Shown here piece after piece: positions 1-64,000 of a stretch of 64,000 nt of DNA. Position numbers and translations under genes: made by a program. Numbering within the stretch: position 1 is the first letter of the stretch; each line of letters starts with the position of its first letter. The notes under the pieces are model-generated. The model saw only the letters and a list, made by a program, of their open reading frames with translations. It was not told the origin of the DNA and searched no databases. The stretch spans positions 124,001 through 188,000 of the forward strand of contig NZ_JAHUXH010000008.1 in NCBI RefSeq assembly GCF_019219825.1, read 5' to 3'. The stretch is from Streptomyces sp. TRM70350 (GTDB lineage: Bacteria > Actinomycetota > Actinomycetes > Streptomycetales > Streptomycetaceae).

Positions 1-531
1 GCTCTCCGGCTGCGGGGCGCCGGTGACCGCGGTGTGCTCGGTGACCGAGTAGCGGCGCGGGTCGGTGGCGTACCACTGCACGGACGCGCGGGAGACGCCC
101 TGGGTGGCGTACGTCCGGTCGGCGGTCAGCACGCGCTGGCTGATCCGGGCCCGGACGGCCAGCGTCTCGCCGTGCAGCCGAACCGCGAGCCAGCGCTCCT
201 CGTCGCCGAGCAGCAGGGCCTGGCGCAGGATCCTGGTCGCGGTGAGGGAGGCGTCGGCGCCGTTCGCCGACGGCACGGTGTGCACGGTGCCGCCGACCTT
301 GCGGGGCTTGGCGTAGCGGGCGCCGGGCCAGGCGCCGTGCGCGGTCGGGTGGTCGGCGTCCCCGGTGTCGTACTCCGGCAGGTCCTCCCAGCCCGTCAGG
401 CCGCCGCGGTCGATCTCGTAGGGCGTGCCGGGGCCCAGCAGCAGTCCGGCCCACTGCATCTGCCCGTCGCGGGTGATGAGTGAGCCGGGGGGAAGGTCCT
501 CGGTGTATGCGGTTGTGGTCAGTTCGGCCAT
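1..531 (-). CDS. Siphoviral distal tail protein-like, partial (3' end outside window)
   Basis: The first 177 codons of a minus-strand gene are visible; the rest runs off the left edge. It starts at an ATG (531) preceded by GAGGTGA and reads MAELTTTAYTEDLPPGSLIT. The body has the polar, loop-rich character of actinophage proteins that follow the tape measure, with segments such as YEIDRGGLTGWEDLPEYDTG and VSRASVQWYATDPRRYS, as in Dit/minor-tail proteins joining tube and baseplate. It lies 24 nt downstream of the second tape-measure-like gene, which is the normal position for a distal tail protein. The family call rests on these segments and on position. A receptor-binding or lysis function, if any, would lie further left. 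Confidence 0.6.
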   Translation of the reverse strand, partial: MAELTTTAYTEDLPPGSLITRDGQMQWAGLLLGPGTPYEIDRGGLTGWEDLPEYDTGDADHPTAHGAWPGARYAKPRKVGGTVHTVPSANGADASLTATRILRQALLLGDEERWLAVRLHGETLAVRARISQRVLTADRTYATQGVSRASVQWYATDPRRYSVTEHTAVTGAPQPES

Positions 532-555
532 GGGGCCGTCACCTCACTCTCGGGT

Positions 556-1791
556 TCAGGTGCATGCGTGTGCCGACGCGAGGAAGAGCAGGTCCTCGGC
601 GGTGCTGCGGGCGCCCGACGTCTCGTGGAACGCGCGGATGCGGTGCGGGTGCCGGGGGCGTTTGCTCGTCAGGGCCCGCTGCCGTTCGAGGGCGGTGAGC
701 GGGAGCACCCTGCCCGCGCGGCGCGCGATGCCGGGGACGGCGACGCCGCCCTCCGCCAGCATCGGGATCTTGTCCAGGTCGACGCCGAACTTCTTGCCGA
801 GGAGGGAGAAGCTGAGGCTGTTGAGCCCGTCGATGACCCAGTTGGCGAAGGCGATCAGGCCCTGGATCGGGCCCTTGACCACCCCGGCGACGGTCTGGGC
901 GCCGGTGGTGACGAACTGGCCGATGCCGCGCAGGGTGCCCGCGGTCGCCTCCTTGATCCGGGTGAACATCCGCGGGATGTCCCGGGTGATCCACTGCACG
1001 ACGGGCCGGACCGCGTCCTTGAACCCCCGCCACACCGCGGACACCCTGCCCCTCAGCGCCCGGGTGTCGCCGGTGGTGAGCGCCCTCAGGACGGCGAAGC
1101 CCGTGCTGACGACCGCGCCGATACCGGTGATCACCCCCTTGATCAGGGCGAGACAGCCCTTGAAGTACGTCGACACCACCGACCGCACGGTCTTCATCAC
1201 CGGCCCGATGACCGCCAGGTAGCCCTCGACGTACTTCAGTACGAGGGTGGCGAGCTGCCGCATGAGGCGTTGCCCGGTCTCGGAGTTGAGGGCGAGGCCG
1301 AGCAGCCAGCCGGCGACGGGGAGGAGCAGGCCGAGGACGAAGCCGAGGGGGTTGGCGCGGGTGAGGACGTTGATGGTCGTCATCACGACGGCGCCGATGG
1401 TCATGGCGGTGCCAAAGGTGCCGAGGAGGGTGCCGACGACACCGGCGGCCGCGATGAATCCGCCGATCAGGGAGAGCAAGCCGTTGTTCTTCAGCCTGCC
1501 CAGGGCGCGGGAGGCGGCCCGTGCCTTGCCGCCGACGGACTTCACGCCGGTGGCGGTGCCCTGCCTCAGCTTTCCCACGGACCGGGCGGCGGCCTCGGCG
1601 TTCGCCTTGAGCTGCCGCAGGGCCGTGCCGCCCTGGGCGGCGGTGCGGATGCGGTCGGTGGCGCCGGCGGCGCCCTTGACGCGGGCGGTGAGGGACTGGA
1701 GCGCGCCGGCGCCCTGGCCGAGGCCGCTGCGGAAGGCGCGGAGGGCGGGGGCGACGCCGGCGAGCGGGTTGACTGCCGCTGCCGCACTCAT
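556..1791 (-). CDS. Tape-measure-like tail protein, second copy
   Basis: 411 residues. The start is taken at the ATG (1791) that overlaps the upstream stop as ATGA; a GTG three codons earlier is also possible. The N-terminal ~110 residues are Ala/Arg-rich and helical. Residues ~100-200 carry long hydrophobic, Gly-rich segments such as LIGGFIAAAGVVGTLLGTFG, and the C-terminus has the tape-measure signature KKFGVDLDKIPMLAEGG followed by RVLPLTALERQ. Tape-measure proteins set tail length and hold hydrophobic, injection-associated segments. This copy is a clear paralogue of the gene just upstream, sharing the VWRG...PVVQW...GPI.G order. Two short tape-measure-like genes in tandem are unusual. It could instead be a tail-tip accessory protein derived by duplication. 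Confidence 0.65.
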   Translation of the reverse strand: MSAAAAVNPLAGVAPALRAFRSGLGQGAGALQSLTARVKGAAGATDRIRTAAQGGTALRQLKANAEAAARSVGKLRQGTATGVKSVGGKARAASRALGRLKNNGLLSLIGGFIAAAGVVGTLLGTFGTAMTIGAVVMTTINVLTRANPLGFVLGLLLPVAGWLLGLALNSETGQRLMRQLATLVLKYVEGYLAVIGPVMKTVRSVVSTYFKGCLALIKGVITGIGAVVSTGFAVLRALTTGDTRALRGRVSAVWRGFKDAVRPVVQWITRDIPRMFTRIKEATAGTLRGIGQFVTTGAQTVAGVVKGPIQGLIAFANWVIDGLNSLSFSLLGKKFGVDLDKIPMLAEGGVAVPGIARRAGRVLPLTALERQRALTSKRPRHPHRIRAFHETSGARSTAEDLLFLASAHACT

Positions 1792-2993
1792 CCGCGCCAC
1801 CCACGTGCCTTGGCCAGGTACATCAGGGCGTCGGCGGTGCGCTGCGGGCTGCTGGACTCGGTGGCGTAGTAGTTCTCGATGTGCAGGGCGCCGCCGGCGA
1901 AGGCGGGCGTCGGCCCGTACGCCGAGCCGCGTGCCGCCGCGCTGCGCAGCAGCCGGTCGAGCTTGCTGAGCGGCAGTACGGCCTCCGCCTCACCGGCCTC
2001 GGCGAGGATCGCGGGGACACCGCCGGAGCGGGGCATCACGACACCGCCGGCCGCGAGGGCGGGGATACGGGGCAGGTTGACGCCGAAGGACTTGCCGCCG
2101 ACGCGGGGGACCCAGCCGGGGATGGACACCTTGATGCCGTTCAGGGCGCCGATCGCGCGGTTGATGATGCCGATGACGCCGTTGATCGGGCCCCTCACCG
2201 CGCTCTTGATGCCGTTGAAGGCACGACCGGCGATGCCCTTCAGGCCGCCCCAGATGCTGGACAGCCTGTCCTTCACGGCACGGAAGGCGTTGGGGATCGC
2301 CGACTTGACCCAGTTGACGACGGGTGAGATGACGGCCTTGATGCCCCGCCACACGCTGCTGACGACGCTCTTGATGGCCTTCAGCGCGGTGGTGATGACC
2401 TTCTTCCAGAGGTTGACGTAGGTCCGGATGACGGTGGCCACGGCCTTCACCACGGCGGAGATCGCGCTCTTGATGCCGTTCCAGACGGACCTGATGAGCT
2501 TGGCCGCGTTCTTCATGATCGGCCCGATGGCCTTCATGACCTTGCTGATCACGGACTTGATGGCGTTGAAGGCCGTCTTGAGGACCTTCTGCATCGTCTT
2601 CGACCTGGTCGCCATCTCGACGACTTTCTCGATGAGCGGCGCGAGCAGGTCCATGAGCATGCCGAAGAAGTTGCCCTTCATCGACTTGTTCATCTTGTTC
2701 TGGCCCTTGGCGGCCTTGGTGGCGCCGGACTCGTACTTGCCGAGGTTCTTGCCGGCGGTGGAGGCGGTCCTGCCGGTTTTACCGATGGACTTCTCGGCCT
2801 GGCCGGATGCGGTCTTGAGGTCTTTCAGTTCTTTTTCCGCGTCCTGAGCGGCGCTCTTGAGGCGCTTGACCTCACCCGCGCTGGAACCGGCCTTGCTCTT
2901 CAGGGCGTCGACCCCGCGGCCGGCTCCGTCCGCCTGGTCCTTGAATCTCTTGAGTGCCGAGGACGTGTTCTGCAGTGAACTGGAGAGGGACAT
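1788..2993 (-). CDS. Tape-measure-like tail protein, first copy
   Basis: 401 residues starting MSLSSSLQNTSSALKRFKDQ. Residues 1-110 are Lys/Ala/Ser-rich and predicted coiled coil. Residues ~115-290 are a string of amphipathic repeats of the type VIxxVWxGIKxVIxxVVxxV. The C-terminus has the tape-measure ending with PRIPALAAGGVVMPRSGG and EAEAVLPLSKLDRLL. Full phage tape measures usually exceed 700 residues, so this would specify a short tail or a core remnant. It is translationally coupled to the paralogue downstream (ATGA) and lies 59 nt after the coiled-coil gene. It belongs to the minus-strand tail operon, separated from the tail-chaperone genes by the insert at 3880-6642. Confidence 0.7.
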   Translation of the reverse strand: MSLSSSLQNTSSALKRFKDQADGAGRGVDALKSKAGSSAGEVKRLKSAAQDAEKELKDLKTASGQAEKSIGKTGRTASTAGKNLGKYESGATKAAKGQNKMNKSMKGNFFGMLMDLLAPLIEKVVEMATRSKTMQKVLKTAFNAIKSVISKVMKAIGPIMKNAAKLIRSVWNGIKSAISAVVKAVATVIRTYVNLWKKVITTALKAIKSVVSSVWRGIKAVISPVVNWVKSAIPNAFRAVKDRLSSIWGGLKGIAGRAFNGIKSAVRGPINGVIGIINRAIGALNGIKVSIPGWVPRVGGKSFGVNLPRIPALAAGGVVMPRSGGVPAILAEAGEAEAVLPLSKLDRLLRSAAARGSAYGPTPAFAGGALHIENYYATESSSPQRTADALMYLAKARGWRG

Positions 2994-3052
2994 GAATACG
3001 AAACTCCCTGCTGTCGGCGGTCAGATGGTGGCGATCGGACGAGGGACCGGGG

Positions 3053-3754
3053 CTATCCGAGGGTGCGCACCAGGGCCTGGACGCGCAGTTGGAGCCGTCG
3101 CACATCGGCATCCGCGCCGGAGAGGCCCCCGAGGGACGTCGAGCGGGCCGAACCGTCGTTGGTCCGTAGCGCGCGTCGGGTCTCGGCCGCCTTCCGCTGG
3201 AGTTCGTCGATCCGCTTGTTGGTGTTGCTGATCCGGACGTGCGCGTCGTTGGCCCGGTTCTGCAGATGACCCGCGGCGGTGTCGAGGCGGCCGAGCCGGG
3301 TCTCGATGCGCACGAGCCGCCGTTCGGCGTCGCCCTCGGGGTTGTTCCACCCGCGCCGGTCCTGCAGCCGGCCGATGGCCTCGTTGACCCGGTCGACCCA
3401 CCGCGGGGTGAACAGCGGCTTGAACTCGATCTTGAACAGACTCCAGGACAACTCGACCGCGACGAGTGACGCGGCGATGACGTTGACGGCCGCGTTGAGG
3501 CCGTTGATTTCCTCCTTGGCGATGTTCCATTCCGACTTCTGACCGGAGCCCGCCGTCGGGGAGTACCAGTCGGGATCGTCGAATACCTTCCCGTTCTTCT
3601 CGCTCTGCTCCTTGTCCTGGGCCGCCTTCAACTGCTTTTCGAAGTCGCCGGCCGACAGCTTCGTTCTGATGTCCGCGGTCAGGGAGTCGATCTGCTTCTG
3701 CTGGTCTGTCTGTGTTTCTTTGAGCTGAGCGATCTGCTCGGCCGGTGTGGTCAC
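3053..3754 (-). CDS. Coiled-coil protein of the tail module
   Basis: 233 residues, GTG start (3754) preceded by GAGGAG. The first ~60 residues are heptad-rich (AEQIAQLKETQTDQQKQIDS), the centre (~90-120) has one hydrophobic stretch (NVIAASLVAVELSWSLFKIE), and residues ~125-215 form a second long coiled coil. I recognise no enzymatic motif. It precedes the first tape-measure-like gene by 59 nt on the same strand, where siphoviruses may encode a scaffold or chaperone for the tape measure, so a structural or assembly role in the tail is inferred. The hydrophobic centre could alternatively be membrane-associated. It lies next to the unrelated plus-strand gene at 3880, so a promoter in 3755-3879 is likely. 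Confidence 0.6.
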   Translation of the reverse strand: MTTPAEQIAQLKETQTDQQKQIDSLTADIRTKLSAGDFEKQLKAAQDKEQSEKNGKVFDDPDWYSPTAGSGQKSEWNIAKEEINGLNAAVNVIAASLVAVELSWSLFKIEFKPLFTPRWVDRVNEAIGRLQDRRGWNNPEGDAERRLVRIETRLGRLDTAAGHLQNRANDAHVRISNTNKRIDELQRKAAETRRALRTNDGSARSTSLGGLSGADADVRRLQLRVQALVRTLG

Positions 3755-3879
3755 GGAGTTCTCCTCGTTTCGATTCCGGACTGAACCCGGGGCCCCACCA
3801 ACTCGGTGTTGTCCCAGGGGGGTTGTGGAATGCTGTGGAGTGAGCGCCGCAGCCCGCAGACGTCCGGAAAGAGGTAGTC

Positions 3880-4728
3880 ATGCCCCGTGGGTCCGAGTCG
3901 TCCCCGCTTCCGTCGATCACGCTCCGGGGATACGGCGACAGCATCTGGCTGGAAGGCAGGGCCCTCCTGCTGGAGCAGAAGGGGTCACGTCGGCGGATAC
4001 CGATCGCGGCGGTCGAGGAGGCCCGGGTCACGGGCCGCGGCGGCCGGTCGGTCGAGGTGGTGCTGTGGGGCGAAGGCGGGGTTCCCGGGCCGGTGTTCGC
4101 GGTGCAGGGGCGGGACGCGGAGGCCGCCCTGCGGCTCGTGGAGGTGGTCAACCGGGCGCGGCCGGAGACGGGGCCCCCGCAGGGCGGGGCGGCTCTGGTC
4201 GACGTGCTGGCGGTGGGACCGGCGGAGGCCAGGCGCGGCAACCGGCGCAGGCGCGCCCTCGATTTCGCCGTTCTCGCGGTCTACCTCGGCGGTATCGCCG
4301 GGCTGGCCATGGCGGGGAGACCGTTTCGGGCCCTGCTGTGGGCGACCGGGGTGCTGCCCCTCGCCCTCGGCCTCCTCCTCGTCGGGCCGGCCCTCGTCGC
4401 GGCGCGCCGGCGGTGGGTGCTGAGGAAGCGGGGGGTCGCGGTCGTGGCGGTGTTCGCCCACGGCGGCGGCCAGAAGAAGTACTACCGGTACAACGATCTG
4501 GCGGGCGGTGTGCACGAGATCCGGGCCGACTACGCGGCGCGGGGGATCGGCGGCGACTCCGGGCGTATCGAAGTCGTCTACGACCCGGAGGACCCCGGCA
4601 CGGCCGTCTGTTCGCTGGCTGTCGCGACCCTGGTCTTCAGGACGGCGGGGGTGGTCCTGCTCGGGGTACCGCTGGTGCTGCTCGGGATCGCCATGACCGT
4701 GGGCCAGGCGCTGGGCCTGCTCTTCTGA
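3880..4728 (+). CDS. DUF3592-like membrane protein
   Basis: 282 residues, ATG preceded by AAAGAGG. The N-terminal ~90 residues look like a small beta-rich, PH-like domain (ITLRGYGDSIWLEGRALLLE). Two hydrophobic segments follow at ~128-170 (FAVLAVYLGGIAGLAMAG and LLWATGVLPLALGLLLVG). A soluble domain at ~185-240 matches the DUF3592 pattern (RGVAVVAVF, then IEVVYDPEDPGTAV), and a C-terminal membrane pair closes the protein. DUF3592 proteins are common in Streptomyces and their function is unknown. The gene is divergent from the coiled-coil tail gene and opens the three-gene block that splits the tail module, so it does not look like a tail component. Confidence 0.7.
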   Translation: MPRGSESSPLPSITLRGYGDSIWLEGRALLLEQKGSRRRIPIAAVEEARVTGRGGRSVEVVLWGEGGVPGPVFAVQGRDAEAALRLVEVVNRARPETGPPQGGAALVDVLAVGPAEARRGNRRRRALDFAVLAVYLGGIAGLAMAGRPFRALLWATGVLPLALGLLLVGPALVAARRRWVLRKRGVAVVAVFAHGGGQKKYYRYNDLAGGVHEIRADYAARGIGGDSGRIEVVYDPEDPGTAVCSLAVATLVFRTAGVVLLGVPLVLLGIAMTVGQALGLLF

Positions 4729-4790
4729 CGACTCCGGTCGCGCCTGGCGCCCTCGCTCGGAAAGCCGCGTGGCCGTGCCGGGCCCGGGCC

Positions 4791-5003
4791 CTACGGCCGT
4801 CGTGGGCGGCCGGCGACCCGTCCGGCCTCCGTCAGGGCGTCGGCCCAGCCGGCCGCGTAGGCGCGGGACTCGCGGGTGAGGAGTTCCTCGTACAGCCGGT
4901 CCAGCAGTGCCTCGCGGTTGGGGGCGGGGGTGTGCAGGAGGCTGGCGAGGCGGGTGTAGGAGTCGGTCGGCTGCTGCGGGGAGTCACTCGTGCGAGTCGC
5001 CAT
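4791..5003 (-). CDS. Small protein with AYAAGWADA motif, SOS-box upstream
   Basis: 70 residues from the ATG at 5003; an in-frame ATG at 5027 would add eight. The C-terminal half contains LTRESRAYAAGWADALTEAG followed by GRPRRP. The same AYxAGWADxxxE core occurs in the divergent neighbour at 5365-6642. I do not recognise a named family. A LexA-type palindrome lies 73 nt upstream of the start (5076-5091), so damage-inducible expression is plausible. The gene is convergent with the DUF3592 gene and sits in the insert inside the tail module; a link to induction or release of the tail particle is speculation. Confidence 0.6.
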   Translation of the reverse strand: MATRTSDSPQQPTDSYTRLASLLHTPAPNREALLDRLYEELLTRESRAYAAGWADALTEAGRVAGRPRRP

Positions 5004-5364
5004 GTCGGCCTGCTTTCCGGGATCCATCGGGCTGGTGGTACAGGTGGCGCCTGCGGGGGTGTTCGGTGCCTCTGTTCGAACAAGTGTACGAGTAATCCTG
5101 TGGAGCCCGTCGGTGTTTGTCGAGAGCTTTCGGTCGTGTACTGGTCCGGACCTGCGGGGACGTGCGTGTGTGATGGAGGGCGGGTGAAGGTGTCGGCAGG
5201 TCGCTCGACTAAGATCCCGCTTCGTACTGCCGTCGTGACGCACAAGTGAACAGGCGGGCGCCCACCAGTGACCACGGGCCCTGGCCGGCGACGGTGGACG
5301 GCTACGGCGGCCGTCCTCGCGCGGGGGGCGCGCAAGGGCAGGGGACGAGAGCAAGGCCAATGGG
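5004..5364. other. Intergenic region between divergent AGWAD-motif genes
   Basis: This 361-nt region separates the starts of two divergent genes that share a sequence motif. It holds the LexA-like palindrome at 5076-5091. It also contains a dinucleotide-rich tract (TGTGTGTGATGG near 5165) and no other recognisable element. Confidence 0.5.
5076..5091. promoter_or_regulatory. LexA (SOS) box candidate
   Basis: TCGAACAAGTGTACGA matches the actinobacterial/Gram-positive LexA consensus TCGAAC-N4-GTTCGA at 11 of 12 fixed positions (GTACGA replaces GTTCGA). It is centred about 80 nt upstream of the start of the small gene at 5003 and could also affect the gene at 5365. The consensus is established; binding here is inferred. 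Confidence 0.5.
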
Positions 5365-6642
5365 GTGGAAGCGGACGCTGGTAACGCGCGGCATGAACAT
5401 GAACATGAACGTGATCGTGATCGTGCTCGGCTGATCGACTGGCTCGAACAGTCACCCGACCTGCCCCATCTCATCGCCCGCGTCTCCGAGATCGTCCACC
5501 GGCTCGGCTACGCGCCCGAGGACCTGGTCGTCCTGCCCCGGCGCGAACTCGACCGGCGCGAGCTCGCCGCCTACAGCGCCGGCTGGGCCGACGTCGTCGC
5601 CGAGCAACTCCCTCCGATACGGAAGGCGTACGAGGAGCGGATCACCGCTGCCTACCTCCAGGGCCAGGAGGACGCCCGCACCGGCCGCCGCCCTCGACGG
5701 GCCCGGCGAGCCGAGGGCGTGGGGGGTGGCGAGGGTGACGTCATACCGCTCCCGTATGTTCCGCTGCTCGATCCGCCCCGCGTGATGACGCGAGTAGAGG
5801 AACGGGGGGAGCGGGAACGGACGTTGGCCGAGGGCGGGGACCGGATCGAGGGCGGGCGTGGCGCCGAAGGAGGGCGTGGCGCCGGTGACAGGGACCGGAC
5901 CGGGGCCGGGCGTGGCGCCGAGGGCGGGGACCGGATCGGGGCCGGGCGTGGCGCCGACGGCGGGGTCCCAGCCGAAGGAGGGCGTGGCGCCGAGGGCGGG
6001 GACCGGATCGGGGCCGGGCGTGGCGCCGAGGGCGGGGACCGGATCGGGGCCGGGCGTGGCGCCGAGGGCGGGGGCCGGATCGAGGGCGGGCGTGGCGCCG
6101 AGGGCGGGGACCGGATCGGGGCCGGGCGTGGCGCCGACGGCGGGGTCCCAGCCGAAGGAGGGCGTGGCGCCGAGGGCGGGGACCGGATCGGGGCCGGGCG
6201 TGGCGCCGACGGCGGGGTCCCAGCCGAAGGAGGGCGTGGCGCCGAGGGCGAGGACCGGATCGAGGGCGGGCGTGGCGCCGACGGCGGGGGCCGAGCCGAA
6301 GGAGGGCGTGGCGCCGACGGCGCCGGTTCCGGTAAGGGACCCGAGGCCGACATCCTCGTCTCGGCCCGCGATGTGCGGGACCGGCAGCAGCCGGTCAGGC
6401 CCGATCGGCGCAAGGTCGTACGGCGGAACGGGCGGCCGAGTGTGCCTCCGCTCGCCAGGCCCGGCGAACCGGCCAGTGGTGCGCGCGAGCGGGTGCGGAC
6501 GGAGGGGCCGGAGCCACAGGACCCCGACCGGCCGCGGCTGTCGGAGAAGGCGCGTGCTCTCGCCGACGAATTCGAAGGCAGGGCCGCGGCGACGGCGCGG
6601 GGCAAGGACGAGAAGCCTGGAGCAGATCCCGGCTCGCGTTGA
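5365..6642 (+). CDS. Low-complexity protein with ~13 dodecapeptide repeats
   Basis: 425 residues from GTG 5365. After a His/Glu/Asp/Arg leader (HEHEHERDRDRAR), residues ~24-115 form a helical domain containing LAAYSAGWADVVAEQLP, the motif shared with the divergent small protein, and then YLQGQEDARTGRRPRR. Residues ~155-325 are about 13 copies of a 12-residue unit alternating between RGAEGGDRIGAG and RGADGGVPAEGG, encoded by a 36-bp minisatellite (5827-6333). The tail is Arg/Pro/Glu-rich and charged, probably disordered. No known family. The frame is supported because the conserved motif lies in it and it stays open across all repeats. The antisense frame through the repeats is also open, so translation is not proved. 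Confidence 0.6.
   Translation: MEADAGNARHEHEHERDRDRARLIDWLEQSPDLPHLIARVSEIVHRLGYAPEDLVVLPRRELDRRELAAYSAGWADVVAEQLPPIRKAYEERITAAYLQGQEDARTGRRPRRARRAEGVGGGEGDVIPLPYVPLLDPPRVMTRVEERGERERTLAEGGDRIEGGRGAEGGRGAGDRDRTGAGRGAEGGDRIGAGRGADGGVPAEGGRGAEGGDRIGAGRGAEGGDRIGAGRGAEGGGRIEGGRGAEGGDRIGAGRGADGGVPAEGGRGAEGGDRIGAGRGADGGVPAEGGRGAEGEDRIEGGRGADGGGRAEGGRGADGAGSGKGPEADILVSARDVRDRQQPVRPDRRKVVRRNGRPSVPPLARPGEPASGARERVRTEGPEPQDPDRPRLSEKARALADEFEGRAAATARGKDEKPGADPGSR
5827..6333 (+). repeat. 36-bp tandem minisatellite in coding sequence
   Basis: About 13 copies of a 36-nt unit, most copies differing at a few positions and one shortened to 18 nt. Two unit classes (encoding RGAEGGDRIGAG and RGADGGVPAEGG) alternate irregularly, which points to repeated unequal exchange or slippage. 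Copy number is expected to vary between strains. Confidence 0.9.
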
Positions 6643-6725
6643 GCCCGACCAGGTCCCAGGTGGCGGCGGGTGTGTGGCCGTACGGTGCGCGGATGACCGT
6701 ACGGCCCACCCCCGGCCGGCGCTGC

Positions 6726-7142
6726 TCAGCCGAAGAACCGGGCGAGCTGAGCCGGTGACGGCGCCGCTGCCGTGCTGTCCTCCCGGCCCGCTCCGGACTC
6801 CTGACCCTCCGTCGGCGCGTCGTCGCCCGGACGCGGCACCGGCACCGGAGGATCGGGCAGGTCGCCCTCCTCCGCCGTGTTGACGCAGGCGAACATCCAG
6901 TTGGCGGCGGCCAGATGGTCCACGACGGCGGCGAGGAGATGGTCGGTCACCGACCACTCCGCGGCCTCGCCGTGCAGCTCGCGGTTGAGCGCGCTGTCGC
7001 GCGGCAGGTGCTTGATGAGCACCGCGAGCCGCCGGGAGGAGAGTCGTTCGCGGTGCCAGTCGAGCAGGTCGGTGCCGTAGTAGCGGAGCAGGTCCGCTTC
7101 GAGGGCCTCGGCGTGTTCGTCGACGAACCCGACGAGGCTCAG
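6726..7142 (-). CDS. Tail assembly chaperone, -1 frameshift extension (GT-like)
   Basis: This frame has no convincing start of its own near its upstream end (the first internal start is at 7022). It is open from inside the slippery site of the preceding gene at 7139-7429. Read from there it gives RLSLVGFVDEHAEALEADLL, then YYGTDLLDWHRERL, and ends in a Pro/Ser-rich tail (138 codons). Siphoviruses make a G/GT-type pair of tail chaperones by -1 frameshifting, and the overlapping frame, position before the tape measure and aromatic/acidic character all fit. In this genome the tape-measure genes are not immediately downstream but lie beyond a 3-kb insert. It could alternatively be a separately initiated small protein. 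Confidence 0.65.
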   Translation of the reverse strand: MSLVGFVDEHAEALEADLLRYYGTDLLDWHRERLSSRRLAVLIKHLPRDSALNRELHGEAAEWSVTDHLLAAVVDHLAAANWMFACVNTAEEGDLPDPPVPVPRPGDDAPTEGQESGAGREDSTAAAPSPAQLARFFG

Positions 7143-7429
7143 CCTTCCCCCAGGCCGAGCCCGGTCTCCTTGCCGTAGGCCTCCAGGATGGCGGCGATGT
7201 CCTGCATGGTGACCTCGTGCTGCTCGAAGCGGGCGAACTGCTGCTCACCCATGAGCAGCCGGAGCAGCCCGTCCACGTCGTTGTCGTCGAGGCCCCGCAG
7301 GGCGCGGGCGGTGGCGCGGGTCAGCTCGGTGGGCAGGGTGAAGGTCTCGTCGTCCAGGTCGAAGGACCAGGTGCGGCCGAGGGCTTCGAGGCGCTGGGCG
7401 CGGGCGGCGTTGACGTCGAAACGGGTCAT
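7139..7429 (-). CDS. Tail assembly chaperone (G-like)
   Basis: 96 residues, ATG 7429, preceded by GAGGAG. Reads MTRFDVNAARAQRLEALGRT and then a compact acidic helical domain (DDETFTLPTELTRATARALR, LLRLLMGEQQFARFEQHEV). It matches actinophage tail assembly chaperones encoded between the tube protein and the tape measure. The last codons (CTG GGG GAA GGC TGA) contain a G-run at which ribosomes could slip -1 into the open frame that continues to 6726. It lies 91 nt downstream of the tail-tube gene. Confidence 0.75.
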   Translation of the reverse strand: MTRFDVNAARAQRLEALGRTWSFDLDDETFTLPTELTRATARALRGLDDNDVDGLLRLLMGEQQFARFEQHEVTMQDIAAILEAYGKETGLGLGEG

Positions 7430-7520
7430 GTGGGGCGTACTCCTCTGCGACAGGGAACGATGGGGAACGCGGGAAGTGGTACGGGGCGGGGCGGCGGGTC
7501 GCCGCCCCGCCCTTGGGGGA

Positions 7521-8126
7521 TCAGCCCGCCGCGTAGGAGCTGTCCTTCATGACGAAGCTCGCCAGCGGGGAGCCGTCCGGGGTGGCCATGGCCGTGAAGG
7601 TGATGCCGAGCTGGGCCGGCGCCTTGCGGGCCAGCTTGATGTCGTCGGCCGCGGTGACCTGGCCGCGCGGGATGCCGAAGCGGTACGTCACGTCGGTGCT
7701 GCCCGACTTGTCGGTGAACTCCAGGCCGAGGGCGCGGGCGTCGGCGTACGGGCGGTCCGCGATGTCGTACTTGTAGACACCGGTGGGCGTGGTACCGCCC
7801 AGGGCGCTGACGGCGCCGCCGCCCATGAAGAACGGCAGCGTGTCCTCGTTGAACTGCAGCAGGGAGAACTTCAGCGTCAGGTCCCGGTCGGAGTAGACGA
7901 AGTGCACCGGGCTGACCGCCTGCCAGACGTCGACCGGCTCCAGCTTGTCCTTCTTGCTGAAGGTGACGCCCTCGCCGGAGGTGTAGCCGAGGTCCTTCCA
8001 GTCGGCGCCCCAGTCGGCGGCGGTGTTGCCGTCGGTGACGGTCTCCGGTACGGCGGTCCCGGCGGCGGCGACGTAGAGCCGGCCGACGCCGGCGAGGCGG
8101 ATCTCGGAGGTGTTGGTGCCTGCCAT
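7521..8126 (-). CDS. Phage major tail (tube) protein
   Basis: 201 residues from ATG 8126, preceded by AAGGAG. It begins MAGTNTSEIRLAGVGRLYVA and contains segments typical of Siphoviridae tube proteins of Gram-positive phages: KDLGYTSGEGVTFSKKDKLE, DRDLTLKFSLLQFNEDTLPF and LGITFTAMATPDGSPLA. The likely role is hexameric stacking into a non-contractile tube; no contractile sheath gene accompanies it. It sits between the tail-terminator-like gene and the tail chaperone, the standard siphoviral order. A strong hairpin (8198-8227) lies between it and the upstream gene, so a separate or processed transcript is possible. Confidence 0.85.
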   Translation of the reverse strand: MAGTNTSEIRLAGVGRLYVAAAGTAVPETVTDGNTAADWGADWKDLGYTSGEGVTFSKKDKLEPVDVWQAVSPVHFVYSDRDLTLKFSLLQFNEDTLPFFMGGGAVSALGGTTPTGVYKYDIADRPYADARALGLEFTDKSGSTDVTYRFGIPRGQVTAADDIKLARKAPAQLGITFTAMATPDGSPLASFVMKDSSYAAG

Positions 8127-8197
8127 GGTTCGTGCTCCTTGTGGAGAGAGGGTGGTGAGGTGCCGTGCGCGGGGGCCTTGGCCGTTTCCGGGCACGA

Positions 8198-8227
8198 CGA
8201 AGGCCCCGCCGGGTGACGGGGCCTTCG
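8198..8227. terminator. Perfect 11-bp hairpin upstream of tail-tube gene
   Basis: The arms CGAAGGCCCCG (8198-8208) and CGGGGCCTTCG (8217-8227) are perfectly complementary around an 8-nt loop. It has no T-run, as is usual in Streptomyces. Read on the minus strand it follows the tail-terminator-like gene and precedes the tube gene, so it could attenuate transcription or protect the abundant tube mRNA. Confidence 0.6.
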
Positions 8228-8261
8228 GTCTCTGGGGTGGTGCGGTGTGGTGCGGTCGCGG

Positions 8262-8678
8262 TCAGTGGACGGTGACCGCGACCTTGAGGACGCAGACGTA
8301 ACGGTTGGCCGCTGCGTACAGGTAGTCGGGCAGCCAGCGCGGGCCGTCCTGCTCGACCACGTCGGTGATGAGGTTCGTGCCGTACGTCCGGCCGGCCGCG
8401 GCCAGCAGCGCGCGCCGGCCGGCGTTGGCCAGGGTGTGTGCGGTGGCCTTGTCCGGGCCGTACACCTCCAGCTCGATCAGCGGCTCGTCGACGTGCAGCT
8501 CACCGACCCAGGCACCGCCGCGCCGGTTGACCAGCACGGCGGCGGTGGTGCCGTTGAAGTCGGAGGGCGGTTCCACCGCGACGAGCGCGGTGGACAGGGC
8601 CGAGTCGGCCTCCAGGATGTCGACGACCAGCCTCTCGACTTCGAGGAAGGCGCTCGGGGGAGGTACGGGTGTGGTCAT
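8262..8678 (-). CDS. Tail terminator/completion-like protein
   Basis: 138 residues, ATG 8678, preceded by GAGGTGA. It reads MTTPVPPPSAFLEVERLVVD, followed by an alpha/beta domain with VEPPSDFNGTTAAVLVNRRG and DEPLIELEVYGPDKATAHTL. This is the pattern of actinophage tail-terminator (gpU-like) proteins that cap the tube at the head-proximal end. Position just before the tube gene supports the call. In a complete phage the head-completion and capsid genes would lie directly upstream; here there is a repeat region and a repressor gene, making this the first structural gene of the operon. Confidence 0.7.
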   Translation of the reverse strand: MTTPVPPPSAFLEVERLVVDILEADSALSTALVAVEPPSDFNGTTAAVLVNRRGGAWVGELHVDEPLIELEVYGPDKATAHTLANAGRRALLAAAGRTYGTNLITDVVEQDGPRWLPDYLYAAANRYVCVLKVAVTVH

Positions 8679-8782
8679 GCCGGTTCACCTCGTAGGCGGC
8701 GGGGCGCACGGGGCGCCGGGATGCAGACGTCGGCGGAGCCGCCGCCCGCCCTGCGGGCACAGCTCCGCCGCTGCACCAACTG

Positions 8783-8810
8783 TGACAGATATCGTGCGCG
8801 CACGCAACTA
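8783..8810 (-). promoter_or_regulatory. Operator/promoter element of the tail operon
   Basis: Read on the minus strand this 28-mer begins TAGTTGCGTGCGCGCACG and ends ATCTGTCA. It matches the element at 9736-9763 at 25 of 28 positions, in the same orientation relative to the downstream gene. Its core is palindromic (GTGCGCGCAC). It lies 104 nt before the start of the tail-terminator-like gene. The neighbouring XRE repressor is the natural candidate ligand. Confidence 0.6.
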
Positions 8811-8907
8811 ATGAGGTGGGCGGGCTTCGGGATTCCGCTGGGGTAGAGGTGTCCGCAGGCGCCCTGCCCGCCGTACGCCGACCCTGGCGCCGCACGGGGG
8901 AGACGCC

Positions 8908-9021
8908 GGGCGCCGCATGCAGAAGGGGCGCCCCGCGATGTCGATGGGCGCCGCATGCAGAAGGGGCGCCCCGCGATGTCGATGGGCGCCGCATGCAGAA
9001 GAGGCGCCCCGCGATGTCGCT
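8908..9021. repeat. Three tandem 38-bp repeats with internal inverted repeats
   Basis: Units at 8908-8945, 8946-8983 and 8984-9021; the first two are identical and the third differs at two positions. Each has GGGCGCC and GGCGCCC arms flanking GCATGC, so each could form a hairpin; GGGGCGCCCC is itself palindromic in units 1 and 2. There are no spacers between units. The location downstream of the repressor and upstream of the tail operon suggests termination, protein binding or recombination; none is shown. Confidence 0.85.
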
Positions 9022-9081
9022 GGCGCCCTGGTGGTACCGGCGGTCGGCCCGCCGCCGCATCCGCTGAGGGTCCGCTCCGGG

Positions 9082-9606
9082 TCAGCCGGAGACGAGTGAC
9101 GGCTCCTCGGCGGTGGCGTTCTCGGTCGCGGGCGTCCGGCGTCGCCGCCCGCCGCCCTGTCCGCCCTGCCCGGCCTCCGGCGTCTCCTCGTCCCCCTCCG
9201 CCGGCAGGAACTGCTCCACCACCCGCACGAACATCTCCCGCCGGTCCGCCGGCACCCCCAGCAGTTCGGCGACCTCCTCCAGGGTGGGCCTGCGCCCCGG
9301 GTCGGGCCGGACGGGGTCGGAGGTCAGGTAGGCGTGCGGGTCGGCCAGTTCCTCCGCGGTCAGCCGGCCGGAGCGGATCAGCATGTCGCGGACGGGCACG
9401 CCGAGCACGCGGGCGAGCCGGCGGGTGGTCTCCAGGTCGGGCATGCTCTGCCGCTGCAACAGCCGGGTGACGGCGGCGCGGTGCACGCCCGCCTCGTCCG
9501 CGATGCGCGACTTGCCGCCGCCGCGCGGGCTGTCGATGTCGTAACCGCGGCTGCGCATCAGGTCCTCGACCCATGCTGCGAACGCATCCAGTTCGGGGGT
9601 GGTCAT
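9082..9606 (-). CDS. XRE-family transcriptional regulator (putative tail-module repressor)
   Basis: 174 residues, ATG 9606. The N-terminal ~75 residues form a Cro/CI-type helix-turn-helix: SRIADEAGVHRAAVTRLLQR followed by MPDLETTRRLARVLGVPVRD. The middle (~105-140) is a second helical segment (PTLEEVAELLGVPADRREMF), and the C-terminus is a disordered Gly/Arg/Glu-rich tail. Proteins of this type repress prophage and tailocin operons. It is transcribed towards the tail operon. Its upstream region (9643-9684) carries two imperfect palindromes built from the same TTGC/GCAC half-sites as the elements before the tail operon and the divergent gene, which suggests autoregulation and a shared regulon. 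Confidence 0.8.
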   Translation of the reverse strand: MTTPELDAFAAWVEDLMRSRGYDIDSPRGGGKSRIADEAGVHRAAVTRLLQRQSMPDLETTRRLARVLGVPVRDMLIRSGRLTAEELADPHAYLTSDPVRPDPGRRPTLEEVAELLGVPADRREMFVRVVEQFLPAEGDEETPEAGQGGQGGGRRRRTPATENATAEEPSLVSG

Positions 9607-9642
9607 GTCTGCTCTCGCTCTCTGTGGGTGACGGAAAGTTTA

Positions 9643-9684
9643 GCGTGCTTGCGCACGCGGAATTACGTGCTTTCGTGCAAGCAA
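9643..9684. promoter_or_regulatory. Operator palindromes upstream of the XRE gene
   Basis: Two imperfect inverted repeats: GCGTGCTTGCGCACGC (9643-9658) and ACGTGCTTTCGTGCAAGCAA (9665-9684). They share half-sites with the 28-mers at 8783-8810 and 9736-9763 and lie 37-78 nt before the repressor start codon, where they would overlap its promoter. Confidence 0.5.
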
Positions 9685-9735
9685 TGAGGGGGTTCGGTGC
9701 TGACGTGCGACGGGGAGGCCGCCGCTGATCGTTTT

Positions 9736-9763
9736 TAGTTGCGGGCGCGCACGCAATCTGTCA
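9736..9763 (+). promoter_or_regulatory. Operator/promoter element of the divergent gene pair
   Basis: A 28-mer beginning TAGTTGCGGGCGCGCACG and ending ATCTGTCA, nearly identical (25/28) to the element before the tail operon. Its core TTGCGGGCGCGCACGCAA is an almost perfect palindrome. It ends 4 nt before the GTG at 9768, so either the transcript starts within or just after it (a leaderless mRNA) or the true start codon lies further downstream. Confidence 0.6.
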
Positions 9764-9767
9764 GGGT

Positions 9768-10466
9768 GTGAGCCCCGTTCGTGAAACGACCTTGGAGGCT
9801 CCCTTGCCCGACCGGCCGACCGCACAAGCGGCCCTGTGGATCGGCGTGCTGGCCCAGCAGTTCCCGGAACTGTCCGAGGAACTGGCCCCCGGCCGCACCT
9901 CGGCGGCACACGCCCCGACCCCACCGCCCGCCGACCTCGGCGCCCGGCTCCGCCAGGAGCGCGAGGAGGCGCTGCTGCTGCAACAGCGGCACGGCCTCAC
10001 CGCCCCCGGCCACAGCGCGGCCCCGCTCCGCCTGCATGTCTCCGACGCCATCCGGGACATCACGGACGGCGTGGTGGAGCTGGAGGAGGCGGTACGGGAC
10101 CGGCTCGGCCTGCCCCGGGCACGGCGTGCCCCGGTGCCGGAACGGCTGCGGCGCATCGCGGCCCTGCTCGACGACATCGCGGGGGACGCCGTACTCGCCG
10201 CGCACGTACGGGACGAGACCCGCCGTATGGCACGGCGGTGCGCCCGTGCGCTGGGCGACACCGAGACGGTCGTACGCGTCCTTGGCCGCTGCCCCTGGTG
10301 CGACTCGGTCTCGCTGCGTGCCTTCCCCGACCGCCGCGCGGTGCTGTGCATCAACCCGGCCTGCCGCTGCGCCGACCCCGACTGCGGCTGCCGCGACGAC
10401 CCCGCCTACCGGCACATGTGGGACGAGACGGAGTGGTCCCGCACGCAGCAGGAGGCGGGCCGATGA
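9768..10466 (+). CDS. Hypothetical protein with Cys-rich zinc-ribbon-like C-terminus
   Basis: 232 residues from GTG 9768; the ATG-less 5' region leaves the exact start uncertain. Residues 1-185 are helical and Arg/Ala/Glu-rich. The C-terminus carries a dense Cys cluster, CPWCDSVSLRAF then CINPACRCADPDCGC, with CxxC-like pairs suited to binding zinc. Similar proteins are frequent in Streptomyces and actinophage accessory regions; I know no function. It is divergent from the XRE repressor, shares its operator-like motif, and overlaps the next HTH gene by ATGA, so the two are co-expressed. A DNA-binding or accessory regulatory role is an inference. Confidence 0.7.
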   Translation: MSPVRETTLEAPLPDRPTAQAALWIGVLAQQFPELSEELAPGRTSAAHAPTPPPADLGARLRQEREEALLLQQRHGLTAPGHSAAPLRLHVSDAIRDITDGVVELEEAVRDRLGLPRARRAPVPERLRRIAALLDDIAGDAVLAAHVRDETRRMARRCARALGDTETVVRVLGRCPWCDSVSLRAFPDRRAVLCINPACRCADPDCGCRDDPAYRHMWDETEWSRTQQEAGR

Positions 10467-10732
10467 GCATCCCGGAACGCCCGACCCTCATTCCCGGCCC
10501 GCTGGCCGCCCGTGAGGTCGGTGTGGCCCCGGCGACCATCCGCAAGTGGGTCCAGCTCGGACACCTCAGACCGGCGGGCAGGGCCGGGCGTGCCCAGCTC
10601 TTCCGCCTGGAGGACGTGTTCGCGGCGGAACGCGCGGCACGCGGCGCGACGGACGACGGCAGGGCCCGGCGCACCACCCGCCGGGCGGCCGACGGCGACG
10701 TCTACGGAACGCCCAGCTCGAACAGCACGTAG
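10463..10732 (+). CDS. Small helix-turn-helix DNA-binding protein
   Basis: 89 residues; ATG at 10463 overlaps the stop of the Cys-rich gene (ATGA). The HTH is AAREVGVAPATIRKWVQLGH followed by LRPAGRAGRAQLFRLEDVFA, the excisionase/MerR-like layout in which the helix pair and wing read DNA. The C-terminus is Arg/Asp-rich. Within a phage-derived switch it could be an activator, an excisionase-like protein or an anti-repressor partner; no integrase is present nearby. The 3' end overlaps the convergent GT-C gene by 31 nt. Confidence 0.7.
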   Translation: MSIPERPTLIPGPLAAREVGVAPATIRKWVQLGHLRPAGRAGRAQLFRLEDVFAAERAARGATDDGRARRTTRRAADGDVYGTPSSNST

Positions 10733-11982
10733 TGCGCGTACCACCCCGACGCCGGTGCCGCGATCGCGAAGAAGACCGTCAGGGTCGGCCACCCGAGCCT
10801 GCTCATCGCGGCGGCCGGGGCGAGGAGGAGCGGGAAGCAGGGGAGCAGGTAGCGGGAGGTGTTGCCGAAGATCTGCTGGGTGCCCAGGACGCTGACGATG
10901 CTCGCCAGCGTGTAGGCGACCAGCACCAGCGGCGGCCGCTTGCGCAGCATCAGCGCGATCAGGAACGGCAGTGCCAGCACCAGCTGGACGGCGAGCAGGT
11001 CGGGGACGGAGAAGGCGAAGGCGTAGCCGTGCTCCCCGACGGCGGTGTTGGCCAGCACGTCGAGGGTGTAGGAGCCGAAGTCGAAGAAGTGCGCCCACCC
11101 CTCGCGCTGGAGCGTGAAGTACGCCGTCAGCTCGCCCATGCTGAGCCCGACCCAGACGACGTAGGTGAGCAGGCCGAGCGGCGCGGTGATCATGGCGTAG
11201 ACCGGCCCCGCCACGCCGTGCTTGCGCCGGCTCTCCCGCCGCGCCAGCGTGACCAGCGCTGCGAGCCCCACGGCGCCGATGAGCGCGGCGGACGTGGGCC
11301 GGTTGAGGCCGGCCACGAAGGCGAGCAGCCCGGCGGCCACCCAGCGGCCCTTCATCACGCAGTAGCAGCACCAGGCGGCGATCGCCACGAACACGGACTC
11401 CGAGTACACCGCCCACTCGACGCCCGCACCCGGCGCCACCGCCCACAGCCCGGCGGCGATGGTGCCCGCGCGGGCGCCCGCGAGCAGCGAGATCACAGCG
11501 TAGATACCGGCGGCCGCGACGAAGGACGCGATCACCGAGACAAGGATCCCGGACCCGTACAGCCCGAGCCCGGTCACCTCGGAGGTGCCCCGGATCAGGC
11601 CGGGATAGAGCGGGAAGAACGCGACGGAGTTCTGTTCGACCGTGAACATGCCGCCGGGATCGAGCCGCCGCAGCGGCCCGGGTTCGTACCCCTTCTCCGC
11701 GATCTGGAGGTACCACCAGCCGTCCCAGGTCGCGAGGACGTCCCACCAGTGCGCGCCGCCGCCGAAGCGGGGGTTCTTCTCCCGGTAGCTCCCGGAGGCC
11801 ATCAGCAGGGCGGCGAAGACGACGGTCCCGACGAGCTTGACGGCGCCGTAGAGGAGCAGGGGATCGGCGTACGGCCGCAGCCCGTCCGGCACCCTGGGGC
11901 GCCGTACCCAGCGGGGCCGCTCCGCGCCCTGGTCGTCGGACACGGCGGAATCCGTCGCCGTGGAACTGGCAGCCGTACCCAT
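10702..11982 (-). CDS. PIG-V-like GT-C family membrane mannosyltransferase
   Basis: 426 residues with about ten hydrophobic segments. After an N-terminal cytoplasmic stretch and one transmembrane segment, the first extracytoplasmic loop carries LATWDGWWYLQIAEKGYEPG, the WDxxxYxxIAxxGY pattern of PIG-V/PMT-type GT-C enzymes, followed by VAFFPLYPGLIRG. These enzymes transfer mannose from a polyprenyl-phosphate donor on the outer face of the membrane. The acceptor is unknown. Membrane proteins of this type are commonly found just upstream of rpsL in streptomycetes (from general knowledge, not checked). It is convergent with the HTH gene and divergent from the str operon. Confidence 0.75.
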   Translation of the reverse strand: MGTAASSTATDSAVSDDQGAERPRWVRRPRVPDGLRPYADPLLLYGAVKLVGTVVFAALLMASGSYREKNPRFGGGAHWWDVLATWDGWWYLQIAEKGYEPGPLRRLDPGGMFTVEQNSVAFFPLYPGLIRGTSEVTGLGLYGSGILVSVIASFVAAAGIYAVISLLAGARAGTIAAGLWAVAPGAGVEWAVYSESVFVAIAAWCCYCVMKGRWVAAGLLAFVAGLNRPTSAALIGAVGLAALVTLARRESRRKHGVAGPVYAMITAPLGLLTYVVWVGLSMGELTAYFTLQREGWAHFFDFGSYTLDVLANTAVGEHGYAFAFSVPDLLAVQLVLALPFLIALMLRKRPPLVLVAYTLASIVSVLGTQQIFGNTSRYLLPCFPLLLAPAAAMSRLGWPTLTVFFAIAAPASGWYAHYVLFELGVP

Positions 11983-12179
11983 GCCTGTGGTCCCCCCTCG
12001 GCCCGATCACCGGGGCCCGGGCGGGGCATCACAGTCCGGGTGATCGTGAAACATCTGTCATAAGATCCCCACAGCGTCGCACATGTGTGCAAGGCTGCGG
12101 GGGCGGGGTCCGGCCGGGATCGGCCGAACAGGAGATTTTGACGCGGCAGGCGCCGCCCGGTCGGCGCCGGGCATTTGTT

Positions 12180-12208
12180 TTGACCGCAGCGTATGCGGTA
12201 GGTACGCT
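12180..12208 (+). promoter_or_regulatory. Promoter of the rpsL operon
   Basis: TTGACC (12180-12185), a 17-nt spacer, then TACGCT (12203-12208). This is a good housekeeping (HrdB-type) promoter. The predicted start near 12215 gives a leader of about 190 nt. Confidence 0.7.
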
Positions 12209-12328
12209 CAGACCTTGTGCCTGGGGTGTGCCCTGGCTCTCGTGCGTGCCTTCGACCGCATGGGGAGTCCGAGAGCGGCCACCGTAATCTGCGCTTCTTT
12301 CTGCCTTGCGGCGGGAGTCCGCGGGATT

Positions 12329-12374
12329 CGACACACCCGACCGCGTGGGTCGGCGACGTTCCAGGTTAGCTGTA
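12329..12374 (+). promoter_or_regulatory. rpsL leader element shared with rpsJ
   Basis: Block A contains the hairpin CCGACC-GCGTG-GGTCGG (12337-12353) preceded by CGACAC. Block B is GTTCCAG...AGCTGTA (12358-12374). Both blocks recur in the same order before rpsJ (43088-43148). Conservation between two otherwise unrelated leaders argues for a functional RNA or common regulatory site. Confidence 0.65.
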
Positions 12375-12403
12375 CCCATCGGCACACAGAAACCGGAGAA
12401 GTA

Positions 12404-12775
12404 GTGCCTACGATCCAGCAGCTGGTCCGCAAGGGCCGGCAGGACAAGGTCGAGAAGAACAAGACGCCCGCACTCGAGGGTTCCCCTCAGCGTCGCGGCG
12501 TCTGCACGCGTGTGTTCACGACCACCCCGAAGAAGCCGAACTCGGCCCTGCGTAAGGTCGCGCGTGTGCGTCTGACCAGCGGGATCGAGGTCACCGCTTA
12601 CATTCCGGGTGAGGGACACAACCTGCAGGAGCACTCCATCGTGCTCGTGCGCGGCGGCCGTGTGAAGGACCTGCCGGGTGTTCGCTACAAGATCATCCGT
12701 GGCTCGCTCGACACCCAGGGTGTCAAGAACCGCAAGCAGGCCCGCAGCCGCTACGGCGCCAAGAAGGAGAAGTAA
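12404..12775 (+). CDS. rpsL: 30S ribosomal protein S12
   Basis: 123 residues, full length, GTG start preceded by CCGGAGAAG. uS12 lies at the decoding centre and affects accuracy and streptomycin sensitivity. The conserved loops are present: [20 protein letters not shown] and [19 protein letters not shown]. Lys43 and Lys88 are the wild-type, streptomycin-sensitive residues. It is the first gene of rpsL-rpsG-fusA and is followed after 2 nt by rpsG. Confidence 0.99.
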
Positions 12776-12777
12776 GA

Positions 12778-13248
12778 ATGCCTCGTAAGGGCCCCGCCCC
12801 GAAGCGCCCGGTCATCATCGACCCGGTTTACGGCTCCCCCCTGGTGACCTCCCTGATCAACAAGGTGCTGCTGAACGGCAAGCGCTCCACCGCCGAGCGC
12901 ATCGTCTACGGCGCCATGGAGGGCCTGCGCGAGAAGACCGGCAACGACCCGGTCATCACGCTCAAGCGCGCTCTGGAGAACATCAAGCCGACCCTCGAGG
13001 TCAAGTCCCGCCGTGTCGGTGGCGCCACCTACCAGGTCCCGGTCGAGGTCAAGCCCGGCCGTGCCAACACCCTGGCGCTGCGCTGGCTGGTCGGTTACTC
13101 CCGCGCCCGTCGCGAGAAGACCATGACCGAGCGTCTGCTCAACGAGCTCCTCGACGCGTCCAACGGCCTCGGTGCCGCTGTGAAGAAGCGCGAGGACACG
13201 CACAAGATGGCCGAGTCCAACAAGGCCTTCGCGCACTACCGCTGGTAG
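12778..13248 (+). CDS. rpsG: 30S ribosomal protein S7
   Basis: 156 residues, the usual length for uS7, beginning [20 protein letters not shown]. It binds the 3' major domain of 16S rRNA and helps form the head and E site. The start lies 2 nt after the rpsL stop, and the AAGGAGA ending rpsL serves as its ribosome-binding site. fusA follows after 39 nt. Confidence 0.99.
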
Positions 13249-13287
13249 TCGCTACCCCATCGAGAACCGAGAGAAGACTGAAGCCTT

Positions 13288-15414
13288 ATGGCTACCACTT
13301 CGCTTGACCTGGCCAGGGTGCGCAACATCGGCATCATGGCCCACATCGACGCGGGCAAGACGACCACCACCGAGCGGATCCTGTTCTACACCGGTGTGTC
13401 CTACAAGATCGGTGAGGTCCACGACGGCGCTGCCACCATGGACTGGATGGAGCAGGAGCAGGAGCGTGGCATCACGATCACCTCGGCTGCCACCACCTGC
13501 CACTGGCCGCTGGAGAACGTCGACCACACCATCAACATCATCGACACCCCGGGGCACGTCGACTTCACCGTTGAGGTGGAGCGCTCCCTGCGTGTGCTCG
13601 ACGGTGCCGTGACGGTGTTCGACGGCGTTGCCGGCGTCGAGCCCCAGTCCGAGACGGTGTGGCGTCAGGCGGACCGCTACGGCGTTCCGCGCATCTGCTT
13701 CGTCAACAAGCTCGACCGCACCGGTGCCGAGTTCCACCGCTGTGTCGACATGATCTCCGACCGCCTGGGCGCGCAGCCGCTGGTCATGCAGCTGCCGATC
13801 GGTGCCGAGGCGGACTTCAAGGGCGTCGTCGACCTGGTGAAGATGAAGGCCCTGGTGTGGTCCGCCGAGGCCACCAAGGGCGAGATGTACGACATCGTCG
13901 ACATCCCGGCCACGCACACCGAGGCCGCCGAGGAGTGGCGCGGCAAGCTCCTTGAGGCCGTCGCGGAGAACGACGAGGAGATGATGGAGCTGTACCTGGA
14001 GGGCGAGGAGCCCTCCGAGGAGCAGCTGTACGCGGCGATCCGCCGTATCACCATCGCCTCCGGCAAGGGCCAGGGCACCACGGTGACCCCCGTGTTCTGC
14101 GGCACCGCCTTCAAGAACAAGGGTGTCCAGCCGCTGCTCGACGCGGTCGTGCGCTACCTGCCGTCCCCGGTCGACATCGAGGCCATCGAGGGCCACGACG
14201 TCAAGGACCCGGAGACGGTCATCAAGCGCAAGCCGTCCGACGAGGAGCCCCTCGCCGCGCTGGCGTTCAAGATCATGAGCGACCCGCACCTCGGCAAGCT
14301 CACCTTCGTCCGCGTGTACTCCGGCCGCCTGGAGTCCGGCACCGCCGTGCTGAACTCCGTCAAGGGCAAGAAGGAGCGCATCGGCAAGATCTACCGCATG
14401 CACGCCAACAAGCGTGAGGAGATCGAGTCGGTGGGCGCCGGCGACATCGTCGCGGTCATGGGTCTGAAGCAGACCACGACCGGTGAGACGCTGTGCGACG
14501 ACAAGGACCCGGTCATCCTGGAGTCCATGGACTTCCCGGCGCCGGTGATCGAGGTCGCCATCGAGCCGAAGTCGAAGGGCGACCAGGAGAAGCTGGGCGT
14601 CGCGATCCAGCGCCTGGCCGAGGAGGACCCGTCCTTCAAGGTCTACTCGGACGAGGAGACCGGCCAGACCATCATCGGTGGCATGGGCGAGCTTCACCTC
14701 GAAGTGCTCGTGGACCGCATGAAGCGCGAGTTCAAGGTCGAGGCCAACGTCGGCAAGCCGCAGGTCGCGTACCGCGAGACGATCCGCAAGTCGGTCGAGA
14801 AGGTCGAGTACACCCACAAGAAGCAGACCGGTGGTACCGGTCAGTTCGGTAGGGTCATCATCTCGGTCGAGCCGATCGAGGGCGGCGACGCGTCCTACGA
14901 GTTCGTCAACCAGGTCACCGGTGGTCGTATCCCGAAGGAGTACATCCCCTCGGTCGACGCCGGCTGCCAGGAGGCCATGCAGTTCGGCATCCTCGCCGGT
15001 TACGAGATGACCGGTGTGCGTGTGACGCTGCTCGACGGTGCCTACCACGAGGTCGACTCCTCCGAGCTCGCGTTCAAGATCGCCGGTTCGCAGGCCTTCA
15101 AGGAGGCCGCGCGCAAGGCTTCGCCCGTGCTCCTCGAACCGATGATGGCCGTCGAGGTCACCACGCCCGAGGACTACATGGGTGAGGTCATCGGCGACAT
15201 CAACTCCCGCCGTGGCCAGATCCAGGCCATGGAGGAGCGGGCCGGTGCCCGCGTCGTGAAGGGCCTCGTGCCCCTGTCGGAGATGTTCGGCTACGTCGGA
15301 GACCTCCGCAGCAAGACGTCGGGTCGCGCAAGCTACTCGATGCAGTTCGACTCCTACGCCGAGGTTCCGCGGAACGTCGCCGAGGAGATCATCGCGAAGG
15401 CCAAGGGCGAGTAA
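13288..15414 (+). CDS. fusA: Elongation factor G
   Basis: 708 residues, full length. The G domain carries the P-loop [16 protein letters not shown] (residues ~18-33), DTPGHVDF (G3) and NKLDRTGA (G4). Domains II-V follow, ending in [20 protein letters not shown]. It drives GTP-dependent translocation and, with RRF, ribosome recycling. It is the third gene of the str operon. The 156-nt gap to tuf contains a hairpin and a possible separate promoter. Confidence 0.99.
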
Positions 15415-15457
15415 CGCACCGCGTTCACACGCCGTAGGCTTGACTCCGGAGCCTCAC

Positions 15458-15509
15458 GGGGCATTCCCCCGCATTCCCGGGTGAATGCCCCGGGTTCCGG
15501 GTTTTGACA
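15458..15509 (+). promoter_or_regulatory. Hairpin and possible tuf promoter in fusA-tuf gap
   Basis: GGGGCATTC (15458-15466) pairs perfectly with GAATGCCCC (15483-15491), an attenuator-like hairpin after fusA. TTGACA (15504-15509) matches a -35 hexamer; no good -10 follows at 16-18 nt, so the separate tuf promoter is only possible. Confidence 0.45.
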
Positions 15510-15570
15510 GCAAAGATCACCTGGCGCCGATGAAGTAAGGCGTACAGAACCACTCCACAGGAGGACCCCA

Positions 15571-16764
<1,194 letters not shown>

Positions 16765-16794
16765 GTGACCTGGTAGCTCCAGCCGTGAGCTCCT

Positions 16795-16832
16795 GAAGGG
16801 GCCCGTACGACTTCGGTCGTACGGGCCCCTTC
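16795..16832 (+). terminator. Strong terminator after tuf
   Basis: A perfect 17-bp stem (GAAGGGGCCCGTACGAC with its complement) around a TTCG tetraloop. Its position 30 nt after the tuf stop marks the end of the str operon. Confidence 0.9.
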
Positions 16833-17056
16833 GCCATACCCGGCGGCATTCGAAAACACTGGTGGTTGTGTCGATCCCAAGTGAAAACTGGTCGAACGTT
16901 GTGCGGCGGATTGGCGAGAGTTGCGTCAACATTCCTGTGCGTGCGGGGGGATTGTTCTTGTCTGTCCTCGTGGGGCGGAACGTGTCGACGTAGCGTGAAC
17001 CGTCGATCAGTGGCCGTCGGGCCCCGAGTCTCTCCCGAGGATGGCTAGGTCTCCTG

Positions 17057-18235
17057 ATGCAGGGTGTGCGCAGCGGATTGTCGATACCCATGCCGGTCGC
17101 GGTGGCCGAACGCCCACCGCAGCCGCTGGGTGCACCGAAGGCCGCCACCTCTGCCCGCGCCTCCCGGCAGCGTCCGCGGCTGTACGTCGTCGACGGCATC
17201 CGCCTCGTCGCCGCCCTGATGGTCGTCCTGCACCACTTCGTCGGCACCCGCCGGGCCAATGAGCCGGGCAACATCATCTGGGACCGCCCGGTGTCGGAGA
17301 TCATGCCGACGGTGTTCCGTGTCGCCTCCTTCGGCTGGATCGGCGTCGAGATCTTCTTCGTGATCAGCGGCTTCGTGATCTGTATGTCGTGCTGGGGGCG
17401 TACGCCGAAGGACTTCTTCGTCTCGCGGGTGATCCGCCTCTACCCCGCGTACTGGTTCGCCGTCTTCTTCACCACGGCCGTGCTGGTGCTGCTGCCGGGT
17501 GTGCAGGAGCGGCTGCGGCTGCGGGAGATCCTGTTCAACCTGACGATGCTGCAGGCCGGCTCCGACGTCCCGAACGTCGACCCCGTGTACTGGACGCTCT
17601 GGTCGGAGCTCCGCTTCTACCTGCTCTTCCTGGTCGTGGTCGCCATGGGGCTGACATACCGTCGGGTGATCGTCTTCTGCTGTATCTGGGGTGCGGCGGC
17701 GATGCTGGCGCCGATCTCCAAGTTCCCGCTGCTGACGCTGGTCGCCGATCCGAGTGCCGCCTGGTACTTCATCGCCGGTCTCGCCCTCTACCTCATGCAC
17801 CGCTTCGGCCAGGACCTGCTGCTGTGGGGCATCCTCGCGATGTCCTGGCTGATGGGGCAGCTGGAGCTGGGGGAGCGGGTCGAGTACGAGCAGGTCAGCA
17901 GCTGGCGTGGCGCGGTCGTCATCTTCACCGCCTTCATGCTGCTGATGGTCGCCATCGCCCTCGGCCACACCGACCGCATCCGCTGGAAGTGGCTGGTGAC
18001 GGCGGGCTGCCTGACGTATCCGCTCTACCTGATGCACTACCTCGCCGGCATCGTCTTCATCCACCACCTCCGCGGCACCATGGACCCCCGCCTCCTGGTC
18101 GCGCTGCTGGTCGCCGGGTTCCTGGCGCTGAGCTGGCTGGTGCACCGGTTTGTGGAACGGCCGGTGGCGCGGGCGCTGAAGGAGGGGCTGGAGTCGTCGT
18201 TCGTGCGGTTGCGGAGGTTTCAGCGGGCGGTCTGA
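17057..18235 (+). CDS. Acyltransferase-3 family membrane protein
   Basis: 392 residues. After a basic Pro/Ala-rich cytoplasmic N-terminus (~40 residues) it has about ten membrane segments. Family marks include [20 protein letters not shown] (the conserved His near the membrane face) and [20 protein letters not shown], then [15 protein letters not shown]. Proteins of the OafA/NodX type O-acylate extracellular sugars, antibiotics or wall polymers using a cytoplasmic acyl donor. The acceptor is not evident. Monocistronic, convergent with the FG-GAP gene; another in-frame start at residue 12 (Met) is possible. Confidence 0.85.
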
Positions 18236-18303
18236 TGAGCTCAAAAGCGGCTACAGCGGCGGCAATGACGGCACCTGGCAGGCCCCCGCCCCTGACGCGT
18301 CGC

Positions 18304-19857
18304 TCAGTGCGGCAGCGCGATGCCGAAGGCGTCGCCGTTGCCCCCGGTTCCACCGCCCAGGCTGCTCTGCGAGACGGCCGTCGCCGACTCGAGCGTTGCG
18401 GGTTTGACCTTGAGAATGGTGACCGTTCCGGTGCCGTAGCCGGGCGCGCCCACCAGAGGTTCCACGCGGCCGTCGCCGTTGGTGTCGAGGGCGCCGACGG
18501 TCCAGCCGAAGTGGTTGCCGATGGCCACGGCGCCCGGCACTCCCTCAACGTCCTGATGGACCGTCACGAGTCCGGTTGTCGTGATGCCCTTGCCGCTGCT
18601 GCCGAACAGCACCGCCGAGGAGCCGGAGCCGGTCGCCGATCCGAGGGCCTCGCTGCGCATGCCGACGATCAGGTCGTCGATTCCGTCTCCGTCGAAGTCA
18701 CCAGTGGCGAGTGACCCCGCGAAGTAGTCCTCCGGTTCGGGGGTGGCGTTGATGCCGGGAGTCATCTGGTCGAACACCTTGACGCGGTCGTAGGACAGGC
18801 CGTCCTCGTCCGCGTAGAGCACGGCGAGTCGGCCTGCCGCACCGTCGTCTCCGACAAGCTGGTCGGAGACGCCGACCGCGACGTCCAGGTAGGGGTCGCC
18901 GTTGAAGTCCCCTACGGCCAGGGACGTACCAGAGAACTCGCTCACGCCATCCACGTAGGTGGAGCCGATGTACTCGCCCCCGGAAGGGCTGTCACCGAAC
19001 GGGCCGAAGAGGACGATGATCGAGCCTCGGTCCGAGCTGCCGGTTATCTGCTCGCCGACACTCGACACGACGAGGTCGTTGTCACCGTCGCCGTTGATGT
19101 CGCCGATCGCGACCTGCTCCCCGAAGCGGTCGCCCACCTCCGGGCCTCCGGGCACGTGGGGGCTGTCCTGGTCGAGCCACACCGCGGAGTCGGCGGTGAG
19201 GCCGGCGGCGGAGCCGAACAGCAGGCGGACGGAACCGGCCGCCGAACGTCCGCCGGCGGAGTCCAAAGGCTGTCCGACCGCGAGGTCGGCATAGCCGTCA
19301 CCGTTGAGGTCGCCGGATGCCAGGGCGTATCCGAAGATGCGATCTATTCCGGCCTCACCGGGAATTCCCGGAACGTCCTCATGGAAGACGTCCGTCTCCG
19401 AGCCGGAGAGCCCGCCGGACGCACCGTAGTGCACGGTGATCGACCCGGCGCCCGTCATGGTGCCGAGCGCCTCCATCGGAGTACTGACGGCAAGGTCGGC
19501 GTAGCCGTCCTTGTCGAAGTCCGCGCTGGTGAAGGTCTGGCCGAAGTTGTCGTCGGCCTCCGCCGCGCCGGACAACCCCGCCGCGTTCTGGCTCAGCTGC
19601 ACGGAGCTGGTCGCGGGGCCGGTGGTGGTGCCGTTGGCGACGGTGACCGAGCCGGCGCGCGGGTTCCCGTCGATGGTGTCGCCCGGAACGCCGACGGTGA
19701 GGTCCGGCTTGCCGTCGCCGTTGAAGTCGTACGGCTTGGCGGAGGTACCGGATCCGGCCACGAGGGCGACGGTGGTCACCAAGCCGGCACAGACCACCAG
19801 GGCCACGGCGGCGTGCCAGGCCCTCAGCCGACGCTTGGTTGCCTTCTCTGCGGCCAT
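18304..19857 (-). CDS. Secreted or anchored FG-GAP (integrin-alpha-like) repeat protein
   Basis: 517 residues. A basic start and one hydrophobic segment (AWHAAVALVVCAGLVTTVAL) act as signal peptide or anchor. About seven FG-GAP repeats follow, each with a calcium-loop pattern such as DFNGDGKPDLTVGVPGD, DLNGDGYADLAVGQP or DFDGDGIDDLIVGM, which build a beta-propeller. The role is unknown; such propellers bind ligands or surfaces outside the cell. It is divergent from the giant RHS gene with a 381-nt shared upstream region, so joint regulation is possible. Confidence 0.85.
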   Translation of the reverse strand: MAAEKATKRRLRAWHAAVALVVCAGLVTTVALVAGSGTSAKPYDFNGDGKPDLTVGVPGDTIDGNPRAGSVTVANGTTTGPATSSVQLSQNAAGLSGAAEADDNFGQTFTSADFDKDGYADLAVSTPMEALGTMTGAGSITVHYGASGGLSGSETDVFHEDVPGIPGEAGIDRIFGYALASGDLNGDGYADLAVGQPLDSAGGRSAAGSVRLLFGSAAGLTADSAVWLDQDSPHVPGGPEVGDRFGEQVAIGDINGDGDNDLVVSSVGEQITGSSDRGSIIVLFGPFGDSPSGGEYIGSTYVDGVSEFSGTSLAVGDFNGDPYLDVAVGVSDQLVGDDGAAGRLAVLYADEDGLSYDRVKVFDQMTPGINATPEPEDYFAGSLATGDFDGDGIDDLIVGMRSEALGSATGSGSSAVLFGSSGKGITTTGLVTVHQDVEGVPGAVAIGNHFGWTVGALDTNGDGRVEPLVGAPGYGTGTVTILKVKPATLESATAVSQSSLGGGTGGNGDAFGIALPH

Positions 19858-20238
19858 GACCGTCCTTCGCTCATCAGACCTGGTCAGCGTGATTGACGAG
19901 GCACATTAGCCAGATGATCGTCTCGAATTGATCACGGCCTGTGAGTTCCTCTGTGGTCCGCCTGGAAGGTGGCTGAAAATGATTGGCGCTGGTCAGTGGG
20001 GGTGGCGGGACCTGTGCAGGCGCCGTGACAAGCCTGTGTGGGGTGGTCATACTGCATGATCTCGTTACCAACCTGTTGTCATGGGCACGATCTCGTGCGT
20101 CTCTGATCATCTACGGTGTACGCCCATCCGGGTTATGCCGTGCCCAGGCGTTCGGCGTACCTGGCTTCTCTGCTTCCGGCCGGTCGCCCCGCGCGTATGT
20201 CCGTGCGGGCGATCGGCTTTGTGGTGTGAAGGAGTTCC
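19858..20238. other. Divergent promoter region of FG-GAP and RHS genes
   Basis: 381 nt, visibly less GC-rich than its surroundings, which fits a promoter region or acquired DNA. It contains an inverted repeat with arms GCACGA and TCGTGC (20085-20098) and a repeated GATCTCGT word nearby. I could not assign promoter hexamers. Confidence 0.4.
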
Positions 20239-23200
20239 GTGTCCAGCCGCCCCCGTCACCGCTCGTTCGCGGGTCTCCTACGACACCGCTCCGGGCATTC
20301 CGCGCGTGCCGTCGCGCTGACGTCCGGCAGTGTGCTGCTGGCCCTGTGCGCCACCCTGCTGCCGATGCCCGCGCTGACGCCGTTCGTCCAGGAGGCCCAG
20401 GCCGCTTCCTGGTCCGACAGCACTCCGCCCGAGCAGCAAGCCGGCACTGCGGCCGGCCGGGAGCACGAGGTCGACACCGCACTCACGGACGCCAATGGGG
20501 ACAACAACGCCGACCCTGCCGACCTGCCTGGGGGCCAGGGCGCCCTGCCGCTGTACGACGCCGGTACCGGTTTCACGACTGTCGAACCCGAGTTGCAGAC
20601 GACAGAAATCCAGTCGCAGACGACCGAAGGCGGGGGTCACGGCGGCTACGACCCCGAGCTGAGTACCGAGCTTCCCGGTGAACGCACAGCCACCACCAAG
20701 GAGTTCAGCAACCCCGACGGCACACGCACCACTCGCGTCTACAGCGAGCCGGTGCACTTCCAGGACGCCTCCGGCGCGTGGAAAAACGTCGACACCTCGC
20801 TGGTCCCGGCCGACTCCACCGGCGACAGATTGGCACCCGCGGCCGACGACACCGACCTCACGCTGGCCCTGCGCGGAGACGATCCTGTCCTGGCCGAGCT
20901 GAGTGTCGACGACGGCCGCCACGAGGTCGGCTTCGGTATCGCCGGGGCCGCGAGCGCCGCCGCCGAGGTCAACGGCGATGCCGCTCGCTACCAGGATGTA
21001 CGCCCTGACTCCGACGTGGTCCTGCAGGCCGTGCATGGCGCGGTCAAGGAGACCATCGTCCTCAACTCGCCCGACGCGCCGCGCGAGTGGACCTTCCCGC
21101 TCGATCTCGGCGAGCTCACCCCGTCGCTCGACGCGCACGGGGCCGTCGTGCTGAAGGACGCGGCGGGCACGGTGCAGGCCGTCATCCCCAAGGGATGGAT
21201 GGAGGACTCCTCCCATGACCCCACGACTGGCGGTCCGGCGCTCTCCGGCGGCGTCGACTACCGGCTCACGCACAGCAGTGACCGCTGGTCGCTGACAGTG
21301 GTGCTCGACGATGCCTGGCTGTCCGCACCGGAGCGCGTGTATCCGGTGAAGGTCGATCCCAGCGTCACCGACGTGGACACCAACGGCGACTCGTTCGTCC
21401 AGGACTCCTGGCCTGACAGCAACTTCTCCAGTGACGACGAGCTGAAGATCGGCAGCTACGACGCCGGCGTCAACCGAGCGATCAGCTACCTACGATTCGA
21501 CAACGTCACCAGTCAGCTGAAGAACCGTTACGTCCTCAACGCCGACCTGGGCCTGTACAACGTCTGGTCCTCCAGCTGCACGGCGCAGGAGATGCTGGTC
21601 AAACAGGTCACCGGCTCGTGGAGTTCCAGCACCGTCACCTGGAACAACCGTCCGGCGAGCTCCACCGACGTGATCGCCGGCGACTCCTTCGCATACGGCG
21701 AGAACTGCGGTGGTTCCAAGTGGCGTGTGATTGACCTCGGCAAGAAGGGCACCGACCTCGTCGAGGGCTGGGTCAACGGTTCGGTCGCCAACCACGGCCT
21801 GTCCATCTGGGCCGACTTCGCTTCCTCCGGCCCCTGGAAGCGGTTCGGCAGCAACAACTCGGTCAACAAGCCGTACCTGGCCGTCACCCACAGCGCATAC
21901 GGCGCGCAGTACACCGTCGGCGAGCAGACCGAGCCGCTGACCGGAGGACAGGGCGGCGAGGTCACCCTCACCGTGAAGAACCTCGGCGACTTCACCTGGG
22001 AGCCGCTCGGCTGGAATGACGTCCGCCTGGGCGCCCGGGTGCGCAACCACAGCATCGGCGCGCTGATGAACCAGGTCGCCTTCACTCGACTCAACGAGCG
22101 CGTCACGCCCGGCGACGACACCGTCCTGAGCGCCCGCATACCCTCGCTGCCGCCGGGCCAATACAAGATCAACTTCGACATGCAGCTGCTGCGTGATCAG
22201 AGGTGGTTCTCCAGCCAGGACGTTCCCGTCGCCACGGTCACCGTCACCTCGCAGGACATCGGCCCTCGCATTACCAGCGTCTACCCGCACCCAGGCGGCC
22301 AGGTCGGCAGCCTGACCCCGGCCCTGTTCATGGCCACCGAGTCCATCGACCGCTACCCGGCCGGCGCGGCGATCGACTCCTACTTCCAGGTCTGCGAGGG
22401 CACCTCCGCCGCGCCCGTGAACTGCGTCAGCTCCGGCTGGCAGAGCAAGCGCATCTGGAACGTCCCCGCCGGCAAGCTCGCCTGGGGCAAGCAGTACATC
22501 TGGCGAGTGATGGCCCGTGAGAACGGCCTGGCGACCCCGCTCAGCCCCTTCTACACCTTCACCACCGCTGTCGAGCAGCCCGCGATCACCTCGCACCTCG
22601 GCGGTCAGGGCCTGGACGGCACCGGCCGCGAGATCGACCCCGGCATCGGCAACTACACCACCACCGACACCGACGCGAGCGTCGCCACGGTCGGCCCCGG
22701 CCTGACCGTCACCCGCACCTACAACAGCCGCGACCCGCGTTCCGACAACGCCTTCGGTTCCGGCTGGTCCACCCGATACGACATGCGGATCACGCCGGAC
22801 GGCGACGGCACCGGCAACGTCGTGGCCACCCTGGCGACGGGCCGTCAGGTCCGCTTCGGCAAGAACCCCGACGGCAGCTACGCACCCCCGTACGGCAGCT
22901 TCTCCACCCTCACCGCCGTCACCGGCGGCGGCTGGAAGCTGACCGACAAGGAACAGACGACCTACGTCTTCGACGCAAGCGGTCGCCTCACCCAGGTCAC
23001 CGACTACCGGGGCCGCGCCCAGACGCTCACGTACGACGCGACGACGGGCAAGCTGACCACGGCCACCGCCACGGGCGGTCGCACCCTGCACTTCACCTGG
23101 TCCGGCGGCCACGTCACCTCCGTCACCACCGACGCCCCCAAGACCGGCACCGACCCTCTCACCTGGACCTACACCTACTCCGGAGACCGGCTCACCCAGG

Positions 23201-26200
23201 TCTGCGGCCCCGAGGACGCCCCCGGCGCGTGCACCGCATACGGCTACGGCGACGGCTCCCACTACCGCACCGTCGTCCGGGACGCCGGGCCGTTCTCCTA
23301 CTGGCGGCTGGACGAGGCGGCCGGTGCCGACGATGCGGTGAGTGACCTGCCTCTGGACCGGAAGGACCACTACGGCGGCTACCACGGTGTCCAGCTCGGC
23401 ACCGTCGGCGCCCTGCCCGGCAGCACGGACACCGCGGCGACTTTCAACGGCAGTTCGGCGTACATGGACCTGCCCGACCAGCTGCTGACCGACAGCCCGT
23501 TCCTCACTGTCGAGATGTGGTTCAGGACAACCGAGCCAGGCGTCCTCGCCACGCTGCAGAACACCACCGTGGGTACCCAGCCCACGCAGTTCAGCCCGTT
23601 CCTGAACGTCGACGCGAACGGAAAACTGCGCGGGCAGTTCTACACGTCCGAGTACTACGGGACCAAGCCGATCGTCTCAAGCCAGGCCGTCACCGACGGC
23701 GCCTGGCACCACGTCGCCCTGACCGGTGCCGGCAACACCCAGACCCTCTACCTGGACGGCACCGCCGTCGGCAGCCTCACCGGCACGATCGTGATGCGCG
23801 ACGGCCAGTCCGCCTTCGTCGGCGGCGGCTGGAGCAGCCCAGGCTGGATGGGCGTCACCGCAGGCACCCACTACTTCGCCGGCGACATCGACGAGGTCGC
23901 CGTCTACACCCGCCCGCTCGGCGCTCGAACCATTGCCGAGCACCACGCCGCCGGCACGATCGCCCAGCAGCTGACCAAGGTGACGCTGCCCAGCGGCCGG
24001 GTGCACGCCGAGGTCGCCTACGACACCGTGCACGACCGTGTTTCGTCGTACACCGACGCCAACGGCGGCACCTACCAGCTCTCCGACCTCGCCGTGACCG
24101 GCACCGCCGACCAGCCCGCCGGTGACAACGAACCGGCCGTCGCCGGCACAACCACCCTCACGGTCACGGTCACCGACCCCGACCAGCGCAAGTCGAGCTA
24201 CACCTACGACCCGCTGCAGGGCAACCGGCTCATCAGCCAGACCGACGCGGCGGGCCACACCGGCACCTTCGACTACGACACCGGCGGCTACCTGGCGGCC
24301 ACAACCGGCCCCGACGGCACGGTCACCCGCTTCGGCAACGACGCACGCGGCAACAAGATCTCCCAGACCACGTGCCGCGACACGGCGAACAGCGCCACCT
24401 GCCACACCGCGCACTACAGCTACTACCTGAACGCCGCCGACCCGCTCGACCCGCGCAACGACCAGCTCACCGCCGTACGCGACGCCCGCTCGGCGAGCGC
24501 GACCGACGACACGTACAAGACGTCGTACGGCTACAACACCTACGGCGACCGGACTTCCACCACCTCCCCGGCCACCGCGGACTTCCCGTCCGGCCGCACC
24601 GAGTCCTTCACCTTCACCGACGGCACGGAAGCCGCGGTCGGCGGCGGCACCACCCCGGCGGGCCTGCTCGCCACCAGCACAGACACACGCGGCGCCGTGA
24701 CCGCACGGCAGTACACCGCGGTCGGCGACCTCGCGAAGGTCACCGACCCGGCGGGTGTCGTCACCGAGTACACCTACGACGCGCTCGGCCGCGAGACCGG
24801 CAGCAAGGTCGTCTCCGACGCACACGCCGACGGCGTCACGACCACCACCACCTACGACGGCGAGTCCCGCCCGCTGACGGTCACCGGCCCGGTCACCACC
24901 AACGAGGTCACCGGCACCGACCACCAGGCGCGCACCACGTACACGTACGACGTCGACGGCAAGGTCCTGACCGAGTCCGTCGCCGACCTCCTCGGAAGCG
25001 ACACCACCCGCACCACCCGGCGCACCTACGACACGCACGGCCGCCTGGCCACGCTCACCGACCCCGAGGGCGGGCAGGAGACGTACACCCACGACGTCCA
25101 CGGCCGCCAGACCAGCCGCACCCTGCCCGGCCGGGGCACCTTCCGCTACGCCTACACGGCGCTCGGCCACCTCGCGACGGTGACGCTCACCGGCTACACC
25201 GGCGACCCGAACAACCCGTCCACCGCCGAGGACGTGGTGCTGGACTCCTACGCGTACGACCCGGCCGGCCGCCTGGCCGAGCACACCGACGCGATGGGCC
25301 GCACCACCCGAAACACCTACTACGACGACGGCCTGAAGGCCCAGGAGATCCTCGCCGGCTTCCGTGACCCGGACGGCTCCACCCGCGACCTGGTACTGAG
25401 CGACCGCACCTACGACGCCACGGGGCATCTCGTCCGCAAGACCACCGGCAACGGCAAGGTCACCACCGCCTACGAGGTGGACGCCGCCGGCCGCACCACC
25501 GCCGAGGTCCTGGACCCGACGGGCCTGGCCCGCCGTACCGCCTACACCTACGACGCGGGCGGCGCCGTCATCGCCGTGACCGCCACGGGCGCGGGCGGCA
25601 CCCGTACCGAGAAGGTCAGCTACCAGCGCAACGCCACCGGTGACATCACCCGCGAGACGGTGGAGAACGGCACCGACGACCTCGTCACCACCTACGAGGT
25701 CGACGACCGCGGCCTGGTCGTCGCCGTGACATCCCCGCGCGGCAACGCCACCGGCGCCGACCCGGCCGCCCACACCACCGACCACCGCTACGACGCGCTC
25801 GGCCGCCTGGTCGAGACCCACCAGGCCCCGGTGACGGCCCAGACCCGGCAGTCCCCGGCGGCCACCGTCCGCCCGACCGTCACCGTCGGCTACAACACCT
25901 TCGGCGAGGCGACCGACGTCCGCGACCCCAACGGCCACGTCACGCGCACCGTGTACGACCGCCTGGGCCGGGCGACGAGCACGACGCTGCCCGACTACAC
26001 CTCGCCCGGCGCCACGGCCCCGCTGACGTCGAAGGCCACCCGGACCTACGACGCGGCCGGCAACCTGGCGAGCGAGACCGACGCTCTCGGCCGGACCACG
26101 ACCTACGGCTACGACCAGCTCGGCAACCTGGCCAGGGTGACGCTGCCGGCGCCCGAGGACGGCGCCGCCGCCCCGGTGTCGACGTTCACCCACGACCTGC

Positions 26201-29200
26201 TGGGCGAGCGCCTGTCGGCCACCGGTCCGACCGGCGCCCGCACCGAGGCGACGTACGACGACCTGGGCCGCCAGATCACCTCGACGGTCCTCGAACGCCG
26301 CCCGGCGCAGGGCGCGTTCACCACCACGTACGCCTACGACGACGCGGGCAACCTGCTGTCGACGACTAGCCCGACCGGTCTGACGGCCTCCGGCACCTTC
26401 AACGCCGCGGGCGACCCGCTCACCAGGACGGACTCGGCGGGCGGCGTCACGACGTACACCTACGGGCCCACCGGCCTGCCCGCGTCGGTGACGACCCCGC
26501 AGGGCCGCACCACCCGCACCGTCCACGACCTGGCGGGCCGGGTCACCGAGGTTCGGGACGAGGACCGCGCGGGCACGGTGCTACGCACCACGTCCTCAGC
26601 CCACGACGCGGACGGCAACCCGGTCGCGGTCACCGACGCGCTGGGCCACACGGTCCGGCAGACGTTCGACGCGCTGGGCCGCCTGACCGAGCTGGCCGAG
26701 CCGGTCGACGCGGACGCGTCAATCACTACCACGTACGGCTACGACGCGGCGGGCCACCGCACCCGCCTGACGGACGGCAGGGGCAACACCACCTGGTACG
26801 ACTTCACCGGCCGCGGCAGCCTGGAGTCGGTGGTGGAGCCCTCCACCCAGGCCCACCCGGACGCGGCGGACCGCACCTGGACGACGGTGTACGACGCGGC
26901 CGGGCACCCGGTGAGGGAACTCCAGCCGGGCGGCGTGACCGTCGAGCGCACCTTCGACGCGCTGGGCCGCATCACGCGGGCCGCAGGCTCGGGCGCCGAG
27001 GCGGCCACGGTCCCCGACACCTTCGGCTACGACGCGGTGGGCCGCCTCACCTCGGCGAGCGCGCCGGGCGGCACCAACACCTACACCTACGACGACCGCG
27101 GCAACCTGCTGTCGTCCGACGGGCCGTCCGGCACGGCCTCCTTCTCCTACGACGAGGAGGGCCGCCTCACCGCACGCACGGACGCGGCGGGCCGGGCCAC
27201 CTTCGGCTACGACGGCGCCGGCCGGCTGCGGACGGCGGCCGACCCGCTGACGCAGGCGACCCTGACGTACGGCTACGACACGGCCTCCCGACTGACGTCG
27301 GTGGCCTACGGCGGCACCGGTGCGACCCGCACGCTGGGCTACGACGCCCTGGACCGGCCGACCTCGGACGCCCTGAAGGCACCGGGCGGCACGACGACGG
27401 CATCGGTCGCGTACGGCTACGACAAGGCCTCCAACCTGGTCGAGAAGACGACGACCGGCACGGCGGGCGCGGGCACCCAGACCTACGGCTACGACCGGGC
27501 GGGCCGCCTGACCAGCTGGACCGGCGCCGACGGCACGGTCACCGGCTACACCTGGGACGCGGCGGGCAACCGCACGGGCTCGGGCGGCGAGGCGGCGACG
27601 TACGACGCGCGCAACCGCCTGCTGACGTCCGGGGACGTGACGTACACGTACTCGGCGCGCGGCACCCGCACGGGCAGCGGCGACGCGAGCGGCAGCCACG
27701 CCTACGCCTTCGACGCGCTGGGCCGGATGGTGTCGGCGGACGGGACGGCGTACGGGTACGACGCGCTGGGGCGCCTGGTACGGCAGGGCGACGACACGCT
27801 GACGTACGCGGACGAGTCCAACAACCCGGTCGCCACGGCCGCCGGCCTGATCGTCCGCGACCCCTCCGGCGAGGCCCTGTCCTCGGCGAACCCGGACGGC
27901 ACCAACCCGACGGCGCTGCTGTCGGACCTGCACGGCGACGTCATCGGCGCCTTCACCGCGGCCACCGGCACGGTCTCCGGCTCGACGGGCTACTCGCCCT
28001 TCGGCAAGCCGACGGCGACCTCGGGCAGCACCGGCCCGCTGGGCTACCAGGGCGAGTACACCGACCCGGCCACCGGCCAGGTCAACATGCACGCCCGCTG
28101 GTACGACCCGACGACGGGCGGCTTCTCCTCCCGGGACTCCTGGAACCTGGAGCCGGTCCCGTCGATCCGGGCGAACCGGTACGGATACGCGGGCGGCAGC
28201 CCGCTGGTGAACACGGACCCGACCGGCCACTGCTTCTGGGACGCCTGCGTCCTGGAGGTGACGGGAGCCGTCATCGTGGCCGTCGCGGTGGGCGCCGCGG
28301 CCCAGGCCGCCATCGACAACAGCTCCTCCTGGAACTGGGACTGGGACTGGAGCTGGGGAGGCAGTTCGTCCTCCTCCTCTTCCTCCGGTGGGTACAGCTC
28401 CGGCTGGGGCAACTCGCTGTCGCAGTCGGGCAAGTCGGCGGCCGCCGCGCTCGCCGCCTACGCCGCGGCTCTGTCGGCGTCGGCCGCGGACACCAACGTG
28501 TCGAGCGGTTGCCGCGGCGGCTGCCGGGGCCGGGGCGGCGACGGCAGCCCGAACAAGGGCAGCGGCCCGGGCGGCGGCAACAACCCGTGGTACCCGCGCG
28601 TGGACCCGCCCCGCGGCGGCCCGAACGGGCCGTGGAAGCCCCCGCCCCCGCCGCCGTGGCCGCTGCTCATCAAGCAGGCCCTCAGCGACACCGCGCCGCG
28701 CGCGGCCTCGGAGGCCGAGACCGACACCGAGCACCAGCGGTTCGTGGACGACGCCTTCACCAAGGCGCAGAAGGACCTGAAGTTCGACCTGGCGGAACTG
28801 CGCGGCTACTTCAAGGCGTTCCCGAACCAGGTGCCCGGGGAGAACGCGACCGCGCTGCCCTCTCCCGCCCCGAGCCCCTCGGGCACGGGAGGCGGGGGCG
28901 ACGACACCGATGACAACCCGTGCGACCGTCCGCGCTCGCAGCGGTTCCGATACGGTCCGACCGTCGGCGGCGCGCCGACCGGTGCCTCGGCGCTGATCTG
29001 CCCCCAGGACCTGAAGAAGAACAACCGCACGCCACGCCCGAGGGACTTCCCGGATCCGCCGCACTGGAAGTCCGAGCGCGACGGAAAGGCCTGGAAGTAC
29101 CACCGCACCCACATCATCGGTGACCGATTCGGTGGTGAGTGGGTGGCCGGTAACGTATTCACCGGATATCGACAGATGAACGACCCGGGTATGAAGCGGT

Positions 29201-29385
29201 GTGAGAACCGGATGGCAGCGGCCCTGGAGAAGAAGCAACCCGTTCTGTACTCTGGCGTGCTGGAATACGGAAATGGGCCCGGCAAGATGCCGACCGGCAT
29301 CACGATGACCGCCAGGACGCCGACGGGCCCGCTCTTCACGTCCGTTTATGTGGCGAACAAGTCAGGAACGCAGGTGACCTGTTGA
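20239..29385 (+). CDS. Giant secreted RHS/YD-repeat protein with nuclease-like toxin tip
   Basis: 3048 residues, GTG start. A Sec signal peptide covers ~1-53 (hydrophobic core LTSGSVLLALCATLLPMPAL). Residues ~370-555 resemble a DNRLRE domain and ~778-855 a DUF6531-like entry to the RHS shell. YD repeats of the GRLTxxxDxxGxxTxYxYD type run to ~2560, interrupted at ~1008-1238 by a LamG-like lectin domain (YWRLDEA, WHHVALTGAG). The RHS core lies at ~2585-2665 (LGYQGEYTDPATGQVNMHAR, RYGYAGGSPLVNTDPTG). After a hydrophobic and Gly/Pro-rich linker, the last ~150 residues contain WKYHRTHIIGDRFGGEW, NVFTGYRQMNDPGMKRCENR, resembling DNA/RNA non-specific endonucleases with HRTH replacing the usual RGH. 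The RHS shell normally encapsulates and releases the toxin. The gene overlaps the immunity gene. Confidence 0.88.
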   Translation: MSSRPRHRSFAGLLRHRSGHSARAVALTSGSVLLALCATLLPMPALTPFVQEAQAASWSDSTPPEQQAGTAAGREHEVDTALTDANGDNNADPADLPGGQGALPLYDAGTGFTTVEPELQTTEIQSQTTEGGGHGGYDPELSTELPGERTATTKEFSNPDGTRTTRVYSEPVHFQDASGAWKNVDTSLVPADSTGDRLAPAADDTDLTLALRGDDPVLAELSVDDGRHEVGFGIAGAASAAAEVNGDAARYQDVRPDSDVVLQAVHGAVKETIVLNSPDAPREWTFPLDLGELTPSLDAHGAVVLKDAAGTVQAVIPKGWMEDSSHDPTTGGPALSGGVDYRLTHSSDRWSLTVVLDDAWLSAPERVYPVKVDPSVTDVDTNGDSFVQDSWPDSNFSSDDELKIGSYDAGVNRAISYLRFDNVTSQLKNRYVLNADLGLYNVWSSSCTAQEMLVKQVTGSWSSSTVTWNNRPASSTDVIAGDSFAYGENCGGSKWRVIDLGKKGTDLVEGWVNGSVANHGLSIWADFASSGPWKRFGSNNSVNKPYLAVTHSAYGAQYTVGEQTEPLTGGQGGEVTLTVKNLGDFTWEPLGWNDVRLGARVRNHSIGALMNQVAFTRLNERVTPGDDTVLSARIPSLPPGQYKINFDMQLLRDQRWFSSQDVPVATVTVTSQDIGPRITSVYPHPGGQVGSLTPALFMATESIDRYPAGAAIDSYFQVCEGTSAAPVNCVSSGWQSKRIWNVPAGKLAWGKQYIWRVMARENGLATPLSPFYTFTTAVEQPAITSHLGGQGLDGTGREIDPGIGNYTTTDTDASVATVGPGLTVTRTYNSRDPRSDNAFGSGWSTRYDMRITPDGDGTGNVVATLATGRQVRFGKNPDGSYAPPYGSFSTLTAVTGGGWKLTDKEQTTYVFDASGRLTQVTDYRGRAQTLTYDATTGKLTTATATGGRTLHFTWSGGHVTSVTTDAPKTGTDPLTWTYTYSGDRLTQVCGPEDAPGACTAYGYGDGSHYRTVVRDAGPFSYWRLDEAAGADDAVSDLPLDRKDHYGGYHGVQLGTVGALPGSTDTAATFNGSSAYMDLPDQLLTDSPFLTVEMWFRTTEPGVLATLQNTTVGTQPTQFSPFLNVDANGKLRGQFYTSEYYGTKPIVSSQAVTDGAWHHVALTGAGNTQTLYLDGTAVGSLTGTIVMRDGQSAFVGGGWSSPGWMGVTAGTHYFAGDIDEVAVYTRPLGARTIAEHHAAGTIAQQLTKVTLPSGRVHAEVAYDTVHDRVSSYTDANGGTYQLSDLAVTGTADQPAGDNEPAVAGTTTLTVTVTDPDQRKSSYTYDPLQGNRLISQTDAAGHTGTFDYDTGGYLAATTGPDGTVTRFGNDARGNKISQTTCRDTANSATCHTAHYSYYLNAADPLDPRNDQLTAVRDARSASATDDTYKTSYGYNTYGDRTSTTSPATADFPSGRTESFTFTDGTEAAVGGGTTPAGLLATSTDTRGAVTARQYTAVGDLAKVTDPAGVVTEYTYDALGRETGSKVVSDAHADGVTTTTTYDGESRPLTVTGPVTTNEVTGTDHQARTTYTYDVDGKVLTESVADLLGSDTTRTTRRTYDTHGRLATLTDPEGGQETYTHDVHGRQTSRTLPGRGTFRYAYTALGHLATVTLTGYTGDPNNPSTAEDVVLDSYAYDPAGRLAEHTDAMGRTTRNTYYDDGLKAQEILAGFRDPDGSTRDLVLSDRTYDATGHLVRKTTGNGKVTTAYEVDAAGRTTAEVLDPTGLARRTAYTYDAGGAVIAVTATGAGGTRTEKVSYQRNATGDITRETVENGTDDLVTTYEVDDRGLVVAVTSPRGNATGADPAAHTTDHRYDALGRLVETHQAPVTAQTRQSPAATVRPTVTVGYNTFGEATDVRDPNGHVTRTVYDRLGRATSTTLPDYTSPGATAPLTSKATRTYDAAGNLASETDALGRTTTYGYDQLGNLARVTLPAPEDGAAAPVSTFTHDLLGERLSATGPTGARTEATYDDLGRQITSTVLERRPAQGAFTTTYAYDDAGNLLSTTSPTGLTASGTFNAAGDPLTRTDSAGGVTTYTYGPTGLPASVTTPQGRTTRTVHDLAGRVTEVRDEDRAGTVLRTTSSAHDADGNPVAVTDALGHTVRQTFDALGRLTELAEPVDADASITTTYGYDAAGHRTRLTDGRGNTTWYDFTGRGSLESVVEPSTQAHPDAADRTWTTVYDAAGHPVRELQPGGVTVERTFDALGRITRAAGSGAEAATVPDTFGYDAVGRLTSASAPGGTNTYTYDDRGNLLSSDGPSGTASFSYDEEGRLTARTDAAGRATFGYDGAGRLRTAADPLTQATLTYGYDTASRLTSVAYGGTGATRTLGYDALDRPTSDALKAPGGTTTASVAYGYDKASNLVEKTTTGTAGAGTQTYGYDRAGRLTSWTGADGTVTGYTWDAAGNRTGSGGEAATYDARNRLLTSGDVTYTYSARGTRTGSGDASGSHAYAFDALGRMVSADGTAYGYDALGRLVRQGDDTLTYADESNNPVATAAGLIVRDPSGEALSSANPDGTNPTALLSDLHGDVIGAFTAATGTVSGSTGYSPFGKPTATSGSTGPLGYQGEYTDPATGQVNMHARWYDPTTGGFSSRDSWNLEPVPSIRANRYGYAGGSPLVNTDPTGHCFWDACVLEVTGAVIVAVAVGAAAQAAIDNSSSWNWDWDWSWGGSSSSSSSSGGYSSGWGNSLSQSGKSAAAALAAYAAALSASAADTNVSSGCRGGCRGRGGDGSPNKGSGPGGGNNPWYPRVDPPRGGPNGPWKPPPPPPWPLLIKQALSDTAPRAASEAETDTEHQRFVDDAFTKAQKDLKFDLAELRGYFKAFPNQVPGENATALPSPAPSPSGTGGGGDDTDDNPCDRPRSQRFRYGPTVGGAPTGASALICPQDLKKNNRTPRPRDFPDPPHWKSERDGKAWKYHRTHIIGDRFGGEWVAGNVFTGYRQMNDPGMKRCENRMAAALEKKQPVLYSGVLEYGNGPGKMPTGITMTARTPTGPLFTSVYVANKSGTQVTC

Positions 29386-29912
29386 CACTGCGAGACCTTG
29401 AAGCGGCCCTGCCCGCGCTTCGTGAGTTCCGGTTGCCGGTGCCGCGAGGGATCGACTGGTCGCGGATCGAGCGAGAACTGGGATTGCGCCCGCCGGCGGA
29501 TTTCATGGAACTCTCCGAGCACTACTCCCTGCTCGTGCTCGATGAATTCCTCTCGGTGCACATCCCCGACCCGGGGACGGAAGAGGAATTCATCTCGGTC
29601 GCCGGAGAATTCCTGTCCGACCTCGACAGCCTCCGTGCGGCCGGCATGTCGCACGGCTACGTCCCGCACCCCGCCGACGGCGGCCTCTTCCCCTGGGCGG
29701 ACTCCGTCGAGGGCGACACCTGGTACTGGAAGACCGGTGGCCCGGACCCGGACACCTGGCCCGTCGTCGTCAGCGGTCACAATGACGACTGGTTCGAGGT
29801 CGACGCGGGCCTGACGGCGTATCTGGCGGGCCTGGTGCGCGGCACGATCCCCCCGGACGGCCTCCCGCCGGACTTCCCCGGCCGAACCCCCACCGTGGAG
29901 GCACAGCTGTGA
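29382..29912 (+). CDS. SUKH/SMI1-like immunity protein
   Basis: 176 residues. The start is a TTG whose TGA overlaps the toxin stop (TTGA), so translation is coupled. It has the SMI1/KNR4 (SUKH) layout: DWSRIERELGLRPPADFMEL, an acidic middle (DEFLSVHIPDPGTEEEF) and WYWKTGGPDPDTWPVVVSGH near the end. SUKH proteins are widespread immunity proteins that bind and neutralise nuclease toxins. Directly after a nuclease-like RHS tip, it is the cognate immunity candidate. The rare TTG start would keep its level low unless coupled. Confidence 0.8.
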   Translation: MTLRDLEAALPALREFRLPVPRGIDWSRIERELGLRPPADFMELSEHYSLLVLDEFLSVHIPDPGTEEEFISVAGEFLSDLDSLRAAGMSHGYVPHPADGGLFPWADSVEGDTWYWKTGGPDPDTWPVVVSGHNDDWFEVDAGLTAYLAGLVRGTIPPDGLPPDFPGRTPTVEAQL

Positions 29913-29942
29913 GACCCTCCGATCACCGATGAGAGCGAGCCC

Positions 29943-31178
29943 GTGAGTACTGCCCCGCCCCCCGAGCACCCGGACGACGCGTCCGGCGGATCATCCTCCT
30001 CCTCTTCCTCCTCCATCCGACGAGCAGCTGGAGTCGTTCCTGCGCGAGGCCGCCGAAGGCGGCGGCGCGCCGGCGCCCAAGGAGCCGTCGGCGCGGGCGC
30101 GGATGGTGGCTCGGCGGTTGCGGGAGTAGGACGAGGCGGCGCGGCGTGCGCCGGGCGGGGGGCGCCGGCGGTGGTCGCGCCGCAAGCGGGAGACGCCGCC
30201 GGGCACGCCGCCCGGTTGGCGCACCGGCCCGGCGTGGCAGGAGATGAACGGCACCCGCAGCCGCCGCCGCAAGGCCGGCGCGGTCCTCGGCGTGACCCTG
30301 GCCGTGGCGCTCGCCGTGGTCGCCGTACGCCCCTCGCTGGTGCTGGACCGGATACCCGGGCGGGAAGCCGAAGCAGCCGCATCCCGACGCCGCTGCCCGC
30401 CGAGACGGCGCTGCCCACCAGCGCCCCCGGCCAGGTCGACGCCGCACTGCCCACCCGCGAGCATCCGTTCCGCGGCTCGCCCGCCGAGCGTTGGGCCGAC
30501 GGCGCCGATGCCATCGAGTTGCCGGAGGCGAAGGCCGTCGCCGGGCTGACCGAGGCGGACGTGGAGCTGGCGCTGCGGAACACCAAGGAGTTCCTGGTGG
30601 CCAGCAACCTGGACCCGGCCGTGCTGCGCGGCGAGCAGCCCGAACGGGCACTGGACCTGCTGGAGCCCAAGCAGTCGGCCCTGCTGTCCGAGCTGCGCCG
30701 GGCGCTGCGCGAGCCGACCCGGAAGAACGATCCCCTCAGGCTCTTCACCCGCTTCGACCCGGACGAGGTGCGCCTGGCCGGTGACGTGATCAAGGTGCGC
30801 GGCCACATGACCTTCGCCGCCTCGCGGCCGGGCGAGCTGAAGGTGCACGCGGACTACACGTTCGTCTACCCGCTGGTCCGCGCGCACGGGGACGGGGACC
30901 AGGTGGCCCGCACGATCGTCCGCCGCGACCTGACGCTGACGATGGCCGACCCGGGCCGGTGGGCGGCCACCAAGGGCAAACTCCTGCCCGAGAGCTACAC
31001 GGCCGACTACGCCAACTCCGACTGCGACGCCCACGACGGCTACCTGCACCCGGCCTTCCCGGACGAACTCCAGGGGCCCGCGCCGACCGGCCCCGCCGAG
31101 GACCCCTACGACCGGAGCCGTCCGTTGACCGACGGTGAACGTGACGTGGAGGTCTGCGGGGTGGCCATGCGCACCTGA
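29943..31178 (+). pseudogene. Frame-scrambled membrane-anchored protein gene
   Basis: The frame from GTG 29943 to TGA 31178 is open (411 codons), but only its start and the part after ~30390 look coding. Between ~30020 and ~30385 protein-like sequence lies in the +1 frame: DEQLESFLREAAEGG, then GWRTGPAWQEMNGTRSRRRK and a transmembrane segment (AVLGVTLAVALAVVAV). That frame has an in-frame TAG at 30127-30129. The first shift falls in a TCC/TCT run encoding poly-Ser (~29988-30018). The rest (ELPEAKAVAGLTEADVELAL, YTFVYPLVRAHGDGDQVART) is an intact extracytoplasmic domain. The ancestral gene probably encoded a single-pass membrane protein of unknown function. Pseudogene or assembly error. Confidence 0.65.
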
Positions 31179-31331
31179 CCGGGCTGGCCTGGCCGGGGCA
31201 GCACGCACGGCGACGGCCCGCGCGTGACGAGCACGCCGTGTGCCTGACGAGTCCGGGGCGTGGCAGGAATTCAATGTGAGGCGTCGGTCCTGCCACTGTC
31301 GCGGGCAGCGGCGCGCGGCGAGGCTGAGTGC

Positions 31332-31565
31332 ATGAACAGCACCTTCGACACGGCCGTCCAGGTCGTCATCGCTCTCGCCGTGCTCACTGTCGCGGTGGTC
31401 CCCGCGGTCGCCGGTGCCTTCCGGGACCGCCGTATCGACGTCCAGTTGAGGGACGCGGCGGAAGGCCGGGACCGGCGCACCGGCGTCCTCGTCGTCTTCG
31501 ACCTCGCCTACGGGCCGCACGAGGAGCGGGTGTTCCGCGCCCACGCGAGTCGTGAGCACGCCTGA
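31332..31565 (+). CDS. Small membrane protein
   Basis: 77 residues from ATG 31332 (an upstream in-frame GTG is possible). One N-terminal membrane segment (VQVVIALAVLTVAVVPAVAG) is followed by a basic/acidic cytoplasmic tail (AFRDRRIDVQLRDAAEGRDR, VLVVFDLAYGPHEERVFRAH). No family recognised. It ends 17 nt before a bidirectional terminator. Confidence 0.45.
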   Translation: MNSTFDTAVQVVIALAVLTVAVVPAVAGAFRDRRIDVQLRDAAEGRDRRTGVLVVFDLAYGPHEERVFRAHASREHA

Positions 31566-31581
31566 ACCCCGGGGACGGCAT

Positions 31582-31623
31582 GGCCGGGCCCGGGTGCCGG
31601 TCGGCGCACACCCGGGCCCGGCC
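31582..31623. terminator. Bidirectional terminator
   Basis: The arms GGCCGGGCCCGGGTG and CACCCGGGCCCGGCC are perfectly complementary (15 bp) around a 12-nt loop. It lies between two convergent genes, the small membrane protein and the protease. Confidence 0.85.
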
Positions 31624-31650
31624 CCACACCCCCGTCGGGTGGTCAGTGGG

Positions 31651-33045
31651 TCACAAGCGCTGCCACAGCGCCGGGACGTTCGGCGGCTCCCAGCCGACCT
31701 GGGCCTGGTGGCCCTGGAGGCAGCGGTAGGTGGCGCCGCCGTAGGTGACGGTGTCGCCCGCCTGGTAGACGGTGCCGGGCGCCCAGGTGCCGCCCGGGTC
31801 ACCGGGGTCGCCCGGGTCGCCGGGGTCCGTGGTCGTCCTCAGGGCGAGGCCGTAGTTCTGGAGCAGCGGGTTGATCGGCTGGTAGAACGTCGTACCGCCG
31901 CTGCGGCAGTTGCCCGAGCCGCCCGACGTCACGCCCTGCGCCTGGCTGCCGGAGATGTACGAGCCGCCGGAGTCGCCGGGCTCGGCGCACACCGTGGTGC
32001 GGGTGACGCCGGTGATGGTGCCCTCGGGGTAGGTGACGCTGGTGTTGTGCTGCTGGATGGTGCCGCAGTGCCAGCCGGTGGTCGAGCCGGAGCGGCACAC
32101 GGACGCGCCGACGGGCGCCTGGGCGGACCCGGTGACCTGGACGTTCTTGCCGCCGGCGCCCCGGACGTACGGCGTCGCCGTCCACTGGGAGTTGGTCGCC
32201 ACCCACGCCATGTCGCGGCCCGGGAAGATCGAGCCCTGGAAGGTGCCCTGCGCGACGCGGTTGTAGCCGCTGGTGCTCGCCCCGGTCCGGCCGCAGTGCC
32301 CGGCCGTGGCGTAGCCCTCCTGGCCGCCCCGGGTGACCGGGAAGCCGATCGAGCAGCGCCCGCTGTTGTTGATGTAGTACGCCTCGCCGCCGCGCAGGTC
32401 GTACAGCGCGCGGGGCCTCTCGGCGGTCCTCTCCACCCGGGCGAGGGAGGCGTCGACACCGGCCGCGTCCAGCAGGGCGCGGGCGGCGGACGGGCGTACC
32501 GCCTGCACCACGACGCGGTTCGTGGTGACGTCGACGTACCAGACCGGCGCGTCGGTGGTGTCCTCGTGCGCCGCCGCCCGGTCCAGGCGGGCCTTGGCGG
32601 CGTCCAGGTCGGCGAGGGAGTGGCGGACGATCGTGGCCTTCGCGCCCTGCGCCTCGATCGCGCGTACGTCCGTGGCGTCCGTGGTCGCAACGGTGAGGGT
32701 GCCGGAGTCGGCGCCGCGCACCCAGGCGCCCGCGAAGTCGCCGCCGAGCGCGGCCCGCAGGCGGCCCGCGGTGGCCCCGGCCTCCGCCTCGTTGGCCAGG
32801 CGCCGCTCCGCCTGCCGCCGGTCCAGGCCGAGGTCGCGCTCCATGGCGCGGAGCAGGGCGGGGGGAGCGGTGTCGGTGCGGAGGGTCTCGGCGGCCGAGG
32901 GGACGGTGGGGGCCGTGGGGGAGGCGGGTACGTCGGTGGCGGCCGCCCGCGCGCTCGTGGCGCCGCTGAGCCCGGCCACGAGCAGGGCGGCCGTCGCCGC
33001 CACGGCGGCACCCGCGGCTCTGGCTCGGGTGTGTCGCTGGGGCAT
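31651..33045 (-). CDS. Streptogrisin C-like secreted serine protease with chitin-binding domain
   Basis: 464 residues from ATG 33045. Signal peptide ~1-34 (AAGAAVAATAALLVAGLSGA, then SARA). An alpha-lytic-type propeptide runs to ~205 (ERRLANEAEAGATAGRLRAA). The mature S1E protease starts near AYYINNSGRCSIGFPV, with catalytic His in ATAGHCG, Asp in PGRDMAWV and Ser in EPGDSGGS. A DPG-repeat linker (~406-419) joins a C-terminal CBM5/12 chitin-binding module (WAPGTVYQAGDTVTYGGATY, WEPP). This is the architecture of streptogrisin C (457-residue precursor), an extracellular protease that may dock on chitin. A LysR-type regulator lies upstream on the same strand. Confidence 0.93.
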   Translation of the reverse strand: MPQRHTRARAAGAAVAATAALLVAGLSGATSARAAATDVPASPTAPTVPSAAETLRTDTAPPALLRAMERDLGLDRRQAERRLANEAEAGATAGRLRAALGGDFAGAWVRGADSGTLTVATTDATDVRAIEAQGAKATIVRHSLADLDAAKARLDRAAAHEDTTDAPVWYVDVTTNRVVVQAVRPSAARALLDAAGVDASLARVERTAERPRALYDLRGGEAYYINNSGRCSIGFPVTRGGQEGYATAGHCGRTGASTSGYNRVAQGTFQGSIFPGRDMAWVATNSQWTATPYVRGAGGKNVQVTGSAQAPVGASVCRSGSTTGWHCGTIQQHNTSVTYPEGTITGVTRTTVCAEPGDSGGSYISGSQAQGVTSGGSGNCRSGGTTFYQPINPLLQNYGLALRTTTDPGDPGDPGDPGGTWAPGTVYQAGDTVTYGGATYRCLQGHQAQVGWEPPNVPALWQRL

Positions 33046-33195
33046 GGGGATCTCCTCGGTCTCGGTCTCGCTCGGTGGGGAGTGCCGAAACCGTAGGGAG
33101 GGACAACAGGCGTACATAAGACGTCGGTTGACCCTCTCCCCGGCGTTATGGAAGGCGGTGTGGAGGGCGGTGTGGAAGACGTTGTGGCACACGCG

Positions 33196-34170
33196 TCAGG
33201 GCACGCGCCGCGACGCCAGCCACTCGGTGTAGCTCTCGCTGCGCGCCGCCACGCCCGCGTGCGCCCTGCGGGCCTGCGCGAGAACGGTGGCGGCGGTGGC
33301 GGCGTTGTCTGCGTCATCCCTGTTATCCGTGTACTGCGCCACCGCATGCCGGCCGAGCAGGTGCCGCCAGGTCAGCGGCGTGCCGCGCAGCGGTCGGGTG
33401 ACGATCCCCGGCGTGGTCGGGAACGTCGCCCGGCACAACCCCACCGCCCGTCCCACCTGCACCAGATGGACGAGGGACGAGGTGTCCGTCTCGTACATCC
33501 GGCGCGGTGCGAACCCGGCACGCGCGCAGGAGGCCGTGAAGCAGTCCCCGAAACACCCGTCGCCGGGCACGCACGCCCACTCCTCGTCGGCCAGTTCGGT
33601 CAGCGCGACCTCGTGCGCGGCGGCGACGGCATGCCCCTCGGGGACCATGACGAACACCGGGTCCACGGCGACTTCCTGCCAGAGCAGTTCCTCGGCGCCG
33701 GGCGGGGCCGCCGACCCGCAGGTCCCGGCGAGCGCGAAGTCCAGCCGCCCCTCGGTGAGCAGTTCGGCCAACTGCCGCTCGGACCAGGAGGTACAGGTCG
33801 TCACGCGGGTGTCGGGCACCACGTCCGCCAGCCGGTCCACCAGCGCGCCGAGCAGCGGACCGTGGGTGCCGCCCAGCCGTAAGCAGGCCGTGGGGCGCGG
33901 GGAGCGGGCGAACCGCGCCGCCTCCTGCTGCAGTCCGGTCACCGCGGGCAGCACGACACGGGCGCGCTCCAGTACCAGCTCGCCGAGCGCCGTGGCCCGC
34001 ACTCCATGCCGACCACGCTCGAACAACTCACCCCCCAGGGCCCGTTCGATGCGCTTGAGCTGTGCGCTCAACGCAGGCTGTGCAAGCCCGAGCGCCGTCG
34101 CCGCCCTGGTGAGACTCCCGGCGTCGGCAATGGCCCGGACCGTCTTGAGATGCCGCAACTCCAGCTCCAT
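33196..34170 (-). CDS. LysR-family transcriptional regulator
   Basis: 324 residues. Winged HTH at ~1-60 (LRHLKTVRAIADAGSLTRAA and LAQPALSAQLKRIERALGG), then a periplasmic-binding-like effector domain at ~95-300, including VDPVFVMVPEGHAV and the two-Cys motif GDGCFGDCFTASC. The effector is unknown. LysR proteins usually control adjacent or divergent genes; the protease gene lies 150 nt downstream on the same strand and is a possible target. Confidence 0.9.
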   Translation of the reverse strand: MELELRHLKTVRAIADAGSLTRAATALGLAQPALSAQLKRIERALGGELFERGRHGVRATALGELVLERARVVLPAVTGLQQEAARFARSPRPTACLRLGGTHGPLLGALVDRLADVVPDTRVTTCTSWSERQLAELLTEGRLDFALAGTCGSAAPPGAEELLWQEVAVDPVFVMVPEGHAVAAAHEVALTELADEEWACVPGDGCFGDCFTASCARAGFAPRRMYETDTSSLVHLVQVGRAVGLCRATFPTTPGIVTRPLRGTPLTWRHLLGRHAVAQYTDNRDDADNAATAATVLAQARRAHAGVAARSESYTEWLASRRVP

Positions 34171-34249
34171 GAGCCGAGCTTGCGGCGGGGGAGGGGCGGG
34201 AGCAAGGGGTTGGTACAGACCAGTTGGGGCCGACCGTGCGCCCGCAGGG

Positions 34250-35977
34250 TCAGATGCGGTGGACCGTGTGCAGCGTGGTGGCGTAGAGGCCCGTGCCGTC
34301 CAGAAGTGACGCGCCGCCCAGGTCGGACATGGTCGGGCCGTTGACCGTCTTGCGGCTGGAGAGGAAGCGGCGTCTGCCTGTTGTGTCCTTGCCGAGGTAG
34401 ATGCCGACGTGGTCCACCGTGACCGTCGCGTTGTCGTCGCCCGAGTCGGCGTTGAAGAGGACCAGGTCGCCGGGCTGGAGCAGGGGTGCGGCGGGCGGGT
34501 TCGTGCCGTCGGTGCGGGCGATGCGTACGCCGGGGGCGTACTCGGCCATGTCGCGGGACTTGCGGGGTATCCGCGTGCCGGAGGTGTCCTGGCCCGCGGC
34601 CATCGGTACGCCCATGTGGTAGCCGTACACCATCCGCGTGTAGCCCGAGCAGTCCAGGTTGCCGACCTGCTTGCTGGACGGGCCCGTGTAGGCGCCGTCG
34701 GGGAAGGTCCAGCCGAGGTTCATGTACTCGTGGAAGTCGGCGCCCTCGTAGCGGTAGCCCTGCGGGTCCAGGTAGCCGTACCCGGACTCGCCCAGGACCT
34801 GCTTGTCCTCGGCCGGTCCGGAACCGGCGACGACGGCGGGCGCACCGGCGAGGAACATCGCCGCGTGGGCGAGGACGTCCGGCGCGGTGGAGCCGGACCA
34901 GCCGCGCACGATCCCTTCGAGCTCCGGGGTCCAGGTGCCGTCGAAGGGCTCCGGCAGTACGCGCACCCAGTCGCCGTGGGTGACGGTGGGCGGCGTCGCC
35001 CAGTTCGCGGCGCTCACCTCGAAGTGACTGACGAGCAGTCTGACCGGCAGGTTGGTGCAGCCGTCGTTGGCGAGCGCGCGCAGGCCGACGCGTCCCTTGC
35101 CGAAGGCGGTGTCGGTGACGTCGACGGCCCAGGCGGACGGTTCCGTGGTGGCCGAGCGCCAGGCCTTGACCCGGATACGGGTGCCCTCGCGGCGGACCCG
35201 GATCGTCCAGTCGGTGCCCGCCGGCACGTCGGTGGCGAGGGTGGTGGCGGACGTCAGCTGGGTGACCGCGTCGGCGACCTCCTTCTCCACCCGCAGCTGG
35301 ACGTCGCCGCCGGTGGTGAAGGACAGCCGGGCCCGGTAGTTGTTGTGGGTGTCCTGGTAGCCGAAGGACAGCGCGTAGGAGCAGGCCTGCCCGGTGGGCA
35401 CCTTGTCGAACCGGGCCACGGACCGGACGTCCACGTCCGTGATCTCCCCGTCCCGGACGCTGGCGTGGCGGCTGGCGTAGTCGGTGGTGAGGGCGATGAC
35501 GCCGGTGCCGGGCGCTACCGAGTAGTCCGTGTCGGCGGGCCCGAGGGTGGACCAGCTTCCGCCGCCGGGGGAGCTGCCCCAGGTGTCCGCCAGCGTGCGC
35601 TGGAAGTCGTCGGCGAAGGGCTTCTTGTTCTCCGTGAAGGTCCGCTCCGGGCCGGGCAGTACGACGGTCCGGGCCCCGTGGGTCAGCAGGGCGACGCGGC
35701 GGCCGCCCGAGGTGACCTCGGTGCGGGCCGGGGTGCCCGGCAGCACGGTCGCGGTGAGCGGTGTGCTCAGGGTCACCTGCGTGAAGTAGGAGGCGTTCAG
35801 CGGCGGCAGCGTCACCGAGGAGCGGGCCGAGGTGAGACCGGCGGAAGCGGCGAACGGCTCGACGGCGTGCACCGACCCGGCGGCGCGCGCCGGAGCGGCG
35901 GCCAGGCCACTGAAGGGGACGGAGGCGGCGGAGGCCGCGAAGACGGCGAGCAGGCTGCGCCGGGAGGTGATCGACAT
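34250..35977 (-). CDS. Secreted NlpC/P60-family hydrolase with jelly-roll-like domain
   Basis: 575 residues from ATG 35977 (an ATG three codons earlier is possible). A Tat-like signal (SRRSLLAVFAASAASVPFSG) ends near AARAAG. Residues ~110-320 form a beta-rich, carbohydrate-binding-like domain (FADDFQRTLADTWGSSPGGG, GRVGLRALANDGCTNLPVRL). The C-terminal ~190 residues are NlpC/P60: catalytic Cys in LDCSGYTRMVYGYH, followed by LLQPGDLVLFNAD and the His in DHVGIYLG. These enzymes cleave stem peptides of peptidoglycan or related amide bonds. Three residues after each motif match active members. Isolated gene; upstream lies the G-rich repetitive stretch. Confidence 0.85.
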   Translation of the reverse strand: MSITSRRSLLAVFAASAASVPFSGLAAAPARAAGSVHAVEPFAASAGLTSARSSVTLPPLNASYFTQVTLSTPLTATVLPGTPARTEVTSGGRRVALLTHGARTVVLPGPERTFTENKKPFADDFQRTLADTWGSSPGGGSWSTLGPADTDYSVAPGTGVIALTTDYASRHASVRDGEITDVDVRSVARFDKVPTGQACSYALSFGYQDTHNNYRARLSFTTGGDVQLRVEKEVADAVTQLTSATTLATDVPAGTDWTIRVRREGTRIRVKAWRSATTEPSAWAVDVTDTAFGKGRVGLRALANDGCTNLPVRLLVSHFEVSAANWATPPTVTHGDWVRVLPEPFDGTWTPELEGIVRGWSGSTAPDVLAHAAMFLAGAPAVVAGSGPAEDKQVLGESGYGYLDPQGYRYEGADFHEYMNLGWTFPDGAYTGPSSKQVGNLDCSGYTRMVYGYHMGVPMAAGQDTSGTRIPRKSRDMAEYAPGVRIARTDGTNPPAAPLLQPGDLVLFNADSGDDNATVTVDHVGIYLGKDTTGRRRFLSSRKTVNGPTMSDLGGASLLDGTGLYATTLHTVHRI

Positions 35978-35986
35978 GCCGACCAT

Positions 35987-36878
35987 GATCGGGGCAGGCG
36001 GGCGGCGGAAGATAGCCGTCCGCTGAGGGGCGGGGGCGAGGGCGGGGGCGGGAGCTGGTGGGGCGGGCGGCGGCCGGTGGGTGTGGGGCCCGGGGTGGGG
36101 TGGTGTCTTGTGGCTGGGGGTGTGGGCTGGCGGTGTTTGTGGCTGTGGGGCCGGTGTGAGTGGCGGTGCCTGGTGGCTGTGGGCCGGGGCGGTTGGGGCG
36201 CCGGGGCTGTGGGCCGGGGTGGTCGGTGGCGTCAGGGGTGCTGGCCGGGGAGCTGGGGTGTGTGGTGGCTGTGGGGTCGGTGGGTAGCGGTGCCTGGCGG
36301 ATGTTGCTGCCCGGGCGGTTCACCGGGGCTCCCGGCACCGGGCGGCTGGTGGCGTGAGGGGTGCTGGCCCGGGGACTGGGGTGTGGTGGCTCTGGGGTGG
36401 GTGTGGGTAGCGGTGCCGGGTGGATGTTGCTGCCGGGGCCGTTGGGGGTCGCCGGGGCTGTGGGCTGAGGCGGTTGGTGGGGTCAGGGGTGCGGGCCAGG
36501 GGATCGGCGTACCTGGTGGTTGGGCGGCCGGGGCGGTTGGGGGTCGCCGGAGCTGTGGGGCGAGGTGGTCGGTGGCGTCAGGGGTGCGTCCCCGGGGCTG
36601 GAGTGCGTGGTGGCTGTGGGGCGGCTGTGGGTAGCGGTGCCTGGCGGATGTTGCTGCCGGGGCCGTTGGGGGTCGCCGGGGTTGTGGGCGGGGCGGTTGG
36701 TGGGGTCAGGGGTGCTGGCCAGGGGATCGGCGTGCCTGGTGGCTGTGGGCCGGGGCGGGCAATGGTGCCTGGCGGATGCTGTGCGGGCGCCGTACCTGAT
36801 CGGCGTAGTGGCGCGCGGCAGTGGCGGGTGGGCGGATCGGTCGCGGTTTAGGGTCCCCGTTATGAAGAGGGTCCCCGC
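35987..36878. other. Long intergenic region dominated by G-rich repeats
   Basis: 892 nt between the divergent NlpC/P60 and DUF1275 genes. About 36050-36790 is a degenerate G-rich repeat (separate entry). The remainder holds no gene that I can support; the last ~90 nt should contain the DUF1275 promoter. Confidence 0.6.
36050..36790 (+). repeat. Degenerate G-rich tandem repeat array
   Basis: The plus strand is strongly G/T-biased and repeats words such as GGATGTTGCTGCCGGGGCCG (36422 and 36646), TTGGGGGTCGCCGGGG, GTGGTGGCTGTGGGG and GGGGTCAGGGGTGCTGGCC. The largest unit is about 225 nt and is present about twice, with shorter derivatives around it. The many runs of 4-5 G on one strand could form G-quadruplexes. 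Frames through it are open only because of the base bias. Confidence 0.75.
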
Positions 36879-37595
36879 ATGAAGCCCAGGGCGGGCGTCG
36901 CCCTCACCTCGGTCATGGTGGTGCTCACGCTGACGACCGGCGTGATCGAGGCCGTCAGCTTTCTCGTGCTGGGCCCGGTGTTCACGGCGGTGCAGACCGG
37001 GAACCTCCTCTTCCTCGGCTTCGCGCTCACCGGCGCGCCCGGCCTCTCCCCGGTCGCGGCCGGGATCTCCTGCGCCGCTTTCGCGGTGGGCGCGCTGTTC
37101 GGCTCCCGGTTCGAGTCGATCGTGGACACCCACGGCCGCCGCTGGTTCGTGCCCGGCCTGATCGTCGAGGCGCTGCTGCTGGGACTCGGCGCTCTGGTCG
37201 CCTGGCGCACCGGCGTCGACGAACCGGACGTAGCCCCCACCGGTCACCACTTCGCCGTGATCGCCCTGGTGGCCGCGGCCATGGGCGTACGCAACGTCAC
37301 CACCCTGCGGGTGCCGGTCCCGGACGTGCCCACCACCCTGTCCACCCGTGCCCTGACCGCCCTCCTCAGCGGCCTGTCCCCGGTCCCCGACACCCGCATC
37401 GGCTCGGGCCTTCTCCGCGAGGGCCGCCGCCTCGCCTCGGTCGGCGCGATGTTCGCGGGCGGCCTTCTGGGGGGCTGGCTGCTCCATGAGGCGGTGCGTC
37501 CGGCGGTGGTCCTGCTGGTGCCCGCCGCGCTGGTGCTGCTGCTGGGCCTGGTGTTCTGGGCGGCGCCGCGGGAGCGGACGTCGGAGCCGGGGTGA
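36879..37595 (+). CDS. DUF1275 (YoaK-like) membrane protein
   Basis: 238 residues with six predicted membrane segments. The family start is clear: SVMVVLTLTTGVIEAVSFLV and LGPVFTAVQTGNLLFLGFAL, then CAAFAVGALFGSRFE and MGVRNVTTLRVPVPDVPTT. DUF1275 proteins are inner-membrane proteins of unknown substrate, often considered transporters. The gene is monocistronic and convergent with the two-component system. Confidence 0.85.
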   Translation: MKPRAGVALTSVMVVLTLTTGVIEAVSFLVLGPVFTAVQTGNLLFLGFALTGAPGLSPVAAGISCAAFAVGALFGSRFESIVDTHGRRWFVPGLIVEALLLGLGALVAWRTGVDEPDVAPTGHHFAVIALVAAAMGVRNVTTLRVPVPDVPTTLSTRALTALLSGLSPVPDTRIGSGLLREGRRLASVGAMFAGGLLGGWLLHEAVRPAVVLLVPAALVLLLGLVFWAAPRERTSEPG

Positions 37596-37709
37596 GGTGC
37601 TCCGGCTTTCGTGGCCTGCTGCATCCGCGGCCTGCTCCAGCAGGGCGCGGGCCTTGGCCGTCCCTGGGGCAAGGCGTCGGCGGCACCGCCGAGTTCGTGG
37701 CGTACCGGA

Positions 37710-38387
37710 TCAGTGACCGACGTCGTGGTCGCCCGCTTCGACGAGGCCGCTCTCGTAGGCGAAGATCACGATCTGGATGCGGTCGCGCAGCCCGAGCTTG
37801 GTGAGGATGTTCGACACATGCGACTTGACCGTGGCGGCGCCGATGACGAGTTGCTCGGCGATCTCCGCGTTGCTCGCGCCTCGGGCGACGGCGGTCATGA
37901 TCTCGCGCTCGCGGCCCGTGAGCCGTTCCAGCCGGCCCGCGACGGCGGTGTTGGCGACCTGGCGCGGGGCGAAGCGGTCGATGAAGCGCCGGGTGATCGA
38001 CGGGGCCAGCAGCGTCCCGCCCTCGGCCACGGTACGTACGGCGGTGGCCAGTTGCTCGGGCGGAATGTCCTTCAGGACGAACGCGCTGGCGCCGGAGCGC
38101 AGCGCCTTGTAGACGTACTCGTCCGGGTCGAACGTGGTCAGGATCAGCACTCGGGGGCCCCAGTCGGCCTCCTGAAGGATTCGCGACGTCGCTTCGAGGC
38201 CGTCCATCTCGGGCATGCGGATGTCCATGAGGATGACGTCCGGGCGGTGCAGGCGCGCCGCGTCGACCGCCTCCACGCCGGTGCCCGCCTCGGCCACCAC
38301 CTCGATGTCCGGGTGGACCCGGAGGATCATCGCGAAGCCCCGCCGTACCAGCGCCTGGTCGTCGGCCACGACGACACGGATGCTCAC
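37710..38387 (-). CDS. LuxR-type (NarL) response regulator
   Basis: 225 residues, GTG start (38387) overlapping the kinase stop (GTGA). Receiver domain ~1-120 with acidic pocket VVADDQALVRRG, phospho-acceptor Asp in VILMDIRMPEMDG, and Lys in FVLKDIPP. LuxR HTH at ~155-215 (LTGREREIMTAVARGASNAE, then IGAATVKSHVSNILTKLGLR). It should be phosphorylated by the kinase encoded just upstream. A likely target is the divergent MMPL gene, whose promoter region carries direct repeats. Confidence 0.92.
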   Translation of the reverse strand: MSIRVVVADDQALVRRGFAMILRVHPDIEVVAEAGTGVEAVDAARLHRPDVILMDIRMPEMDGLEATSRILQEADWGPRVLILTTFDPDEYVYKALRSGASAFVLKDIPPEQLATAVRTVAEGGTLLAPSITRRFIDRFAPRQVANTAVAGRLERLTGREREIMTAVARGASNAEIAEQLVIGAATVKSHVSNILTKLGLRDRIQIVIFAYESGLVEAGDHDVGH

Positions 38388-39646
38388 CGGGGCTCTCCCT
38401 TGGGCTCTCCCCTGGGTGTCCCCGTGACGGGCTCTCCCGTGACAGGCTCTCCCGTGACGGGAAGCCGGGCGGTGAGCCGAAATCCGCCGCCGGGACGGGG
38501 CCCGGCGTCGAGGCCGCCGCCGAGCAGGACTGCTCTCTCCCGCATACCGACGATGCCATGGCCGGGCATGCCCCCGTGGGCGCCCGACATCGACCGGACT
38601 GCGGCGCCGCGGCCGTCGTCCAGGATCTCGATGGTGAGGCCGTCGCCCTCGCCGCGCAGACGCACCTCGGTGCGGGTGCCCGGTCCGCTGTGCTTGAGCA
38701 CGTTGGTCAGCGCCTCCTGGACGATGCGGTACGCCGAGAGATCCACGCGGGCCGGCAGCGGCGCCCGGACGCCGTCCGTGACCGTGACGTCCAGACCCGC
38801 CTCGCGGACCTCGGCCACGAGCCGGGGCAGATCGGCCAGGCCCGGCTGGGGGCCCAGACCGTCGCCCTCCGCCTCCGGCCGCAACACTCCCAGCAGGTGC
38901 CGCAGTTCGTCCAGTGCCTGGCGTCCCGCTTCCTCCACCGCCGCCATCGCCTCCAGGGCGCCCCGCGGATCCTCGGCGGCCACCATCCGGGCCGCCCCGG
39001 CCTGCACGGTCATCATGCTCACCCGGTGGGCGACCACGTCGTGCAGCTCCCGGGCGATGTGAGAGCGCTCCTCGGTCACGATCCGCCGTGCCTCGGCGAC
39101 CTGCTCCTGGCGCAGCCGGGCGGCACGCCCCGCCCGTAGCCGCAGCCGGCGACCGAGGTACCAGGCCCCGGACATGACGACGGCGCCGAAGCCGATGTCC
39201 CCCCACGGGACGGGGCGCAGCAGGCCGTCGACGGTGACCGCGGCGACGGCGGCGACGACGCCGAGCGGTCCCCACCGGGTGTCGTCGGTGTGCCGCCCGA
39301 CGGCGTACAGCGCGACGATCACGATGCCGCCCATCGTGGAGTAGCTGCTGCCCAGCGTCGGGGCCCATGCGGCGAGCGTCACCCACAGGACCGCGACGGG
39401 GCTGCGCCGACGCCGGTAGAGCGCCGCGCCCGCCACCACGAAGAGCGGCAGGGCGGGGGAGAGGACGCGGGTGAGCGGGCGTACGGCCATCGCGTCCCCG
39501 GGAGCGTCCTCCAGGACCACCGCCGCCAGGAACATCGCGGTCGCGAGGACGGCGTCCGCGGTGCGCGGCCAGCGGGTGAACGGGCCGCGGAACCGGCCCG
39601 GCACACGGCGGCCCGGAGTCTCGGCATGCGGCACCGTGCGGTTCAT
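38384..39646 (-). CDS. Sensor histidine kinase (HisKA_3 type)
   Basis: 420 residues from ATG 39646, chosen because GGGAG lies 7 nt before it; a start at 39739 is possible. Four to five membrane segments in the first ~170 residues have only short external loops, so sensing is probably intramembrane. The dimerisation domain has the phospho-acceptor His in EERSHIARELHDVVAHRVSM. The ATPase domain has IVQEALTNVLKHS and ILDDGRG, then MRERAVLLGG. The C-terminus ends in a short repeat (GEPVTGEPVTG) encoded by a 15-nt repeat (~38420-38465) next to the regulator gene. Operon with the LuxR-type regulator. Confidence 0.9.
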   Translation of the reverse strand: MNRTVPHAETPGRRVPGRFRGPFTRWPRTADAVLATAMFLAAVVLEDAPGDAMAVRPLTRVLSPALPLFVVAGAALYRRRRSPVAVLWVTLAAWAPTLGSSYSTMGGIVIVALYAVGRHTDDTRWGPLGVVAAVAAVTVDGLLRPVPWGDIGFGAVVMSGAWYLGRRLRLRAGRAARLRQEQVAEARRIVTEERSHIARELHDVVAHRVSMMTVQAGAARMVAAEDPRGALEAMAAVEEAGRQALDELRHLLGVLRPEAEGDGLGPQPGLADLPRLVAEVREAGLDVTVTDGVRAPLPARVDLSAYRIVQEALTNVLKHSGPGTRTEVRLRGEGDGLTIEILDDGRGAAVRSMSGAHGGMPGHGIVGMRERAVLLGGGLDAGPRPGGGFRLTARLPVTGEPVTGEPVTGTPRGEPKGEPR

Positions 39647-40023
39647 CGTCGCTCCCACCAGAGGCGTCCGGTGCCCAGGCGCGGGCCGTCGGGGCGCACC
39701 GGGCACGTCATCGTAAGTCCGGCTCCGAGACACCGTCACCCGCCTGCGGACGGACGTGGTCCTCCGTCGCCGGGCGGAGCAGGCGTCCTGTTCCTCCCGC
39801 CGCGCGGGGGAGCTTCGAACCCATCGGGCGGCGGGAGACCGCGCCGGTGCCGGCGCCCACGATGGAACCGCTCAAGCCTCTTGCCGACGGAACCGCTCAA
39901 GCCTCGTGCCGGTCGCCGCCGGTCGCCGACCAGCGCCGCCGGTCGGCCGCCCACCCGCGCCCGACCGAACCCCCCCCGCTGGTCGGCACCCGTCCCAGCC
40001 CCCGTCCCACAGGAGCCTCAGCC
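39647..40023. other. Divergent promoter region of kinase and MMPL genes
   Basis: 377 nt. It contains two tandem 25-bp repeats (39861-39885 and 39886-39910) and, directly after them, three GGTCGCCGCC-like words. A coding frame runs through the repeats upstream of the MMPL start, but it lacks a convincing ribosome-binding site. Confidence 0.55.
39861..39910 (+). repeat. Two tandem 25-bp repeats upstream of MMPL gene
   Basis: The units begin GATGGAACCGCTCAAGCCTC and GACGGAACCGCTCAAGCCTC and differ at two positions. The 25-bp period is about two and a half helical turns. Possible binding sites for the adjacent response regulator. Confidence 0.7.
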
Positions 40024-42195
40024 ATGAAGCGACTCACACGCCGTATCGGCGACGCGAGCGCCCGCCGACCGTGGGTGACCATCGCCGCCTGGGTGGCCGC
40101 CCTGGCCCTCGTACTGCCGCTGGCCGGGGTGGCCGGCGGCGCGTTCGCCGACGATCTCGTCGCCCCCGGCAGTCAGAGCGAGGAGGCGATGGAACTCCTG
40201 GAGGAGCGCTTCCCCGAAGCGTCCGGTGGCACGGCCATGGCCGTTTTCGCCGCCCCGGAGGGGGACCGGATAGAGCGCCACCGGCCCGCCGTCGAGGCGG
40301 CGGTGGCCCGGATCGCCGACGTGGAGCACGTCGCCACGGTCACCGACCCCTTCCGCGCGGGCACGGTCTCGCAGGACGGGCGGATCGGCTTCGCCCACGT
40401 CGCCTTCGCCCTACCGCCGATGGACGTGAACCCCGAGCAGATCGACGCACTGGACGGCGCGATCGAGCCCGCACGCGACGCCGGTCTCGTCGCCGAACTC
40501 GGCGGCGACACCGTCTTCATCAACGCCGAGACACCGACCTCGGGCGCCGAGGCGGCGGGCCTGCTGGCCGCGCTGGTCGTCCTGGTGGTCGCGTTCGGCA
40601 CGATCGTCGTCGCGCTGGTCCCGATCGCGCTCGCGCTGGTCGCCGTCGCCGCCGGCCTGGGCAGCATCACGCTGCTGGCCCACGCCATGGACGTCTCCAC
40701 CGCCGCCCCCACGATCGGCGCGATGATCGGCCTCGGCGTCGGCATCGACTACGCCCTGTTCATCGTCGCCCGCTGCCGGGAGAACCGTACGGCCGGACAG
40801 GACGCCGCCACCGCGCTGTCGAACGCCATGGCGTCGTCCGGCGCGGCCGTCCTGTTCGCCGGCAGCACCGTCGTCGTGGCGATGGCCGCGCTGGCACTGA
40901 CCGGTCTGGGCTTTCTGACCTCGATCGGCCTGAGCACCTCGCTGGTCGTGCTGTTCGCCGTCGCGACCGCCCTGACGCTGCTGCCCGCGCTGCTGTCCCT
41001 GCTGGGCGACCGCATCCACCACAGGCGCCGCCGGGTCTCCCGGACCCGTCGCACGAAGAACCCTGAGAACACGGTGTGGTGGCGGTTCGCGCACCGCGTC
41101 TCCGCCCGGCCGTGGCGCCACCTGATCGCCGCGTCCGCGGTGCTGCTCGCCCTGGCCGCCCCCGCGCTGCGCATGGAGACCGGCTTCCCCGACGCGGGCG
41201 ACGACGCGACCACCACCACGCACCGCCGCGCCTACGACCTGCTGGCCGAGGGCTTCGGGCCCGGCTTCAACGCCCCGCTGCTGATCGTCGCCGACCTGCG
41301 CGGCCCCGGCGTGGACGCCGAAGGCATCCCCGAGCTGTCCCGGAGCCTGGCCGCCGACCCCGGCATCGCGTCGGTCGGCGAGCCCCGGACGTCCGCGGCG
41401 GGGGACACCGTCGTCCTGCCCGCCCTCCCCACCACGGCCCCGGCGGACGCCGCGACCTCCGCCACCCTCGCACGCGTCCGCGACGCGGTGCCCGACAACG
41501 TCGCCGTCTCCGGCCTCACCGCCATGACCGACGACCTCACCCGCCAGCTCACCCACACCCTGCCGCTGTTCATCGCCGCGATCATCCTGGTGTCGTGCCT
41601 GCTGCTGATGCTGGTGTTCCGCTCCGTCGCGGTGCCGCTGAAGGCGGCCGTGATGAACCTGCTGTCCATCGGTGGCGCGTACGGGGTCGTGGTGGCCGTC
41701 TTCCAGTGGGGCTGGCTCGGGGGCCTGTTCCACCTCGACGAGACCCTGCCGATCGCCTCGCCCCTGCCGACGATCTTCTTCGCGGTCCTCTTCGGCCTCT
41801 CCATGGACTACGAGGTGTTCCTGCTGTCCCGGGTGCGGGAGGAGTACGACGCCACGGGCGACCCGGCCGAGTCGGTGGCGCGCGGCATGGCGGTCACCGG
41901 CCGCGTGATCACCTCCGCCGCGCTGATCATGACGGTGGTCTTCCTCAGCTTCGTCGCCAACCCGTCGCCGCTGGTCAAGATGATGGGCCTGGGCCTGGCG
42001 ACCGCTATCGTGCTCGACGCCACGATCGTCCGCATGGTGCTGGTCCCCGCGGCCATGGCCCTGCTGGGCCGCGCCGCCTGGTGGCTCCCCCGCGCCCTCG
42101 ACCGGCGGCTGCCCCGCATCGGCACGGAGGGCCCGGCTGCCCCACCGCCACCGGCCGAGACCGCGCTCGCTCCCACCGGTCCCCGGAGCGGCTGA
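40024..42195 (+). CDS. MMPL/RND-family transporter
   Basis: 723 residues, ATG preceded by CAGGAG. Two halves, each with one N-terminal membrane helix, an extracytoplasmic domain and five to six helices. Typical segments are MIGLGVGIDYALFIVARCRE and its counterpart VLFGLSMDYEVFLLSRVREE, with the proton-relay Asp-Tyr pairs in both. MMPL proteins export lipids, polyketides or other hydrophobic compounds driven by proton flow. No lipid or antibiotic biosynthesis genes are adjacent, so the cargo is unknown. It is divergent from a two-component system that probably controls it. Confidence 0.92.
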   Translation: MKRLTRRIGDASARRPWVTIAAWVAALALVLPLAGVAGGAFADDLVAPGSQSEEAMELLEERFPEASGGTAMAVFAAPEGDRIERHRPAVEAAVARIADVEHVATVTDPFRAGTVSQDGRIGFAHVAFALPPMDVNPEQIDALDGAIEPARDAGLVAELGGDTVFINAETPTSGAEAAGLLAALVVLVVAFGTIVVALVPIALALVAVAAGLGSITLLAHAMDVSTAAPTIGAMIGLGVGIDYALFIVARCRENRTAGQDAATALSNAMASSGAAVLFAGSTVVVAMAALALTGLGFLTSIGLSTSLVVLFAVATALTLLPALLSLLGDRIHHRRRRVSRTRRTKNPENTVWWRFAHRVSARPWRHLIAASAVLLALAAPALRMETGFPDAGDDATTTTHRRAYDLLAEGFGPGFNAPLLIVADLRGPGVDAEGIPELSRSLAADPGIASVGEPRTSAAGDTVVLPALPTTAPADAATSATLARVRDAVPDNVAVSGLTAMTDDLTRQLTHTLPLFIAAIILVSCLLLMLVFRSVAVPLKAAVMNLLSIGGAYGVVVAVFQWGWLGGLFHLDETLPIASPLPTIFFAVLFGLSMDYEVFLLSRVREEYDATGDPAESVARGMAVTGRVITSAALIMTVVFLSFVANPSPLVKMMGLGLATAIVLDATIVRMVLVPAAMALLGRAAWWLPRALDRRLPRIGTEGPAAPPPPAETALAPTGPRSG

Positions 42196-42219
42196 GGTCC
42201 ACCGCGGGCCCGTGGCCGG

Positions 42220-42753
42220 TCACCGCGTCAAGTGGCGGCCGGCCAGCTCCCGGATCCGGTCCACGTCGGCGGCGTCCCGCACGGCCCGCTTCGGCAGCAC
42301 GCACATGCCGCCCACCGTGTCGTCGAGCGACAGCACGAACAGGCCGGGGGTCTCCCGACAGTCCCGGAAACCGTGCCAGTGGTGGGTGGCCGTCGAGACG
42401 GGCGTCCGGGTGTGTATGCCCTCGTCGTCCATGCGGATCGTGTACGGCCGCTGCGACTCGTCCCAGCGAAGGAGCATCCCCGCCCGGCGGCGCAGGCGCA
42501 TCCTGTCGTAGAGCGAGCCCAGCAGCGTTCCCACCAGCGGGGCCAGCAGCATCCACGCCACCGGCCGCAGCCCGGACGGAAGGACCACCGCCAGGCAGAC
42601 CACCACCGCGGACGTTCCCAGAAGGGGCTTCCACCAGGCGTCGCTGTTCCAGCGCGAGCGCAGGCGCAGCGCTTCCACCAGGTCCGCCAGAGTCGTCTCG
42701 CCCCGCAGTTCGACCGCCTGGTCCGCGGGGCTCTGTCTCGGGGTGTCGTCCAT
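42220..42753 (-). CDS. YcxB-like membrane protein
   Basis: 177 residues. Two hydrophobic segments at ~45-80 (LLGTSAVVVCLAVVLPSGLR, VAWMLLAPLVGTLLGSLYD) precede a C-terminal YcxB-like domain: YTIRMDDEGIHTRTPVSTAT, HWHGFRDCRETPGLFVLSLD and VLPKRAV. The family is of unknown function. It reads away from the S10 operon and is separated from it by the rpsJ promoter and leader. Confidence 0.8.
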   Translation of the reverse strand: MDDTPRQSPADQAVELRGETTLADLVEALRLRSRWNSDAWWKPLLGTSAVVVCLAVVLPSGLRPVAWMLLAPLVGTLLGSLYDRMRLRRRAGMLLRWDESQRPYTIRMDDEGIHTRTPVSTATHHWHGFRDCRETPGLFVLSLDDTVGGMCVLPKRAVRDAADVDRIRELAGRHLTR

Positions 42754-42779
42754 GGCAGGAGCGTAGTCGCCATCGGAGT

Positions 42780-42807
42780 TTGACCTGCGTCACCCCCGGG
42801 GTATTCT
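42780..42807 (+). promoter_or_regulatory. Promoter of the S10 operon
   Basis: TTGACC (42780-42785), a 16-nt spacer, and TATTCT (42802-42807). It uses the same -35 hexamer as the rpsL and rplM promoters. The long leader that follows leaves room for post-initiation control. Confidence 0.7.
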
Positions 42808-43087
42808 CTCCGGCTCGATTGGCCAGCCCCCCGCCCCATATGGCAGACTGTCCGAGTTGCTCGGTCGAGTGTTGATGCTGCGCGCCTCCCGCCGGGAGGA
42901 CCGGAAGCGAGTCCCACAGTACTCGTCGTCCCTGATCAGGGGCGGACGTACGGGAATCTTCCGGGAAGCGTGGGCGCGGCACCGGCCAGGCGCCCGGTGG
43001 GCTTCTCGCCCCCGGTTCACGGTTCGGCAGGGCCGTGTGCAATCCCGCGGGGATGTTCGGACAAGGGACATCCGTGTCAGCGGGAGT

Positions 43088-43148
43088 GCGACACGCCCGA
43101 CCGCGTGGGTCGGAGGAGAGCAAGGGAACACCGGGTTCCAGAGCTGTA
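43088..43148 (+). promoter_or_regulatory. rpsJ leader element shared with rpsL
   Basis: GCGACACG followed by the hairpin CCGACC-GCGTG-GGTCGG (43097-43113) and then GTTCCAGAGCTGTA (43135-43148). The hairpin is identical to that before rpsL, and the second block differs only by a 3-nt insertion in the rpsL copy. It lies 24-85 nt before the rpsJ start. Confidence 0.65.
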
Positions 43149-43172
43149 GAGAGACAGGACTACGAAGTAGCC

Positions 43173-43481
43173 ATGGCGGGACAGAAGATCCGCATCCGGC
43201 TCAAGGCCTACGACCACGAGGTCATCGACTCCTCGGCGAAGAAGATCGTCGAGACGGTGACCCGTACCGGTGCGTCGGTCGCGGGCCCGGTGCCGCTGCC
43301 CACTGAGAAGAACGTGTACTGCGTCATCAAGTCGCCGCACAAGTACAAGGACTCGCGCGAGCACTTCGAGATGCGCACGCACAAGCGCCTGATCGACATC
43401 CTCGACCCGACCCCCAAGACCGTTGACTCTCTGATGCGACTCGACCTCCCGGCCGGCGTCGACATCGAGATCAAGCTCTGA
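43173..43481 (+). CDS. rpsJ: 30S ribosomal protein S10
   Basis: 102 residues from ATG 43173. It begins [20 protein letters not shown] and contains the conserved [20 protein letters not shown]. uS10 is in the 30S head and also acts as NusE in antitermination. First gene of the S10 operon. The start is fixed by homology; an upstream extension of the frame is leader sequence. Confidence 0.99.
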
Positions 43482-43497
43482 GGCCGGTGATCTGAAG

Positions 43498-44142
43498 ATG
43501 GCTAAGCAGATCAAGGGCATCCTGGGCGAGAAGCTCGGTATGACGCAGGTGTGGGACGAGAACAACCGTGTTGTTCCGGTCACCGTCGTCAAGGCCGGGC
43601 CCAACGTCGTCACCCAGGTCCGCACGAACGACGTCGACGGCTACGAGTCCGTCCAGATCGCCTTCGGCGAGATCGACCCGCGCAAGGTGAACAAGCCCCT
43701 CAAGGGCCACTTCGCCAAGGCCGACGTCACCCCCCGTCGTCACCTCGTCGAGATCCGCACGTCGGACGCCTCCGAGTACACGCTCGGCCAGGAGATCACC
43801 GCTGAGGTGTTCGAGGCCGGCGTCAAGGTCGACGTGACCGGCAAGAGCAAGGGCAAGGGCTTCGCCGGTGTCATGAAGCGCCACAACTTCGGTGGCCTCG
43901 GCGCCGGACACGGCACCCAGCGCAAGCACCGCTCCCCCGGTTCCATCGGTGGCTGCGCCACCCCGGGCCGTGTGTTCAAGGGCCTCCGCATGGCGGGTCG
44001 CATGGGCAACGAGCGGGTCACCACCCAGAACCTGACCGTCCACGCCGTTGACGCGGAGAAGGGTCTGCTGCTCATCAAGGGCGCGGTTCCCGGTCCGAAC
44101 GGCGGCCTCGTCCTGGTCCGCACCGCGGCCAAGGGGGCCTGA
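43498..44142 (+). CDS. rplC: 50S ribosomal protein L3
   Basis: 214 residues. uL3 begins [20 protein letters not shown], with the peptidyl-transferase-reaching loop containing [20 protein letters not shown]. It nucleates 50S assembly near the peptidyl-transferase centre. It lies 16 nt after rpsJ and 8 nt before rplD. Confidence 0.99.
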
Positions 44143-44150
44143 GGTAACCG

Positions 44151-44819
44151 ATGAGCACTGTTGACATCCTTTCGCCGGCGGGCGACAAGGCCGGTACCGT
44201 CGAGCTCCCCGCGGAGATCTTCGACGTTGAGAAGGTCAGCATTCCGCTGATCCACCAGGTCGTCGTCGCACAGCTGGCCGCCGCCCGTCAGGGCACGCAC
44301 AAGACCAAGACCCGTGGCGAGGTCCGCGGCGGTGGCAAGAAGCCGTACCGCCAGAAGGGCACCGGTCGCGCCCGTCAGGGTTCGACCCGCGCGCCGCAGT
44401 TCGCCGGTGGTGGCGTCGTGCACGGTCCCGTGCCGCGCGACTACTCGCAGCGGACCCCGAAGAAGATGAAGGCGGCCGCCCTGCGGCACGCCCTCACCGA
44501 CCGGGCCCGCCACAACCGCATCCACGTCGTCTCCGGCGTCGTCGAGGGCGAGACCCCGTCGACGAAGGCCGCCAGGACGCTGTTCGGCAAGATCTCGGAG
44601 CGCAAGAACCTGCTCCTGGTCGTCGACCGCGCCGACGAGGCCGCGTGGCTGTCCGCCCGCAACCTGCCCCAGGTCCACATCCTGGAGCCGGGCCAGCTGA
44701 ACACGTACGACGTTCTCGTCTCGGACGACGTGGTCTTCACCAAGGCCGCTTTCGAGTCCTTCGTGTCCGGCGCGCCTTCCGCCGAGCGGAGCAATGACAC
44801 CGAAGGGAGCGAGGCCTGA
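44151..44819 (+). CDS. rplD: 50S ribosomal protein L4
   Basis: 222 residues. The exit-tunnel loop is present ([20 protein letters not shown], then [11 protein letters not shown]). uL4 can act as an autogenous repressor in enterobacteria; no matching leader is claimed here. The stop overlaps the rplW start by one base (TGATG), and the C-terminal tail is acidic. Confidence 0.99.
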
Positions 44820-45238
44820 TGGCTATCCGTCACCCCGCCATTGCCTCGAAGGCCGCCAAGGCCGCCAAGGCCGCTCGCGTCGCCAAGGCGCGTCGCCACG
44901 CCACCGAGGGCAAGAACACCGTCGAGACGCCGCTGAGCAAGTCGTACACGGACCCCCGTGACGTCCTGCTGAAGCCGGTCGTCTCCGAGAAGAGCTACGC
45001 GCTGCTCGACGAGAACAAGTACACGTTCGTCGTCGACCCGCGGGCCAACAAGACCCAGATCAAGGAGGCCGTGCAGTCGGTCTTCCAGGTCAAGGTCACC
45101 GGGGTCAACACGATCAACCGCCAGGGCAAGCGCAAGCGGACCCGCACCGGCTTCGGCCAGCGCGCCGCCACCAAGCGCGCGATCGTGACCCTCGCCGAGG
45201 GCGACCGTATCGACATCTTCGGCGGTCCGACCTCCTGA
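44819..45238 (+). CDS. rplW: 50S ribosomal protein L23
   Basis: 139 residues. The core ([40 protein letters not shown]) follows an Ala/Lys/Arg-rich N-terminal extension of ~40 residues that is typical of streptomycetes. uL23 sits at the tunnel exit and docks trigger factor and SRP. It is coupled to rplD by TGATG. A shorter start within the extension cannot be excluded. Confidence 0.98.
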
Positions 45239-45279
45239 CCGGAGGTCCGGATCGTTCGATATCGGACGAGGACTGAGAA

Positions 45280-46116
45280 ATGGGTATCCGCAAGTACAAG
45301 CCGACGACTCCTGGCCGTCGTGGCGCCAGCGTCGCCGACTTCGTCGAGGTCACGCGGTCCACGCCGGAGAAGTCGCTGGTCCGTCCCCTGCACAGCAAGG
45401 GCGGCCGTAACAATTCCGGTCGTGTGACCGTTCGCCACCAGGGTGGCGGACACAAGCGCGCCTACCGCGTGATCGACTTCCGTCGTCACGACAAGGACGG
45501 CGTGCCGGCGAAGGTCGCGCACATCGAGTACGACCCCAACCGCACCGCGCGTATCGCGCTGCTGCACTACGCCGACGGCGAGAAGCGCTACATCCTCGCG
45601 CCGCGCGGCCTGCAGCAGGGCGACCGCATCGAGAACGGTCCCGGGGCCGACATCAAGCCGGGCAACAACCTGGCCCTCCGCAACATCCCGGTCGGTACCA
45701 CGATCCACGCGATCGAGCTCCGTCCCGGTGGCGGTGCCAAGTTCGCCCGCTCCGCCGGTGCCTCCGTGCAGCTGCTCGCGAAGGAGGGCTCCATGGCCCA
45801 CCTGCGCATGCCGTCCGGAGAGATCCGCCTGGTCGACGTGCGCTGCCGCGCCACCGTCGGCGAGGTCGGCAACGCCGAGCAGTCGAACATCAACTGGGGT
45901 AAGGCCGGCCGCAAGCGCTGGCTGGGCGTTCGCCCGACCGTGCGTGGTGTGGTCATGAACCCGGTCGACCACCCGCACGGTGGTGGTGAGGGCCGTACCT
46001 CCGGTGGCCGCCACCCGGTTTCCCCGTGGGGCAAGAAGGAAGGCCGTACTCGTTCGCCCAAGAAGGCGTCGAACAAGTACATCGTCCGCCGCCGCAAGAC
46101 GAACAAGAAGCGCTAA
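45280..46116 (+). CDS. rplB: 50S ribosomal protein L2
   Basis: 278 residues, normal length. uL2 is needed for subunit association and peptidyl-transferase activity. Signature regions include [39 protein letters not shown] and the C-terminal [20 protein letters not shown] with its conserved His. It lies 41 nt after rplW and 12 nt before rpsS. Confidence 0.99.
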
Positions 46117-46128
46117 GGACGGGTTGAG

Positions 46129-46410
46129 ATGCCTCGTAGCTTGAAGAAGGGGCCCTTCGTCGACGACCACCTGATGAAGAAGGTGGACGCCCAGAACGAA
46201 GCCGGCACCAAGAACGTCATCAAGACCTGGTCCCGTCGCTCGATGATCGTGCCGGCCATGCTCGGCCACACGCTCGCGGTGCACAACGGCAAGACCCACA
46301 TCCCGGTGTTCGTCACCGAGTCGATGGTCGGCCACAAGCTCGGCGAGTTCTCGCCGACGCGCACCTTCCGGGGCCACGTCAAGGAAGACCGGAAGTCGAA
46401 GCGCCGCTAG
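46129..46410 (+). CDS. rpsS: 30S ribosomal protein S19
   Basis: 93 residues. uS19 reads [20 protein letters not shown] and later [20 protein letters not shown]. It lies in the 30S head and pairs with S13 at the subunit bridge. The gap of 41 nt to rplV is ordinary. Confidence 0.99.
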
Positions 46411-46451
46411 GCGCGGATCGCAACAGACAGTAAGTAACTGAAGGGACAACC

Positions 46452-46798
46452 ATGGAAGCCAGGGCCCAGGCGCGGTACATCCGCGTCACGCCCATGAAGG
46501 CCCGCCGCGTGGTGGACCTCATCCGTGGCATGGACGCCACGGAGGCCCAGGCGGTCCTGCGATTCGCTCCGCAGGCTGCCTCGGTTCCGGTGGGCAAGGT
46601 GCTCGACAGCGCCATCGCCAACGCCGCGCACAACTACGACCACACCGATGTCGACAGCCTCTTCATCTCCGAGGCCTACGTCGACGAGGGCCCGACCCTG
46701 AAGCGGTTCCGTCCGCGCGCCCAGGGCCGTGCCTACCGGATCCGCAAGCGGACCAGCCACATCACCGTGGTCGTCAGCAGCAAGGAAGGAACCCGGTA

Positions 46799-46799
<1 letters not shown>
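46452..46799 (+). CDS. rplV: 50S ribosomal protein L22
   Basis: 115 residues. uL22 contacts all 23S domains and lines the exit tunnel. It begins [20 protein letters not shown], with the tunnel hairpin region [20 protein letters not shown]. The stop overlaps the rpsC start (TAATG). Confidence 0.99.
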
Positions 46800-47632
<833 letters not shown>

Positions 47633-47635
47633 CCC

Positions 47636-48055
47636 ATGCTGATCCCCCGTAGGGTCAAGCACCGCAAGCAGCACCACCCGAAGCGCAGCGGTATGTCCAA
47701 GGGTGGGACGCAGGTTGCGTTCGGCGAGTACGGCATCCAGGCGCTGACCCCGGCGTACGTGACGAACCGCCAGATCGAGGCGGCTCGTATCGCCATGACC
47801 CGTCACATCAAGCGTGGCGGCAAGGTCTGGATCAACATCTACCCCGACCGCCCGCTCACCAAGAAGCCGGCCGAGACCCGCATGGGTTCCGGTAAGGGTT
47901 CGCCGGAGTGGTGGGTCGCCAACGTCAAGCCCGGACGCGTGATGTTCGAGCTGTCGTACCCCAACGAGAAGATCGCCCGTGAGGCGCTGACGCGTGCGGC
48001 CCACAAGCTGCCGATGAAGTGCCGGATCGTCAAGCGCGAGGCAGGTGAAGCGTGA
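47636..48055 (+). CDS. rplP: 50S ribosomal protein L16
   Basis: 139 residues. uL16 begins [19 protein letters not shown] and contains [20 protein letters not shown] with the conserved Arg/Gly loop near the peptidyl-transferase centre. Its stop overlaps the rpmC start (TGATG). Confidence 0.99.
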
Positions 48056-48279
48056 TGTCGGCCGGTACCAAGGCGTCCGAGCTGCGCGAGCTGGGCAACG
48101 AGGAGCTTCTGGCGAAGCTTCGCGAGGCCAAGGAAGAGCTGTTCAACCTCCGCTTCCAGGCGGCGACGGGCCAGCTCGAGAACCACGGCCGTCTGAAGGC
48201 GGTCCGCAAGGACATCGCCCGGATCTACACCCTCATGCGTGAGCGTGAGCTCGGCATTGAGACGGTGGAGAACGCCTGA
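48055..48279 (+). CDS. rpmC: 50S ribosomal protein L29
   Basis: 74 residues from the ATG overlapping the rplP stop; a GTG one codon earlier is less likely. It is a two-helix uL29 with [20 protein letters not shown] and [20 protein letters not shown]. It lies next to L23 at the tunnel exit. The stop overlaps rpsQ (TGATG). Confidence 0.99.
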
Positions 48280-48566
48280 TGAGCGAGAACAACGTGACTG
48301 ACCAGAACACTGAGGCGCGCGGCTTCCGCAAGACCCGTGAGGGCTACGTCGTCAGCGACAAGATGGACAAGACCGTCGTCGTCGCCGTCGAGGACCGCGT
48401 CAAGCACGCCCTGTACGGCAAGGTCATCCGCCGTACGAACAAGCTCAAGGCGCACGACGAGCAGAACGCCGCGGGTGTCGGCGACCGCGTCCTCCTGATG
48501 GAGACCCGGCCGCTGTCCGCGACCAAGCGCTGGCGCGTCGTCGAGATCCTCGAGAAGGCCAAGTAA
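48279..48566 (+). CDS. rpsQ: 30S ribosomal protein S17
   Basis: 95 residues. uS17 with [20 protein letters not shown] and [20 protein letters not shown]; the first ~15 residues are an acidic/Asn-rich extension. It ends the S10 segment: 257 nt of structured non-coding sequence separate it from rplN. Confidence 0.99.
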
Positions 48567-48652
48567 TCCCTGCGGGGCTTCCCGCAGGACAGAACCGCCG
48601 CCTCGGCTGGGGTCCGTGAAACGACGTGCGGACCCCAGACGGGAAACCGGCT
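48564..48652 (+). promoter_or_regulatory. Two-hairpin element before rplN, copy 1
   Basis: Starting at the rpsQ stop: TAATC, the perfect hairpin CCTGCGGG-GCTT-CCCGCAGG (48569-48588), then ACAGAACCGCC, a second perfect hairpin (TGGGGTCCG, 48608-48616, with CGGACCCCA, 48629-48637), and GGGAAACCGGC. Copy 2 lies 152 nt downstream with the same layout. The first hairpin could terminate S10 transcripts. Confidence 0.65.
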
Positions 48653-48715
48653 GAGCTGCGTACATCACCAGCGCGAGAAGCGCGAGTGTTTTACGGAGCC
48701 CGCTGGGCGGCCCCG

Positions 48716-48804
48716 TAATTCCTGCGGGATTCGCTCGCAGGACAGTTCCGCCAGGCTCGGGGCGGAGTCACCTGTGTAAGTGTGACTGCGCCCCGGGAAC
48801 CGGC
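48716..48804 (+). promoter_or_regulatory. Two-hairpin element before rplN, copy 2
   Basis: TAATT, hairpin arms CCTGCG/CGCAGG (48721-48741), ACAGTTCCGCC, a long stem (GGGGCGGAGTCAC, 48759-48771, with GTGACTGCGCCCC, 48782-48794, one mismatch), then GGGAACCGGC. The order matches copy 1, while the second stem has changed sequence but kept pairing. It ends 19 nt before the rplN start. Confidence 0.65.
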
Positions 48805-48823
48805 AGACAACCAGGAGATAGAC

Positions 48824-49192
48824 GTGATCCAGCAGGAGTCGCGACTGCGTGTCGCCGACAACACTGGTGCGAAGGAGATCCTTTGCATCCGTGTGCTCGG
48901 TGGCTCCGGTCGCCGCTACGCGGGTATCGGTGACGTCATCGTCGCCACCGTCAAGGACGCGATCCCCGGTGGCAACGTGAAGAAGGGTGACGTCGTCAAG
49001 GCGGTCATCGTTCGCACCGTCAAGGAGCGCCGCCGTCCGGACGGCTCGTACATCCGCTTCGACGAGAACGCCGCCGTCATTCTGAAGAACGACGGCGACC
49101 CTCGCGGCACCCGTATCTTCGGCCCCGTCGGCCGTGAGCTGCGCGAGAAGAAGTTCATGAAGATCATCTCCCTCGCGCCGGAGGTGCTGTGA
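48824..49192 (+). CDS. rplN: 50S ribosomal protein L14
   Basis: 122 residues, GTG start preceded by CAGGAGATAG. It begins with [20 protein letters not shown] and contains [20 protein letters not shown]. uL14 binds at the 50S interface near the sarcin-ricin loop and is the contact for RsfS. First gene of the spc segment; rplX follows after 2 nt. Confidence 0.99.
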
Positions 49193-49194
49193 GC

Positions 49195-49518
49195 ATGAAG
49201 ATCAAGAAGGGCGACCTGGTCCAGGTCATCACCGGCAAGGACAAGGGCAAGCAGGGCAAGGTCATTGCCGCTTACCCGCGCGAGGAGCGCGTCCTGGTCG
49301 AGGGTGTCAACCGGGTCAAGAAGCACACCAAGGCCGGTCCCACGGCTCGCGGCTCGCAGGCCGGTGGCATCGTCACGACCGAGGCGCCGATCCACGTCTC
49401 CAACGTCCAGCTGATCGTGGAGAAGGACGGCAAGAAGGTCGTGACCCGCGTCGGCTACCGCTTCGACGAAGAGGGCAACAAGATCCGCGTTGCCAAGCGG
49501 ACGGGTGAGGACATCTGA
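49195..49518 (+). CDS. rplX: 50S ribosomal protein L24
   Basis: 107 residues from ATG 49195. KOW motif at the N-terminus: [20 protein letters not shown], then [16 protein letters not shown]. uL24 initiates 50S assembly. The stop overlaps the rplE start by one base (TGATG). Confidence 0.99.
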
Positions 49519-50075
49519 TGACGACCACCACCACTCCGCGCCTGAAGACGAAGTACCGCGAGGAGATCGTCGGCAAGCTGCGTGACGAGTTCAAGTACGA
49601 GAACGTCATGCAGGTTCCGGGCCTCGTCAAGATCGTGGTCAACATGGGTGTGGGCGACGCCGCCCGCGACTCCAAGCTGATCGAGGGCGCCATCCGCGAC
49701 CTCACCACGATCACCGGTCAGAAGCCGGCCGTCACCAAGGCCCGCAAGTCCATCGCGCAGTTCAAGCTGCGTGAGGGCCAGCCGATCGGTGCCCACGTCA
49801 CGCTCCGTGGCGACCGCATGTGGGAGTTTTTGGACCGCACCCTGTCGCTCGCGCTGCCGCGCATCCGCGACTTCCGCGGCCTGTCCCCCAAGCAGTTCGA
49901 CGGCCGTGGCAACTACACCTTCGGTCTCACGGAGCAGGTCATGTTCCACGAGATCGACCAGGACAAGATCGACCGCGTCCGGGGTATGGACATCACCGTG
50001 GTCACCACGGCGACCAACGACGCTGAGGGCCGCGCGCTCCTTCGTCACCTCGGCTTCCCCTTCAAGGAGGCGTGA
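49518..50075 (+). CDS. rplE: 50S ribosomal protein L5
   Basis: 185 residues. uL5 with [40 protein letters not shown] and [20 protein letters not shown]. It binds 5S rRNA and contacts P-site tRNA. It is followed after 5 nt by the zinc form of S14. Confidence 0.99.
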
Positions 50076-50080
50076 GCGAG

Positions 50081-50266
50081 ATGGCGAAGAAGGCTCTGAT
50101 TGCCAAGGCTGCTCGCAAGCCCAAGTTCGGTGTGCGCGCGTACACCCGCTGCCAGCGCTGCGGCCGTCCGCACTCCGTGTACCGCAAGTTCGGCCTGTGC
50201 CGCGTGTGCCTTCGTGAGATGGCTCACCGTGGCGAGCTGCCGGGCGTGACCAAGAGCTCCTGGTAA
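50081..50266 (+). CDS. rpsZ: 30S ribosomal protein S14, zinc-binding (type Z)
   Basis: 61 residues, the short type-Z form of uS14. It has the full zinc site, two CxxC pairs in [20 protein letters not shown], followed by [20 protein letters not shown]. In Streptomyces a longer zinc-independent S14 is usually encoded elsewhere under Zur control (general knowledge). The next gene, rpsH, is 214 nt away behind a strong hairpin. Confidence 0.98.
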
Positions 50267-50308
50267 TCCCGGTAATCAGGGATTCCCAAGGCTCTCGGTA
50301 AGCATCTA

Positions 50309-50371
50309 GGGGCGGTCAGACGCCCAGCTCACATACCTTAGGCTTGTGGGGTTGGGCGTCTGTCGCCGCCC
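50309..50371 (+). promoter_or_regulatory. Strong hairpin leader upstream of rpsH
   Basis: CAGACGCCCA (50317-50326) pairs perfectly with TGGGCGTCTG (50353-50362), extended outward by GGGCGG/CCGCCC across a small bulge and inward by a CACA/TGTG pair. It lies 110 nt before rpsH in a 214-nt gap inside an otherwise compact operon, which suggests an attenuator or ribosomal-protein binding site. Confidence 0.6.
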
Positions 50372-50480
50372 GTACGACTTACTACGCCGTAGGTCCACCG
50401 CGCCGCACCCGTCCCGTCTCGGATCGGGGAGAGGGATGGCGCACCAGGAAACCCCGGCGAGAGAGGCCGAAGGCCAATTC

Positions 50481-50879
50481 ATGACCATGACTGATCCGAT
50501 CGCAGACATGCTTACGCGTCTGCGGAACGCGAACTCGGCGTACCACGACACCGTGGCGATGCCGCACTCGAAGATCAAGTCGCACATCGCGGAGATCCTC
50601 CAGCAGGAGGGCTTCATCACGGGCTGGCGCGTCGAGGACGCCGAGGTCGGCAAGAACCTCGTCCTGGAGCTGAAGTTCGGCCCCAACCGTGAGCGCTCCA
50701 TCGCGGGCATCAAGCGGATCTCCAAGCCCGGTCTCCGGGTGTACGCGAAGTCCACCAACCTGCCGAAGGTGCTCGGCGGCCTCGGCGTGGCGATCATCTC
50801 CACGTCCCACGGGCTCCTCACCGACAAGCAGGCCGGCAAGAAGGGCGTAGGCGGAGAAGTTCTCGCCTACGTCTGGTAA
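50481..50879 (+). CDS. rpsH: 30S ribosomal protein S8
   Basis: 132 residues from ATG 50481 ([20 protein letters not shown]). The C-terminal RNA-binding loop [20 protein letters not shown] is intact. uS8 organises the 16S central domain and is the spc-operon autorepressor in enterobacteria. It lies behind a 214-nt structured leader and 24 nt before rplF. Confidence 0.99.
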
Positions 50880-50903
50880 CGGAAGGGAACGGAGGAAACA
50901 GCT

Positions 50904-51443
50904 ATGTCGCGCATCGGCAAGCTCCCCATCGCGGTTCCCGCCGGCGTGGACGTCACCATCGACGGCCGTACGGTCAAGGTCAAGGGCCCCAAGGGCGAGC
51001 TGACCCACACCGTCTCGGCACCGATCGAGGTCGTCAAGGGCGAGGACAGCACCCTGCAGGTGACCCGCCCGAACGACGAGCGTCAGAACAAGGCCCTGCA
51101 CGGCCTGTCCCGCACGCTGGTGGCGAACATGATCACCGGCGTGACCCAGGGTTACGTGAAGAAGCTCGAAATCAGCGGTGTCGGTTACCGCGTGCAGGCC
51201 AAGGGCTCGAACCTGGAGTTCGCGCTCGGCTACAGCCACCCGATCACCGTCGAGGCGCCCGAGGGCATCACCTTCAAGGTGGAGACCCCGACCCGTTTCT
51301 CGGTCGAGGGCATCGACAAGCAGAAGGTCGGCGAGGTCGCGGCCAACATCCGCAAGCTGCGCAAGCCCGACCCGTACAAGGCCAAGGGCGTCAAGTACGA
51401 GGGCGAAGTCATCCGCCGCAAGGTCGGAAAGGCGGGTAAGTAA
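50904..51443 (+). CDS. rplF: 50S ribosomal protein L6
   Basis: 179 residues. uL6 with [20 protein letters not shown] and, near the C-terminus, [20 protein letters not shown]. It supports the factor-binding centre near the sarcin-ricin loop. rplR follows after 3 nt. Confidence 0.99.
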
Positions 51444-51446
51444 GCC

Positions 51447-51830
51447 ATGGCATACGGGCAGAAGATCCTGAAGGGCGACGCCTACAAGCGCGCCGCGATC
51501 AAGCGCCGTCACATCCGGATCCGCAAGCGGATCAACGGTACGGCGGAGCGTCCCCGTCTGGTCGTGACCCGCTCCAACCGTCACATCGTGGCGCAGGTGA
51601 TCGACGACCTGAAGGGCCACACCCTGGCGTCGGCGTCCACCCTGGACGCCTCGATCCGCGGTGGCGAGGGCGACAAGTCCGCGCAGGCCAAGCAGGTCGG
51701 TGCCCTGGTCGCCGAGCGCGCCAAGGCCGCCGGTGTCGAGGCCGTCGTGTTCGACCGTGGTGGTAACCAGTACGCGGGGCGCATCGCCGCCCTGGCGGAC
51801 GCCGCCCGCGAGGCCGGACTCAAGTTCTGA
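51447..51830 (+). CDS. rplR: 50S ribosomal protein L18
   Basis: 127 residues. uL18 with [40 protein letters not shown] and the ending [14 protein letters not shown]. It binds 5S rRNA with L5. rpsE follows after 41 nt. Confidence 0.99.
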
Positions 51831-51871
51831 GTCGGTTCCGTAGCTAGCGGAAACAGAGAGAGGTAATTCCA

Positions 51872-52477
51872 ATGGCTGGACCCCAGCGCCGCGGTGGCGG
51901 TGCCGGTGGCGGCGAGCGGCGGGACCGGAAGGGCCGTGACGGCGGCGCTGCTGCCGCCGAGAAGACCGCGTACGTTGAGCGCGTCGTCGCGATCAACCGC
52001 GTCGCCAAGGTTGTGAAGGGTGGTCGTCGCTTCAGCTTCACCGCGCTGGTCGTGGTGGGCGACGGTGACGGCACCGTGGGTGTCGGATACGGCAAGGCCA
52101 AGGAGGTGCCGGCCGCCATCGCCAAGGGCGTTGAGGAGGCCAAGAAGCACTTCTTCAAGGTCCCCCGGATCCAGGGCACCATCCCGCACCCGATCCAGGG
52201 TGAGAAGGCTGCCGGTGTCGTGCTCCTGAAGCCGGCGTCGCCGGGTACCGGTGTGATCGCCGGTGGTCCGGTGCGTGCCGTGCTGGAGTGCGCCGGTATC
52301 CACGACGTGCTGTCGAAGTCGCTCGGCTCCGACAACGCCATCAACATCGTGCACGCGACCGTGGAGGCCCTGAAGGGCCTGCAGCGTCCCGAGGAGATCG
52401 CGGCCCGCCGCGGTCTGCCGCTGGAGGACGTCGCCCCCGCGGCTCTGCTGCGTGCGCGTGCCGGGGTGGGTGCGTAA
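51872..52477 (+). CDS. rpsE: 30S ribosomal protein S5
   Basis: 201 residues, including a Gly/Arg-rich N-terminal extension of ~35 residues. Core uS5 regions are [40 protein letters not shown] and [20 protein letters not shown]. It is part of the mRNA entry helicase and affects accuracy. rpmD begins 2 nt after its stop. Confidence 0.99.
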
Positions 52478-52479
52478 TC

Positions 52480-52662
52480 ATGGCGCAGCTCAAGATCACG
52501 CAGGTCAAGTCCTACATCGGCAGCAAGCAGAACCACCGTGACACTCTGCGGTCGCTTGGTCTCAAGGGGATCAACACCGTGGTCGTCAAGGAGGACCGCC
52601 CCGAGTTCCGCGGCATGGTGCACACCGTCCGCCACCTCGTGACGGTCGAGGAGGTCGACTGA
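52480..52662 (+). CDS. rpmD: 50S ribosomal protein L30
   Basis: 60 residues, normal for uL30. It reads [20 protein letters not shown] followed by [20 protein letters not shown]. It follows rpsE by 2 nt and precedes rplO by 2 nt. Confidence 0.99.
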
Positions 52663-52664
52663 TC

Positions 52665-53120
52665 ATGGCGGAGAACAACCCGCTCAAGATCCACAACCTC
52701 CGTCCCGCCCCGGGCGCCAAGACCGCCAAGACCCGTGTCGGTCGTGGTGAGGCGTCGAAGGGTAAGACGGCCGGTCGTGGTACCAAGGGCACCAAGGCCC
52801 GCTACCAGGTTCCGGAGCGCTTCGAGGGTGGCCAGATGCCGCTGCACATGCGCCTCCCGAAGCTGAAGGGCTTCAAGAACCCGTTCAAGACCGAGTACCA
52901 GGTCGTGAACCTCGACAAGCTGGCCGCGCTCTACCCGGAGGGTGGCGAGGTCACCGTCGAGTCGCTGGTGGCCAAGGGTGCCGTTCGCAAGAACAGCCTC
53001 GTCAAGGTCCTCGGCCAGGGCGAGATCTCCGTGGCGCTGCAGGTGACGGTCGACGCCGTCTCCGGCTCCGCCAAGGAGAAGATCACCGCCGCCGGCGGTA
53101 CCGTCACCGAGCTGGTCTGA
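52665..53120 (+). CDS. rplO: 50S ribosomal protein L15
   Basis: 151 residues. uL15 with the Gly/Arg-rich N-terminal tail ([20 protein letters not shown]) and [20 protein letters not shown]. It is a late assembly protein of the 50S core. A terminator-like hairpin lies 36 nt downstream, before secY. Confidence 0.99.
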
Positions 53121-53156
53121 ACACTTCAGGCGTCTCGATGACTTGAGCGATCCCGA

Positions 53157-53188
53157 CCGGGGATGCCCCACAAATGGGGTATCCCCGG
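53157..53188 (+). terminator. Hairpin between rplO and secY
   Basis: CCGGGGATGCCCCA (53157-53170) pairs with TGGGGTATCCCCGG (53175-53188) around CAAA, with one G-T wobble. It would end or attenuate the spc transcript before secY. Confidence 0.75.
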
Positions 53189-53363
53189 TTGGTCGTTCCA
53201 AGGGGGGCAGTCCCGCGGGTAAGGTGGCCTGCACTGCCAACTTTCACAGCTGCCGCACCTCGGGCACTTTGAGCGGCAGTTGACCGTTACCCATGTCGTT
53301 GTTCTATTGGAACCTCAAGACCGTCACCCTTGACGCAGATGCGCGGGGGTCGCAGGAGGCACC

Positions 53364-54677
53364 GTGCTCACCGCGTTCGCCCGGGCGTTCAAGACGCCCG
53401 ACCTGCGCAAGAAGCTGCTCTTCACGCTCGGCATCATCGTGGTGTACCGGATCGGCACGCACATCCCGATTCCGGGCGTCGACTACCAGAACGTCCAGAC
53501 CTGCATCGACGTAGCCAAGGGCAACCAGGGTCTGTTCGGTCTGGTCAACATGTTCAGCGGCGGCGCCCTGCTGCAGATCACGATCTTCGCGCTCGGCATC
53601 ATGCCGTACATCACCGCGAGCATCATCCTGCAACTGCTGACGGTGGTGATCCCCCGCCTCGAAGCCCTCAAGAAGGAGGGCCAGGCCGGTACGGCGAAGA
53701 TCACGCAGTACACCCGCTACCTGACCGTGGCGCTCGCCGTCCTGCAGGGCACCGGCCTGGTCGCCACCGCCCGCAGCGGCGCCCTCTTCTCCGGCTGCCC
53801 GGTCGCCAACCAGATCGTCCCCGACCAGTCGATCTTCGTCACGATCACCATGGTCATCGTGATGACCGCCGGTACGGCCGTCGTGATGTGGCTCGGTGAG
53901 CTCATCACCGACCGCGGCATCGGCAACGGCATGTCGATCCTGATGTTCATCTCGATCGCCGCCACCTTCCCGGCCGCCCTGTGGGCCATCAAGCAGCAGG
54001 GCTCGCTGGCCGACGGCTGGATCGAGTTCGGCACGGTCATCCTCGTCGGCCTGTTCATGGTCGGCCTGGTGGTCTTCGTCGAGCAGGCCCAGCGCCGTAT
54101 CCCGGTGCAGTACGCCAAGCGCATGATCGGCCGCCGGGCCTACGGCGGTACGTCCACATACATCCCGCTCAAGGTGAACCAGGCGGGTGTGATTCCCGTC
54201 ATCTTCGCCTCGTCGCTGCTCTACATCCCGGCGCTGATCGCGCAGTTCTCCAGCGGCAACTCGGGCTGGAAGACCTGGATCGAGGCTCACCTCGTCCAGG
54301 GCGATCACCCGATTTACATCAGTCTGTACTTCTTGCTGATTGTTTTCTTCGCGTTCTTCTACGTGGCGATCTCCTTCAACCCCGAGGAAGTCGCCGACAA
54401 CATGAAGAAGTATGGTGGCTTCATCCCGGGCATCCGGGCTGGCCGACCGACCGCTGAGTACCTGAGCTACGTACTCAACCGGATCACCTGGCCGGGTTCG
54501 CTGTATCTGGGTCTGATCGCTCTCGTTCCGACAATGGCGTTGGTTGGTTTCGGGGCAAACCAGAACTTCCCGTTCGGCGGTACCAGCATCCTGATCATCG
54601 TGGGTGTCGGTCTGGAGACGGTGAAGCAGATTGAGAGCCAGCTCCAGCAGCGCAATTACGAAGGGTTCCTCCGCTGA
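53364..54677 (+). CDS. secY: Protein translocase subunit SecY
   Basis: 437 residues, GTG start preceded by AGGAGGCACC. Ten membrane segments with typical SecY features: IVVYRIGTHIPIPGVDYQNV (TM1), the plug region LVNMFSGGALLQITIFALGI, and the cytoplasmic loop QAQRRIPVQYAKRMIGRRAY used in SecA/ribosome contact. It forms the Sec channel with SecE and SecG and exports the secreted proteins of the window. The stop overlaps the adk start (TGATG). Confidence 0.99.
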   Translation: MLTAFARAFKTPDLRKKLLFTLGIIVVYRIGTHIPIPGVDYQNVQTCIDVAKGNQGLFGLVNMFSGGALLQITIFALGIMPYITASIILQLLTVVIPRLEALKKEGQAGTAKITQYTRYLTVALAVLQGTGLVATARSGALFSGCPVANQIVPDQSIFVTITMVIVMTAGTAVVMWLGELITDRGIGNGMSILMFISIAATFPAALWAIKQQGSLADGWIEFGTVILVGLFMVGLVVFVEQAQRRIPVQYAKRMIGRRAYGGTSTYIPLKVNQAGVIPVIFASSLLYIPALIAQFSSGNSGWKTWIEAHLVQGDHPIYISLYFLLIVFFAFFYVAISFNPEEVADNMKKYGGFIPGIRAGRPTAEYLSYVLNRITWPGSLYLGLIALVPTMALVGFGANQNFPFGGTSILIIVGVGLETVKQIESQLQQRNYEGFLR

Positions 54678-55339
54678 TGCGAATCGTCCTCGTCGGGCCG
54701 CCGGGTGCCGGTAAGGGTACGCAGGCCACGCGCCTTGCCGAGAAGCTGTCGATCCCGCACATCTCCACGGGCGACCTGTTCCGCGCCAACATCAGTCGGC
54801 AGACGGAGCTCGGCAAGCTGGCGAAGTCGTACATGGACGCCGGCAACCTGGTGCCGGACGAGGTCACCATCGCCATGGCGAAGGACCGCATGGAGCAGCC
54901 GGACGCCGAGAACGGCTTCCTGCTGGACGGCTTCCCGCGCAATGTCTCGCAGGCCGAGGCGCTGGACGAACTGCTCCGGTCCGAGGGCATCGAGCTGGAC
55001 GCGGTGCTGGACCTGGAGGCCCCCGAGGACGAGGTCGTCAAGCGGATCGCCGGACGGCGGATCTGCCGCAAGGACTCCGCGCACGTGTTCCACGTGACGT
55101 ACAGCGCGCCGAAGAAGGAGGGCGTCTGCGACGTCTGCGGCGGTGAGCTGTACCAGCGGGACGACGACTCCGAGGAGACGGTGCGCAAGCGGCTGGAGGT
55201 CTACCACACGCAGACCGAGCCGATCATCGACTACTACAAGGCGCAGGGGCTGGTCGTCACCATCTCGGCGATGGGTGCGGTCGACGAGGTCACGGGCCGG
55301 GCGCTGGAGGCGCTCAAGCGCGAGGACGACGCCCAGTAG
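54677..55339 (+). CDS. adk: Adenylate kinase
   Basis: 220 residues. P-loop at ~7-15 (GPPGAGKGTQA), the AMP site STGDLFRANISRQTELG, FLLDGFPRN, and a long LID with ICRKDSAHVFHVTYSAPKKE and CDVCGGELYQRDDD. The LID keeps only some of the metal ligands of Gram-positive enzymes. It interconverts ATP + AMP and 2 ADP. Coupled to secY; a strong hairpin follows the gene. Confidence 0.99.
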   Translation: MRIVLVGPPGAGKGTQATRLAEKLSIPHISTGDLFRANISRQTELGKLAKSYMDAGNLVPDEVTIAMAKDRMEQPDAENGFLLDGFPRNVSQAEALDELLRSEGIELDAVLDLEAPEDEVVKRIAGRRICRKDSAHVFHVTYSAPKKEGVCDVCGGELYQRDDDSEETVRKRLEVYHTQTEPIIDYYKAQGLVVTISAMGAVDEVTGRALEALKREDDAQ

Positions 55340-55356
55340 TCGTTTGTACGTAGTCG

Positions 55357-55391
55357 GCGGCCGCGGTCCCTGGTGAAGGGGCCGCGGCCGC
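55357..55391 (+). terminator. Hairpin between adk and map
   Basis: GCGGCCGCGGTCCC (55357-55370) pairs with GGGGCCGCGGCCGC (55378-55391) with one G-T wobble around a 7-nt loop. Strong terminator-like stem 17 nt after the adk stop. Confidence 0.75.
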
Positions 55392-55471
55392 TGCGTGGGT
55401 GGGCCGGTGTGGCGGCCCCGTATCGTGGAAGCAGTCCGTCCCCTCCCGGTCCAAGAAAGGCCGTCGTCCTC

Positions 55472-56308
55472 ATGGTGCAGATCAAGAGTCCCGAGCAGAT
55501 CGCCAAGATGCGTGAGGCCGGGTTGGTCGTCGCCGCCATCCACGCGGCCACGCGTGCGGCCGCGGTGCCCGGGGCCAGTACGAAGGATCTGGACGAGGTC
55601 GCGCGCAAGGTGCTCGCGGAGCACGGTGCGAAGTCGAACTTCCTGGGGTACGGGGGCTTCCCCGCGACCATCTGCACCTCGGTGAACGAGGTCGTCGTCC
55701 ATGGCATCCCGTCCGAGGACGTCGTGCTCAAGGACGGGGACATCATCTCCATCGACTGCGGCGCGATCGTCGACGGCTGGCACGGTGACGCCGCCTACAC
55801 GGCCTTCGTCGGCTCCGGGCACGCTCCGGAGCTGGTCGAGCTCTCGCGGGTGACCGAGGAGTCGATGTGGGCCGGTATCGCGGCCATGAAGCCGGGCAAC
55901 CGGCTGGTCGACATCTCCCGGGCCATCGAGACGTACATCCGCCGCCAGCCGAAGCCGGGCGGTGGCCGCTACGGCATCATCGAGGACTACGGCGGCCACG
56001 GCATCGGCTCCGAGATGCACATGGACCCGCACCTGCTGAACTACGTCGACCGGCGCCGCGGCAAGGGCCCGAAGCTGGTCCCCGGCTTCTGCCTCGCCAT
56101 CGAGCCGATGGTCTCCCTGGGCACCCCCAAGACGGAGGTCCTGGAGGACAACTGGACGGTCATCACGACCGACGGCACCTGGTCCTCGCACTGGGAGCAC
56201 TCGGTGGCGCTGACCGAGCGGGGCCCGCTGGTCCTGACGGCTCCGGACGGGGGCAGGGCGAAGCTGGCCGAGTACGGGGTCACGGCCGCACCGGATCCGC
56301 TCGCATAG
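55472..56308 (+). CDS. map: Methionine aminopeptidase (type I)
   Basis: 278 residues from ATG 55472. The five metal ligands and the substrate His are in context: NEVVVHGIPSED (His), ISIDCGAIVDGWHGDAAYTA (two Asp), GGHGIGSEMHMDP (His), IEPMVSLG (Glu) and WEHSVALTERG (Glu). It removes initiator Met from nascent proteins. Placing it in the secY-adk-map-infA order is standard. Confidence 0.98.
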   Translation: MVQIKSPEQIAKMREAGLVVAAIHAATRAAAVPGASTKDLDEVARKVLAEHGAKSNFLGYGGFPATICTSVNEVVVHGIPSEDVVLKDGDIISIDCGAIVDGWHGDAAYTAFVGSGHAPELVELSRVTEESMWAGIAAMKPGNRLVDISRAIETYIRRQPKPGGGRYGIIEDYGGHGIGSEMHMDPHLLNYVDRRRGKGPKLVPGFCLAIEPMVSLGTPKTEVLEDNWTVITTDGTWSSHWEHSVALTERGPLVLTAPDGGRAKLAEYGVTAAPDPLA

Positions 56309-56450
56309 TGATCTTCAGGGTGGGGCAGACTGCCTCGATTCGTGTTTCCGGGTGCGCTGACGTAGACTGACTCGTCGGCTCTTGTGTACCCGCATGTCTG
56401 CATGCGCTCGCAATGAGTCGATCAAGGTAGTCGATTCCGAAGGGCGAAGC

Positions 56451-56672
56451 GTGGCCAAGAAGCAAGGTGCCATCGAGATCGAGGGCACTGTCGTCGAGTC
56501 TCTGCCGAACGCCATGTTCAAGGTCGAGCTCCAGAACGGCCACCAGGTCCTGGCACACATCAGCGGCAAGATGCGTATGCACTACATCCGCATCCTCCCT
56601 GACGACCGGGTCGTGGTGGAGCTGTCTCCGTACGACCTGACGCGTGGCCGGATCGTCTACCGGTACAAGTAG
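56451..56672 (+). CDS. infA: Translation initiation factor IF-1
   Basis: 73 residues, GTG start. The OB fold is unmistakable: [40 protein letters not shown] and [16 protein letters not shown]. It binds the 30S A site during initiation. A possible -10 hexamer TAGACT (56363-56368) lies upstream, in the 142-nt gap after map. Confidence 0.99.
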
Positions 56673-56732
56673 ATCTTGCCCGCGCCCCGGGCCTCCCCGA
56701 GGCGATGGCACTGACCCGGAGAACCTCACCCC

Positions 56733-56846
56733 ATGAAGGTCAAGCCGAGCGTCAAGAAGATCTGCGACAAGTGCAGGGTGATCCGCCGTCACGGCCGGGT
56801 CATGGTCATCTGCGAGAACCCGCGCCACAAGCAGCGCCAGGGCTGA
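56733..56846 (+). CDS. rpmJ: 50S ribosomal protein L36 (zinc-binding form)
   Basis: 37 residues, [20 protein letters not shown] followed by [15 protein letters not shown]. The Cys, Cys, Cys and His zinc ligands of the C+ form of bL36 are all present. It lies 60 nt after infA, the usual place at the spc/alpha junction. Confidence 0.98.
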
Positions 56847-56944
56847 CCGTACGACCTTCCCTCCGCACCGCCATCGCAGAGATTCGCGCGACGCGAGCTG
56901 AATTTGTTCATACGCAGGGCCCGAGCCGCGCGACGGCTTGACAC

Positions 56945-56993
56945 CCCCGGTCGGAGGCCGGGGACCCAGTCCGTACCTGATACGGCGGCTGGG
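56945..56993 (+). promoter_or_regulatory. rpsM leader hairpins
   Basis: Two stem-loops: CCCCGG/CCGGGG (56945-56963), then CCCAG...CTGGG (56965-56993) enclosing GTACCTGATACGGC, the 14-mer also found before rplQ. GGGAACCGG follows, as in the rplN leader. Confidence 0.5.
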
Positions 56994-57038
56994 AACCGGT
57001 CCTGTGGAAGACCTCCGAAGATCACCAGGAGCCATTGA

Positions 57039-57419
57039 ATGGCACGCGTTTCCGGTGTCGACATCCCGCGCGAAAAGCGCGTGGAGGTCGCCCTCACCTA
57101 CGTGTTCGGCATCGGCCGGACCCTTTCGCAGCAGACGCTGGCTGCCACCGGCGTCGACCCGAACACCCGCGTTCGCGACCTCTCCGAGGAGCAGCTCGTC
57201 GCGATCCGCGAGTACGTCGACAACAACATCAAGACCGAGGGTGACCTCCGTCGCGAGATCCAGGCCGACATCCGCCGCAAGGTCGAGATCGGCTGCTACC
57301 AGGGTCTGCGGCACCGCCGTGGCCTGCCCGTCCGCGGTCAGCGCACCAGCACCAACGCCCGCACCCGCAAGGGCCCGCGTCGCGCCATCGCCGGCAAGAA
57401 GAAGCCGGGCAAGAAGTAG
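57039..57419 (+). CDS. rpsM: 30S ribosomal protein S13
   Basis: 126 residues. uS13 with [40 protein letters not shown] and the basic C-terminal tail [16 protein letters not shown]. It lies at the head/50S bridge. It opens the alpha segment behind a structured leader. Confidence 0.99.
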
Positions 57420-57483
57420 TCCGCAGCGGACCACCGTCCACGGTCTTCGCTGTAGGACCGACCACCTCCGTAGGAGTTAAGAG

Positions 57484-57888
57484 ATGCCCCCCAAGGGACG
57501 TCAGGGCGCTGCCAAGAAGGTGCGCCGCAAGGAAAAGAAGAACGTCGCTCACGGCCACGCGCACATCAAGAGCACGTTCAACAACACGATCGTCTCCATC
57601 ACGGACCCGTCCGGCAACGTGATCTCCTGGGCCTCCGCCGGCCACGTCGGCTTCAAGGGCTCCCGGAAGTCCACGCCGTTCGCCGCGCAGATGGCCGCCG
57701 AGTCGGCCGCCCGCCGCGCCCAGGAGCACGGCATGCGCAAGGTCGACGTGTTCGTCAAGGGCCCGGGTTCCGGTCGTGAGACCGCCATCCGTTCGCTCCA
57801 GGCGACCGGTCTTGAGGTCGGCTCCATCCAGGACGTCACCCCGACCCCGCACAACGGCTGCCGTCCGCCCAAGCGCCGCCGCGTCTGA
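57484..57888 (+). CDS. rpsK: 30S ribosomal protein S11
   Basis: 134 residues. uS11 with [40 protein letters not shown] and the ending [14 protein letters not shown]. It lines the mRNA exit with S7 and S18. In many bacteria rpsD follows; here rpoA is next, consistent with rpsD lying elsewhere in actinobacteria. Confidence 0.99.
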
Positions 57889-57914
57889 CGCACGGCCGCT
57901 TGGTCCGAGGTTTT

Positions 57915-57951
57915 CGGGCGGTACGGCTCCTTACCGGGGTCGTATCGCCCG
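57915..57951 (+). promoter_or_regulatory. Hairpin upstream of rpoA
   Basis: CGGGCGGTACG (57915-57925) pairs with CGTATCGCCCG (57941-57951) with one G-T wobble. Located between rpsK and rpoA; attenuator or processing site. Confidence 0.5.
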
Positions 57952-58040
57952 TACCCTTGCAGTACCCGTGTCGTGCATGCGGCGCGGTTTGGTCGGGCGT
58001 CATATAGCGGGCGCCCACGACTGAAGGATCTGATCCACAC

Positions 58041-59063
58041 ATGCTGATCGCTCAGCGTCCCTCGTTGACCGAAGAGGTCGTCGACGAGTTCCGCTCCCGG
58101 TTCGTGATCGAGCCGCTGGAGCCGGGCTTCGGCTACACCCTCGGCAACTCCCTCCGCCGTACGCTCCTGTCGTCGATCCCCGGTGCCGCGGTCACCAGCA
58201 TCCGGATCGACGGTGTCCTGCACGAGTTCACCACCGTGCCGGGCGTCAAGGAGGACGTCACCGACCTGATCCTCAACATCAAGCAGCTGGTCGTGAGCAG
58301 TGAGCACGACGAGCCGGTCGTGATGTACCTGCGCAAGCAGGGTCCGGGTCTGGTCACCGCCGCCGACATCGCGCCCCCGGCCGGTGTCGAGGTGCACAAC
58401 CCCGACCTCGTCCTCGCCACGCTCAACGGCAAGGGCAAGCTGGAGATGGAGCTGACGGTCGAGCGTGGCCGCGGTTACGTCTCCGCCGTGCAGAACAAGC
58501 AGGTGGGCCAGGAGATCGGTCGTATCCCGGTCGACTCCATCTACTCGCCGGTGCTCAAGGTCACGTACAAGGTCGAGGCCACGCGTGTCGAGCAGCGCAC
58601 CGACTTCGACAAGCTGATCGTCGACGTCGAGACCAAGCAGGCCATGCGGCCGCGCGACGCCATGGCGTCCGCCGGTAAGACGCTGGTCGAGCTGTTCGGT
58701 CTCGCCCGTGAGCTGAACATCGACGCCGAGGGCATCGACATGGGTCCGTCCCCGACGGACGCCGCCCTCGCCGCCGACCTGGCGCTGCCGATCGAGGAGC
58801 TGGAGCTCACGGTCCGCTCCTACAACTGCCTCAAGCGCGAGGGCATCCACAGCGTGGGTGAGCTCGTGGCTCGTTCCGAGGCCGACCTCCTCGACATCCG
58901 TAACTTCGGTGCGAAGTCGATCGACGAGGTCAAGGCGAAGCTGGCCGGGATGGGTCTCGCCCTGAAGGACAGCCCGCCCGGATTCGACCCGACCGCCGCC
59001 GCGGACGCCTTCGGCGCCGACGACGACGCGGACGCGGGTTTCGTGGAGACCGAGCAGTACTGA
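58041..59063 (+). CDS. rpoA: RNA polymerase alpha subunit
   Basis: 340 residues. The N-terminal dimerisation/assembly domain ([40 protein letters not shown]) joins, by an acidic linker, a C-terminal UP-element/activator domain ([39 protein letters not shown]). The end is an acidic tail. Expressed with rpsM and rpsK, linking polymerase and ribosome supply. Confidence 0.99.
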
Positions 59064-59103
59064 TCGGTCGTTGCCGGTGAGCATCCGCTCATCGGGTTCC
59101 TGA

Positions 59104-59127
59104 CCCCGGTACCTGATACGGCCGGGG
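59104..59127 (+). promoter_or_regulatory. rplQ leader hairpin
   Basis: CCCCGG (59104-59109) pairs with CCGGGG (59122-59127) around a core that includes GTACCTGATACGGC (59109-59122). The same 14-mer lies in the rpsM leader hairpin. Confidence 0.55.
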
Positions 59128-59148
59128 CAGACACACAGGAGAAGAACC

Positions 59149-59655
59149 ATGCCGAAGCCCACCAAGGGTGCCCGTCTGGGCGGCAGTGCCGCGCACGAGA
59201 AGCTGATGCTCGCGAACCTCGCGAAGTCGCTGTTCGAGCACGGCCGTATCACCACAACCGAGGCGAAGGCCCGCCGCCTGCGCCCGTACGCCGAGCGTCT
59301 GATCACCAAGGCGAAGAAGGGCGACCTTCACAACCGCCGTCAGGTGCTCCAGGTCATCACGGACAAGAGCATCGTCCACACGCTCTTCACCGAGATCGGC
59401 CCGCGCTACGAGAACCGCCCGGGTGGCTACACCCGTATCACCAAGATCGGTAACCGCCGTGGCGACAACGCGCCCATGGCTGTCATCGAGCTGGTCGAGG
59501 CGCTGACCGTTGCGCAGCAGGCCACGGGTGAGGCCGAGGCCGCCACCAAGCGTGCGGTCAAGGAGGCCGAGGCCGCGGAGGCTACGGAGGCTGCCGAGTC
59601 CAAGGTCGACGTGACCAAGGCCGAGGACGCCGCCGAGGAGTCGAAGGACGCGTAA
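59149..59655 (+). CDS. rplQ: 50S ribosomal protein L17
   Basis: 168 residues: the bL17 core ([60 protein letters not shown]) plus an Ala/Glu/Lys-rich C-terminal tail of ~50 residues, common in streptomycetes. It lies at the tunnel exit. A terminator hairpin lies downstream, before truA. Confidence 0.99.
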
Positions 59656-59763
59656 GCGTTCTGCAGAGGGCTGTTCGGTTGCGGGTGCGGCTTTCGCCGT
59701 GGCTTGTCGCGCCCACGCGGCGGAGCCGCATATCGATGCAGTCCCGCGCCCCTTGAAGGCGTT

Positions 59764-59796
59764 GCGGGCCCGTTCCTTTTCAAGGAGCGGGCCCGC
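59764..59796 (+). terminator. Terminator between rplQ and truA
   Basis: GCGGGCCCGTTCCTT pairs with AAGGAGCGGGCCCGC around TTC with one G-T wobble, followed by a TCTTGT tract. Confidence 0.8.
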
Positions 59797-59822
59797 TCTT
59801 GTGTTGCTGAGAGGATCTGTAC

Positions 59823-60680
59823 GTGAGTGATGAAGCAGCGCCCGGTTACGTGCGTGTCCGCCTCGACCTGTCGTACGACGGGAGCGCCTTCCACGGCTGG
59901 GCCAAGCAGGCCGGTGGGAAGCGGACCGTGCAGGGGGAGGTCGAGGACGCGCTGCGTACGGTCACCCGGTCCCGGGAGACGTACGAGCTGACCGTGGCCG
60001 GGCGGACCGACGCCGGGGTGCACGCGCGGGGGCAGGTCGCGCATGTCGATCTGCCGCGGGAGGTGTGGGCGGAGCACCACCAGAAGCTGCTCAAGCGGCT
60101 CGCCGGGCGGCTGCCCAAGGATGTGCGGGTGTGGGCCCTGCGGGAGGCCCCGGCCGGTTTCAACGCCCGCTTCTCGGCGGTCTGGCGCCGGTACGCCTAC
60201 CGCGTCACCGACAACCCGGGCGGCGTGGACCCGCTGCTGCGGGGCCACGTTCTCTGGCACGACTGGCCGCTCGACGTCGACGCGATGAACGAGGCGGCTC
60301 GGGGGCTGCTGGGGGAGCACGACTTCGCCGCCTACTGCAAGCGGCGGGAGGGGGCCACGACCATCCGGACGTTGCAGGAACTGAGCCTCGTGCGCGGCGG
60401 CGACGGGATCATCACCGCGACCGTGCGGGCCGACGCCTTCTGTCACAACATGGTGCGCTCGCTGATCGGCGCCCTGCTGTTCGTGGGCGACGGGCACCGC
60501 CCGCCGGACTGGCCGGGCAAGGTGCTCGCGGCCGGCGTACGGGATTCGGCCGTGCACGTCGTACGACCGCACGGCCTGACGCTGGAGGAGGTCGGCTACC
60601 CGGCGGACGATCTGCTGGCCGCGCGCAACAAGGAGGCGCGCAACAAGCGGTCGCTGCCGGGTACCGCGGGGTGCTGCTGA
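59823..60680 (+). CDS. truA: tRNA pseudouridine(38-40) synthase
   Basis: 285 residues, GTG start. TruA motifs include [20 protein letters not shown], the catalytic Asp in [20 protein letters not shown], and [19 protein letters not shown]. It isomerises uridines in the tRNA anticodon stem-loop. It follows the rplQ terminator and converges with the gene at 60687. Confidence 0.97.
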
Positions 60681-60686
60681 CCCGTC

Positions 60687-61571
60687 CTACTCGTTCGCCG
60701 CAGCCGACGCCTGGGCCTCGCCGCGCCTGCGGATCTGGCGGAAGGTGAACTCGGCCAGGTCGTCGCCGGTGGCGAAGACCGCCGTGTCCTTGGTGGTCAC
60801 GTCGTTGCCGTTGGTGAAGCCGGCGAGGGTGAAGTAGGCGTAGCGCCCGTAGGAGTTGGTCGTGGAGCGGCACACGGCGGCGTTGCAGAAGGCCTTGACG
60901 CCACCGCCGGACAGGGACTCCACGATGCTCTTGCTGTCGGCCTGTTGCTTGGCCTTGGCGGCCTGCGCCTCGGTGTCGAAGACGGCCACGCCGACCGTCA
61001 CCGCTATGCCGTCCCTGGTGTAGGTGACGCGCATCATGCGGGTGCAGTCGTTGTCGGTGAGGACCTTGGGGAGGGTGCCCGCGGCGGCCGTGGCGCAGCT
61101 CCTGGTGTCGGCCGTCGGGCCCTTCTTGTAGACCGTCTCGCCCATGGTCAGCTGGGTGCCGGGGAAGAGGCCGGTCACGCTGAGCGGGGCGGTGTCCTTG
61201 GTCTTGCTGGAGATGAAGTCCATCGGGTCCAGCGGCGGCGGGGCGCTGGTCGGCGCGAAGGACGGCGTCGGGGCGGTGGACTCGCTCGGGATGTCGGCGG
61301 TCGCGGGCAGCTGGGAGGTCGGGTTGTTCGACGCCTGGCTGTTGCCGTTCGCGGAGACGACGGCCACCGCGACGGCCGTGCCGACCGCGACGGTCGCGAG
61401 CGCGCCGCCGCCGATGAACAGCAACCGGCGCCGCTTGTTGCGCGCCTCGGACGCCTCGGCGAGCGCGGCCCAGTCCGGCGTCCGGTCGTTGCCGCCGCTG
61501 TTCCAGGGCTGCTGCGAATGCGGTTTCCAGGGATCCCACTGGGACTGGGGTCCCCCCTGCCCATAGCTCAT
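60687..61571 (-). CDS. Single-pass membrane protein of unknown function
   Basis: 294 residues from ATG 61571. A Gln/Pro/Gly/Trp-rich cytoplasmic N-terminus of ~50 residues is followed by one membrane segment (LFIGGGALATVAVGTAVAVA), a Ser/Thr/Pro-rich linker, and an extracytoplasmic domain (~110-290) with paired Cys (TRSCATAAAGTLPKVLTDND, AFCNAAVCRSTTNSYGRYAY). The domain is beta-rich and not assigned to a family by me. It ends 6 nt from truA on the opposite strand. Confidence 0.75.
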   Translation of the reverse strand: MSYGQGGPQSQWDPWKPHSQQPWNSGGNDRTPDWAALAEASEARNKRRRLLFIGGGALATVAVGTAVAVAVVSANGNSQASNNPTSQLPATADIPSESTAPTPSFAPTSAPPPLDPMDFISSKTKDTAPLSVTGLFPGTQLTMGETVYKKGPTADTRSCATAAAGTLPKVLTDNDCTRMMRVTYTRDGIAVTVGVAVFDTEAQAAKAKQQADSKSIVESLSGGGVKAFCNAAVCRSTTNSYGRYAYFTLAGFTNGNDVTTKDTAVFATGDDLAEFTFRQIRRRGEAQASAAANE

Positions 61572-61645
61572 GGGGCGCAGTTTAGACGGGCCGAGGGGTG
61601 TGCTGGTCCCTCTCAACCGGCCCTGGAACCCCTAGCGTTCGCTCC

Positions 61646-61894
61646 ATGAGCGCGGGCAAATACGGCATCTGTGGGTGGTTGGTACGAAGGGTCGCGGGCG
61701 GCCTGTGGGGAGTGCTCGCCGAGATCGCGGTGGGCATGGTGCTCTCGGGCACGCGGGTCGTGGGTCCGTCGTACGACCTTCTGCTGCTGGTCGTGCCGCG
61801 TTGCTGCTCGGTGCGGGTGCGCCGGCGGGCGCGGCGGGCGCTCGCGTTCTGTGTGGCGGCCGTGACCGTGCGGGGTGGGCGGGCGAGGCTGTGA
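61646..61894 (+). CDS. Possible small basic membrane-like protein
   Basis: 82 codons from ATG 61646 with GC-rich third positions. It has a hydrophobic N-terminal half (GVLAEIAVGMVLSG, LLLLVVPRCC) and an Arg-rich end. No ribosome-binding site or family is visible, and the region could be untranslated sequence upstream of rplM. Confidence 0.25.
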   Translation: MSAGKYGICGWLVRRVAGGLWGVLAEIAVGMVLSGTRVVGPSYDLLLLVVPRCCSVRVRRRARRALAFCVAAVTVRGGRARL

Positions 61895-61972
61895 AGGTGA
61901 GCCGTGCGGCGGCTCTGAAAGTGAGCCGTAAAATGGGGCGGGCAGCGGGTTCCCCGCCGTAGTCCACCCGTT

Positions 61973-62002
61973 TTGACCGTGTGGACACGCCGCGGGTATC
62001 CT
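61973..62002 (+). promoter_or_regulatory. Promoter of rplM-rpsI
   Basis: TTGACC (61973-61978), an 18-nt spacer, and TATCCT (61997-62002). A leader of about 170 nt follows before rplM. Confidence 0.7.
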
Positions 62003-62179
62003 GCTTCTTCGTTGTGTATTGGCTTGCTCATTCTCACGGGACGGGCCCTTACACCGGTCCACCGGGCCGATGACCAGCGACCAGCACGCGGTTTGCGTCA
62101 CCGCTGTGCGGTCAAGGCTGTCGTGATCGTTTCGGTGACCTTGTCTAGGACCATTCACTCGAAGCGAAGGCTACGAACC

Positions 62180-62623
62180 GTGCGTACGTACAGCCCCAAG
62201 CCCGGCGATGTGACGCGCCAGTGGCACGTCATTGACGCTCAGGACGTCGTCCTGGGCCGACTCGCCACCACTGCCGCCACCCTCCTCCGGGGCAAGCACA
62301 AGCCGATCTACGCGCCGCACGTCGACGCTGGTGACTTCGTCATCATCATCAACGCCGACAAGGTGCACCTCTCCGGCAACAAGCGGACCCAGAAGATGGC
62401 GTACCGCCACTCCGGCTACCCGGGTGGTCTGCGCTCCGTCCGTTACGACGAGCTGCTCGACAAGAACCCGGAGAAGGCCATCGAGAAGGCCGTCAAGGGC
62501 ATGCTCCCCAAGAACACCCTGGGCCGTCAGATGCTCTCCAAGCTGAAGGTCTACCGCGGCGAGAACCACCCCCACGCTGCCCAGCAGCCGGTTCCGTTCG
62601 AGATCACCCAGGTCGCGCAGTAA
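62180..62623 (+). CDS. rplM: 50S ribosomal protein L13
   Basis: 147 residues, GTG start fixed by homology. uL13 with [40 protein letters not shown] and [20 protein letters not shown]. It is an early 50S assembly protein. Bicistronic with rpsI (42-nt gap). Confidence 0.99.
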
Positions 62624-62665
62624 GTCCGGCCACCCCCTAAGACTGAAGAGAATCTGAGGAGAATC

Positions 62666-63178
62666 GTGGCCGAGACCACTGCCGAGCAGCCGCTCGAAGA
62701 GCTTGACATCGACAGCTACACCACCGAGTCCGAGGTCCCCGTCGAGGGCGAGTACACCTCGGAGTCCATGGCCTCCCGCTTCGGCGAGCCGCAGCCGGCC
62801 GCCGGCCTGGGCCGCCGCAAGAACGCCATTGCCCGCGTCCGGATCGTTCCGGGCTCCGGCAAGTGGAAGATCAACGGTCGCACCCTTGAGGACTACTTCC
62901 CGAACAAGGTGCACCAGCAGGAGGTCAACGAGCCCTTCAAGGTGCTGGAGCTCGAAGGCCGCTACGACGTCATCGCCCGTATCGCCGGTGGCGGTGTCTC
63001 CGGTCAGGCCGGTGCGCTCCGTCTCGGTGTCGCCCGCGCGCTGAACGAGGCCGACGTCGACAACAACCGCGGTCCGCTGAAGAAGGCGGGCTTCCTGCGC
63101 CGCGACGACCGTGCGGTCGAGCGCAAGAAGGCCGGTCTGAAGAAGGCCCGCAAGGCTCCGCAGTACAGCAAGCGCTAA
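62666..63178 (+). CDS. rpsI: 30S ribosomal protein S9
   Basis: 170 residues, GTG start. An acidic N-terminal extension of ~40 residues precedes the uS9 core ([40 protein letters not shown]). The C-terminal basic tail KAPQYSKR ends in the Lys-Arg that contacts P-site tRNA. A terminator follows 15 nt after the stop. Confidence 0.99.
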
Positions 63179-63193
63179 TCGAGGGCTGTACTC

Positions 63194-63235
63194 CGAACGC
63201 CCCGACGGCACGCCACTGTGCCGCCGGGGCGTTCG
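63194..63235 (+). terminator. Terminator after rpsI
   Basis: CGAACGCCCCG (63194-63204) pairs with CGGGGCGTTCG (63225-63235), with an inner CGGCAC/GTGCCG stem and then TTTAT. Closes rplM-rpsI. Confidence 0.9.
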
Positions 63236-63384
63236 TTTATCAACAGACACAGGCGTATAACGGCACAAGACGCTCAAAGTTTTGTGTGATCGGATGGTCA
63301 GGCATCGTATGCCTGGGACACCGGAGCCGCATGCGCGGGCCGCGCCCGTACGGCTACCGGACTGACGTTTCCTCAGGAGGACAA

Positions 63385-64000
63385 GTGGGACGACTCTTCG
63401 GCACGGACGGCGTGCGTGGTGTCGCCAACGCGGATCTGACGGCCGAGATGGCGCTCGGTCTGTCCGTCGCGGCGGCCCACGTGCTGGCCGAGGCGGGCAC
63501 CTTCGCGGGCCACCGGCCGACGGCGGTGGTCGGGCGTGACCCGCGCGCGTCCGGGGAGTTCCTGGAGGCCGCGGTGGTCGCCGGCCTCGCCAGCGCGGGC
63601 GTGGACGTCCTGCGCGTCGGTGTGCTGCCGACGCCGGCGGTGGCGCATCTCACCGGCGCGCTCGGGGCCGACCTCGGCGTCATGCTCTCCGCCAGCCACA
63701 ACGCCATGCCGGACAACGGCATCAAGTTCTTCGCGCGCGGTGGGCACAAGCTGCCGGACGACATCGAGGACCGGATCGAGTCCGTCTACGAGGAGCACCG
63801 GCGCGGTGAGCCCTGGGAGCGGCCGACCGGCGCCGGGGTGGGGCGGGTGCGGGAGTACGAGGAGGGCTTCGACCAGTACGTTGCGCATCTGCTGGGCGTT
63901 CTCCCGAACCGGCTGGACGGGCTGAAGATCGTCCTTGACGAGGCGCACGGAGCCGCGTCACGGGTGTCGCCGGAGGCCTTCACCCGGGCCGGGGCCGAGG
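63385..64000 (+). CDS. glmM: Phosphoglucosamine mutase, partial (N-terminal part)
   Basis: The first 205 codons are present, GTG start preceded by AGGAGG; the rest lies beyond the right edge. It reads [20 protein letters not shown] and contains the phosphoserine loop [20 protein letters not shown]. GlmM converts glucosamine-6-phosphate to glucosamine-1-phosphate for UDP-GlcNAc and peptidoglycan synthesis. It follows the rpsI terminator, as is usual in actinobacteria. Confidence 0.97.

Follow-up and report, generated by a model that had tools for sequence, protein, structure and literature searches.

The window analysed here, 64,000 nucleotides of Streptomyces sp. TRM70350 (contig NZ_JAHUXH010000008.1, positions 124,001 to 188,000), carries phage tail genes next to an XRE gene and a divergently transcribed pair of genes, and raises the question of whether a single repressor governs all three transcription units. 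The original prediction, made from the sequence, was that it does, through a 28-bp element shared by the tail and divergent operons and two related palindromes ahead of the XRE gene, in a lysogeny-like switch retained without the phage head. The features discussed are collected in Table 1.

Table 1. Features of the tail cluster and its control region, in window coordinates.
Feature	Position	Strand	Details
Dit-type distal tail protein	1..531	-	extends past window edge; read on L087
Tape measure protein 2	556..1800	-	phrog_3981, E 2.1e-19
Tape measure protein 1	1788..2993	-	phrog_3981, E 8.3e-31
SosA	4791..5003	-	70 aa, RES.AYAAGWADAL motif; behind SOS box; candidate antirepressor (putative function)
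SOS (LexA) box, TCGAACAAGTGTACGA	5076..5091		exact match to S. venezuelae LexA consensus of PMC9380542
Repeat-rich ORF	5365..6642	+	related AYSAGWAD motif; divergent from SosA across SOS box
Tail assembly chaperone 2	6726..7022	-	phrog_1326, E 4.9e-16
Tail assembly chaperone 1	7139..7429	-	phrog_10551, E 8.4e-27
Tail tube protein	7521..8126	-	PF25681, E 1.9e-59
Tail terminator	8262..8678	-	phrog_123, E 6e-19
Conserved 5' leader of predicted tail mRNA	8725..8774	-	GCAGCGGCGGAGCTGTGCCC near +1; predicted hairpin
P_tail, tail-operon promoter and operator	8779..8810	-	25/28 match to P_R; predicted parts: dyad core CGTGCGCGCACG 8793-8804, -35 8802-8807, -10 8779-8784
XRE repressor gene	9082..9606	-	174 aa; HTH and C-terminal helices; HTH_3 32.7 bits
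P_L, XRE's own promoter	9637..9665	-	predicted from sequence, kept in relatives; -10 TAAACT 9637-9642, weak -35 TAATTC 9660-9665, O_L1 9643-9658 in spacer
O_L2, possible second XRE-side site	9665..9684	-	non-palindromic; kept in part of family only
P_R, divergent-operon promoter and operator	9736..9767	+	sequence, kept in relatives; 18-bp dyad 9739-9756; predicted boxes: -35 9739-9744, -10 9762-9767
ZnR, cysteine-rich protein, first divergent-operon gene	9804..10466	+	RBS GGAGG, start TTG 9804
MerR-type HTH protein, second divergent-operon gene	10463..10732	+	phrog_2474, E 1.9e-13

The two copies of the element, at 8783-8810 (minus) and 9736-9763 (plus), are identical at 25 of 28 positions and are oriented alike toward their downstream genes, both as predicted; when 8600-9900 was dinucleotide-shuffled 200 times, 28-bp inverted matches went no higher than 23, and no shuffle reached 25. 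In a repeat search the element lengthened to 29 nt at 90% identity. The 8.4-Mb genome contains TTGCGKGCGCGCACG in two exact copies, namely the P_tail and P_R elements, and the exact sequence TTGCGNGCNNGCNCGCAA only at 9739-9756. The match itself is therefore real, but the element was slightly misdescribed, being more probably a promoter that encloses an operator. Its layout is TTGCGnGCnnGCnCGCAA, spanning the -35 box and spacer, followed by TGTnAnnnT, with the 18-bp dyad starting at the -35 box and extending into the spacer. The promoter words are a -35 box TTGCGK, a 17-bp spacer and TGT ahead of the -10 box, which reads CACAGT at the tail promoter and CAGGGT at the divergent-gene promoter. 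A P_tail-type element also precedes the tail terminator gene in relatives. The ZnR start is probably TTG 9804, because GTG 9768 lies upstream of the transcript start predicted near 9774. A 38-bp unit in three tandem copies occupies 8904-9023, between the XRE gene and the tail promoter.

By sequence comparison, XRE is related to the immunity repressors of SV1-type Streptomyces phages. It matches phrog_3949 (transcriptional repressor) with E 2.9e-15 and repressors in 36 Streptomyces phage records; the 20 phage matches listed have 32-37% identity over 72-76% of the protein, none covering over 80%, and the SV1 repressor is 33.9% identical across 72% of the protein (E 2e-10). No S24 peptidase domain was detected in XRE (Pfam at E 0.05, NCBIfam at 0.01), the only matches being HTH-type and low-score families. 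M78 (ImmA-type) peptidase, PF06114, had no match in the own genome, the control search being positive in 7 of 14 genomes. The HTH is nearly invariant across 22 aligned orthologues, in which 10 of the 13 residues at positions 42-54 (the third helix of the structure model) are invariant. A fold search gave 446 matches at E <= 10 and none at E <= 0.001 (model pTM 0.52), and tells no more than that XRE would be a Cro/C1-type HTH protein.

The two palindromes that had been predicted ahead of the XRE gene fared differently. O_L1 (GCGTGC-TTGC-GCACGC) has perfect 6-bp arms (6 of 8 pairs), and its word was found in 58 of 68 XRE-bearing loci of the second set described below and missed in 10, but the stretch at 9665-9684 forms only 2 of 10 pairs, although it has TTGC and GTGC words. 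The XRE-side dyad O_L1 also departs from the other two elements in its half-site spacing, N4 as against N2. This spacing, which one dimer may not tolerate, speaks against control of all three promoters by one protein.

Conservation was followed in two sets of relatives. The first consisted of 199 Streptomyces genomes, 57 with some XRE match and 34 with one at E <= 1e-25; stretches were taken for 40 places and the window genes mapped onto them. For the second, the tail chaperone was used as bait and the best 80 of 169 relatives were taken; 7 of the 80 were dropped as copies for the P_R scan, leaving 73, and removal of 9 more loci sharing an exact 400-mer with training loci gave a stricter set of 64. 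Two gene orders occur, one as at this locus, with XRE followed by the tail genes in the same direction, and one in which XRE faces WhiB-ZnR-MerR-tail. Among 90 loci with XRE and the terminator (from both sets, some genomes being in both), XRE is opposite to the tail genes in 70 and co-directional in 20. A WhiB gene heads the divergent operon in many relatives (PF02467, 28.4 bits in one example), a WhiB match being present in 57 of the 80 second-set loci; none was found at this locus.

At least 16 of the 20 fixed positions of P_R are retained in 30 of the 34 loci of the first set; L066 was unmeasurable, L067 and L071 have poor sites and L069 has none. When whole loci were scanned in a leave-one-out manner with a matrix (trained on 31 of the 34 sites, with L066, L067 and L069 left out), P_R ranked first or second in all those 30, and most other hits above 20 were sites ahead of the tail genes. 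In the second set, 61 of 73 loci carry XRE, and a P_R score above 20 was found at the right place and strand in 60 of these 61. In L152, the sole miss, a strong site stands at another place in the locus, ahead of WhiB-ZnR, and is the only further match above 16 in the 1.35 Mb of second-set loci. After 400-mer removal, P_R was present in 52 of the 53 XRE-bearing loci among the 64.

At the tail promoter, a fixed pattern detected the operator in 61 of 85 distinct promoters, in both gene orders: 6 have the 18-bp dyad, 3 have one of 14 bp and 52, the window included, have the operator's 5' 14 nt; TTAGTTGCGTGCGCGCACGCTCTCTGTCACAGTT is an example from loci of the other gene order. Left out of the 85 were L122, L124, L128-L130, L137, L153, L210 and L211, where the terminator gene has no recognisable leader, and loci with fewer than 52 nt ahead of the leader. 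The P_R matrix scored above 12 at 36 of 66 tail promoters, several of the misses having one extra spacer base. The motif search in the genome and in orthologous clusters, suggested as a check when the shared code was proposed, thus spoke for it. By the same pattern, 24 of the 85 tail promoters are without an operator; by eye, a variant dyad can be seen in five of them (L088, L159, L186, L192 and L208), the leader of L069 is false and the -35 box of L142 has been lost; the count by pattern was left unchanged. The operator-less promoters include loci that have both XRE and P_R (L057, L058, L060, L063-L065, L068 and L125), and tail control by XRE is therefore not universal.

The exact 29-nt pattern TTGCGNGCNNGCNCGNNNNNTGTNANNNT has 23 matches, in 16 of the 199 Streptomyces genomes, and none when reversed. 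Each of the 16 belongs to the 34 genomes whose XRE match reaches E <= 1e-25 (Fisher p 1.4e-14, relatedness ignored), and 22 of the 23 matches lie at XRE or the tail cluster. The 23rd, in genome G012, follows ZnR-MerR of a cluster that is split into three distant pieces (L051, L122 and L123); the tail-type promoter and operator remained with ZnR-MerR, and no such element accompanies the terminator gene, which is found elsewhere. In G011 (L043:5140-5900) the tail genes beside XRE are gone, and the tail-type promoter and operator persist near the last small gene and rpoC. In the reduced locus of G109 (L062:3800-5203), XRE and a strong P_R site remain, and an amidase fragment and the tail cluster's last small gene lie downstream of P_R; no ZnR match was found genome-wide, and no WhiB, MerR, terminator or tail match in the locus. 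Conversely, G096 has ZnR, MerR and tail genes and no XRE match, and no operator match was found in its 14-kb stretch. These last two contrasts, each of one genome, and the co-occurrence together point to XRE as the probable binder of the dyad.

The element might instead be simply a common promoter, read by one sigma factor or by a WhiB- or MerR-type activator, in which the dyad is no operator. Regulators of the WhiB or MerR kind can act close to -35 regions, and the -35 and -10 words common to P_R and P_tail mostly persist where the dyad is gone. Yet the tail promoters that lack the dyad mostly retain TTGC and TCACA-T, so that operator and promoter are separable, and the dyad behaves as a block of its own, which one branch lacks and others have while the surrounding -35 and -10 words stay the same. 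It also persists in G109, where there is no match to ZnR in the genome or to WhiB or MerR in the locus, and gave no hit in the 14-kb stretch of G096, a genome with ZnR and MerR and without an XRE match. A common promoter without operator is accordingly unlikely.

A second alternative accepts the dyad as an operator and assigns it to ZnR, the MerR-type HTH protein, WhiB or a host factor, with XRE as a passenger. Association alone cannot name the binder, and XRE is usually found together with ZnR and MerR. Such an assignment is opposed by the G109 and G096 contrasts, by the invariant residues at XRE positions 42-54 and by the arrangement of a repressor beside a divergent promoter, as in SV1-type phages, and is considered quite improbable. 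Binding of the dyad by XRE thus remains the favoured reading.

The tail gene set is non-contractile and siphovirus-type, comprising terminator, tube, two chaperones, tape measure, Dit and minor tail proteins. The genes past the window edge were read on L087 (L087 position = window position + 8000), where Dit is followed by three phrog_3398 proteins, a minor tail protein and an amidase endolysin; rpoC and rpoB lie beyond the far end of the cluster. Among the tail-cluster genes scanned there was no match to a contractile sheath, and from XRE to rpoC the scan, which took in part of the small ORFs, recognised no head, portal or terminase gene. This agrees with the predicted lack of a phage head, although the three phrog_3398 proteins, which are in minor-tail position, bear the PHROG label 'virion structural protein', 'head and packaging'. 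As judged by its genes alone, the cluster would correspond to an F-type (siphovirus-like) tailocin, the class to which the Listeria monocin belongs. An open frame at 3880-4728 (plus), on the opposite strand within the tail operon, has no PHROG or Pfam match, and a 3048-aa open frame at 20239-29385 (plus) lies outside the finding. One 11.3-kb IMG/VR contig (L088) with a tail cluster and an XRE of this type is catalogued as virus.

A possible LexA input, which the original prediction lacked, is suggested by the SOS box within the tail cluster. The box follows the LexA consensus tCGAAC-N4-GNNCGa given for S. venezuelae in the available text of PMC9380542 and lies 72 nt ahead of SosA. The pattern has 72 matches in the own genome against 47 for its reverse, and a lone match is therefore weak; only the conserved position gives the box weight. 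In the second set, 58 exact boxes were found against 4 in reversed sequence, and an exact box lies 27-113 nt ahead of SosA or the related SosB in 42 of the 80 loci (SosA in 39, of 43 with a SosA match, and SosB in 3). The first set has 12 exact boxes against 1 reversed, and all eight examined precede a SosA/SosB-type gene. A putative LexA box ahead of a small gene within the element, the arrangement of antirepressor systems, is thus present here. SosA itself had no Pfam or NCBIfam match at 0.01 and one chance-level PHROG match (E 0.27). The products of sosA and of 5365-6642 have a common AY-xx-GW-xD motif, with the conserved SOS box between the two genes. Since XRE is without S24 and the genome without M78, LexA-controlled SosA may act as an antirepressor, and this is the preferred but unproven route of induction.

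The same evidence might be taken to mean that LexA alone runs the tail cluster, the XRE switch being a decaying relic. In addition to the boxes ahead of SosA or SosB, P_R has SOS-type boxes in its vicinity in 11 of 33 loci (L057, L058, L060-L065, L067, L068 and L070; counted without a shuffled control), and the available text of PMC9380542 describes a LexA-controlled predicted prophage cluster with a tail fibre gene in S. venezuelae. That may be another cluster; the two published 14-nt boxes of vnz_21525-21550 have no exact copy in the 80 second-set loci. Against this reading, XRE and the P_R operator are strongly conserved, with no decay, and the SOS box of the window is ~3.7 kb from P_tail, with genes in between, which makes control by LexA alone very unlikely. 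That two GC-rich stretches are alike by chance, as short two-copy matches often are and as a region of ~73% GC might allow, is practically excluded by the shuffles and by conservation across dozens of genomes. The reading retained is that of XRE acting on the three promoters, with LexA as a possible input.

Downstream of P_tail, the leader of the predicted tail mRNA forms a second conserved element. It is the only perfect copy in the genome, and in the second set a nearly invariant leader word precedes 63 of 66 terminator genes. The predicted hairpin, in which GCAGCGGCGGAGCTGTGCCC pairs with a downstream arm, occurs in 71 of 84 distinct leaders (L069 left out). Pairs were counted in 53 of those 71, and because these were chosen for folding with a single short hairpin the count leans toward structure. 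In the 53, 93% of pair cells are standard and three pairs are altered on both sides; the covariation score exceeded all 500 shuffles and slid versions, the both-side changes were matched in 10 of 500 shuffles, and further pair types did not exceed the shuffles (345 of 500). L039, L040 and L042, which have the gene order of the window, keep the 5' arm without the predicted hairpin, so the leader sequence itself may matter. The one Rfam match was at chance level, far under its gathering score, leaving the leader without a family. A leader peptide (GTG CAG CGG...) was rejected, as neither its start codon nor its frame is, by eye, constant among relatives.

The locus is thus probably a domesticated phage control region, in which XRE would be an immunity-type repressor acting at dyads in P_R, P_tail and P_L. 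What was obtained directly is that the elements exist, that they are conserved through gene rearrangement and that they co-occur with the XRE gene; from these we infer XRE as the binder, repression as the effect and the promoter assignments. XRE would bind dyads of type TTGCGnGCnnGCnCGCAA and, as the dyad lies on the -35 box and spacer at P_R and P_tail, its binding would block both promoters. Shut-off of P_R would silence the divergent regulators ZnR and MerR, with WhiB ahead of them in many relatives; shut-off of P_tail would silence the headless siphovirus-type tail operon, and at P_L a variant dyad filling the -35/-10 spacer would let XRE limit its own synthesis. Less certainly, the inducing input would be LexA-controlled SosA as an antirepressor. 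One repressor controlling three promoters is well supported by inference, from the conservation of the elements and the kinship of XRE, but the 24 of 85 tail promoters without an operator limit the claim. A fuller, two-layer switch, in which a non-cleaved repressor on three promoters is removed by LexA-driven SosA after DNA damage and the structured leader adds further control, is possible and is put forward only tentatively.

The lysogeny-like character of the switch is likely, given its layout and phage-related repressor, but its operator words differ from those of related phages. Like this locus, the phages SV1, Picard and Tubberson combine a homologous short XRE repressor (phrog_3949-type) with a divergent promoter gap, which contains dyads in SV1 and Picard; the facing gene is annotated cro in Picard and Tubberson and as a second 'transcriptional repressor' in SV1. 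The SV1-type phages differ in their operator words, the P_R matrix scoring at most 5.7 in six phage stretches versus above 20 in relatives. Use of the same operator in phages was rejected, as the exact extended P_R pattern occurred in 0 viral contigs and the six SV1-type loci have other dyads. The phage analogy is therefore one of layout, not of code, and the locus cannot be classed as an SV1-type phage immunity region because its predicted operator code differs. Moreover, the genes scanned here include no recognised cro, integrase or head gene, ZnR and MerR-type proteins are encoded in the opposite operon, and the tail operon has its own operator.

By analogy, the switch is placed with the kind known from the Listeria monocin, which in the available text of PMC6872733 is likewise a phage-derived element with a divergent, lysogenic-lytic style CI-like/MpaR switch and a lysis module. 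In the monocin, the metalloprotease MpaR assists in cleaving the repressor (PMC6872733), whereas here there is no Peptidase_M78 match and the regulators are others. The R and F pyocins of P. aeruginosa (PrtR/PrtN) also have repressor-controlled tailocin genes and a DNA-damage input, but in the text available (PMC8609362) PrtR autocleaves and acts via the activator PrtN, and here the same operator would serve the tail promoter and no S24 was found. Gifsy prophages resemble the locus in an uncleaved repressor and a small LexA-controlled gene outside the immunity region; their small proteins are antirepressors according to the part of PMC3121763 available, whereas SosA is only a candidate, likened by layout and not by sequence. 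Streptomyces contractile injection systems are also tail-derived and chromosomal (PMC10066040, PMC8910223, as far as their text was available), and contractile is what the Streptomyces tail machines in the literature examined are; here the tail genes are of the non-contractile siphovirus type, and the genes scanned gave no match to a sheath. No report of a non-contractile tail cluster without a head in Streptomyces was met in the literature searched by title and start of abstract, mostly outside subscription journals. New here are the SOS box ahead of a small tail-cluster gene and the conserved 5' leader hairpin.

As read from its sequence, the system descends from phage and consists of operators conserved at several promoters, in a tail cluster where no head genes were recognised. 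The operator code stays through rearrangement, which suggests that regulated tail expression is under selection. The switch would also offer a simple handle, in that deletion of XRE or DNA damage should turn the tail genes on and so make the function of the particle accessible.
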